Of a DNA stretch of 31,323 bases, positions 1 through 31,323 are shown one piece after another. Below the pieces are notes generated by a model. It did no database searches. It saw only the letters and a program-made list of their open reading frames with translations, and had not been told where the DNA came from. The stretch's first letter is position 1, and the number at the start of each line of letters is the position of its first letter. The position numbers and the translations under genes were made by a program. Origin of the DNA: a virus; the IMG/VR virus record IMGVR_UViG_3300022848_001121, positions 1 to 31,323 of that record. One strand, written 5' to 3'.

Positions 1-1521
1 GGCCTGACGCTCAGTTGCAAGCTGTTTGCGATTGGCTCGGATACTGTCGTTGCCACAGCATCGGCAACTGAAAAGACCAACGATCTGAATCGGTACAGTG
101 TGGCTTATACCGACTTGGCCGCTGGTGCTTATCGGCTCAATGCGTTTGTTGGTGCGGTCGGTGGGTTTGCGAATGAGTTGTTTGATACCCTGGCCGCGAC
201 GGGTACTTATTATCCGCGATCTGAGACTGCACCGCTCGACGCAGCCGGAACACGCACAGCGATCGGTCTGGCGGCAGCAAACCTCGATACGCAATTGGCC
301 GACATACCAACCGTCTCGGAGTTTGATGCAAGGACATTGGCATCGGCTGATTACTTTGTGGTCGGTGACTACACCGCACCCGACAACGCAAGTATTACTG
401 CGATCCTTGCCTCCACTGACGAACTACAAACGAATCAAGGCAACTGGTTGACTGCTACGGGTTTCAGTACGCACTCAGCCGCCGATGTTGTCACCGCACT
501 CGGCACCGGCTCGACGCTGACCGATTGTGCAACTGCTGACGTTTCGGGACTCGCTACCGCCGCATCAATTGCAGGACTCAATGACTTTGACCCCGCAGTC
601 GATATAGTCGCCCGTGTCACGTTGACCGATACCACGACCGCCAATACGGACATGCGAGGCACAGACAGTGCGTTGCTTGCAGCAAACTACACTGCACCGG
701 ACAACGATAGCATCACAGAAATCCTACTCGACACCGGCACCACGATTCCAGGCACGATCACTACCGCACAGGGCACGCTGACGAAACTCGAAACGGCACT
801 CGAAGCTGACGGATCAAGTGGCTGGCAGTACACGACGCTGGCTCTGGAAAACGGTCCTGCCGATGGCGGCGGCGGTGGTGATGCGACACTCGCGAAGCAA
901 GAGGAAATCCTAACCGCAGTAGGCAATGTGGCGAATGTGTCTCTTACCGGACCCAATGTCGTCAACGTCAACGTCACCAACATTGCGGACGATGCGGCTA
1001 TCGAGAATGCCACGGTTCGCGTCTTCAAGGCCGGTTCGTCTGAATCGAAAACGACCGACAGCGAAGGAGACATCGAACCATTTGCACTCGCTTCTGCGAC
1101 TTGGACACTGGCAATCGACGCCGAGAACTTCGGGAGCTACGTTGATACCGCGTTCGTGGTGGGCGGTGACATCTCCGAGGAAGTGCAACTCACCGTCAGT
1201 TCAATCTCTCCACCGTCCGCTGCCGATAAGTCCAACGTCGGACTTCGTGTCATCACGCAGTTTGGCGTGCCTGTGAAGTTCCAGAACGTTCGCGTGGAAA
1301 TCTTCGAGAACGAATTCGGCGCGTCGAGCTACGTCGTCAATGCGGACGTTCCTTTGGCGACCGATGCAAGCGGGAACGTGCAGTTTGAGGTACTCAAGTC
1401 AACCGAGTTCACCGACGGAGCGGGCGTGTACCAAGTCACCGTCGGCACCGGACGAGACGCCAAGACGTTTAAGTTCGCGGCACCCTCGACGCCAACCTAT
1501 CAACTCACGCAGAAGATCTAG
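1..1521 (+). CDS. Modular fibre-like structural protein, 5' end cut by the window
   Basis: The reading frame is open from base 1 and lacks its start, so at least 506 residues are present. The N-terminal half is Ala/Thr/Asp-rich and carries a repeated block, YTAPDN-x-SI-x-x-IL, encoded near 367-408 and 685-726. A Gly run follows, then about 200 residues that read as two consecutive beta-sandwich units (around 955-1200 and 1240-1500) with the spacing of carboxypeptidase-regulatory/Ig-like domains: an 'ATVRVFKAG..ESKTTDSEGDI' type strand pair in the first and a 'VRVEIFENEF...TDASGNVQFEV' pair in the second. Such domains are common in phage fibre and surface-display proteins. It lies 3 nt before the head-tail adaptor gene, so it belongs to the late operon. 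A virion role is inferred; receptor binding is only a guess. Confidence 0.6.
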   Translation, partial: GLTLSCKLFAIGSDTVVATASATEKTNDLNRYSVAYTDLAAGAYRLNAFVGAVGGFANELFDTLAATGTYYPRSETAPLDAAGTRTAIGLAAANLDTQLADIPTVSEFDARTLASADYFVVGDYTAPDNASITAILASTDELQTNQGNWLTATGFSTHSAADVVTALGTGSTLTDCATADVSGLATAASIAGLNDFDPAVDIVARVTLTDTTTANTDMRGTDSALLAANYTAPDNDSITEILLDTGTTIPGTITTAQGTLTKLETALEADGSSGWQYTTLALENGPADGGGGGDATLAKQEEILTAVGNVANVSLTGPNVVNVNVTNIADDAAIENATVRVFKAGSSESKTTDSEGDIEPFALASATWTLAIDAENFGSYVDTAFVVGGDISEEVQLTVSSISPPSAADKSNVGLRVITQFGVPVKFQNVRVEIFENEFGASSYVVNADVPLATDASGNVQFEVLKSTEFTDGAGVYQVTVGTGRDAKTFKFAAPSTPTYQLTQKI

Positions 1522-1524
1522 GAT

Positions 1525-2673
1525 ATGAAAACGCTCTACGATCTATTCTCGCACGTCCTTGATACCGAGGACGCTCACGACGACCATGTGAATCGTCGCC
1601 GTGCGTTGCGTGCTGCCGTCTGGGGATCGGAACAGACACAAAGCAGGCACCAGTGGGCGAACTACACCGTGACCACCGTGGCGAGACTCAACGCACCACT
1701 TACCGTGTTGGCAACTGTCTCGGCTACCGGCCTCGTTACACTCGATGCGGCTGAGGACGCACTGCCGGCGTGGGTGCAAGACGCCAGTGTCCAATACAGT
1801 GACCACACCTTTGTTATCAGTCGACGAGTGTCCGATACGACGCTTCAGCTCGACGGGTGGGGTCTCGGTGCGATCGCCACCAACACCAGCATCCGAATTG
1901 TTGACGACCGATACGTTTTGCCCGATACGGTTCGCGAAATCTTCGAGGTGCGTGACGAAGACTCCGATATTGAACTTTACAGTGTCGGGCCAGAGCGATT
2001 TCGGCTGATGCAGCACACGCAAAACGGAACACCTAGCGATCCGATCGCGGTCACCGAGGTGCGCACGACGGGACCACTGGGCCAGCAAACCGAACTGCGA
2101 TTCGTACCCGCGCCGTCAAGTCAAACGGACATCGCCGTCTCCTATGTGCGTCGACCGCGCATCGCAAGTGCCCTCCACTCCTGCGGGAGCACGGCGATTG
2201 CAGGATCCACGGTGACGGTTTCCAGTTCGCTACCGTACGACCTGCTGTCTCCCGACGGTTTAATGCTTGTCGTCTCGACCACCGCAAGCGAGCCGGAACC
2301 GTCCTTTGGCTTTGGTGTTGATGAGCACGCTTCCCAGATCGGCGTGGTGCATCGTGTCAAGAGTCTCACCAGTCGCACAGAACTGGAACTCTTTGAGAGC
2401 GTCACGGCGGTCACCGGCAAAGCGGCAATCCTGACGCACGAACTCGACTTTCCCGAGGTTGCCTACAACGCGGCACAGCGATACGCCGAGGCCGAGTTTC
2501 GACGTGTCGGTCGTGGGGATGTGGGTGAGTATTGGCAAACGATCCAAATGGCAGATCGAGAATTGCGACTGGCCATGGAACAGGAATCCAAATTCACCCG
2601 ACAACCGAGCGTCCCTCACTCGCGACCGGCGACCTACAATTACCCTGAGAATGTTTCGCCGGGGGTCTCCTGA
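1525..2673 (+). CDS. Putative head-tail adaptor / connector protein
   Basis: 382 residues. The ATG follows the previous stop by 3 nt, with a GA-rich stretch just upstream. An N-terminal helical part (residues 1-35) leads into an extended beta-rich middle. The end is strongly helical (about 312-355: a 'YNAAQRYAEAEFRRVGRGDVGEYW' type segment, then 'MADRELRLAMEQE'). A beta core followed by a long C-terminal helix rich in Ala/Arg/Glu is typical of phage adaptor proteins that sit beneath the portal. Its place two genes before the tail tube gene agrees with that. Its stop overlaps the next start by one base (TGATG), which suggests translational coupling. The family assignment is by pattern and position only; it could also be a tail-completion or fibre-like protein. 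Confidence 0.45.
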   Translation: MKTLYDLFSHVLDTEDAHDDHVNRRRALRAAVWGSEQTQSRHQWANYTVTTVARLNAPLTVLATVSATGLVTLDAAEDALPAWVQDASVQYSDHTFVISRRVSDTTLQLDGWGLGAIATNTSIRIVDDRYVLPDTVREIFEVRDEDSDIELYSVGPERFRLMQHTQNGTPSDPIAVTEVRTTGPLGQQTELRFVPAPSSQTDIAVSYVRRPRIASALHSCGSTAIAGSTVTVSSSLPYDLLSPDGLMLVVSTTASEPEPSFGFGVDEHASQIGVVHRVKSLTSRTELELFESVTAVTGKAAILTHELDFPEVAYNAAQRYAEAEFRRVGRGDVGEYWQTIQMADRELRLAMEQESKFTRQPSVPHSRPATYNYPENVSPGVS

Positions 2674-3137
2674 TGCCGGCCAACACTCTGCCCACGTACG
2701 ACGACTGGACGATCGCCAAGAAGCATCGCGAGATCATCCTCGAGTTGCTGCCATCTGGAATGAGGGCGCCGATCCTGCAACGATCGATCCCTGGATTAAT
2801 CAACGGACGGTTCACCAAAGACTTCAAGGCGGGCACGTACCTGATGCCACTGAAAAGCCAAATCGAGGATACGTTTTCCGATCGCCACGATGTCGCCCGC
2901 AGTACCATGCTCGTCGTCGCCGAGGGAGAAACCAGCATCCAATCCAACAGAACCCCGAACTCGATGGTCTTCATGGAACGAATCAGGAATCGTTTCGCTA
3001 GCCGACGGATCATGAACATCGTCGGTGAACTTTACTCGACGCACACCTCTCCCGAATACGACGTGGACGATACAATGTCGCGTCGACTCGAGATTATCCC
3101 CATTGTCCTAACCACAACCATCCGCGAGATTCGCTAA
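2673..3137 (+). CDS. Putative tail completion/terminator protein
   Basis: 154 residues, starting on the ATG that overlaps the upstream stop. The sequence alternates short helices and strands and ends in a hydrophobic strand (residues 140-154, 'IIPIVLTTTIREIR'). That ending and the length fit the small head-closure and tail-terminator proteins found between connector and tail tube in long-tailed phages. No diagnostic motif is visible and no catalytic residues are expected. The gene order (adaptor, this protein, tail tube) is the main argument, so the call is an inference from context. Confidence 0.4.
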   Translation: MPANTLPTYDDWTIAKKHREIILELLPSGMRAPILQRSIPGLINGRFTKDFKAGTYLMPLKSQIEDTFSDRHDVARSTMLVVAEGETSIQSNRTPNSMVFMERIRNRFASRRIMNIVGELYSTHTSPEYDVDDTMSRRLEIIPIVLTTTIREIR

Positions 3138-3239
3138 ACAACCGACCACCCCAGGCGACCCTTTGAGATCGCCCAATCACACAATGCTTCATCACGCCCG
3201 CAAGGCGTCGTGGACAACGTACTTACGGGGATGGCAGTC

Positions 3240-4205
3240 ATGGCATGTAATTTTTGCGGCAGTTTTGGGATCAACACGAAGTTCGGTTTCGCTCCCAGCG
3301 GCGCTAACGTGGACGCGACGCTCGTGGCGGCCACCACTCGTGAAGAAATCCTCGTCGAGAACCTGAACTACAGCGATAGTGTGGTCGGTGGACGCGGCAT
3401 CACCGGATGGATGGACGCTTCCTCGCTGAAACTACGCAACGGCCAAAGGCTTGTCTCCGGTGGGTTGATTATGGAAATCGGCCCGAACCAGATCGCACCC
3501 TGGCTCAGCGCCCTCGTTGGCAACAGCGCGGCGGCGGTTGCGAACGTGTCAACGACCAAGGAGAAGTGGGACGCGATTCCGTTCGACCTCTCGGTTGAAC
3601 GCGACAACGTCGATCACGGCTACCGCTACTGCGTTGTCAACCGCGCCGTCATTCGAGGGCGATCAAACCCAAGAGACCAACAAGGCCAAATCGTCCAGAT
3701 GGCATTGAGTTTCCTGGGCGTCGAAGAGGAAGACATTACGTTCCCCGGCGCGTTGGCATTGCCGAGCGACGCGCAGTACCCATGGCTCCTCGGTGACGCG
3801 AGCCTAGATTACGGTGGTGAAACCTGCTCGCTGATCTCGTTCGACATCACAATCGAAAACATGCTCAAGCCTCTGTTCCGCAACCGACTGACCCCTGGTT
3901 GCTTTCGATCGCTCGGCCGAAAAATCACGATGGACTTTGCCGTTCCCTACGGGGCCGATTCGTACGCGGGATACATCGACGACAACTCGGCGGACGCGGC
4001 AGCCGCACTCACGTTCGCGTCGACCAACCTGCCCGCTGCCGTCTCGGATTACTCAACGATCTTCACGTTCCCCCAGACGCGTCGGATTGCCCACAACTAC
4101 ACGACCGCGAGCAAGGACGAAATTCCGTTGCAAATGAAACTCCAGGCTTACATCAAGGGGTCTTCGCCAGCAATGACGATTGCGAACGTGATCTCGGCCG
4201 CGTAA
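3240..4205 (+). CDS. Major tail tube protein
   Basis: 321 residues from the ATG at 3240, which has GGGG about 9 nt upstream; the frame also allows GTG at 3210 or ATG at 3231. The protein is beta-rich, begins with a short Cys pair (MACNFCG), and has alternating strand patterns around 'LISFDITIENMLKPLF', 'ITMDFAVPYGAD' and a final 'IPLQMKLQAYIKG' strand. This is the usual layout of tail tube subunits, where a central 'slxidi.n..kp......G......G.r..tl.f..' segment is followed by a long insertion and a closing strand. It shows the window contains a long-tailed (sipho- or myo-type) phage. No sheath gene is seen next to it, which favours a siphovirus-like tail. Confidence 0.6.
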   Translation: MACNFCGSFGINTKFGFAPSGANVDATLVAATTREEILVENLNYSDSVVGGRGITGWMDASSLKLRNGQRLVSGGLIMEIGPNQIAPWLSALVGNSAAAVANVSTTKEKWDAIPFDLSVERDNVDHGYRYCVVNRAVIRGRSNPRDQQGQIVQMALSFLGVEEEDITFPGALALPSDAQYPWLLGDASLDYGGETCSLISFDITIENMLKPLFRNRLTPGCFRSLGRKITMDFAVPYGADSYAGYIDDNSADAAAALTFASTNLPAAVSDYSTIFTFPQTRRIAHNYTTASKDEIPLQMKLQAYIKGSSPAMTIANVISAA

Positions 4206-4208
4206 TCC

Positions 4209-5663
4209 ATGGCATTCCAGCGGCGAAACGATGCCCCCGCCGATCAACGGCGGGAGGACGCAACCAAGTTCATGCAGGAGCTTACGGGCATTCCTGCGCG
4301 ATCCATCGGTTCGCAGATTTCCCCCATGCCTGCGGTTCCGCAGCCATCGAGCCCGCTTGCCTCGGTCGGACAGCCACCTACCGAGAATTCGCTGGAGGCT
4401 ATCCCCGCAGCCGCAGCCGTGTCAACGATCGACGTGTTCGCGGGTATGGAAGATCCCGGCGATCCACCGATCACCGCATTCGATGAGTCGCCTCCTGACA
4501 CAAACGAAACTGCGATAGAGCAGGTCGAATTGACGCTGGAGGACTCGGTCGCTACGGAAGCGGAGACCGCACCTGAGCCTTTGCCTGACTCTTCGATCGA
4601 CACAGAGCCAGCGTCCGAACCCGCGATTGAGCAATTGCCCGAAACTGAGACGGCTCCCGAAGCGGAGATCCCGCCCGTTCCAGTCGCAGAGATGCAGCCG
4701 ATGGTTGCGCCTGACGTGTCACATTCCGATAGGTCGCCCGATTTCGTGACGCCGGACCCTGTCGAGCCACAGCAACTTGATTCGCCGGATGAACCGATCG
4801 TGTCAGCGGAACCACCGACCGCCGACATTCCATCGACGCCACAGTCCAACCAAGGCGACGACCTGCCGTTCTGGGCTCGCTATTCCGCACCCGTTGACGT
4901 GGAGGTTATTCAGGCCGGCGGCAATCCAATGATGGCCCGGCGATCGGACTTGACGCACGAACAGAAGATGGAAATCGCCGAGCGAAATACATCCGAACGG
5001 CAACAACTCCGCGAGGAACGCCAGGAGCGATACGATCAGCGACAACCCGAACGAGACAGCCCGCCGTCGAACGCAACGAGCGATAGCACCGAAACGATCC
5101 AAGCACCCCTGTTGTTCTCCGATCCGCCTGCGAGTGATTCAGCACCAACGGAACCGACGCAACAGAGCGAGCCTGACAACGATCCGCCTGAGCAGGCACC
5201 GCAATCGTCTCAGACCGACGAGGTGGCCGCTGATAGTGATACCGCATCGCCACCGAACATTGCTGCCAATGTGCCGCTCACTGCTGAGAATTTTGAACTG
5301 ATTCGCCAGATGGTGATGGAAGCCACAGGGCGACCACAGTCAGGGCAGCGGACGATCCCGGTCTCGCCCCAACCGTCCACGCTCAACCCGCAGGTCGCCA
5401 ATGCAAGTCCAGTTGCATTCGATCCCGAACCCACGTCGCAGATCGACACATCGCAAGACGCTCAGTACACCGAGCCCTTGGCGATGGCAAATGATTTCAT
5501 CGACCGACACAATGAAGTCATCCGAATGATTATCGACGCCTTGTCCCGACTGACCGCTGGCTACACAGTCCATCGAGCGCGACTCTCAACGATCCTCGAT
5601 CGACTTGACTCCGAATCGCAATCGAACGAATACGGTGAAGGAGACTCGACATGGATGGGGTAA
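4209..5663 (+). CDS. Pro/Glu/Ser/Thr-rich low-complexity protein in the tail-chaperone/tape-measure slot
   Basis: 484 residues, starting 3 nt after the tail tube stop. Residues 1-30 form a charged helix, about 35-390 are disordered and rich in P, E, S, T, D and A with few aromatics, and roughly 420-470 return to a helix ('FIDRHNEVIRMIIDALSRL'). A short charged helical patch, 'EQKMEIAERNTSERQQLREERQERY', sits near 255-280. This slot normally holds tail assembly chaperones followed by a tape measure protein. The protein looks like neither: chaperones are short and tape measures are long and helical. It may be a disordered assembly factor with binding helices at both ends. No family is recognised. 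Confidence 0.55.
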   Translation: MAFQRRNDAPADQRREDATKFMQELTGIPARSIGSQISPMPAVPQPSSPLASVGQPPTENSLEAIPAAAAVSTIDVFAGMEDPGDPPITAFDESPPDTNETAIEQVELTLEDSVATEAETAPEPLPDSSIDTEPASEPAIEQLPETETAPEAEIPPVPVAEMQPMVAPDVSHSDRSPDFVTPDPVEPQQLDSPDEPIVSAEPPTADIPSTPQSNQGDDLPFWARYSAPVDVEVIQAGGNPMMARRSDLTHEQKMEIAERNTSERQQLREERQERYDQRQPERDSPPSNATSDSTETIQAPLLFSDPPASDSAPTEPTQQSEPDNDPPEQAPQSSQTDEVAADSDTASPPNIAANVPLTAENFELIRQMVMEATGRPQSGQRTIPVSPQPSTLNPQVANASPVAFDPEPTSQIDTSQDAQYTEPLAMANDFIDRHNEVIRMIIDALSRLTAGYTVHRARLSTILDRLDSESQSNEYGEGDSTWMG

Positions 5664-6406
5664 CGTTCTACCACGGCGACTTCACGCATCGACCTTGCGA
5701 GGTGTACCCGAAACGGTTCAGTGTCCAAAACCTTCGTGGTGCCAATGGTATCACCTGGGCCAAGAAGTACACGCTGGAGATTGGTGGTGATCTCGTCGGT
5801 GCCGATGGAACCGAACTCGATGCGAACGAGGTGGTGGCCCGCATCGCCCTCCTCGACGCGGCCTACGCGGACGAGTACCAAAACTGCGGGTTCACCATGC
5901 AGGACGGCGCGACTACCGTTCACACGTTACTGACAAACGACGCCGCGAACCTAACTGGCAACCGCATCGTCTACCGTTCATGGGAGCACCTTCACCCAGG
6001 CGAGCTTGCCAACACCCGGTCTTTTGCTGTTCGCTTTGAAGCCCTGTTTCGACACGACAACGGCCCCGTGTTTCAATACACCGAGCGAACGCGCAAGTTT
6101 GGAACCGGCGGGCCAATGTGGAAATTGTACGAAGCCGCCAACGGAACAATCCAAAAAGTATTCGTCACCCCCAAAACCAAGGTGGTTCACATCACTGCGG
6201 GCGAACTGGTCAGTGGCGTCCCGTTGCCGCCAACCGACCCGCTCTGGCCCCTGGAAGAACAAGGGTGGCGGCGAGAGATTGAGATCGGAACGCCGGTCGA
6301 CCATGGTCATCCGACCGGCAAGTTCACGCACTACCGTACCCGCTGGCAATACCACTTTGAGAGACTGGGTCCAAGCGCTCTGACCTCGACACCGAGGTAC
6401 GCGTAA
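5651..6406 (+). CDS. Putative tail-tip/baseplate protein
   Basis: 251 residues. The start overlaps the previous gene by 13 nt and has a good AAGGAG ribosome site 7 nt upstream, so this start is well supported. The sequence is beta-rich with many aromatics and conserved-looking turns ('FYHGDFTH', 'SFAVRFEALF', 'YRTRWQYHFERLG'). It sits immediately before the hub-like gene, with a TAATG one-base overlap. In long-tailed phages this position is used for distal-tail or baseplate subunits. Function is inferred from position; no motif names it. Confidence 0.45.
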   Translation: MDGVTFYHGDFTHRPCEVYPKRFSVQNLRGANGITWAKKYTLEIGGDLVGADGTELDANEVVARIALLDAAYADEYQNCGFTMQDGATTVHTLLTNDAANLTGNRIVYRSWEHLHPGELANTRSFAVRFEALFRHDNGPVFQYTERTRKFGTGGPMWKLYEAANGTIQKVFVTPKTKVVHITAGELVSGVPLPPTDPLWPLEEQGWRREIEIGTPVDHGHPTGKFTHYRTRWQYHFERLGPSALTSTPRYA

Positions 6407-7788
6407 TGCTCTCGATCAATCTCGCTGGGTTCCCTCCGGTTGTTCGCGCCCGCGTACGCGGCAGTTGCAATAGCACTCCCGGGCGTGCGACGGTTGAATG
6501 CGTTGTCGGAAACGGCACCGCCCCGCCATGGCCTGACATGACGACGCTCACGATGTCTGACGGATCAACGTCGCTCTCCTGGGGTGACATGCGGGTCGTC
6601 AAATCGCCTCGCGTTCGTGGCGGTGTGATGAGGGTTGTGCTCGAAGACAGTCGTTGGAAGCTGCGAGAGACGATCCTTGGCGGCGATTACAATCAACTCG
6701 ATTCGTCCGGTGTATCGCTGGTTGCTTCCCAGACGACCATGTCGGCGCTGGCTTCGACCGTCGGGTCTAAATCGTTCCTCGACGTGGTGGCTGGCGGGGT
6801 GATTCCCGCATACACACCACCGGCTCCGTGGGGCGGATCGCTGGCATCGCAAGCACTCGACGGGTTGTTGCGGGACGCGGTTTGCCGACTTCATTACGAT
6901 CCGACGACCGGACGGTATAGCATTTGGTCGGCCGGAACCGGCAACTACCCCGCCCTCGCCAATCGCTTGTACTCGCCCTCACCCAATCGCGGAATCCGAA
7001 CACTGTACGTTCGCAGCGCACCGATCCTCTACGAAGCATCCATGATCGCGGAGGCCGTGGTGGAAGATGGCACCGGGCAAATCGTCAACATCTCCGCACA
7101 TGACCCCGATGAATACTTCAGCGGATTCCCCTCAATCGCCGACCCTGTCCTCCAAAGAAAACTCAAGGAGGGTGCCTTTCGATTGTGGCAAGTATCCGCC
7201 ACCAACAAGCGTCTCAAGAACCACCGAGCCTTGTCGTTAATCTCCGGCAGTAACGAAGCGAAGTACATGGGAGCCAAGCTGGTTCACGCCGACCTCGCCG
7301 GGCAGATGCAAGAACTCGATGTCACACTCGTGCGATCCATCTCTCACCGCGACGAGACCGGGTACGGCATCTACTACAGTCCCACGCCGTTTCTTGAATC
7401 CTCGGGCGCCAGCCTGAAGACCACAGCGGAAATCATCGCGGCCTACAACACTGACTCAAACGCCGGACTTCAACGTGAGATCGTCACTCGAGCCGTCTCG
7501 TCCACCGGGTCTGATCGCGCAATCAATGTCCACTGGATCCGACCGATTGACTCGTCCCAACCGGACGTGCCTGCGAGCCAATGGACGACGCACCTCAATG
7601 CGGTCGCCAATGCCTTGCAAACCTCCTTCGCGAACAACCCTCACACGGTCACGCTGCCGGGACTCGTCGCATCGCCGCCTAGCGGTCACATCGGAGCCTA
7701 TGAGTATTACGCACAGATCCAACCGACCGCCACGTTGCTCACACGATTCGCTCTCGACTTCGACGCCAGCCCAGGAGACATCACCTAA
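6406..7788 (+). CDS. Putative baseplate hub / tail-associated protein
   Basis: 460 residues, coupled to the genes on both sides by TAATG overlaps. The first 130 residues match the general pattern of phage hub proteins: repeated beta strands, then 'MRVVLEDSRWKLRETILGGDYN', which resembles the recurring 'v.leDrRW.w....i.G.YN' segment of tail hub-like proteins. The middle contains a segment with several Trp/Tyr residues, and the C-terminus ends in a strand pattern. The location, after the tail tube and before the fibre-like genes, is correct for a hub. The alternative is a non-hub tail-tip protein. Confidence 0.5.
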   Translation: MLSINLAGFPPVVRARVRGSCNSTPGRATVECVVGNGTAPPWPDMTTLTMSDGSTSLSWGDMRVVKSPRVRGGVMRVVLEDSRWKLRETILGGDYNQLDSSGVSLVASQTTMSALASTVGSKSFLDVVAGGVIPAYTPPAPWGGSLASQALDGLLRDAVCRLHYDPTTGRYSIWSAGTGNYPALANRLYSPSPNRGIRTLYVRSAPILYEASMIAEAVVEDGTGQIVNISAHDPDEYFSGFPSIADPVLQRKLKEGAFRLWQVSATNKRLKNHRALSLISGSNEAKYMGAKLVHADLAGQMQELDVTLVRSISHRDETGYGIYYSPTPFLESSGASLKTTAEIIAAYNTDSNAGLQREIVTRAVSSTGSDRAINVHWIRPIDSSQPDVPASQWTTHLNAVANALQTSFANNPHTVTLPGLVASPPSGHIGAYEYYAQIQPTATLLTRFALDFDASPGDIT

Positions 7789-8801
7789 TGACAATGGGCG
7801 AGGGAACCGTATGGATGGTCGAGGCGAAGACGGGAGTCGGAGCAAGGGCCGCGTCGCAGGGCGAAGTCTTCCAGGCACACGCGTTGCTATTGGCCGGCAG
7901 TGATCCCGCGAGCGTATCCAAGAACTCTAAGTGGTTCGACGTGGTCAATATGTCGATCAAAAGGGTCTGCCCCGGCGATCGAATGCCGGTTGCCAAAACA
8001 CAACAAGGCCACTACATCACCGTCGCCATGCAAGTCGGTCGTGCCATGTTCGCGAAGTTCGCCAAGAACGGCGAGTCGTGGGACGTGGTCGACTACTGGC
8101 AAGGCGAAGACCCATCTATCTGCGACGAGCCAACGGTGGTGTTCGATTTCGATTCTAGTTGCCTTCAAGATGGTGCTGAAGTCGTGGCAAGCTACGACCC
8201 CGAGAACGATCAATACCGAGCCATCGCAACAGAATCGGCGATGCTTGGCCCGGCTTCGGATGTTACCGTCGTCGATGGTGCCGATCCTGGCATCCACTGG
8301 TCGACCGGCAACTGCGGTCAATTGGATTACGCCGTCCGAACAATCAAAGCATTCCGTTGCGGGGAAGACGAGGAAGCCGATCCTGATCCGAATTTGATCG
8401 AGAAAACCGCTCCATGGAACGGGACCATTGGCACGGTACTCGTCGGCGCTTCGATTACAACCAACGGTGCGGGGAATCCATGTTTGACATACACGACTGC
8501 CTACTCAATGATCTGCTCGGTGTCACAAGGGACACCAGATCCAATCGAGATCTGTGGACATCCTTGCTGCGATAAAGTAGTCTACTACAATCGCTACGCT
8601 TCCCCAGGAGCGATCCCAGCCGAGGCCACTCATGTCGGCCAATACACCGAAGGCTACGTGACTGATGAAGTAGCCGAACAATGCTTCCTGCCTGCCGATG
8701 CACCGGCTGGCTGGACTCAAGGATTCGCTGAGGAACTTGGTGCTGGGTTCACTCGAAACGCACTTCCCCCTGAATGCTGCCCACCCGAAGAAGGAGTTTA
8801 G
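7788..8801 (+). CDS. Cysteine-containing tail/structural protein of unknown family
   Basis: 337 residues. The ATG overlaps the upstream stop by one base; a second in-frame ATG lies two codons in. The N-terminal 60 residues look alpha/beta ('GEGTVWMVEAKTGVGAR'). The rest is beta-rich with scattered Cys, including CGHPCC around 255-260 and a terminal ECCPPEE. That last motif resembles the Cys linkers repeated in the next protein, so the two probably share a structural assembly. The GC content falls in the last 250 bases, where the low-GC block of the next gene begins. I do not recognise a family. Confidence 0.5.
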   Translation: MTMGEGTVWMVEAKTGVGARAASQGEVFQAHALLLAGSDPASVSKNSKWFDVVNMSIKRVCPGDRMPVAKTQQGHYITVAMQVGRAMFAKFAKNGESWDVVDYWQGEDPSICDEPTVVFDFDSSCLQDGAEVVASYDPENDQYRAIATESAMLGPASDVTVVDGADPGIHWSTGNCGQLDYAVRTIKAFRCGEDEEADPDPNLIEKTAPWNGTIGTVLVGASITTNGAGNPCLTYTTAYSMICSVSQGTPDPIEICGHPCCDKVVYYNRYASPGAIPAEATHVGQYTEGYVTDEVAEQCFLPADAPAGWTQGFAEELGAGFTRNALPPECCPPEEGV

Positions 8802-11153
8802 ATGACCAGTCTAGTTCCCCAGTTCCGTAACGGCATTCCCTTGTTCGTTAAGGGCAAGCTGTCTTTTTGCGAGGAGGATTGTGATTGCCAGCCACCTAAT
8901 CCGTGCGAGCCATGTTGTGGATTCATGTTCTGGCAAGACAACAAGCCAGGCGAACCTGAACCGGTAGTATGGGGCGAGTTCAATGCCAACGGCGATCTAT
9001 TCGAGACATTGACATACCCTGGTATATCAGACGCAACCGTCACAGAGACGATTACAATTGTCGTGCCAACTAAATTCAGTCGGTATATTTGCGAGGGGGA
9101 GGATATCGAAATTGAACTGACCTACTCAACCGACTACATCCTTCCTAACATCGGTGCCGACAAGTATTTTCCTGACGTGGTTCCGGTTATCCAGTGGGAT
9201 CGTTCGTGGACGGCAAATTGCAATGTAATGCCCAACGGAGGTTGCGACCCTGGCGTCTCGATCGATGTAAACAAAAAGGGATTGATGGAGAACTGGGCTA
9301 ACGATGTTGAGGAGATGTGGCTTCAGTTGACCTACACTGCTTGCTACCATGAGTACGAAAACGATCCGGCAGAACTGGTAGTAGGAAGCAGAAACTACGG
9401 CACCGCTCGGAAGTTGCGAGTCGTGCCATGCACGCCAGAAGTGACTTGCTGTCCTCATCCTTACGAGTGCGCTGATTGCTGTCTCTATTTGACGAGTTCT
9501 AAAATCCTCGCGGGCATTCGCGGTTTGTCTGTCAGAGAGGTCATGAGCGATCCGGCCCTTGATATCAAGGAGGGCTTGGACAACATGGTAGATGAAGAGA
9601 GTATTATCTACTACAAAGAGGATCCAACAGGCGCGAGGATGTACGTGATTGCCACACCGGCTGGAGGAACAAAAAGGACAGTATGTCCGCTTGTTTCTGG
9701 GTTAGATGATCCAACGAATGCGGGCAATTTCATTGAACTGGAAATTATCTACATCCCGTCGAGTCTTAATCCACGGATCGTGTGGAATCAAGAAATGTGC
9801 ATTAGCTTTCACCCTGACGTGTGGGAGTTAGCTGGAAGCTCCGACTCTGGGTGCGATGCGTTTGAAACAGTCTGTGTACCAACTGATCCCGATGATGTCG
9901 ACGTACCTGGGTATAGCTGGACAGCCACTCTTTTACTGAAGTGCTATCCGTTCGGCGGTGCGCCACTAGACATAGCCAGAATGGCAGACATTGTCGTACA
10001 AATATCCGACCAAGACACTAACCCAGACGGTCAGCCGTACACGTTTTTTGAGGGCATGGGAATCACGATTCCATTCGGATACTGCGGCGCAAACGACTAC
10101 GAATGCTGCCCTGACATAATCCCTGAATGCGAAGATTGTTGCATGATATTTGATTCAGCAGCCGGTCATATCTATGATTTGTCCGTTGATGGTGAAATAA
10201 ATGCCACCATGCCTGTTTGTGATGATACCGGAGAATTGATTGGCTCACTAGGAATCTCTATTTTCGGGGACAAGCTATGCAAAGGTGCTGGCATGATTGT
10301 CAGTGTCGATAATGCCGGCGGCATGGAAATCGAAGTGTGCATTGAAGTCACTGGAGATTTCGAGGGGTTTGCTGATGAAGCACCGGAAGCTGACTCATTC
10401 CCTTCAATCAGCAAATTCTGCTGGGATCCCGCACCCGCAGTGATGAGTGTTACGAGAGTGGCTAAATGCAAGGATTTTTATGCGGGGGCTACGGTAGTAA
10501 TTACGGCGGGTAATTCGCTAGCCACTTTTGAGTGGAAAGGATGCCCCGAGACAAGCTGCTGCTGCGAGGAATACGTTCCCTGCTGCGGCGGAAATTGCTA
10601 TGTTCCTGATGCAACCAACATTACACAACTGGAACTCATTTCTGACCTCGACGATGGCCGTCAAGAAATATACGATCAGAACGGTCCTAGTTTTTGGATC
10701 CATCCAGAATCAACGATTGACGTGTCTTTGTGGAACTGTCCAGAAAAACTTGTGGATAAGCCGCGATGTGATTGGTATGTGCCGATCGAACAGCGGGCAG
10801 GAAGTGATACTGTATTTTTAACGGGCGTGTGGATTAATGGTATATTGGCGGCAGACTTAATCGTGGGCGCAGGAGCCAGCACAACACCACGGAACCCCCG
10901 ATGGCAATTGCTAGGTCACCTCCTGAACGCACCGCCCGGTGACGAAGATTGCTATGGAGAGATCACTGTGACCTCCCGAACCAATTCGCCTCCGGGAGAT
11001 AGCGTTGCCACTTTTACATCTCAAGGCCCGTATCCATGGCCTACCGGAATGACGTGCTTTGATGATTGGGTCGTTTGGGAAGATGACCTTTTTGGCCCGC
11101 GTGTCTTGTTGTCGGAATTCCCTGACGGTTTTTTTGATGGGCTGGCGATATGA
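8802..11153 (+). CDS. Large cysteine-rich modular tail protein with four Cys-linker repeats
   Basis: 783 residues. The ATG directly follows the preceding stop and has AAGGAG 5 nt upstream. Four cysteine-dense linkers occur at residues 27-39, 216-227, 435-447 and 586-599. All fit a loose pattern C-C/x-P-x(2-4)-P/Y-x-C-x-x-C-C (the last is degenerate). Between them lie beta-rich modules of about 130-210 residues, rich in Asp, Tyr and Trp, with their own scattered Cys. The repeats suggest disulfide or metal-stabilised joints in an extended fibre. Sampled GC is near 40% in places (for example 10141-10200), against about 60% in adjacent late genes, so the gene may be a transferred host-range module. 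Receptor binding is inference. Confidence 0.6.
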   Translation: MTSLVPQFRNGIPLFVKGKLSFCEEDCDCQPPNPCEPCCGFMFWQDNKPGEPEPVVWGEFNANGDLFETLTYPGISDATVTETITIVVPTKFSRYICEGEDIEIELTYSTDYILPNIGADKYFPDVVPVIQWDRSWTANCNVMPNGGCDPGVSIDVNKKGLMENWANDVEEMWLQLTYTACYHEYENDPAELVVGSRNYGTARKLRVVPCTPEVTCCPHPYECADCCLYLTSSKILAGIRGLSVREVMSDPALDIKEGLDNMVDEESIIYYKEDPTGARMYVIATPAGGTKRTVCPLVSGLDDPTNAGNFIELEIIYIPSSLNPRIVWNQEMCISFHPDVWELAGSSDSGCDAFETVCVPTDPDDVDVPGYSWTATLLLKCYPFGGAPLDIARMADIVVQISDQDTNPDGQPYTFFEGMGITIPFGYCGANDYECCPDIIPECEDCCMIFDSAAGHIYDLSVDGEINATMPVCDDTGELIGSLGISIFGDKLCKGAGMIVSVDNAGGMEIEVCIEVTGDFEGFADEAPEADSFPSISKFCWDPAPAVMSVTRVAKCKDFYAGATVVITAGNSLATFEWKGCPETSCCCEEYVPCCGGNCYVPDATNITQLELISDLDDGRQEIYDQNGPSFWIHPESTIDVSLWNCPEKLVDKPRCDWYVPIEQRAGSDTVFLTGVWINGILAADLIVGAGASTTPRNPRWQLLGHLLNAPPGDEDCYGEITVTSRTNSPPGDSVATFTSQGPYPWPTGMTCFDDWVVWEDDLFGPRVLLSEFPDGFFDGLAI

Positions 11154-12307
11154 ATCCTTACATCGAAATGCGGCGAGCTGGCTACCTAATCACACGTCAT
11201 TCCGACGATCAGATCCTCGTTCGACCAACGCCAGACGCCGAATGGCTTGAGTTTGCTAAAACACATAAACCCGAGATACTTGCATTCCTTCCCGCTAAGA
11301 AGGAAGACGAGGAGCGTGTTGAAGCCCAAGTCGCTAAGGCAATCAGCAAACCACTGGGCGGCGTCGGGACAGAACTGAAAAAGCTAATCCCCGATTGGTT
11401 TGAGAAGTCAGGCTGTGGTTGCAACGACTACGCACGAAAGCTCGATCGCAAGGGAGTTGATTGGTGCGACGAACACAGGGCCGAAATCGTTGAACACTTG
11501 GTCAAACAGGCCACCCAGACATTCCTTAAAGTCCTCGGTAAAGCATTCAACAAACTCGGCGCATCGGCGTTGCTTGCCACAGCGATTAGTCGATCGCGAC
11601 TGCGGGACATCAAGGCTAACGGACTGCACCCTGCAAGCGACGCTCTCACGTTGGTCACGTCGCTGTCGACTACCTGCATTCGACGGCAATTGACATGCTT
11701 GCGAACGTGGCAATACATGGGATTCCCGATCATTGCACAGCAAGTCGATCAAGAAGAAATCGACCAACTCGCTCCCCTGTTCCCCGACGTGACGTTCAAG
11801 ATCGCGGAGGCAGTCCACGAAAACAGGGTCACAATTCAATCACTGGCACAGGAAGCGAAAGAACAGCCCGTGCTAATCCTCAACGCTGACTTGGAAATTT
11901 ATGCCGAGCAATCAATGTTCATTGAGCATTGGGCCGGTGGAACGGATTGCCGCATTGGCTTTCGCTGGAACTACGACGACATCCAATCTTGCACCCAAGA
12001 GCCCTGGGGTATTGATGCGGTGAGAATCACTCCGGCTATGGTGCCCCATATCGTCGAACCTACACTGCGACTCGGTTTCCCCGGTTGGGATTGGTGGTTG
12101 CCAACTCACTTGGAAAAAGCGGGGTTCCGTTTGTCCCGAGTGAACACTCCTGAACTCTTTCACCAGAACCATCCGACAACATGGGAGCCTCGCAGGAGCC
12201 TAGACGAACAAGCAAGGATCGAAGCTGACTATGGGATCACAGTTGACGAGATGAGAGAGATGGCATCAAAGGACCGAAGCGGATGGAAGTGCAGTGTTAC
12301 TTTTTGA
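11150..12307 (+). CDS. Glycosyltransferase-like protein with N-terminal docking-like domain and Cys cluster
   Basis: 385 residues; ATGA overlap with the fibre-like gene. Residues 5-48 ('AGYLITRHSDDQILVRPTPD' then 'HKPEILAFLP') resemble the short TubC-type N-terminal docking fold. A basic helix follows, then a cluster CGC (89-91) and WC (105-106) in a segment 'CNDYARKLDRKG' that is seen beside glycosyltransferase domains in phage and planctomycete proteins. Residues about 155-360 have the layout of a nucleotide-sugar transferase: a Rossmann-like start, LILNADLEIY at 242-251 in the usual DxD position, then 'WGIDAVRI' and GFPGWDWWLP (309-318), and 'NTPELFHQNHPTTW'. The exact DxD is replaced by NAD-L-E. 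It overlaps the sulfotransferase gene downstream by 14 nt, implying a shared task. Confidence 0.55.
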   Translation: MNPYIEMRRAGYLITRHSDDQILVRPTPDAEWLEFAKTHKPEILAFLPAKKEDEERVEAQVAKAISKPLGGVGTELKKLIPDWFEKSGCGCNDYARKLDRKGVDWCDEHRAEIVEHLVKQATQTFLKVLGKAFNKLGASALLATAISRSRLRDIKANGLHPASDALTLVTSLSTTCIRRQLTCLRTWQYMGFPIIAQQVDQEEIDQLAPLFPDVTFKIAEAVHENRVTIQSLAQEAKEQPVLILNADLEIYAEQSMFIEHWAGGTDCRIGFRWNYDDIQSCTQEPWGIDAVRITPAMVPHIVEPTLRLGFPGWDWWLPTHLEKAGFRLSRVNTPELFHQNHPTTWEPRRSLDEQARIEADYGITVDEMREMASKDRSGWKCSVTF

Positions 12308-12908
12308 CCATTACCCGAAAGCCGCCGGAACGACGATCCGAACGTGGTTGCTCGAAAACTTCACCGACGCTTCCGTGGTATTCAACATCGACGACCTTGC
12401 ACCGGGATTCACTAGCGGTGACTTCCGATCGCTTCCGAGGCACGAACGACACCGATTGAAATTGGTGATGGGACATGATGCCGGTGGACTCAGGAAAGAA
12501 ATGCAGGAAGGCACCGTTTGCGTGACAGTCATCCGCGAACCAATCGGCCGACTTCTCAGTTTCTACCACTACGCCAAACAAACGCCGTTGATGGGAAACT
12601 TGCACGTTGATGCAAATTACATGGACGTGACTTCGTATGCCGTCAAGCATGGCCTGACTCACGCCCTTGGGAAATACTACGGCAGCGTGGATCAAGTGCA
12701 GGCCAAATACGAGATAGTGGGTGACTCGGCAGACTTGCCTGAGTTTTGTAAACGGGTGCAAGATCGTATCTCGCTGCCCGTTGGGTTCACCGGCGAGCGA
12801 CTGAACACGACACCGCACCCGCAAGCAGCATCCTCAGAATTACAGAACCTATGCAAGTCGGATGTCGATTTCTACCAGGAATTGATGGGCCGCGTCGTCA
12901 ATGCCTGA
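12294..12908 (+). CDS. PAPS-dependent sulfotransferase-like protein (Sulfotransfer_2 type)
   Basis: 204 residues from a GTG start that overlaps the upstream gene by 14 nt. The 5'-phosphosulfate binding loop is clear at residues 7-15 (YPKAAGTTI). The 3'-phosphate binding segment is at 77-93 (VTVIREPIGRLLSFYHY, with Arg81 and Ser89 in the expected places). A GHDAGG motif at 60-65 matches the position of the catalytic His region in the 2-O-sulfotransferase-like family. The second half has 'VGDSADLPEFCKRV' and 'TGERLNTTPHP', again as in that family. Enzymes of this type move sulfate from PAPS to sugar hydroxyls. It follows a glycosyltransferase-like gene inside the late operon. The substrate is unknown: tail glycan, capsid glycan or host polysaccharide. 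Confidence 0.75.
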   Translation: MLLFDHYPKAAGTTIRTWLLENFTDASVVFNIDDLAPGFTSGDFRSLPRHERHRLKLVMGHDAGGLRKEMQEGTVCVTVIREPIGRLLSFYHYAKQTPLMGNLHVDANYMDVTSYAVKHGLTHALGKYYGSVDQVQAKYEIVGDSADLPEFCKRVQDRISLPVGFTGERLNTTPHPQAASSELQNLCKSDVDFYQELMGRVVNA

Positions 12909-12936
12909 CAACGCCAGGAATTTCACGCTTAGTATT

Positions 12937-12968
12937 TTGATAGACCATTTGCGTTTGAGTGATACAAT
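12937..12968 (+). promoter_or_regulatory. Candidate sigma70-type promoter before the 513-residue protein gene
   Basis: The 95-nt gap after the sulfotransferase gene is AT-rich. It contains an extended -10, TG-A-TACAAT (12960-12968), and a TTGATA hexamer at 12937-12942. The spacer is 20 nt, longer than ideal, so activity would depend on the extended -10. It lies 35 nt before the ATG at 13004 and would allow the last two virion genes to be expressed separately. Confidence 0.35.
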
Positions 12969-13003
12969 CACACCGAACTCCAGCACCTACCCAGAGAAGA
13001 ACC

Positions 13004-14545
13004 ATGGATCCCAACACTCGACAACAGCGTCCCAAGATCAAAAGAAAGATCGAAAACCCTGCTGACGTTGCAGAAGGCAGCAACATTTCGTCGCTCAGTC
13101 GGTTGATCGCCGCCAACCCGATCACGTCCACGCCCGCTCGTGATGCGTCGGTGGCACGCACCAAGCGAACGATGGACAGTCTTCAAGGCGTGCAAGCCAA
13201 TCTGGCATCTCCCACCTTCGGCATGGATACGCTCAACCGTGCTGGCAATTCCGCCAACACGCCGTCGATGATGGCACTCGGAACCGCACCGCTCGCTGTT
13301 CCCGGCCAAGCCGCCGGAGCGATGCAGTATGTCGCCAACCCGCGAAGCGCCGCCGGTGCGTTGGGCAGTACGGATCAATACAACATCACCACGCGGCGAG
13401 GTGCTTCAACTCCCGGTCCCGCAATGGGTAACCAAGGTGCGATCAGTGCCGCCTACGCAGCCCGCAATGCAAACCATGTCATGCCGTCGGTCCCTCAGGG
13501 TGACCGGGTTGCCCAGGGCATGAGCACAGATCGATTGTTCCCGAGCCCCGGCGATGCTGAAAACAAAGCCAAGTTTGAAGGGATCAAACTGGGTCGTGCC
13601 GCGCAGAAAGACAAGGCTCGCGACATGCGGATGCAACGGGCTCAGTGGCGAGGTGCGATCGGATACAACTCGCCCGCGATGGGTGGCGGTTACGCTGGTC
13701 GACGCAGCCCGATCTTTGACTCTGAGGGGAACATCGATCAGATGGCAACGACCGCGGCAAGTCAAATGGCGAGCAACCCGAAGCTCTCGGCACTGGCAAC
13801 GCAGGCCAACCGCGAACTCGGCCAAGGCGATCGGCGATTGAGCCAACTGGCGACACAGGAAGCGAACCGGGACGCATTGGCCCAGCTGCGTTTCGGACTC
13901 GACGAGACCCTTGGTAACGCGAAGATCACCGACATGACGGAAGGTCGACGGATCGAAGAACTAAACATCGGAAATCAGTTCACGCTCGGGCAAGAACAGA
14001 ATGCCAATCAGACTCAGACGATTGAAAACCAGGGGACGTACCAAGCTGGTCAAATTGCCAACGACCAACGTCGCCTCTCTGACCTCGACGCACGGACTCA
14101 GATGGAACGCGATCGCATGAAGTACGAAGAGGGAGAAACCGCGTCTGATCGGAAGATGCATATCAACGGAATGGGTGGATACGATGGCGAAAAGGCCGCC
14201 CGTGCCGCCATCCAGTTCGGTCAAATGCCGATCGATCAGCAAGACGCTTACACTTCCACGCTGGTTGGCCGCAGCCCAGAGGAACGTCAGGCAATGGCTT
14301 TGCAGATCCAACCGAGCCCTGAAGCCTACGCTCGCATGTACGAAGCCAATAAAGAAGACAGCACATGGTTTGGTGAGTCTCCCGAAGACAAGGCGATCCG
14401 CAAAGCACGTCGCGATGCCGGGCTCGCTGGCTTACGTGGGTACGGGATCAACCCCGAAGCGACCCCGGCCAACCCAACGCCCAAGCCGTTCCGAAATCCC
14501 ATAACCTCAATGCCGATGGTTATGAATCCGATGCTGAGCCTTTAG
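13004..14545 (+). CDS. Putative internal virion or scaffold-like helical protein
   Basis: 513 residues from the ATG at 13004, preceded by AGAGAAG; an upstream in-frame GTG at 12959 lacks a good site. The first 50 residues are basic, with an RPKIKRKIE-type stretch. About 60-190 are Ala/Gly/Ser/Met-rich. Residues 240-400 form long polar helices with many Gln, Asn, Arg and Asp ('SQLATQEANRDALAQLRFGL', 'GTYQAGQIANDQRRLSDL'), consistent with coiled coils. The tail is Pro-rich. The composition resembles structural ejection or scaffold proteins, and it is followed by a very large virion-like protein. No family motif is visible; function is inferred. Confidence 0.5.
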   Translation: MDPNTRQQRPKIKRKIENPADVAEGSNISSLSRLIAANPITSTPARDASVARTKRTMDSLQGVQANLASPTFGMDTLNRAGNSANTPSMMALGTAPLAVPGQAAGAMQYVANPRSAAGALGSTDQYNITTRRGASTPGPAMGNQGAISAAYAARNANHVMPSVPQGDRVAQGMSTDRLFPSPGDAENKAKFEGIKLGRAAQKDKARDMRMQRAQWRGAIGYNSPAMGGGYAGRRSPIFDSEGNIDQMATTAASQMASNPKLSALATQANRELGQGDRRLSQLATQEANRDALAQLRFGLDETLGNAKITDMTEGRRIEELNIGNQFTLGQEQNANQTQTIENQGTYQAGQIANDQRRLSDLDARTQMERDRMKYEEGETASDRKMHINGMGGYDGEKAARAAIQFGQMPIDQQDAYTSTLVGRSPEERQAMALQIQPSPEAYARMYEANKEDSTWFGESPEDKAIRKARRDAGLAGLRGYGINPEATPANPTPKPFRNPITSMPMVMNPMLSL

Positions 14546-14753
14546 CTGCAAAGGCAATGATCGCCACACCGGTAGCAATAAACACTGCCGGTAGAGTTCG
14601 ATTATGCAGTTGCACGATAGCGAGCGAAGATCGATCCATGTTTGTGACGTACGAAGGACCGCTTAACGTCCTGCCGTCTTGCCGACAAGTGAAAGCGGCA
14701 TAGAAAAAAACTAAGCCTGCTACCACCAAGAGAGCCCTCTTTACCATGTCCAT
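14520..14753 (-). CDS. Small two-helix membrane protein, antisense to the late operon
   Basis: 77 residues. The minus-strand start at 14753 has AGGGAG with a 7-nt spacer, a strong ribosome site. Residues 5-22 (RALLVVAGLVFFYAAF) and 53-69 (LPAVFIATGVAIIAFAA) are convincing membrane helices, joined by a polar loop. The gene fills the 200-bp gap in the late operon, overlaps the 3' end of the preceding gene by 26 nt, and its start overlaps head-to-head with the next gene's ATG at 14746. It could be a lysogenic-conversion, superinfection-exclusion or holin-like protein. The opposite orientation argues for expression separate from late genes. Confidence 0.55.
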   Translation of the reverse strand: MDMVKRALLVVAGLVFFYAAFTCRQDGRTLSGPSYVTNMDRSSLAIVQLHNRTLPAVFIATGVAIIAFAAKGSASDS

Positions 14754-17700
14754 CTACGATCTCCCTGTTGCCACTGCAACACGCCCCGGCCGTCTTCGTG
14801 GCCGATCGATCTATGACAACGCCGGGTACGCTGCGCCGCCGATCGGTTTGGGCAATCTGCCCTCGCTTGCCGCCCCCACCATGCGAGTCGCGGGAGGGGC
14901 AGCATCGATTTACGATACACCAAACCTGCCACCGATGCAGCCAGTTCCCGGTGCCGACCAGGCTGGACCCGCTGCGATGGGACCGCCAGTGGATCCCGAC
15001 GATCCGTCTCTGTTCGCTCAAGCCCGCGACGTGGGACTCGGCGGATTGTCCATGCTTGGCAACTTACTCGACATTCCCGGTTCCATGGTTCGGGACGCTC
15101 TGACGTGGATCCCAGGCGGCATCGCGGCCCGCAATCCGTTAGACCAATTGCTCTCGCCGCTGTCCGACCAGAATCGCACGACGGGCGAGGAACTACTTCG
15201 CCTGGATGAGTGGCAACCGGATTCGTGGTACGGATCGGTCGGTAAGTTCGGGGCTGGAATGGCTGCGGAAATTGCATTGGACCCCCTCACTTACATAACG
15301 CTCGGTGGAACCGCGCTGACGAAAACGGGTGGTCAACTGGCATCGCGGGCGGGAATGATGGGCGATGCCGCAAACGTCGCTAACCGCAAACTCGCAGCCC
15401 AAGCTGCCGAGGCCGGGACCGACGCGGTGACCGTCGGCGCGAGAGAAGCACGGCAACTGGTCAATCCCCGCGAACTGGCGGCAAACCTCGATGAAGCCTC
15501 GCGTCGCAAGTTCCGTGACGGAACGACCGGGGACATCCTCGACGATGCTGTCGAAACCGTTGCGCACACAGACGGCCACCCCATCGGCGTCGAAGAACTC
15601 GTGCGGTCCTACAACGGCATGAACGCTCGCGCCATCAAAGCCGGCGAGATGCCCGCTGCCAGTTTGTCCGACGACATGATCGATGCGTTCCGCACGGGAA
15701 CCGCGTCGACCGATGACCTGCTCGCTCAATCGAACATCCCGGCTGATTACCTCGACGAAGCGATCGGTGGAAACTTCCGGTTCAAGGTTCCGTTTGCGAA
15801 CAAGCCGATCAACATCCCGTTCACCGACAGGGCCATCCCCGACGAATTCGTTTTCAACGACCTACGGTTGCCGATCCCTGGAAAAGCCCGCGAACTTGGC
15901 GGGTTGGGTGCGAGAGCAATTGGTGACCTTCCGATCCCGAAAACCGACAAGCGTATCCAAGACCTGATCCCTGATTTTGCGAGAGACCTGCCCGGCATGG
16001 CCGCTGACGGGCGCATCGAAGGGCGAACGATTGCGCGTGCGATGGACAAGACCGCCGATGCGGTGATGAATAACCGTCCAATGCTGACGGTGTCTTCGAT
16101 GTTTGACCGAGTGGGTCGCGAAGCCAAGCACAAACTTTCCCGTGCCGCTGCCCGTGAATCGGCTCAACGTGGCGAAGAGATGGCTCGTGTTGTGCGAGAA
16201 GAAGCTGCGGGACCAATGGCTGATGCTGACAAGAAAATGCAAGCCTACAGCCGAACCGAGGGCGTCACACAACAAGACGTACTGGACACTCAGTTCGATA
16301 TTTTGGATCGCATGGAGGGAGCCTTGACCGACGATCAACTTAGTCCCGTTGCTGCTCAGTTCCAGCCTGCGATGGACTTCTTCACCAACGCCTTCCGCAC
16401 GCAAGCCGATCAAGCAGAGGCGTTCGGCCAAAACCAACAACGGTTGCGTGAAGGCATCTCGTATGAAGTCCCCAAGGTCAACCCTGACGGAACCGAGGTT
16501 TTAGGCAAAGACGGAAAGCCCGAAATCGAAAAGGTTGTTCTGCAAAGTCCCATCGAGTATGTGCCTCGTAACCGGCAAAACGAATCGGGAGTAATGCGCC
16601 GCGTTGGCAATGCCATGAGCAAATCGGGACGGATGATTCAACCCGACGGATTCACCAAGGGCCGCGACGAGGCGATGCGACACCTTCGGACTTCGCAAAT
16701 TCAACGCATGTCCCTTGACAAAAAGTTCGCCGGTCGCGCTGACCGTGGAGTCCTGGGTGGAAAGCGATCGCGAGAACTCGCGGCAGGAAACACCGGGCAG
16801 TTTCCCGACACGGGCGTCATGGGAAGCTCGCTGCTTGAACGCGATACACCCGAGTGGGAACAAGCGTACTCCGCGTTCAAGAAAGCCTACCCGCCCGCAA
16901 AAGACTACATGCGACTGGCCGAACGTGGAGAACTCAAGGACATCAACGGGAACCTGGTCGAGTGGTCACCTGCGCTTGACGAAGCCCTCGACGACAAGCA
17001 CCGGCAATTGTTCAGCAAGATCACACAGCTCGATCGCGCTCAGGTCGAGCGTGGTGTTCCGATGTTCGACACCAACGTCTTCCAGGCTGGATTGAACCGA
17101 CTCGAGTCTGGCTACCAATCCGCTGCCCAGGAACTCGGAACTCGAAAACTGCTATCCACGTCCGCACGATTGGCGAAACCACGTCCAGTTGCCGAACAGT
17201 CGGCCGCTCCCACAAGCAAACTTGCCTCCACCTCCGGTCGCAACATCGATTCAATGAACCTGCTTGGCGAGAACGGTGAGAACCTTGAACGTCTCGGACT
17301 CAATCACGATCGCGGAAAACAGAAACTACTGGGCGAATTGGCCGAACAGGGGCACGACATCGACGGCATGGCTGAATCGATCATGGCACCGAAGCGTGAT
17401 AAAATTGCAACTGAGTTGACCGAACTGATCGCCAGGAACTCGGACACGCCCATTGCTGACCTGCAAGGACCGATTCGTGAGGCACTGGACAATGACCCCG
17501 ATTCACTGCTGGCGGCGATCACCACCGACGAAGCGATGCAGGAGCGGATCGGGAAGTTGGTTGACAAGTACACCAACGTCGAGGCCAAACCCGATGACAT
17601 CTTGAAGAAATTCGAGATCGACGCGGACTTAGGCAACGACATGATGGCCGTCAACACTCGGTTTTCCACGCCCGAGGAAATCAAAGCGTTCACCGAAGCG

Positions 17701-19242
17701 TTAGACGCATTCACCAATATGTTCAAGACCAACGTCACCGCCGCGTTCCCCTCGTTCCATACGCGGAACTTGTTCTCGGCCATGATGCAAAACGCACTCA
17801 ACGGCGTGACCGACACCTCCGCTACGCGATTGCGAGATCGATTCTTCAAGCCGTACTCGGATGCTCGAAAGGTAATCAATGGCGAGGTTCTTGCGGACGC
17901 GAATCAACTACCAGGAATGGAAAAACTCTCACCCGAGGAAGCCACCGAAAAGTTCCGAGATGAAATCTTTGCCCAGAAAATCATTGATGCCACGGGCGAC
18001 CACAACGACATCCCCGGCCTACCATCGGGTGGCGCGATCGATGCTCGGCCCGGTCAATCGCGTGGTCGTGCGGCGAACTTGCCTGAAAGCAAAGGGTGGG
18101 ACTTGGTTGAAAAGATTCCATTTGCTAGGAACTTTGCCCGCAACGTTCGCGAGGCGTCATTGCCACCCAAAAAAACCCGATGGCGGGACACGTTCAACCC
18201 GCTCGAAAGTTCGGCCGTTCGTGGCACACGCGAAGGCACTGTGAAGTACGGCGGTGAGCGAATCGGTCGCGCCCTCGGTAACGAGATTGAATCCACGGTT
18301 CGGATCGCCCCGTACATTGCCTTTCGTCGACAAGGTTTCACTGCATCAGAAGCCGCCAAAAAAGTTAAATCACTTCAGGTGGACTACAACGACCTAACCA
18401 GAACAGAACGCAAAGTGATGCGGCGTGCTGCCCCTTTTTATTCGTTCAATAAAGGAGCCACCAAATACCTCGCGGGTGAATTATCCACTCGCCCCGGCGG
18501 CCCTGTGGCGATGACGATCAAAGCCGCCGAGAACGCATCGGGCAACGACCCCGGCACGCCCGAGTACATTCGCGACGGACTCAACATTCCGCTTGGTGGT
18601 GCGGCAGAGGACGGATCACGGAACTACCTGACTGGTGCCGGCCTCATGCACGAGCCTCCTGCTCAACTGCTTGGTAATAACATCCAAGAGACATTCTACA
18701 ACGCAGCCAGCATGGCGCATCCGATCCCCAAAGCGTTGATCGAATACATCACCGACGAGTCCCTGTTCCTGCGGGACGGCAAGGGAGGCGGACGCGACCT
18801 GGACGACATCGACCCGCCCGTTGGCGGCACACTCCGTAATATCGGCCAATTCACGGGACTACTGGACAAGGAACGCCGTTCCCCCATTGACCTGCCGATC
18901 CCATTCGAGAAAGAGTTTGAACTGGCTGTCGCGAATTCGCCCGCTGCCCGATACCTGTCTCAGATTCGCAAGGCGACGGACAATCGAAAGAACCCTCTCG
19001 AAAAGCTGTTAAACGGCCTAACTGGATTCAATGTCGCCACGGTCGAACCGAATGACCGCGATGCGGTCCTGCGAGAACAACTGGAGCAACTTCTGCGAGA
19101 CATGGGCGGTCGAACCTTCAGCCAAGCGTACATGCCCGATACGACACTCGCTGAAATGGGAATGTCGCAGCAAGACCAAGTCGCGAAGATCAAGGAAGCC
19201 CTCCGTCAGATCAACGCACGACGACGAAACAGCAGCGATTGA
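14746..19242 (+). CDS. 1498-residue virion-associated protein, candidate internal/ejection protein
   Basis: ATG at 14746, with AGAGAG about 12 nt upstream. The N-terminal region repeats the motif SIYD (near residues 2, 22 and 53) within Pro/Gly-rich linkers. Residues about 80-180 contain a hydrophobic, turn-rich segment ('GLSMLGNLLDIPGSMVRDAL', 'AAEIALDPLTYITLGG'). The centre is a very long helical region. Two late segments match patterns common in large phage virion proteins: 'FPSFHTRNLFSAMMQNALNG' near 1001, and 'LTRTERKVMRRAAPFYSFNKG' near 1218, followed by a 'TRPGGP' turn. These recur in large proteins thought to be carried in the head or tail. It is by far the longest gene and closes the late operon. 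A tape-measure role is possible but its place after the fibre genes is unusual. Confidence 0.55.
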   Translation: MSIYDLPVATATRPGRLRGRSIYDNAGYAAPPIGLGNLPSLAAPTMRVAGGAASIYDTPNLPPMQPVPGADQAGPAAMGPPVDPDDPSLFAQARDVGLGGLSMLGNLLDIPGSMVRDALTWIPGGIAARNPLDQLLSPLSDQNRTTGEELLRLDEWQPDSWYGSVGKFGAGMAAEIALDPLTYITLGGTALTKTGGQLASRAGMMGDAANVANRKLAAQAAEAGTDAVTVGAREARQLVNPRELAANLDEASRRKFRDGTTGDILDDAVETVAHTDGHPIGVEELVRSYNGMNARAIKAGEMPAASLSDDMIDAFRTGTASTDDLLAQSNIPADYLDEAIGGNFRFKVPFANKPINIPFTDRAIPDEFVFNDLRLPIPGKARELGGLGARAIGDLPIPKTDKRIQDLIPDFARDLPGMAADGRIEGRTIARAMDKTADAVMNNRPMLTVSSMFDRVGREAKHKLSRAAARESAQRGEEMARVVREEAAGPMADADKKMQAYSRTEGVTQQDVLDTQFDILDRMEGALTDDQLSPVAAQFQPAMDFFTNAFRTQADQAEAFGQNQQRLREGISYEVPKVNPDGTEVLGKDGKPEIEKVVLQSPIEYVPRNRQNESGVMRRVGNAMSKSGRMIQPDGFTKGRDEAMRHLRTSQIQRMSLDKKFAGRADRGVLGGKRSRELAAGNTGQFPDTGVMGSSLLERDTPEWEQAYSAFKKAYPPAKDYMRLAERGELKDINGNLVEWSPALDEALDDKHRQLFSKITQLDRAQVERGVPMFDTNVFQAGLNRLESGYQSAAQELGTRKLLSTSARLAKPRPVAEQSAAPTSKLASTSGRNIDSMNLLGENGENLERLGLNHDRGKQKLLGELAEQGHDIDGMAESIMAPKRDKIATELTELIARNSDTPIADLQGPIREALDNDPDSLLAAITTDEAMQERIGKLVDKYTNVEAKPDDILKKFEIDADLGNDMMAVNTRFSTPEEIKAFTEALDAFTNMFKTNVTAAFPSFHTRNLFSAMMQNALNGVTDTSATRLRDRFFKPYSDARKVINGEVLADANQLPGMEKLSPEEATEKFRDEIFAQKIIDATGDHNDIPGLPSGGAIDARPGQSRGRAANLPESKGWDLVEKIPFARNFARNVREASLPPKKTRWRDTFNPLESSAVRGTREGTVKYGGERIGRALGNEIESTVRIAPYIAFRRQGFTASEAAKKVKSLQVDYNDLTRTERKVMRRAAPFYSFNKGATKYLAGELSTRPGGPVAMTIKAAENASGNDPGTPEYIRDGLNIPLGGAAEDGSRNYLTGAGLMHEPPAQLLGNNIQETFYNAASMAHPIPKALIEYITDESLFLRDGKGGGRDLDDIDPPVGGTLRNIGQFTGLLDKERRSPIDLPIPFEKEFELAVANSPAARYLSQIRKATDNRKNPLEKLLNGLTGFNVATVEPNDRDAVLREQLEQLLRDMGGRTFSQAYMPDTTLAEMGMSQQDQVAKIKEALRQINARRRNSSD

Positions 19243-19251
19243 TCGAACGTG

Positions 19252-19274
19252 TTACCCTGCGCCGCGCAGGGTAA
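19252..19274. terminator. Bidirectional hairpin terminator between converging operons
   Basis: A perfect 10-bp inverted repeat, TTACCCTGCG / CGCAGGGTAA, with a 3-nt CCG loop. It lies 9 nt after the plus-strand late-operon stop and 7 nt beyond the end of the minus-strand early operon. The flanks are only moderately T-rich, so termination strength is uncertain, but the position between two converging operons is decisive. Confidence 0.75.
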
Positions 19275-19281
19275 TTACTTG

Positions 19282-19491
19282 TTAGGACGACGACCGCCGA
19301 CCTAGTTTGTAAATCCACACGAATGGCCGCGACAGCAACCAAAACGCAGCATAAATCGGCCATCCGAAAATGACCGCCTCGTCCGCGAGTCCCTCGGCAC
19401 CATCGCGGATTCCATCGGTACGACCAGCCGCGAACGCGCATCCAGCGACATAGATCACGAACGCGACAACGCACCACCAAAACGTGTTCAT
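19282..19491 (-). CDS. Small membrane protein with two predicted helices (holin-like candidate)
   Basis: 69 residues; the ATG at 19491 overlaps the upstream stop as ATGA, which supports both genes. Residues 2-20 (TFWWCVVAFVIYVAGCAFAA) and about 39-60 (AVIFGWPIYAAFWLLSRPFVWI) are hydrophobic, with a charged loop between and a basic tail ending GRRSSS. The length and topology fit small holins, but no endolysin is visible nearby. It is the last gene of the minus-strand operon, ending at the shared hairpin terminator. Other options are a spanin-like or exclusion protein. Confidence 0.55.
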   Translation of the reverse strand: MNTFWWCVVAFVIYVAGCAFAAGRTDGIRDGAEGLADEAVIFGWPIYAAFWLLSRPFVWIYKLGRRSSS

Positions 19492-19706
19492 CGCCCCACA
19501 CCTGCGTCGGCCTGCTCTACCGCTTCCATGTATCTCGCTGCTTCGCCGCAAACTATCAACGCTCGATGGAATGCGTGAGCCTGTTCGATTGTCTCAAACT
19601 TTGCCACTACCCTCGGTGAATGATTCGGCGATGACTCGCAAGTAATGAACGACGGTGCTCCGGCCACATCGAGCATCTTGATTGCGTCTACTGCTTCCTG
19701 ACTCAT
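19488..19706 (-). CDS. Small hypothetical protein coupled to the membrane protein gene
   Basis: 72 residues. AGGA sits 8 nt before the ATG, and the stop overlaps the next start (ATGA). The protein looks alpha/beta: 'FITCESS', 'RVVAKFETIEQAHAFHRALIVCGEAARYMEAVE', with a long amphipathic helix at about 40-66. No family is recognised. The coupling implies production in fixed ratio with the membrane protein downstream. Confidence 0.5.
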   Translation of the reverse strand: MSQEAVDAIKMLDVAGAPSFITCESSPNHSPRVVAKFETIEQAHAFHRALIVCGEAARYMEAVEQADAGVGR

Positions 19707-19721
19707 GGTCGCGATCCTAAC

Positions 19722-19790
19722 AAGCCGTTGAAAAAGACGACGGCTTTAAGTTGGTTGGTTTGGTTTTACGTCTTCTCGCCGTCGCTTTTT
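19722..19790 (-). other. Overlapping inverted repeats in a 94-nt leader
   Basis: Two hairpins compete for the same bases. One pairs AAGCCGT (19722-19728) with ACGGCTT (19740-19746) around an 11-nt loop. The other pairs AAAAAGACGACGGC (19731-19744) with GCCGTCGCTTTTT (19778-19790), with one bulged base and a 33-nt loop. They cannot form at once. The leader separates the regulator gene at 19801 from the start at 19706. It could be a terminator for the regulator or an attenuator; the evidence is only the repeats. Confidence 0.35.
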
Positions 19791-19800
19791 AACGGCAGCG

Positions 19801-20097
19801 TTACGACGACTCTCGCCTTTGATTGCACGCATAACAAACGTCGCCCATGTGCATCGTCTTTCGCCCGCAATGCTTACAGCGTATCTCACGGAACTGCCGC
19901 AAGTTTCTGACGTTGTCGTTCATTGGTGGCTCAGGTGCTTCTAGCATCGCTGCAATCGCCTTGCGAATTGCCGTGGATTGTTTTACGCCGTGCTCATCGC
20001 ACCACGCCTCAAGCGGCTGGCGAAGATCGCCGAGCCGCACTGTTGAAAAGACTGTCAACGAGGTTGTCTTTCCGATCGTTGAAAGCGTCAGCAACAT
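19801..20097 (-). CDS. Ribbon-helix-helix regulator with C-terminal zinc ribbon
   Basis: 98 residues from the ATG at 20097; a longer frame from GTG at 20136 has no ribosome site. Residues 18-52 ('TVRLGDLRQPLEAWCDEHGV' then 'KQSTAIRKAIAAML') give the strand-helix-helix pattern of CopG/Arc-type DNA-binding proteins. The end carries CKHCG and CYACN, a four-Cys zinc ribbon at about 73-92. It is the only obvious transcription-factor candidate in the window. It is divergent from the plus-strand ORF starting at 20144, so it might regulate that gene or the minus operon. The start codon is uncertain. Confidence 0.55.
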   Translation of the reverse strand: MLLTLSTIGKTTSLTVFSTVRLGDLRQPLEAWCDEHGVKQSTAIRKAIAAMLEAPEPPMNDNVRNLRQFREIRCKHCGRKTMHMGDVCYACNQRRESS

Positions 20098-20143
20098 TCG
20101 CGTACTAACGCTCACGTTCCTGGGTGTTCGTTTCACTGCAATC

Positions 20144-20389
20144 GTGCCAAATATCTACGGCGGAGGGCCGAGCTACGGGGTAGCTGAACGCAGTATTTTT
20201 AACACTCAGACCTGGGATTACTATTCGGATTCCGGGGTTGAAATCGACGCTGGCGAATATGCCGGTTTGATCGGGCCGCGAACACAAATAGAGTGGGGCG
20301 GCGGGTTTCGCGAATGGCGATTTCAACCAGTGTTTGAAACAACCACTGTCGATTTAACAACCATTAAAATGAATTTCGAACGCAAATGA
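20144..20389 (+). CDS. Hypothetical plus-strand protein, possibly 5'-truncated
   Basis: 81 residues if translation begins at GTG 20144, though the frame remains open upstream to 19847 where it runs over the regulator gene. The sequence is rich in Gly, Tyr, Trp and Glu ('NIYGGGPSYGV', 'WDYYSDSGVEIDAGEYAG', 'WGGGFREWRFQPVF') and reads like a real beta-rich protein. The stop overlaps the next plus-strand ATG as ATGA, which supports both. No ribosome site precedes 20144, so it may be the remnant of a longer gene. It faces the opposite way to the surrounding operon. Confidence 0.35.
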   Translation: MPNIYGGGPSYGVAERSIFNTQTWDYYSDSGVEIDAGEYAGLIGPRTQIEWGGGFREWRFQPVFETTTVDLTTIKMNFERK

Positions 20390-20640
20390 TTTCTAGGAAG
20401 ATTGATCGGAGTCATCTACGGCGATGTCTGCCAATTTGCCACTTATGCCAGCACTTTGCTGCATACGATTCAGACGGAAATTGTGGGTGTTTGTTACTGC
20501 GATCAAATTACAACATTTGCCCAGGCAAGATCGGCAAGCACTTGCTGCACGGCAAAGGATGCTTGGCCAATCCGCCGTTGTTCTTGTCTGCGAAAACAGA
20601 AAATCCCCAACACGCCGCATCACTGCGCGCAGGGGAATAA
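20386..20640 (+). CDS. Small cysteine-cluster protein on the plus strand
   Basis: 84 residues starting on the ATGA overlap. A Cys pattern C-x3-C-x2-C ... CGC ... C-P-G-K-I-G ... G-K-G-C lies between residues 13 and 54, with CHLC near 17-20 and 'HGKGC' at about 50-54. This spacing suggests a small metal-binding fold of the kind frequent in planctomycete small proteins. The gene ends 19 nt before the end of the opposing PAPS-reductase-like gene. Function is unknown. Confidence 0.4.
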   Translation: MISRKIDRSHLRRCLPICHLCQHFAAYDSDGNCGCLLLRSNYNICPGKIGKHLLHGKGCLANPPLFLSAKTENPQHAASLRAGE

Positions 20641-20659
20641 CAAGTTCTCTGGATCTTCT

Positions 20660-21454
20660 TTACACGAAACACATGCCGAGCGTGCATTGCTGCACCTTTT
20701 CTGCCGATTCGTCGTAGTCAATATCCGCTTCGGCTAGAGGCACTCGACTGTGATGCAAGAAAACACCGCCTTGCTCGTCCGCTTCGCGAACTTCGCTGTC
20801 CGTTTCAATGGCTTTCTGCCATTGCTCGGGGTAGTTGTCACGGATGTCACGCCATTCGGCGTTGCGCTTGTGCGGGCACATCCAGCAAGACGACTGCTTA
20901 GGCAACGGCCAACCAAACTCTTTAATGATCGTTAAACATGAGTGAGTGTTTAGCATCAAATCGACCAACGGACAAACCGTTGTCCATCGACCTTCGGTCT
21001 TGTGATGCAAGCCCTTCCATCGCTTCTTTTCTTCGATTCCAAAGCCTAGCCAACGCGTTCCGCCCTTGATTCCTTTGGCCCGCAAGTGTCGATCAACGAC
21101 ACGTTTCTTCCATTCGTTACTGCAATATGTTTTCAACTTTCCGGTCTGTGTGAACACAGGGAGCAACAGATCACCGTTGCCGGAATACATGTCGACCGTG
21201 GCTAGATCGTGGCTTGCCACTTCGACAGGACATCCGAGTTCGGTCATCATCGGTTGAGTGTACTTTTCGAGGTATTCCCATGTCGTCGGATTTTCTCGGC
21301 TGGTGTCTGCCATTACGACAACATCAGGCTTCGGCAAAACGCCTTTGGCTATCATGATGCACATCGCAACGGTTTGGCGACCTCCACCGTAGTTGAAGAC
21401 CAGAGAACAATTTGTTGCTGCGGATTTGCCGATTAAGTTTATTGGTTTGGTCAT
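20660..21454 (-). CDS. PAPS-reductase-like / PP-loop ATPase family protein
   Basis: 264 residues from the ATG at 21454; a longer start at 21526 would overlap the methyltransferase gene. The PP-loop appears as NYGGGRQT (residues 21-28) instead of the usual SGGKDS. It is followed by the strand DVVVMADTSRENPTTWEYL (44-62). Cysteines at 111 (YCSNEWKKR), 200 and 203 (SCWMCPHKRNAEWR) and a C-terminal CTLGMC could hold an iron-sulfur or zinc site. Relatives adenylate substrates for sulfate reduction, tRNA thiolation or DNA phosphorothioation (DndC). Its neighbour is a methyltransferase, so nucleic-acid modification is the more likely role. True PAPS reduction is possible but unsupported. Confidence 0.65.
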   Translation of the reverse strand: MTKPINLIGKSAATNCSLVFNYGGGRQTVAMCIMIAKGVLPKPDVVVMADTSRENPTTWEYLEKYTQPMMTELGCPVEVASHDLATVDMYSGNGDLLLPVFTQTGKLKTYCSNEWKKRVVDRHLRAKGIKGGTRWLGFGIEEKKRWKGLHHKTEGRWTTVCPLVDLMLNTHSCLTIIKEFGWPLPKQSSCWMCPHKRNAEWRDIRDNYPEQWQKAIETDSEVREADEQGGVFLHHSRVPLAEADIDYDESAEKVQQCTLGMCFV

Positions 21455-21498
21455 AGTTTTTTCTCGCGATGGCGGGACAATTCGAGCGTTACCACGAC

Positions 21499-22005
21499 CT
21501 ACGTGGCCTTCAAAAATACGATCCAATGTGATTTGTAATGCTTCCCGTACTTGCTGCCGAAAAGCGGTTTCTCGGGTGTCAGCTTGAGGATGTCACCCAC
21601 CGACACCTCGTCTTCGTTCCACTTAAAAACCAACGTTCCTTCTGGCCGCAACACTCGGAAACATTCGCGGAATCCCGACGTTATTTCCTCCCGCCAATTT
21701 TCGCCAAGCGTTCCGTACTTTTTCGCTATCCAGCCTTTCGCACCGTTCCGGCCGAAGTGCGGCGGATCGAAAACGACCAACGCGAACGTATCATCCGCAA
21801 ATGGCATGTCCGTAAAGTCCGCGATCAAATCAGGATCGACGATCAACTCACGACTGCCGCCCTTGCTGGACTTGTCCGGCAACGTGTGGCGCTCGCTTCG
21901 CTTGTCCATGAACGTCGCTCGTTCGTCGTCACGGTCGAACCAAAACATCTTGCTACCACAACATGCGTCGAGTACAGGCGTGGTAACAATTGATTGATCC
22001 GGCAT
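21499..22005 (-). CDS. SAM-dependent methyltransferase, probable DNA amino-methylase-like
   Basis: 168 residues. The class I fold is visible: DACCGS (13-18) as the SAM-binding loop and DPPHFG (80-85) as the catalytic DPPY-type motif with His in place of Tyr. This is followed by 'FRVLRPEGTLVFKWN' (116-130), the usual strand-turn-strand. At 168 residues it lacks a separate target recognition domain. This compact family is common in phage early regions and may protect phage DNA. Whether it methylates DNA or another substrate cannot be told from the sequence. Confidence 0.7.
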   Translation of the reverse strand: MPDQSIVTTPVLDACCGSKMFWFDRDDERATFMDKRSERHTLPDKSSKGGSRELIVDPDLIADFTDMPFADDTFALVVFDPPHFGRNGAKGWIAKKYGTLGENWREEITSGFRECFRVLRPEGTLVFKWNEDEVSVGDILKLTPEKPLFGSKYGKHYKSHWIVFLKAT

Positions 22006-22030
22006 TGCGGTTACGTCTTTCGGTTTGGGT

Positions 22031-22708
22031 TTAGTCTTCCGCTCGCGACCACATATCGCAAGCGTTCACAAAATCCGGTATCCACAGGCTAAAGCTACGA
22101 CCTCGGTTCATTAACGCAATCGCGCGGGACGCATGGTAGATGTCGGGCCTCAATGTTCTCTCGGCGCCCATCGTAGTCCATGGCACCTCCACTGCGTAAG
22201 TCTCGCAATGAGATCGCTTGATCGCTTTCTCCGACCCAGTCTCGAACATCTTCCAGAATGGATGATTGTCTCGAACCGGGAACGCGTACGTGATCGCTGG
22301 AATCACCTTTGTTTTCAGTTCACGACGGTTCCAGTGAATCAAAAAGAAGCAAGCCGAACCGAACGACGCACGTTCGTACATGAACTTCAGTTGACGTGAC
22401 CTCGCCTTTCGCATCTCAATGCGATACTTACTCAAGTCGAAACTGGCTTGGCTACAAACCTTCGCATCGAAGACAACTTCTTGCTGAGGTGTTCCGAACA
22501 CGCCCTGGTAATCCGGCAACGATGCGATGAGTCTCGCACGAACTGACCCATCAGGAAACCTCTGCATCGGCACCGCAAACACACCTGGTTTATCGACTGC
22601 CATCGCCCGCTCTTGCTTCAACCATGATAATCGCGGATCGATCAAATCTTGGAAGCCGGTTCCGGTTAGATGATCTTCGCAAGTGACAAGTGGTTCTGTC
22701 TCCATCAT
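22031..22708 (-). CDS. RecU-like Holliday-junction resolvase
   Basis: 225 residues; the first ATG overlaps the upstream stop as ATGA. Residues 70-140 carry the RecU-style nuclease core: 'EVVFDAKVCSQASFDLSKYRI', then a helix with Gln ('RSRQLKFMYERASFG') and 'ACFFLIHWN'. The Asp-x-Lys of VVFDAKV is the PD-(D/E)xK pair. The N-terminal region includes 'RLIASLPDYQGVFG', giving a further acidic residue near the active site. It would resolve branched recombination and replication intermediates, which fits the RecE/RecT system upstream. Another PD-(D/E)xK nuclease is the main alternative. Confidence 0.5.
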   Translation of the reverse strand: MMETEPLVTCEDHLTGTGFQDLIDPRLSWLKQERAMAVDKPGVFAVPMQRFPDGSVRARLIASLPDYQGVFGTPQQEVVFDAKVCSQASFDLSKYRIEMRKARSRQLKFMYERASFGSACFFLIHWNRRELKTKVIPAITYAFPVRDNHPFWKMFETGSEKAIKRSHCETYAVEVPWTTMGAERTLRPDIYHASRAIALMNRGRSFSLWIPDFVNACDMWSRAED

Positions 22709-23340
22709 GATACCGTCCTTACTAAACCGTCCATGGAAATCCCAGCGGACTCGATAGCTGGTCGCTGAGAAGGTTTATTTGGAATCCTGGGTAAGTTTGC
22801 ACGAGAGGGATCGCACGCAATACGGCGAGGCACAGGCTCTTGCAAAACACCGTCTCGCACCTCTGCTTGACCAAGGCCCGGCAAACAAGCCCCCGCCTCG
22901 CCATCGCACCCTTGCCTCCGAAACGACTGATACGCCTTCAGGAAATTCAATCGGTACCACTTCTCATCTTCGGTCGTGCCGCAACTCTCCAGCGCTGCCG
23001 GCCAGCCGCCGAGCACACGAATCGTCGCATTGATCGCACGGTCCTCGAAATCGACGCTCTTGTACGAACCCAGCGGCATCGCCTTCAGGACTTCAGACCA
23101 AGCCGCGATCGCCAGATCCTCCGTCGATCCGCCTTGACACGCTTGCCGAACCTCTGCCGGAACCGGCAACCGAGACGACGTGGCGATCAACGTCGCAACA
23201 GCCTGCTGAACCTCCGCGAGACCCAAGTCCTGAAGCCCGAGCCAGTAACCCAGCAACCGAGCCCGAGTTCCCTCCTGGCCGAACGTCTCGAGCATCGCTG
23301 TGATCGTCACCGCGAAATCTTTTTTGTCTGCCTCAACCAT
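22705..23340 (-). CDS. Replication protein, helicase-loader-like
   Basis: 211 residues from the ATG at 23340, which overlaps the upstream gene by 8 nt; a longer frame to 23526 would run through that gene. Residues 10-70 are helical with 'LGYWLGLQDLGLAEVQQAV' and 'RLPVPAEVRQ'. Residues 75-110 carry 'LAIAAWSEVLKAM', 'GSYKSVDFEDRAINATIRVL' and 'GGW', a pattern seen in phage replication proteins downstream of an initiator (P-like/DUF6475-type). Position directly after the initiator-like gene supports a role in loading host helicase. The C-terminus is Pro-rich and disordered. Confidence 0.5.
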   Translation of the reverse strand: MVEADKKDFAVTITAMLETFGQEGTRARLLGYWLGLQDLGLAEVQQAVATLIATSSRLPVPAEVRQACQGGSTEDLAIAAWSEVLKAMPLGSYKSVDFEDRAINATIRVLGGWPAALESCGTTEDEKWYRLNFLKAYQSFRRQGCDGEAGACLPGLGQAEVRDGVLQEPVPRRIACDPSRANLPRIPNKPSQRPAIESAGISMDGLVRTVS

Positions 23341-24088
23341 TTGCAAAATCCTTGATCGCTTGGGCACTGTTTTCGACGCGCTGCTTGGCAAAAGTTTTGG
23401 GGCCATCGCGACTCTCGGGACGGCCACCAAAATCCCATCCGGCCCACCCGTTGGACATCGCTCGCTTGACCATGACCCGAAGCGACTCGAGACCATGTTG
23501 GTCAGCGAACTCTCGCATCGATACACAAACAGCCCTCAGGCCGCGAGGCTTGTACCCCTGACGCCGTTCGATCTTATATCCGACCCAGTTGTCAACTATC
23601 TCCGCAAGCTCGTTAGACGGGCACTCAGAGGCTATTATCTCGTTTGCCTTCAAATCGTCAATTTTTGGCTTGCTCGTTTTATTATTCTTAGAGTCCTTGT
23701 CCTTGTCCTTATCCTTAGCGCCTTCGGCAGACCCTTCTAAGGCGCTTGTAAGGCCCTTCTTTTCGACACCTAATTTCTCGAGTCGATTCAAGACGCTCTT
23801 GTGAACTCGGTTTTCTGGGTTCAGTTCGCCGTACTGAAAATGGCAGAACGCACGGACCCAAAATTTGCCGTCATCGAGCTTCACAATTCGGTCGCCACAG
23901 ACCCCCGCAAACTCATCCCAATCGATCTCGCAACCGATCTGTAAATTGGCAATCGGCTCCACAATTTCGATGACCCCAGCGTGGTCGCATTCGTCGCAAA
24001 CGAAGCCCCAAGCTAGCTTATGGCAAGGGGCTAGTGAAACGAACCAACGGTCCTTCCATTTCCCGGTTTCTGTGAATCGTTTTGCCAT
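23333..24088 (-). CDS. Replication initiator / replisome organizer-like protein
   Basis: 251 residues. The N-terminus 'MAKRFTETGKWKDRWFVSL' followed by 'HKLAWGFVCDECDHAGVIEI' is the winged-helix type start of phage replisome organizers. A charged linker contains four Lys-Asp units (about residues 125-133), encoded by a 6-bp repeat near 23692-23720. The C-terminal part, from about 155, is helical ('ELAEIVDNWVGYKI', 'LRAVCVSMREFADQHGLESL') and ends in a disordered tail. Such proteins bind the phage origin and recruit the loader encoded next. The origin itself was not identified; it may lie within this gene. Confidence 0.6.
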   Translation of the reverse strand: MAKRFTETGKWKDRWFVSLAPCHKLAWGFVCDECDHAGVIEIVEPIANLQIGCEIDWDEFAGVCGDRIVKLDDGKFWVRAFCHFQYGELNPENRVHKSVLNRLEKLGVEKKGLTSALEGSAEGAKDKDKDKDSKNNKTSKPKIDDLKANEIIASECPSNELAEIVDNWVGYKIERRQGYKPRGLRAVCVSMREFADQHGLESLRVMVKRAMSNGWAGWDFGGRPESRDGPKTFAKQRVENSAQAIKDFANG

Positions 24089-24120
24089 CGTTTTATCTCT
24101 CGAGAACCGCTTGAATTAGA

Positions 24121-24348
24121 TCAGAATGGGATGTCGAAAAGGTTGTCGTCGGACGCGTCGGAGTCGTGCCTCGCCCAGAGCACATTCTGTCGCACGACGG
24201 ACGCCACTGACTCCATGACCGTGAACGTTTGATGGGGATGCAGCTTTGCGAGCCTCTCCGCTTCGATGCACGCTTGGTGCTGCGTGTAGTGCCGGTACGT
24301 CGGCGGGCCTTCACCGAGGACCATCCAGAACTTGCGTTCGCTAATCAT
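24121..24348 (-). CDS. Small conserved phage protein
   Basis: 75 residues from the ATG at 24348, which overlaps the upstream stop (ATGA); the longer frame to 24414 is not needed. The pattern 'FWMVLGEGPPTYRHYTQHQA' then 'CIEAERLAKLHPHQTFTVM' is a strand-helix-strand of the type found in short accessory phage proteins. The end is acidic (DASDDNLFDIPF), reminiscent of ssDNA-binding protein tails, but there is no OB-fold. Function unknown. Confidence 0.5.
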   Translation of the reverse strand: MISERKFWMVLGEGPPTYRHYTQHQACIEAERLAKLHPHQTFTVMESVASVVRQNVLWARHDSDASDDNLFDIPF

Positions 24349-24527
24349 GATGGGCTCACCTGTTCTTCCATCGCTTCGCTCCATCGCACCCAGCCCCATC
24401 CGTAGACGTAACACTGAATGATCCCGCCGTGTTCTATCTGCAACGACTTGGCCGTTTTGCTATCAACGACGTAGCTCGTGCCTTCGCCGGGACCGTGAAC
24501 AACGCGGAAGTTAAGTTTTGCACTCAC
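24345..24527 (-). CDS. Small hypothetical protein
   Basis: 60 residues from GTG 24527, which overlaps the previous stop (GTGA); the stop in turn overlaps the next ATG. The sequence is beta-rich ('LNFRVVHGPGEGTSYVVD', 'IIQCYVYGWGWVRW'). No family is recognised. The chain of overlapping starts and stops shows it belongs to a coupled set of four accessory genes. Confidence 0.45.
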   Translation of the reverse strand: MSAKLNFRVVHGPGEGTSYVVDSKTAKSLQIEHGGIIQCYVYGWGWVRWSEAMEEQVSPS

Positions 24528-24730
24528 GGATTCACCTCCGCTGCCGCTTCATCGACCCTGCGTTGGATACGCTTCTGTAGTCCCGCCGCGTCGTACCACG
24601 AGAGATTGAGAGCTGGATCGGATGCCATGCGACCAATCGAACGACGCACCTCATCAACCTGCTCATCAGTGTAGATAAAGACGTACCGATGTTCGTCTTT
24701 GACCAGCGTTAGGATGCTGAACCCGTTCAT
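24524..24730 (-). CDS. Small hypothetical protein
   Basis: 68 residues from the ATG at 24730, which overlaps the upstream stop; a GTG at 24739 is the alternative. It has a beta hairpin, 'FSILTLVKDEHRYVFIYTDE', followed by an amphipathic helix 'QVDEVRRSIGRMASD' and a second helix 'YDAAGLQKRIQRRVDEAAAE'. This arrangement occurs in short phage proteins of unknown role. It is translationally coupled at both ends. Confidence 0.5.
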   Translation of the reverse strand: MNGFSILTLVKDEHRYVFIYTDEQVDEVRRSIGRMASDPALNLSWYDAAGLQKRIQRRVDEAAAEVNP

Positions 24731-25488
24731 GTCGCACACCCTTGCTCATCGCTCGGCGGATCGGGGTACTTGGTCACGCGGTAGGGTTCGTCCGCGAACT
24801 CATGAACGAAATTTTCATTCCCGCCGTTTTTTTGCCAAACCGCATTGGAAGTGGTTTTATTGCGAAGAGCGTCGGCGGTCGATCGCATTTGATGTGCGAC
24901 CATAGCCACAACCTTCGCAGTCACGTTGCTTCCCCTGACGTCAATCTCAGTCCCGACCGGCAGTAGGTAATTGTTCCCGCGACCAGGTCCAGCCATCCAT
25001 TCACCGATCTCCGGTAGTTCTTCATACCACGGGTAATAATTAGGTGGCCCGTCGACAAACTGGTAGCCGTTTTTGCAGCGAACCCAACGGCCCGCCTTTG
25101 GCTCGACGCGACGACGGTAGTGCGAGTCCTTTAAGTAGTCCGTGTCGCAAGGGTACATTCTCCCGGCCCAATCTTTAGAGATGGGTCGCCAAATCTCATC
25201 GCCTTGCTGGGGCGTGTCGGTTGCTTGGTCGATCAATCGCCAACCTTCACCTGGATCGGGTATCCGACGTTTATCCACCCCTTCCTTTTCATTCACCAAA
25301 AACGGTTCAACGCCATTCACCGGAAAACGAACGCCCTCCGCCATCAGGTCAAGGAACTCGTTGATCCATATACCCGGCACAGTTTTGCCAGCGATCTTAT
25401 ACAGTCGCATGGCCGCTAACAGTTCTTTCCGTCGGTGCTCGAGCCAAATGTGCCTTGGCATCAGTCCCAGCGGTGCATTGTTACTCAT
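24727..25488 (-). CDS. Conserved hypothetical phage protein
   Basis: 253 residues, ATGA overlap at its start and stop. An N-terminal helical region (20-55) is followed by 'GEGWRLIDQATDTPQQGDEI', then Trp and 'YLKDSHYRRRV'. This is a fold repeatedly used in phage early proteins ('GyrlL..gE.iq.GDe.w....W.......yRR'). The second half has 'GRWVRCKNGYQFVDGPPNYYPWY' and a 'GTEIDVRGSNVTAKVVAMV' strand pair. No enzymatic motif is seen. Being in the nucleotide/replication block, it may assist there, but function is unknown. Confidence 0.5.
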   Translation of the reverse strand: MSNNAPLGLMPRHIWLEHRRKELLAAMRLYKIAGKTVPGIWINEFLDLMAEGVRFPVNGVEPFLVNEKEGVDKRRIPDPGEGWRLIDQATDTPQQGDEIWRPISKDWAGRMYPCDTDYLKDSHYRRRVEPKAGRWVRCKNGYQFVDGPPNYYPWYEELPEIGEWMAGPGRGNNYLLPVGTEIDVRGSNVTAKVVAMVAHQMRSTADALRNKTTSNAVWQKNGGNENFVHEFADEPYRVTKYPDPPSDEQGCAT

Positions 25489-25724
25489 TTCGCTTTCTTC
25501 CTTTTTGAAACACGGATATTCTCACCTTCGACTGGGTACGCCACTCGTGCCCAATACCTCATCTTTTCCATCTTCATACCTGACCCGTTGCTGTAGAGTC
25601 GCGGGCCGTTGCGCCGGACGACTGTGAAGTAACCGCCGTCGCGAAGGGTGGCGAGAACGTGCTCCTTGTCAGGAGGCAATTCGTCTTCGATTAACACCCA
25701 CTCGATCGTTGATGACTTGCTCAT
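25485..25724 (-). CDS. DUF551-like small protein
   Basis: 79 residues. The start 'IEWVLIEDELPPDKEHVLAT' followed by a hydrophobic strand and an aromatic 'MRYWARV' is the pattern of DUF551-type phage proteins, which typically begin W-x-x-x-x-D-x-L-P and end with a W motif. The C-terminus is basic (RVSKRKKAK). The stop overlaps the next start as ATGA. Function is unknown; the family is widespread in phage early operons. Confidence 0.5.
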   Translation of the reverse strand: MSKSSTIEWVLIEDELPPDKEHVLATLRDGGYFTVVRRNGPRLYSNGSGMKMEKMRYWARVAYPVEGENIRVSKRKKAK

Positions 25725-25726
25725 GA

Positions 25727-26290
25727 TTAGAATTTCTTCCCGCCATCGGCCAACCGATGCTCTGCCTTGTGGTCGGCACGCTGCGCATTGAACGCCATCT
25801 TCTCCCGGTAGGCTCCTTCCAGATCCAATCCGTGACCGCCGCAGTAATCCAGAATGCGAATCACCGCGTCGGCCATCTCGACCTCTTCCATCTTGCGGTG
25901 CGGGAGCTTGTCATCCATCAAGTCTTTGCGAGCTCCTTCCATCGCCTCGGCGATCTCGCTGACGATCAACATCATCTGCTCGCCTCTGTTGCGTTCGATC
26001 CGCTCCCCGGTCTTGGGATCGTGCCACCATTTCAAGTTGGCTTCATGAGCCTCGGCCGCGTAGTCATTGAGAGTCATTCCCAGTTCTTCTTCCGATGCAA
26101 CGTCTACGACACACTGCTGGCAAACAAAGTCGTATCCATCCCCGTAATCGTGATAGGGCTTGATCCGCCGCATCTCGTCTTCGTATTGGCACCGACCGCA
26201 GTTTCGGCACGTCCTAATAGGTACGTCGCCGTCGATGTCGCTCGGCATACGACCGGGGCTTGCCAATCGTTTCTCTGGGATTGAATTCAT
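25727..26290 (-). CDS. MazG-like NTP pyrophosphohydrolase with N-terminal zinc ribbon
   Basis: 187 residues. Residues 28-60 contain Cys28, Cys31, Cys34, Cys57 and Cys60, likely a zinc ribbon. The C-terminal domain (100-170) has the all-alpha NTP pyrophosphatase signature: EIAE at 112-115 and EMAD at 138-141 supply the metal-binding acids, within 'LIVSEIAEAMEGARKDLMDD' and 'MADAVIRILDYCGGHGLDL', ending 'FNAQRADHK'. Such enzymes hydrolyse (d)NTPs and may lower alarmone or abnormal nucleotide levels during infection. The extra zinc ribbon is unusual and could tether it to nucleic acid or a partner. Confidence 0.75.
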   Translation of the reverse strand: MNSIPEKRLASPGRMPSDIDGDVPIRTCRNCGRCQYEDEMRRIKPYHDYGDGYDFVCQQCVVDVASEEELGMTLNDYAAEAHEANLKWWHDPKTGERIERNRGEQMMLIVSEIAEAMEGARKDLMDDKLPHRKMEEVEMADAVIRILDYCGGHGLDLEGAYREKMAFNAQRADHKAEHRLADGGKKF

Positions 26291-26312
26291 CCGTGTGTCC
26301 TTTCAATTGGGT

Positions 26313-26564
26313 CTAAAACAGGGAGGGTTGTTCCGACGAGCTTTCACCGCGATCGCGCCGGACGATCTGGACTCGCTCACCCGCAGCGATCACGTCGCCT
26401 GATTGGATGAGCGCGTCCAGGCCGTCCTGCCAATCAGACCGCTTGCCCTTGGGAGCATCGGGGCTAACCCGACAGATTCGCACCACTTCATTGAGAAGTG
26501 TTTCACGGTGAAGCGGTGCCGACTCGTGGGTCAGGTAATCAGCGAGGAATTGCTCGATGCTCAT
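26313..26564 (-). CDS. Small hypothetical protein, possible winged-helix fold
   Basis: 83 residues; the ATG overlaps the upstream stop as TAATG. The layout is helix ('MSIEQFLADYLTHE'), helix ('LHRETLLNEVVRIC'), helix ('SDWQDGLDALIQSGDVI'), then two strands ('VIAAGERVQIV'), a winged-helix outline with 'LDALIQSGDVIAAGERV' as the typical wing region. The C-terminus is disordered. A DNA-binding role is possible but not shown. Confidence 0.45.
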   Translation of the reverse strand: MSIEQFLADYLTHESAPLHRETLLNEVVRICRVSPDAPKGKRSDWQDGLDALIQSGDVIAAGERVQIVRRDRGESSSEQPSLF

Positions 26565-26824
26565 TAGCCGACGATGCTGTGGATGTCTGCCGATCCGAAC
26601 ACGAGCAACGTCCCATCTGGGAGCTGCGATTGTAGGCGTTCGCCGATCACCGGGATGGTGGCGATTTCCAGGTTGATCTTTCGTGGCCGGTCATCGCCGG
26701 GACGATCGTCCATGTCCTGAGCGATACGCTTGAGGGCTTGCTTCCTCGCCTCCCCAATCCGCCCGCCGTCCATCTCCGCGATAGCCGACAGTGTCAACTC
26801 TTCCATTCCGTAAACTTGTCCCAT
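26564..26824 (-). CDS. Small conserved phage protein
   Basis: 86 residues from the ATG at 26824, which has AGAGGA 8 nt upstream and is preferred over TTG 26845. An N-terminal helix ('EELTLSAIAEMDGGRIGEA') and a basic helix ('RKQALKRIAQDMDDRPGDD') are followed by two strands ('KINLEIATIPVIG', 'GTLLVFGS'). This type of short protein recurs next to recT/recE in phage recombination blocks. Function unknown. Confidence 0.5.
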   Translation of the reverse strand: MGQVYGMEELTLSAIAEMDGGRIGEARKQALKRIAQDMDDRPGDDRPRKINLEIATIPVIGERLQSQLPDGTLLVFGSADIHSIVG

Positions 26825-26881
26825 CACATCAGTCCTCTTTTCCAATTGGTTGAAGTAACATCCTCACCGCCACGCCGGCGG

Positions 26882-27850
26882 TTAATCCTTCTTGGCTAGC
26901 TCGTTGAGCAACTCGCCCAACTGCTTGCTTTCCGCCGGGCTCAAATCTTCATCGCCATCGAACTCGCCGCCGATCTCGATCAACGCGTCGTGACTCGATG
27001 CGGACAGGAGACGACGTTCGTACGATGCGAATGCTTCGCTCTTGCCGTCCGCTGATTCGGCGATCAGTGGCGATTCTTCTTGCATCTCTGTCGACAAGTC
27101 CAAACCGCTTCCCATGTCGCCGAGTTTGCGTCGTTGAATCCCGGTCGATCGGACGTGTCCTTCAAACACAACATCCTCGTCGTCCTTCTCAAACGCATCG
27201 CGAATCTCTGCCGACAATGGCAACCACTTGGACACACGACGGAACACCGTTTTTTTAGCCATTTCGCTCCAATCGGTTTTCCATGGCCCGTTGTTGCCAG
27301 ACTTGGACCGATTGCGGATTGCCTCAACGGCATCCTTGGACATGACCTCGCACTTGGGTTCGCGGTCCTTCATTCGGACTTCGCAATACACCGCGATCAC
27401 ATCACCCTCGCTTTCCGGCTTGTCCTCGTCCCGTCGCAAATACCACGGGACATGATCGGCCACGATGCCTTTGCTGTACTCAAACAGGTCGCCTTCATGG
27501 ACAACGTCGGCATGGATCGACGACACAACACCGGATCGGTACGCCAGTTCCACCAATCCCTTGTAGTCAATGATGAGCTGGCAAGTGGTTCCATAGGGAA
27601 TCAAGTGCGCCCTGCGACCATCGGGCTCGAGTCCCCATTGGCTCAAGCTCATCATCGCCTCGAAGAACGAAGCCTGAGAACACTGGGCCAGTTTGGGAGT
27701 GCGGGTCAGTGCCGTAATAGCAACCCGCACCATCCGCTCGGGCGTCATGTGGTCAGGGAGTATCTTGGCGATCTCGTTCTTAAAATGTTCACCCGAAAGA
27801 TGATCGCGAATCGTTGGGGCGGACTTCGCAATTTGTTTGTCTTGACTCAT
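26882..27850 (-). CDS. recT: RecT-family single-strand annealing protein
   Basis: 322 residues, within the RecT range. The diagnostic features are present: 'PERMVRVAITALTRTPKLAQ' with 'CSQASFFEAMMSLSQWGLEP' in the first 85 residues, then 'AHLIPYGTTCQLIIDYKGLV' (80-100), 'LVELAYRSGVVSSIHADVV', and the later 'WKTDWSEMAKKTVFRRVSKW'. The acidic C-terminal tail (about 250-322) matches the regulatory tails of many annealing proteins. It pairs single-stranded DNA produced by the RecE-like exonuclease encoded just upstream. It works in homologous recombination and possibly in replication-coupled repair of phage DNA. Confidence 0.9.
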   Translation of the reverse strand: MSQDKQIAKSAPTIRDHLSGEHFKNEIAKILPDHMTPERMVRVAITALTRTPKLAQCSQASFFEAMMSLSQWGLEPDGRRAHLIPYGTTCQLIIDYKGLVELAYRSGVVSSIHADVVHEGDLFEYSKGIVADHVPWYLRRDEDKPESEGDVIAVYCEVRMKDREPKCEVMSKDAVEAIRNRSKSGNNGPWKTDWSEMAKKTVFRRVSKWLPLSAEIRDAFEKDDEDVVFEGHVRSTGIQRRKLGDMGSGLDLSTEMQEESPLIAESADGKSEAFASYERRLLSASSHDALIEIGGEFDGDEDLSPAESKQLGELLNELAKKD

Positions 27851-27899
27851 ATCAATTTGATTTCTGTGGAAAGGAAGATTAGTTCGTCTTAGGTCGGAT

Positions 27900-28907
27900 T
27901 CAGCTTGCCTCCCATTCTTTCTTGTAGTTCAGGTAATTCGGCATTGGCAGCGACAACACATCTCCGTAATGTTCGTGCTTCCAGATACCGCTCGACTCGC
28001 ATCGACGCAGACCACGGAACGCCTTCTCGATCTCTTCGACCGCTTGATCGATCCAAGCCGGTTCCAATTCGTAGACCTCCACGCGATAAGGTTTCTTTTT
28101 CTCAACGCAGACGAAGTGAAACGGAACCTCGCGACCCAGCAACGCGTTGACCATGCTGCCGTACAAGACTCGTTGCCGGGCATACCCGAAGTCGGCGACC
28201 GCGTTGGCAAACCCTTTCGGTGATGCACTCCGCACGGTCTTCAAGTCGGCAACGAAACCGCCCATCGCCGTCTCGCTATATCGATCCAACTTGCATCGCG
28301 TCAGAATGCCGGTGCCCGCGTGCTCGCCGATCAACGGAACCTCGCTTTCACCTTCACCGAACAGCAGACGATTGGCCGAGTCGTGAGCACGCAAGGCGTC
28401 CTCCATGTCACGAAGCTGATCGTACGTCTCGTTCGACGTGACAACCTGGCCCTCGGGAACAACGACCGACGATCGAACCTTTTGCTCGAGCTGATCGAAC
28501 TCCTCGCTTTTCATCAACACGCTGCCCTTATGCAACTTGGCCCAATCCGTGTAAGGCTTGCCACGGCAATAACCTTGCTCGTTCAACACATGATCGGGAA
28601 TCCGAGTCGCGATCCGAAACTTCGAGGCGATCTTCAAATACTCATTACGCGAAACCCCGGTCACTTCGGGATCCAGCACGGTCGACGTTTGCAGCCCACC
28701 CTCGAGCGTCATCTCATGAAGGGCGGTGCCGAGCAATCTATCCGGCGTATCGCCACTGGGTTCGATCAGACCCGTGTTGTAAAGACCGTCGTACAGAGCC
28801 GGGTCATCGAGGAACCTGCTCATCTTCGAGTTACTGACGCCTGGCCCAGCGTGATACTCTTCGTTGGTGCCAGCATCAAAACGTTCAATAGCGGTGAACT
28901 GAATCAC
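27900..28907 (-). CDS. RecE-like PD-(D/E)xK exonuclease
   Basis: 335 residues; the GTG start overlaps the csrA stop as GTGA. The nuclease core is clear: His64 in 'LLGTALHEMTLEG', Asp208 in the CKLDRY strand, Asp221-x-Lys223 in 'FVADLKTV', and Gln245 with Tyr in 'YARQRVLYG'. These match the exonuclease VIII C-terminal domain (DUF3799). Full-length E. coli RecE is much longer; only the catalytic domain is present here, as in most phages. It would degrade 5' strands to provide ssDNA for the RecT protein encoded downstream. Confidence 0.85.
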   Translation of the reverse strand: MIQFTAIERFDAGTNEEYHAGPGVSNSKMSRFLDDPALYDGLYNTGLIEPSGDTPDRLLGTALHEMTLEGGLQTSTVLDPEVTGVSRNEYLKIASKFRIATRIPDHVLNEQGYCRGKPYTDWAKLHKGSVLMKSEEFDQLEQKVRSSVVVPEGQVVTSNETYDQLRDMEDALRAHDSANRLLFGEGESEVPLIGEHAGTGILTRCKLDRYSETAMGGFVADLKTVRSASPKGFANAVADFGYARQRVLYGSMVNALLGREVPFHFVCVEKKKPYRVEVYELEPAWIDQAVEEIEKAFRGLRRCESSGIWKHEHYGDVLSLPMPNYLNYKKEWEAS

Positions 28908-29083
28908 TTATCATTACTTTCATTCTTGGGTTGGGTTTGAATAATGTCATCCCGATGGATGTCGATGGTCCGATCCGCGTCGATACCGATACGAACCTTG
29001 TCGCCACGAATGTCAACGACAACGACCTTGATGTCCTTGCCAATCATGATGGCTTCACCAATGCGTCTACTAAGAACCAACAC
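28904..29083 (-). CDS. csrA: CsrA-like RNA-binding regulator
   Basis: 59 residues from GTG 29083, which has AAAGGGAG about 6 nt upstream. A longer frame to 29233 would translate through the tRNA and is rejected. The protein begins MLVLSRRIGEAIMIG, keeps Arg6 and Arg7, the 'VRIGIDA' strand and the 'IHRDDI' helix start with Arg44, all key for RNA binding. CsrA dimers bind ANGGA motifs over ribosome sites and block or stabilise mRNA. The stop overlaps the recE start (GTGA), so the two are coupled. It may regulate the phage operon or redirect host carbon metabolism. Confidence 0.85.
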   Translation of the reverse strand: MLVLSRRIGEAIMIGKDIKVVVVDIRGDKVRIGIDADRTIDIHRDDIIQTQPKNESNDK

Positions 29084-29126
29084 GCCACACTCCCTTTGGT
29101 GTTGAAGAACAGGACTTTCAAAACAT

Positions 29127-29211
29127 TCGAGGCGATCGGAATCGAACCGACGCACGCCACCTTTCCGCAAACGCTTCTTAAATGGCCGCTCTACCAGTGA
29201 GCTACGCCTCG
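29127..29211 (-). tRNA. tRNA-like gene with a 21-nt anticodon loop
   Basis: An 85-nt cloverleaf: acceptor CGAGGCG/CGCCUCG (7 perfect pairs, discriminator A), D-arm GCUC/GAGC with loop ACUGGUA, anticodon stem GCCAU/GUGGC (5 pairs, last one U-G), variable region GUGC, T-arm GUCGG/CCGAU with loop UUCGAUU. Apart from the anticodon loop it is a normal 71-nt class I tRNA. The loop has 21 nt (29161-29181) where 7 are expected, an excess of 14. The anticodon cannot be assigned: reading from U33 gives AAG, and deleting the first 14 after UU gives GAA. CCA is not encoded. It might be an intron-bearing tRNA, a decoy or a decayed gene. Confidence 0.65.
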
Positions 29212-29220
29212 ATGGGTCAC

Positions 29221-29281
29221 AATGGGGTGGCAAATCCCCGGTTCCTACCTTTCGGTAACGTCGCTTGCTTCACCACGACGC
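29221..29281 (-). other. Possible structured RNA between the 90-residue gene and the tRNA
   Basis: Read on the minus strand, three small hairpins follow one another: CGTCG/CGACG (29276-29280 with 29259-29263), a UACC-GAAA-GGUA tetraloop stem (29246-29257), and GGGG/CCCC around ATTTGCCA (29224-29239). The GAAA loop is of the stable GNRA class. The region has no credible ORF. It may be a processing leader for the tRNA or another decayed tRNA-like gene. Confidence 0.3.
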
Positions 29282-29320
29282 GCCGCCATGCCTATCTACA
29301 AATCCTTGATTGGTTCGACC

Positions 29321-29593
29321 TCAGCTAGACAGTGGGATCAGGACTTCAAAGGTGGGGACGCATTCGACCTTGCTGACCTTCAGACCGTAGAGACTGTCGA
29401 GTTCCATCACCAAGTTGCCGGTGCGAATCTTGTCTCCGTGCTTAAAAGCGACGTTATGTCCCTTGAGCGTTTCCTTGATGGCGTCGCAAACAATCTTGCG
29501 TCGCTTCATCGCATCGTCCTGGGTCTTGTCGATCGAGGCGATCTCGTTGAGGGCTTCATCCAACATCAACGATTCATTATCACGAACATTCAT
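29321..29593 (-). CDS. Small hypothetical protein, first gene of the early operon
   Basis: 90 residues from the ATG at 29593, preceded by GAAAGGA with a 5-nt spacer. The first 70 residues are helical and charged ('ESLMLDEALNEIASIDKTQ', 'AMKRRKIVCDAIKETLKG'), then a strand-rich end ('GNLVMELDSLYGLKVSKV'). The ribosome site contains AAGGA, an A-N-GGA motif of the type recognised by CsrA, which is encoded two genes downstream. No family is recognised. Confidence 0.5.
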   Translation of the reverse strand: MNVRDNESLMLDEALNEIASIDKTQDDAMKRRKIVCDAIKETLKGHNVAFKHGDKIRTGNLVMELDSLYGLKVSKVECVPTFEVLIPLSS

Positions 29594-29611
29594 CTCATTC
29601 CTTTCGAGCAC

Positions 29612-29659
29612 AAAAAAACCCCGGTTCGTTCTGGAGTGTGCGGCCGAAACGAAACGGGG
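29612..29659 (-). terminator. Rho-independent terminator upstream of the early operon
   Basis: On the minus strand CCCCGTTTCGTT (29659-29648) pairs with AACGAACCGGGG (29630-29619), 11 of 12 positions, with a 17-nt loop, followed at once by a run of T (29618-29612). This is a textbook intrinsic terminator. It lies 19 nt before the first start codon of the early operon. It could end integrase-side transcripts or act as a leader terminator needing antitermination. Confidence 0.8.
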
Positions 29660-29884
29660 TAGGCCGAAGCCTTCAAAAGTTGAGTTGTCGACCGCACGAG
29701 TGGAAGATTAAGCGAGCGGCTGCGTGATTCCAGATCGGTGACCACGGACAATCACCGGCACCCGGCTAGCCAAGGATGGCGACGGCGCACCGAGGCTGAC
29801 CGCAGGTAAAAGTTTCGGATTTCTTTGCAAACCGACAAATATCCATTTCCCCCGACTCAGGTGTCTCGATCCCCATCCATGTCG

Positions 29885-29907
29885 TGGTCACCAAATTGGT
29901 CACCAAA
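29885..29907 (+). repeat. Tandem 11-bp repeats, left integrase arm-type site
   Basis: Two copies of TGGTCACCAAA (29885-29895 and 29897-29907) separated by one T. The same pair, with C as separator, occurs at 30134-30156, on the other side of the tRNA-derived core. Each unit contains the near-palindrome TTGGTCACCAA/GGTCACC. Paired direct repeats flanking a core are typical of arm sites bound by the N-terminal domain of tyrosine integrases. The surrounding gene-less segment 29660-30055 shows no other convincing signal. Confidence 0.6.
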
Positions 29908-30055
29908 CGGCGTGCGAACCAACGCTCACGCCACGAAACGCAGGAATCCCCTTGCCTCCTATACGCAAAACAGCCCACGCGAATCAGGTTCACGAAGGCT
30001 GAGAGACGGCTAGCGTAAGACAAAGGGATTTAGGATCCAGTTCCTTTACTGGAGT

Positions 30056-30080
30056 GCAGGTTCGATTCCTGTCAGCCCTA
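30056..30080 (+). other. attP-like core: T-arm and 3' acceptor strand of a tRNA gene
   Basis: GCAGG-TTCGATT-CCTGT is a full T-arm, followed by CAGCCCT and discriminator A. This is the 3' end of a tRNA whose acceptor 5' strand (AGGGCTG) is absent upstream. A hairpin CCAGT/ACTGG at 30037-30052 partly mimics an anticodon stem but has a 6- or 8-nt loop, so the match to a host gene probably starts near the T-arm. Many temperate phages carry such tRNA 3' ends as their attachment core. It lies 77 nt before the integrase stop and between the two arm repeats. Confidence 0.65.
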
Positions 30081-30133
30081 CTTATAAGAAATGTTTCACT
30101 TTTCAAAACCAATCAAAGTCAGGAAGACTCCCG

Positions 30134-30156
30134 TGGTCACCAAACTGGTCACCAAA
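30134..30156 (+). repeat. Tandem 11-bp repeats, right integrase arm-type site
   Basis: TGGTCACCAAA at 30134-30144 and 30146-30156, separated by C. The second copy ends one base before the stop codon of the integrase gene on the opposite strand. With the matching pair at 29885-29907 it brackets the tRNA-derived core. Confidence 0.6.
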
Positions 30157-31323
30157 TCACGATTGTTTGTACGGCGATTCATCGAAGTCGATCTTCCCTT
30201 GCAGATCACCGACGTAGAATTTCCGCGTCGTTGTCTCGCTCGAATGCCGCAGGATCTCCTGGCACAGTTGGATAGGCATCCCACGCAGGCTCCATCGCGT
30301 GACCATGCTCGACCGGAAGTGTTTGGCCGTGGCCGTCTTCGGTGGCGACCCGGGTTCGGCGATCACCTCGGCCTTGGCTCCGATCGCGGAGATCAGCTTG
30401 GACAGAGCGGTTCGGTCTTTCACTTCGCCGGTCTCGCAACGCGGCTGGTAAATCGCTTCCGTCCGATCCGCCCGCTCCCGCAGGTGCGATGCGAAGTCGT
30501 TGGTAATCCTGGCGACCTGCGCACGCCGGTTCTTCTGGGCGGAAGTCCACGACATCATCGGTGTCGGCGTGTCGAGTCCGATCGGGTAATGCCAGTCACG
30601 GCGGGTTGCGTGCATCCCCAACGGCTCTCGCATCCGACAACCACTGAGCCAAAGAGCTTCCAGGTATTCCTGAACACTCGCCGCCGACCGGGATCCAACC
30701 AGGCCCGGGCAAACGTCCTGCATCTTCCGCAGCGATTCCTCACTGATCGGGATCAACCGCATCGCAGGAAGGTTCTGCTCTTGTCGGCCACGTCTTCGAT
30801 TCGGCGGCATGTATCGCATCAACTCCAGGGAAGCCGCCCACGAAAGACCGCTTCGGAGCGTTGCCATGTAACTCGGGATCGATCCGACCGCGATCGGCTT
30901 AAAGCCATCAATCCCCCGTCGAAGCGCAGTTTCCACCGAGGCGAGGAACAGAGGGGACACGTCCGAAAGAACGAACTCCCCTTGAATGTCCCGGCCCGCA
31001 ACGGCATCGACGCGTTTACAGACGGCAGACCACTTGTATCGGTTGTCGCTCGATGTGTCACTGAGATGGTCAGTCAGGTAGCGATCGCAGAAACGATCCC
31101 ACGTCCATCCCTCGTTCCCCGAATTCAGCTTGGAATTCAGTTTGCTCTGAAGCTCGTCGGCCAGTTTATCGGCCGCTCGCTTCGATCTCTTGGAACGGGT
31201 GATGATTTCGGTCTTCTGGGTCTTAACAGACCGCGAGCCGAAGGGCCGCCACTTCAAGTAGTAGCAGCCCTTCGACGATTTCCAAAACGCGCTCACCCGC
31301 ACAGTGGGCGCACAATGATTCAT
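30157..31323 (-). CDS. int: Tyrosine recombinase, phage integrase
   Basis: 388 residues; the ATG lies exactly on the window edge, so an upstream start cannot be excluded. Residues 1-60 form the arm-binding-like N-terminal part, 70-185 the core-binding helical domain, 200-388 the catalytic domain. Catalytic residues: Arg230 in SGCRMRE, Lys264 near 'WTSAQKNRR', Arg307 in AKHFRSS, His330 in EILRHSS and Tyr340 in RKFYVG. The usual first His of HxxR is Lys304, as I recall for some planctomycete integrases. It should recombine the attP-like core next to its 3' end with a host tRNA gene. Confidence 0.85.
   Translation of the reverse strand: MNHCAPTVRVSAFWKSSKGCYYLKWRPFGSRSVKTQKTEIITRSKRSKRAADKLADELQSKLNSKLNSGNEGWTWDRFCDRYLTDHLSDTSSDNRYKWSAVCKRVDAVAGRDIQGEFVLSDVSPLFLASVETALRRGIDGFKPIAVGSIPSYMATLRSGLSWAASLELMRYMPPNRRRGRQEQNLPAMRLIPISEESLRKMQDVCPGLVGSRSAASVQEYLEALWLSGCRMREPLGMHATRRDWHYPIGLDTPTPMMSWTSAQKNRRAQVARITNDFASHLRERADRTEAIYQPRCETGEVKDRTALSKLISAIGAKAEVIAEPGSPPKTATAKHFRSSMVTRWSLRGMPIQLCQEILRHSSETTTRKFYVGDLQGKIDFDESPYKQS

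Follow-up and report, generated by a model that had tools for sequence, protein, structure and literature searches.

What would a glycosyltransferase (GT) gene and a sulfotransferase (ST) gene do side by side among the tail genes of a phage, and on which acceptor would their products act? This question was raised by a virus record of 31,323 bases, which was analyzed over its whole length and is referred to here as the window. A first-pass annotation, made from the DNA letters, had proposed that the pair builds a sulfated glycan on the virion or sulfates the host envelope late in infection. It had linked a sulfated tail to planctomycetes such as Rhodopirellula as putative hosts, on which such a tail could aid adhesion or help evade recognition.

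Gene layout

As the first-pass annotation had described, two overlapping genes follow the upstream late gene on the same strand. The first (11150-12307) encodes 385 aa and starts with ATG, while the second (12294-12908) encodes 204 aa and starts with GTG; the two share 14 nt, which implies coupled translation. The start of the first gene overlaps, in turn, the stop of the upstream gene 8802-11153 within an ATGA. The features of the locus are collected in Table 1.

The placement of the pair in a late tail operon is supported by the surrounding genes. Upstream, 3210-4205 matches a PHROG minor tail protein, terminase- and portal-like ORFs (read from sequence) lie upstream in a 25 kb relative, and a related phage, L098, carries a GT in the same slot. 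Given this gene order, late expression of the pair would be expected.

A relative (G001) that is 99.5% identical overall across the shared 14 kb runs approximately 11 kb further upstream, so the window probably covers only part of the phage genome. In G001 (L011, ~237-3097 of the reversed contig), a terminase-like ORF, as read from its sequence, is apparently split by a segment that resembles an intein and contains sequence similar to homing endonucleases.

Table 1. Positions of genes, domains and motifs at the GT/ST locus of the window.
Feature	Position	Strand	Evidence
Adhesin-like Cys-rich late gene, 783 aa, hypervariable in its 3' part; candidate acceptor or partner	8802..11153	+	
Fusion protein of 385 aa with an N-terminal part, the Cys-rich GTELK domain and a C-terminal GT-A domain	11150..12307	+	
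Cys-rich GTELKK..CxCNxxAxxxDxxGxxWC domain, residues 68-150; candidate docking module	11351..11599	+	motif scan, phmmer
GT-A glycosyltransferase domain, residues 160-385	11627..12304	+	viral homologues, model, Foldseek
N-A-D, residues 245-247, invariant NxD; likely DxD-type position	11882..11890	+	alignment with viral homologues
GFPGWDWWLP, invariant G-x-P-x-W-D-x-W-x-P signature	12074..12102	+	alignment with viral homologues
HQNH, invariant H-x-x-H (H338 and H341)	12161..12172	+	alignment with viral homologues
PAPS-type sulfotransferase, 204 aa, family-2-like	12294..12908	+	
5'-phosphosulfate-binding loop YPKAAGTTI; H6, K9 and G12 invariant	12312..12338	+	alignment with annotated relatives
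His61 of GHD motif, invariant; candidate catalytic base by position	12474..12476	+	alignment with annotated relatives
3'-phosphate-binding motif VIREPIGRLLSFYHY; T78, R81, P83, R86 and S89 invariant	12528..12572	+	alignment with annotated relatives

A putative PAPS-type sulfotransferase

Profile comparisons support reading the product of 12294-12908 as a divergent PAPS-type sulfotransferase, nearest to the Sulfotransfer_2 branch. The Pfam model itself, with which the first-pass annotation had proposed to check the protein, fell short: Sulfotransfer_2 (PF03567) scored 13.8 bits (library E 0.063) against a curated cut-off of 22, which is why we speak of a divergent member. Run against this record alone, the model reached 14.7 bits (E 3.8e-4), and PHROG_3347 (galactose-3-O-sulfotransferase) gave a weak match (0.022). 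Profiles of relatives, however, did place the protein. The one built from four annotated relatives, with the window ST left out, gave 69.4 bits, and the one from five viral sulfotransferases alone gave 57.5 bits, compared to a best of 10.2 bits among 4,000 shuffled copies, the null used for the profiles of both enzymes. Each of these relatives-only profiles matched essentially one ORF of the window. When the window ST was included, the profile matched heparan sulfate 6-O- and 2-O-sulfotransferases (1e-14 and 1e-12, respectively), a result that is only partly independent, as the other members of this mixed profile contribute most to it.

Both PAPS-binding loops named at first pass are present. 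Alignment with the four annotated genes, to which the ST is 19-24% identical, showed that the 5'-phosphosulfate-binding (PSB) loop and the 3'-phosphate motif are kept, as are the GH motif and an Asn late in the sequence; the first loop follows the pattern P-K-x-x-G-T (YPKAAGTT, residues 7-14) and the 3'-phosphate motif follows R-x-P-x-x-R-x-x-S at invariant positions. The structure model was weak (pLDDT 56), and its top Foldseek matches were sulfotransferases (best E 1.1e-3). By tblastn, the ST matched over its full length a gene with the annotation 'sulfotransferase family 2' on a plasmid of Alloyangia pacifica (E 2e-6). Next to that gene lie gmd and genes that encode a glycosyltransferase and a mannose-1-phosphate guanylyltransferase. 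No membrane segment was found in the ST or the GT, the highest 19-residue hydropathy values of the two proteins being 1.16 and 0.85.

A GT-A domain outside the family libraries

The preceding gene had been called glycosyltransferase-like as a whole. This description suits its C-terminal portion, since a GT-A domain at approximately residues 160-385 is supported by the data, but the complete protein has several parts. Pfam, PHROG and NCBIfam returned no significant match to 11150-12307, and the domain was placed through its viral relatives and its fold rather than through family libraries.

Viral contigs were scanned for stretches of the type PWWDYWLP, which we take to be a bacterial GT-A-like signature. 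All 14 stretches obtained aligned with the window GT domain (22-52 bits), and the alignment with viral homologues contained 16 invariant columns; because the scan had selected on the motif, it is the alignment beyond the motif that counts as real evidence. A profile of 11 viral relatives, from which the window GT was excluded, scored 76.8 bits for 11150-12307 alone (best of 4,000 shuffles, 6.5).

Structure prediction, the other check suggested at first pass, bore out the assignment. The domain was modeled with a pLDDT of 80.7 and a pTM of 0.82, and the model gave 250 PDB matches at E<=0.001 in Foldseek, with glycosyltransferases leading. WrtF, a Leptospira GT (6p61) and chondroitin synthase were among the matches, as were RmlA-type nucleotidyltransferases, which share the GT-A fold; in a viral structure library, the top matches were named glycosyltransferases. 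At the likely DxD-type position, only NxD (N245, D247) was invariant. A resemblance of residues 1-47 of the same protein (P0001) to TubC-type docking domains was set aside; Pfam showed no such domain there.

The Cys-rich GTELK domain

A Cys-spacing scan of viral contigs returned 84 stretches, nearly all of them true members by eye, in more than 70 contigs. They have in common the pattern GTELKK ... CxCN ... G..WC ... I..WL.EEA, and many matched by phmmer at 1e-9 to 1e-17, values that refer to a small database. Most proteins with this domain are 100-200 aa long; in other cases, L042 and L069 among them, a Cys-rich late protein ends with it, and in six other phage proteins it is fused to Pfam Glycos_transf_2. 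Wherever the context was readable, the GTELK slot follows tail genes (in L077, a tape measure protein precedes it), and GT genes come after the slot, three in L077 and one in L069. The three genes of the L077 locus (8660-12804), Glycos_transf_1, family 2/92 and sialyltransferase-like family 29, come directly after a Cys-rich gene and GTELK.

The GTELK domain is a candidate docking part of the GT, and it offers a handle for finding phage decoration modules that family libraries have missed. Within the contig stretches around the other GTELK-domain loci, no sulfotransferase was found. To this extent the ST is as unusual as the first-pass annotation had held. Sulfotransferases have, however, been described in phages before, and a sulfotransferase-like gene lies near GTs in two further viral records.

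The same slot and the same pair in other viruses

In L098, homologues of window 3210-4205 (37 bits) and 5651-6406 (61 bits) are followed by a 607-aa gene, an 863-aa Cys/Thr-rich gene and a 644-aa protein that combines a GT-like part with GTELK. The gene order is that of the window, while the enzyme in the slot differs; the N-terminus of the 644-aa protein was called GT-like from its sequence and its likeness to L051 and L071, both placed by Pfam. As this virus has a GT, and no sulfotransferase was detected in its record, the GT/ST pair is not obligatory. Homologues of 14746-19242 (72-87 bits) were present downstream of Cys-rich and GTELK genes in L042, L086 and L096.

Both enzyme classes do occur together elsewhere. 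The L111 record holds a GT of the window family together with GDP-fucose-synthase-like, sulfotransferase-like and FkbM-like genes, where the sulfotransferase-like match is weak (E 0.004-0.008) and the GDP-fucose-synthase- and FkbM-like genes were read from sequence only. G009 (116 kb) has two sulfotransferase-like genes. One is followed, after approximately 4 kb, by a protein that carries the Cys-rich domain and ends in a GT-like region without a Pfam match, and the other lies inside a large sugar-nucleotide gene cluster. Single-protein IMG/VR searches retrieved only two near-identical records as relatives, isolate phages gave no match to the GT, the ST, two neighboring genes or a viral relative of each enzyme, and nothing was found in two cellular-genome scans.

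That slot enzymes differ between phages, and that the stretches around other Cys-rich-domain loci lack an ST, would suit two enzymes with separate substrates, in which the GT acts on a phage protein, the ST sulfates a different target (a tyrosine in a protein, a lipid or some small molecule), and an accessory-gene slot has made them neighbors. We consider this quite improbable, as the gene overlap points to coupled translation and both enzyme classes are also close together in L111 and in the bacterial glycan locus.

Variation among near-identical relatives

The upstream gene 8802-11153 is separated from its G001 counterpart by 43 nonsynonymous differences and a single synonymous one. Almost all of them fall within 10555-11093 (codons 585-764), and most affect the first or second position of a codon. 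Such a pattern is as expected of a diversified receptor-binding adhesin, and the segment looks like a product of targeted diversification. A search of the three fragment records for a diversity-generating retroelement returned no reverse transcriptase, template repeat or adenine-rich template.

The second near-identical relative, G002 (L012, ~9240-9255), carries an in-frame deletion of 2,430 bp that corresponds to window 8877-11306. It fuses codons 1-25 of the Cys-rich gene with the GT gene from codon 53 on, and a short sequence is shared at the junction. G002 has thus lost the Cys-rich gene along with GT residues 1-52, and it keeps the GT domain and the ST. This is either a real variant or an assembly effect; provided that G002 represents a genuine and functional genome, 8802-11153 cannot be the sole acceptor, because the gene has been lost there and the enzymes have been kept. 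The GT gene of G001 has a 1-nt deletion (11383), which is either an artifact of sequencing or a null allele, and the GT of G002 differs from that of the window by 9 nonsynonymous differences and 1 synonymous difference, so that strong constraint on the GT is not visible.

The two deletions and the weak constraint signal could be taken as marks of a decaying locus, in which enzymes acquired by chance have no present function. However, every residue that is invariant in the motifs of the two families is present in the window, and the G002 deletion leaves the GT in frame and the ST intact, which makes decay very unlikely.

Sulfate supply and DNA modification

The supply of PAPS is assumed to come from the host; a search of the three fragment records yielded no APS kinase. 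On the minus strand, 20660-22005 encodes a PAPS-reductase-like protein (PHROG_424, 2e-34; PADLOC SspD, 9e-11) and overlaps a DNA methyltransferase gene. It was dropped as a candidate sulfation partner because it has no PF01507 match and its match in the defense library is SspD.

These two genes would rather be in keeping with a pair that hypermodifies phage DNA, by placing a sugar on a modified base and then a sulfate. Phage GTs can hypermodify DNA according to the passage of PMC12619734 that cites Pyle 2024, and modification of nucleotides or proteins by GT/ST has been suggested in PMC10829341. Nevertheless, no thymidylate-synthase-type enzyme was found in the three records, all of them fragments, and the pair sits in the tail operon, away from the DNA genes. 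We therefore give this reading very little weight.

Virion or host surface as the target

The other end of the window carries an integrase-like gene (30157-31323, below the Pfam cut-off). Approximately 1 kb from it lies a tRNA (29127-29211, minus strand; Rfam 48 bits, ARAGORN silent), a possible attachment-site remnant.

The integrase-like gene suggests a temperate phage, as in seroconverting phages, and would agree with a pair that remodels the host surface late in infection or in lysogeny, where a sulfated envelope sugar blocks superinfection or re-adsorption of progeny. So would the closest annotated ST relative, located in a bacterial surface-polysaccharide locus, and the heparan-sulfate-type STs, which act on polysaccharides. 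Gtr seroconversion systems (GtrA/GtrB/GtrC-type), however, consist of a membrane-embedded flippase and a bactoprenol glucosyltransferase, whereas the window GT and ST are without a membrane segment. Since both enzymes look soluble, their genes are inside the tail operon and not beside the integrase, and one domain of the GT recurs in Cys-rich late proteins, modification of the host surface appears somewhat unlikely, and decoration of the virion is somewhat likelier.

The explanation that we tentatively prefer, with slightly less than an even chance of being right, is a translationally coupled late module for glycan decoration, in which the GT acts before the ST and a phage surface protein is the likeliest acceptor. 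The GT-A enzyme would move a host-made nucleotide sugar onto the acceptor in the infected cell, and the ST would then use host PAPS to sulfate that sugar or a nearby one, so that both may act in sequence on one glycan. The acceptor would most probably be a co-produced phage surface protein, with the product of 8802-11153 or another tail protein as first candidates, and the GTELK domain would dock the GT. A more specific version is unlikely in its full detail: the sulfated glycan would be built on the phage's own hypervariable tail adhesin by a GTELK-docked GT, at a slot that swaps enzymes between phages and to which sulfation has been added here.

Comparison with known systems

The window GT has the same fold as known GT-A enzymes such as the fucosyltransferase WrtF, the Leptospira protein 6p61 and viral family-2 GTs. 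It differs from them in forming its own sequence family, with the G-x-P-x-W-D-x-W-x-P signature and H-x-x-H, and no Pfam or PHROG model places the protein. The ST aligns over its full length with PF03567 family 2, in which heparan sulfate 2-O-/6-O-sulfotransferases have been solved, including the motifs and the late Asn described above; in contrast to that family, it is short (only 204 aa), its identity to the aligned relatives is low, and its score lies below the Pfam cut-off.

Phage sulfotransferases have been described in OM43 phage (PF13469 genes; PMC10580990) and in glacier-ice phages (PMC8290583), and are also represented by PHROG_3347. The window ST is of the same superfamily, but it overlaps a GT gene in a tail operon and belongs to another Pfam branch than the OM43 phage genes. 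The function of phage sulfotransferases was stated to be unclear in PMC10580990, and a small GT and ST module beside a fast-evolving adhesin-like gene makes it directly testable.

In mycobacteriophages, phage GTs act on structural proteins of the virion (Freeman 2023, as cited in passages of PMC12619734 and PMC11600133). Those passages mention no sulfotransferase, and a glycan on the virion of the present phage is predicted from its genes. Phage sulfotransferases and virion glycosylation are each already known, and the GT/ST combination in the window is a variant of these.

Follow-up and report, generated by a model that had tools for sequence, protein, structure and literature searches.

tRNA-like elements with altered anticodon regions upstream of phage csrA: a possible non-decoding leader

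Cloverleaf and expanded loop at 29127-29211

What is a tRNA-shaped RNA for, if its stems are intact and its anticodon cannot be named? The question is posed by a short element in a virus contig, of which the window (the entire 31,323-nt stretch of DNA analysed here) yields a single RNA match in Rfam: RF00005, positions 29127-29211 on the minus strand, full length (1-71), at 48.2 bits against a cut-off of 29 bits. The alignment places the 14 excess nucleotides inside the anticodon loop. The predicted MFE and centroid structures are likewise cloverleaves, with acceptor, D and T stems paired at 7/7, 4/4 and 5/5 (the last with one G-U), bearing out the original prediction of an intact cloverleaf with a 5-bp anticodon stem and a 21-nt loop. 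The MFE fold extends that stem from 5 to 7 bp (GCCAUUU/AGGUGGC), leaving a loop of about 17 nt. Because the folding energy alone is unexceptional (z -1.2), it is the profile score, together with comparison, that carries the case for the cloverleaf. The parts of the element are:

29127..29211, minus strand: whole tRNA-like element, 85 nt, without encoded CCA (RF00005, 48.2 bits; MFE cloverleaf)
29205..29211, minus strand: acceptor stem, 5' strand, CGAGGCG (7/7 pairs with 29128-29134)
29188..29202, minus strand: D arm, GCUC-ACUGGUA-GAGC, including the elbow GG (Rfam and MFE fold)
29182..29186, minus strand: anticodon stem, 5' strand, GCCAU (Rfam and MFE fold)
29161..29181, minus strand: 21-nt anticodon loop, UUAAGAAGCGUUUGCGGAAAG, which starts with CC in the near relative L009 (Rfam, MFE fold, L009 alignment)
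29156..29160, minus strand: anticodon stem, 3' strand, GUGGC (Rfam and MFE fold)
29135..29151, minus strand: T arm, GUCGG-UUCGAUU-CCGAU (Rfam and MFE fold)
29128..29134, minus strand: acceptor stem, 3' strand, CGCCUCG (Rfam and MFE fold)
29127, minus strand: discriminator A (Rfam and MFE fold)

Run without introns, ARAGORN calls no tRNA at the element. With introns allowed, its call for the window is Phe(GAA) interrupted by 14 nt, and that for contig L009, which is 99% identical to the window over 6 kb, is Arg(GCG) interrupted by 11 nt; since these calls disagree, the element has no nameable stable anticodon. Of what a decoding tRNA requires, the arms and the D/T residues are present, and a 7-nt loop with U33 and a definable anticodon is lacking. 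The anatomy of an RNase P/RNase Z substrate, a coaxial acceptor/T-arm stack with a T loop, is also present. L009 carries the full 85 nt, and its only differences, two bases and thus too few for a rate test, are adjacent and confined to the loop (29180-29181, TT to CC). A reading of the excess as a long variable arm (class II) was rejected, as an anticodon stem at the normal position pairs at only 3/5. A short loop motif, TTTGCG, is common to the window and contig L051.

Recurrence of tRNA-like elements upstream of phage csrA

The gene that follows the element, which went unmentioned in the original prediction, is csrA, 43 nt downstream on the same strand. The features of this region are:

29084..29126, minus strand: csrA leader, 43 nt, with a Shine-Dalgarno-like AAAGGGAG (sequence)
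28904..29083, minus strand: csrA, 59 aa, GTG start, carbon storage regulator family (Pfam PF02599, E 1.1e-18)
27900..28907, minus strand: exonuclease VIII-like gene, after csrA in the operon (phrog_412, E 6.7e-53)
26882..27850, minus strand: recT, the next operon gene (Pfam RecT, E 8.6e-51)
30157..31323, minus strand: tyrosine integrase (phrog_1, E 3.4e-10)
30026..30080, plus strand: attP core, corresponding to the 3' half of tRNA-Leu(UAG) (pattern match in Pirellulaceae tRNA-Leu genes)

As a simple scan found no intrinsic terminator between the element and csrA, their cotranscription is plausible. The tRNA-Leu(UAG) segment at 30026-30080 lacks a proper 5' half and adjoins the integrase, and its pattern, with some positions left free, is present in the tRNA-Leu genes of five Pirellulaceae; attP core and integrase together suggest that the window belongs to a temperate phage with a Pirellulaceae host. 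The order of csrA and the exonuclease VIII-like gene recurs in prophages L141 and L364.

The Pirellulaceae genome G472 carries three prophages with related RecT, and in two of them (L140 and L141) another tRNA-like element precedes csrA in the same place as in the window. Between these two, 131 nt are identical at the element, whereas csrA and the upstream flanks have diverged. This pair prompted a survey of 41 viral loci with CsrA relatives, 38 of which were scored for a strict T arm (5 pairs, a UUCRANY loop, same strand, at most 350 nt upstream of csrA). Such an arm was found at 10 of the 38 (8 independent), compared with 0.41 expected from the remainder of the same sequences on both strands; the Poisson estimate for this excess is about 1e-8, in a test framed after the first examples had been seen. 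About three quarters of the viral csrA loci have no recognisable T arm.

CsrA is very rare among phage genes. When all IMG/VR contigs were scanned for a T arm, a gap, GGA and an ATG-YTN-RTN-YT start, 16 of 94 pattern matches began a CsrA ORF, although the start motif is biased to CsrA-like N-termini and the real excess is smaller than this fraction suggests. ARAGORN called no canonical tRNA at 11 of these 16 and ordinary tRNAs at the other five; at the non-csrA matches with a full T stem, it called no canonical tRNA in 20 of 72, with 4 further odd calls. A scan for long-loop tRNAs that preceded any suspicion of csrA gave matches in 119 contigs, among which csrA was met once, in L048, where the gene begins 132 nt downstream of the long-loop tRNA. 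Of 53 distinct tRNA-like matches from that scan, 15 had an expanded loop. Most of these lie away from csrA, and a long loop was therefore rejected as the defining feature of a class.

The surroundings of the pair differ among phages. It stands before exo/recT in the window, L141 and L364, before RecE/RecT genes in L165, flanked by UvsX-like recombinase and exonuclease genes in L162, between Sak4-like and DNA polymerase genes in L153, and close to a helicase gene in L160. Its persistence across such differing surroundings (INDEPENDENCE) argues for a functional link between the element and csrA. Our results show a recurrent linkage of tRNA-like elements with phage csrA, seen in about two dozen viruses and prophages besides the window, and we hold this claim, taken by itself, with high confidence. 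Plain tRNA-csrA neighbourhood could account for part of it, given the five ordinary ARAGORN tRNAs and the Met-type CAU tRNAs of L149 and L165.

Host genomes and other phages served as controls. Among 80 csrA paralogues in ten Pirellulaceae genomes, one (L306) has an upstream T arm; csrA is followed there by genes for exonuclease VIII and replication initiation, and the region looks like a prophage from its gene content. The T-arm/RBS/start pattern occurs once in 294 planctomycete genomes, at a locus near-identical to phage locus L400, and a same-length pattern had 0 matches in 392 Planctomycetota genomes. An upstream T arm was absent from seven non-planctomycete csrA loci of the public phage collection (Pseudomonas phi297, Vibrio D279 and D65, Providencia PSTCR8lys and three unannotated records). 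The main chromosomal csrA of Pirellulaceae (L226-L255) has a tRNA-Glu(UUC) gene 350-750 nt downstream in nearly all genomes examined.

Kept stems and a variable anticodon region

Comparison across the csrA-linked set separates what is kept from what is free to change. Over 12 sequences, 97.2% of cells in the acceptor and T stems are paired, a score inflated by the choice by eye of acceptor strands that pair and hence supportive rather than independent; changes on both sides occur at 11 of the 12 pairs. Shuffled and slid controls pair far less than the real stems, and single acceptor matches are weak taken alone. Between the related L169 and L170, one acceptor-stem G-C pair is cleanly exchanged for A-U. 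A 12-bp stack with a UUCGANU-type loop is found in nearly all members, and acceptor sequences differ among nearly all of them. L400 and L571, whose surroundings are about 90% identical, show about 1 difference in 115 nt across the 3' half of the element and the csrA leader, and L140/L141 display this tendency in stronger form. The D arm is reduced in some members (L141, L160, L169/L170), and CCA is encoded only in L454. The pattern is thus one of a kept acceptor/T-arm stack, usually with the D/T elbow, and we infer that these are the parts under selection for function.

The anticodon region takes many forms. Loops of 7 nt with CAU, GAA or CCA are found in L149, L165, L452, L479 and L474, the last three being canonical members of the Met, Phe and Trp types. 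Elsewhere the loop is a GAAA tetraloop (L306), a 5-nt AUGGA (L438), about 12 nt on a long stem (L048), 18-22 nt (the window, L153, L160) or at least 34 nt (L450, L162). In L409, whose T arm lies about 70 nt before csrA, the anticodon stem (GGGTTTGTC/GACAAACCC) ends in a further T arm and D arm, in apparently permuted order, as if two tRNAs had been joined via their anticodon stems. With the anticodon region so free to vary, most csrA-linked members probably do not decode.

Several further observations concern individual loci. L452 and L149 have the look of initiator tRNAs (CAU with a C1-A72 mismatch). The element of L454, about 150 nt, precedes a CsrA resembling the gammaproteobacterial type, and its host may not be a planctomycete. 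L167/L168 carry two tandem tRNA-like elements some 70-430 nt upstream of csrA, both with the 5' acceptor strand GGATCGG, and a 20-nt D-arm sequence of theirs is also found in L418. Two tRNA genes with about 60 extra anticodon-loop nucleotides (L177:3209-3335 and L150:4889-5017) lie 0.7-2.4 kb downstream of phage csrA. In L509, L544, L564, L570 and L511, a GNRA tetraloop replaces the anticodon loop (TTGCA-GCAA/GAAA-TGCAA); these tRNAs have an encoded CCA, stand beside ordinary tRNA genes and show no csrA link, and similar anticodon-less tRNAs occur in seven more viral contigs. Anticodon arms of 18-24 nt or in rearranged form, with no csrA nearby, are seen in L045, L103, L111, L058/L124, L066 and L024/L047.

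Possible roles and relation to known systems

The acceptor/T-arm stack and the elbow are the determinants by which RNase P and RNase Z recognise their substrates, and decoding requires the anticodon region. Because the kept parts match the former and the variable part the latter, we favour a non-decoding tRNA-like leader of csrA, probably a punctuation mark for these two enzymes. Element and csrA would be transcribed as one RNA, in which RNase P would cut at the 5' end of the element and RNase Z at its CCA-less 3' end. Cleavage would give the csrA mRNA a defined 5' end, apart from the upstream operon, and could release a stable tRNA-like RNA. Identity and mechanism taken jointly, we put this tentative reading at roughly 40%. 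Of the options of the original prediction, the one that survives is a tRNA with a role outside decoding, in that tRNA bodies with unrelated or absent anticodons recur before phage csrA.

The main rival to the leader reading, though an unlikely one, is a separate trans-acting partner of CsrA, encoded in the same operon, in which a tRNA scaffold would carry an RNA that binds or titrates the protein in the manner of CsrB/RsmY. Such a partner would account for the constant pairing with csrA, and GGA is indeed found in the loop of the window element (GCGGAAAG), in the AUGGA mini-loop of L438 and in the D loops of L306 and L165. The triplet is not enriched, however, with 1 occurrence in the window against 1.9 expected and 0 in L160, L149 and L141, nor is the position of a GGA hairpin conserved; these counts, near or below expectation, weaken the CsrA-binding reading and led us to reject a CsrB/RsmY-type sponge defined by GGA content. 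Quite unlikely, in our estimation, is a tRNA that works through its acceptor and elbow, whether by anticodon-independent aminoacylation or as a mimic or decoy aimed at tRNA-binding enzymes or at defence nucleases; csrA would then be a neighbour selected along with it. The complete acceptor/D/T anatomy, the canonical Met, Phe and Trp-type members, the encoded CCA of L454 and the existence of phage tRNAs with a GNRA tetraloop in place of the anticodon and without csrA are all in keeping with it, but the members have no common identity elements or anticodon, their acceptor sequences nearly all differ, and such a role, including a decoy for anticodon nucleases, leaves the csrA link unexplained by itself.

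Damage and splicing fare less well. A decayed tRNA might have come to lie beside csrA through chance or moron-type insertion, as tRNA genes are insertion hot spots and csrA cassettes occur in varied contexts; this we judge improbable, given that stems are intact in unrelated members, that close relatives differ in the loop only, that the element of L140/L141 is more conserved than csrA, and that csrA is strongly enriched. The argument of the original prediction against simple decay is supported. Its suggestion of a small intron did not hold. An ordinary phage tRNA whose anticodon loop contains a spliced intron would fit the intact cloverleaf and the ARAGORN call of Phe(GAA) plus 14 nt, yet a different anticodon and intron are called in the 99%-identical L009, leaving no stable anticodon/exon junction; members with 4-5-nt loops hold nothing to splice, and loop size ranges up to a whole second tRNA body. 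The archaeal-type splicing endonuclease (PF01974) was found in 0 of 100 Pirellulaceae genomes, with archaeal controls positive. The 14-nt excess is also far below the size of a group I intron (about 200 nt or more, with a catalytic core), for which Rfam gives no match in the window. Splicing is accordingly a very improbable explanation.

Viewed more broadly, we think it reasonably probable that the csrA-linked, mostly anticodon-less tRNA-like RNAs form an undescribed phage class that functions as a module with CsrA. Its members would serve either as mRNA leaders that depend on tRNA processing or as regulators built on a tRNA scaffold, and would have arisen or been remodelled many times, the anticodon arm giving way to a mini-loop, a long loop or a second tRNA body. 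The usual explanations for phage tRNAs are codon usage or evasion of tRNA-cleaving defences. An anticodon that is gone, a remainder that is kept and a global translational regulator that travels alongside suggest that the tRNA fold is put to another purpose here. If the proposal is true, it would provide a phage example of tRNA punctuation in mRNA or of tRNA-scaffolded CsrA control, and many phage tRNA calls of undetermined type would become one defined class. The small size of the element allows direct tests with RNase P, RNase Z and purified CsrA.

With canonical phage tRNA genes, the element shares the cloverleaf, the D/T elbow and the RF00005 score; those genes have a usable 7-nt anticodon loop, unlike the window element and most csrA-linked members. 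RNAs of the CsrB/RsmY type sequester CsrA, and the genetic link to CsrA is alike, but the element has no GGA-hairpin repeats. The large members L400, L454 and L162 recall tmRNA in that an acceptor/T-arm domain remains while the anticodon region has been replaced; no tmRNA match was found in the window by ARAGORN or Rfam, nor in the csrA loci by Rfam, and that candidate was rejected. In mitochondrial tRNA punctuation, RNase P and RNase Z define RNA ends. The tRNA-like elements of MALAT1 and NEAT1 are described, in the available portion of the source, as cut by the tRNA-processing machinery (PMC12941219). The likeness that we propose to these and to mitochondrial punctuation is a tRNA-like fold that defines RNA ends; those systems are eukaryotic or organellar, whereas here it would be a phage mRNA leader with putative cleavage. 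In the open-access literature, our searches gave no account of tRNA-like elements linked to csrA or of phage tRNA loops such as these. The tRNAOther of Bacillus cereus is a pseudo-tRNA unused in translation (PMC3399842). Like the element, it is a tRNA-shaped RNA that is carried on foreign DNA and works outside decoding; it differs in that the partial text of that source does not mention a csrA link (PMC3399842). We place the element as a variant of tRNA-like elements, outside every family tested. As far as these partial accounts extend, its closest known kinds are pseudo-tRNAs, of which tRNAOther is one, and the tRNA-like processing signals that MALAT1 and NEAT1 exemplify.
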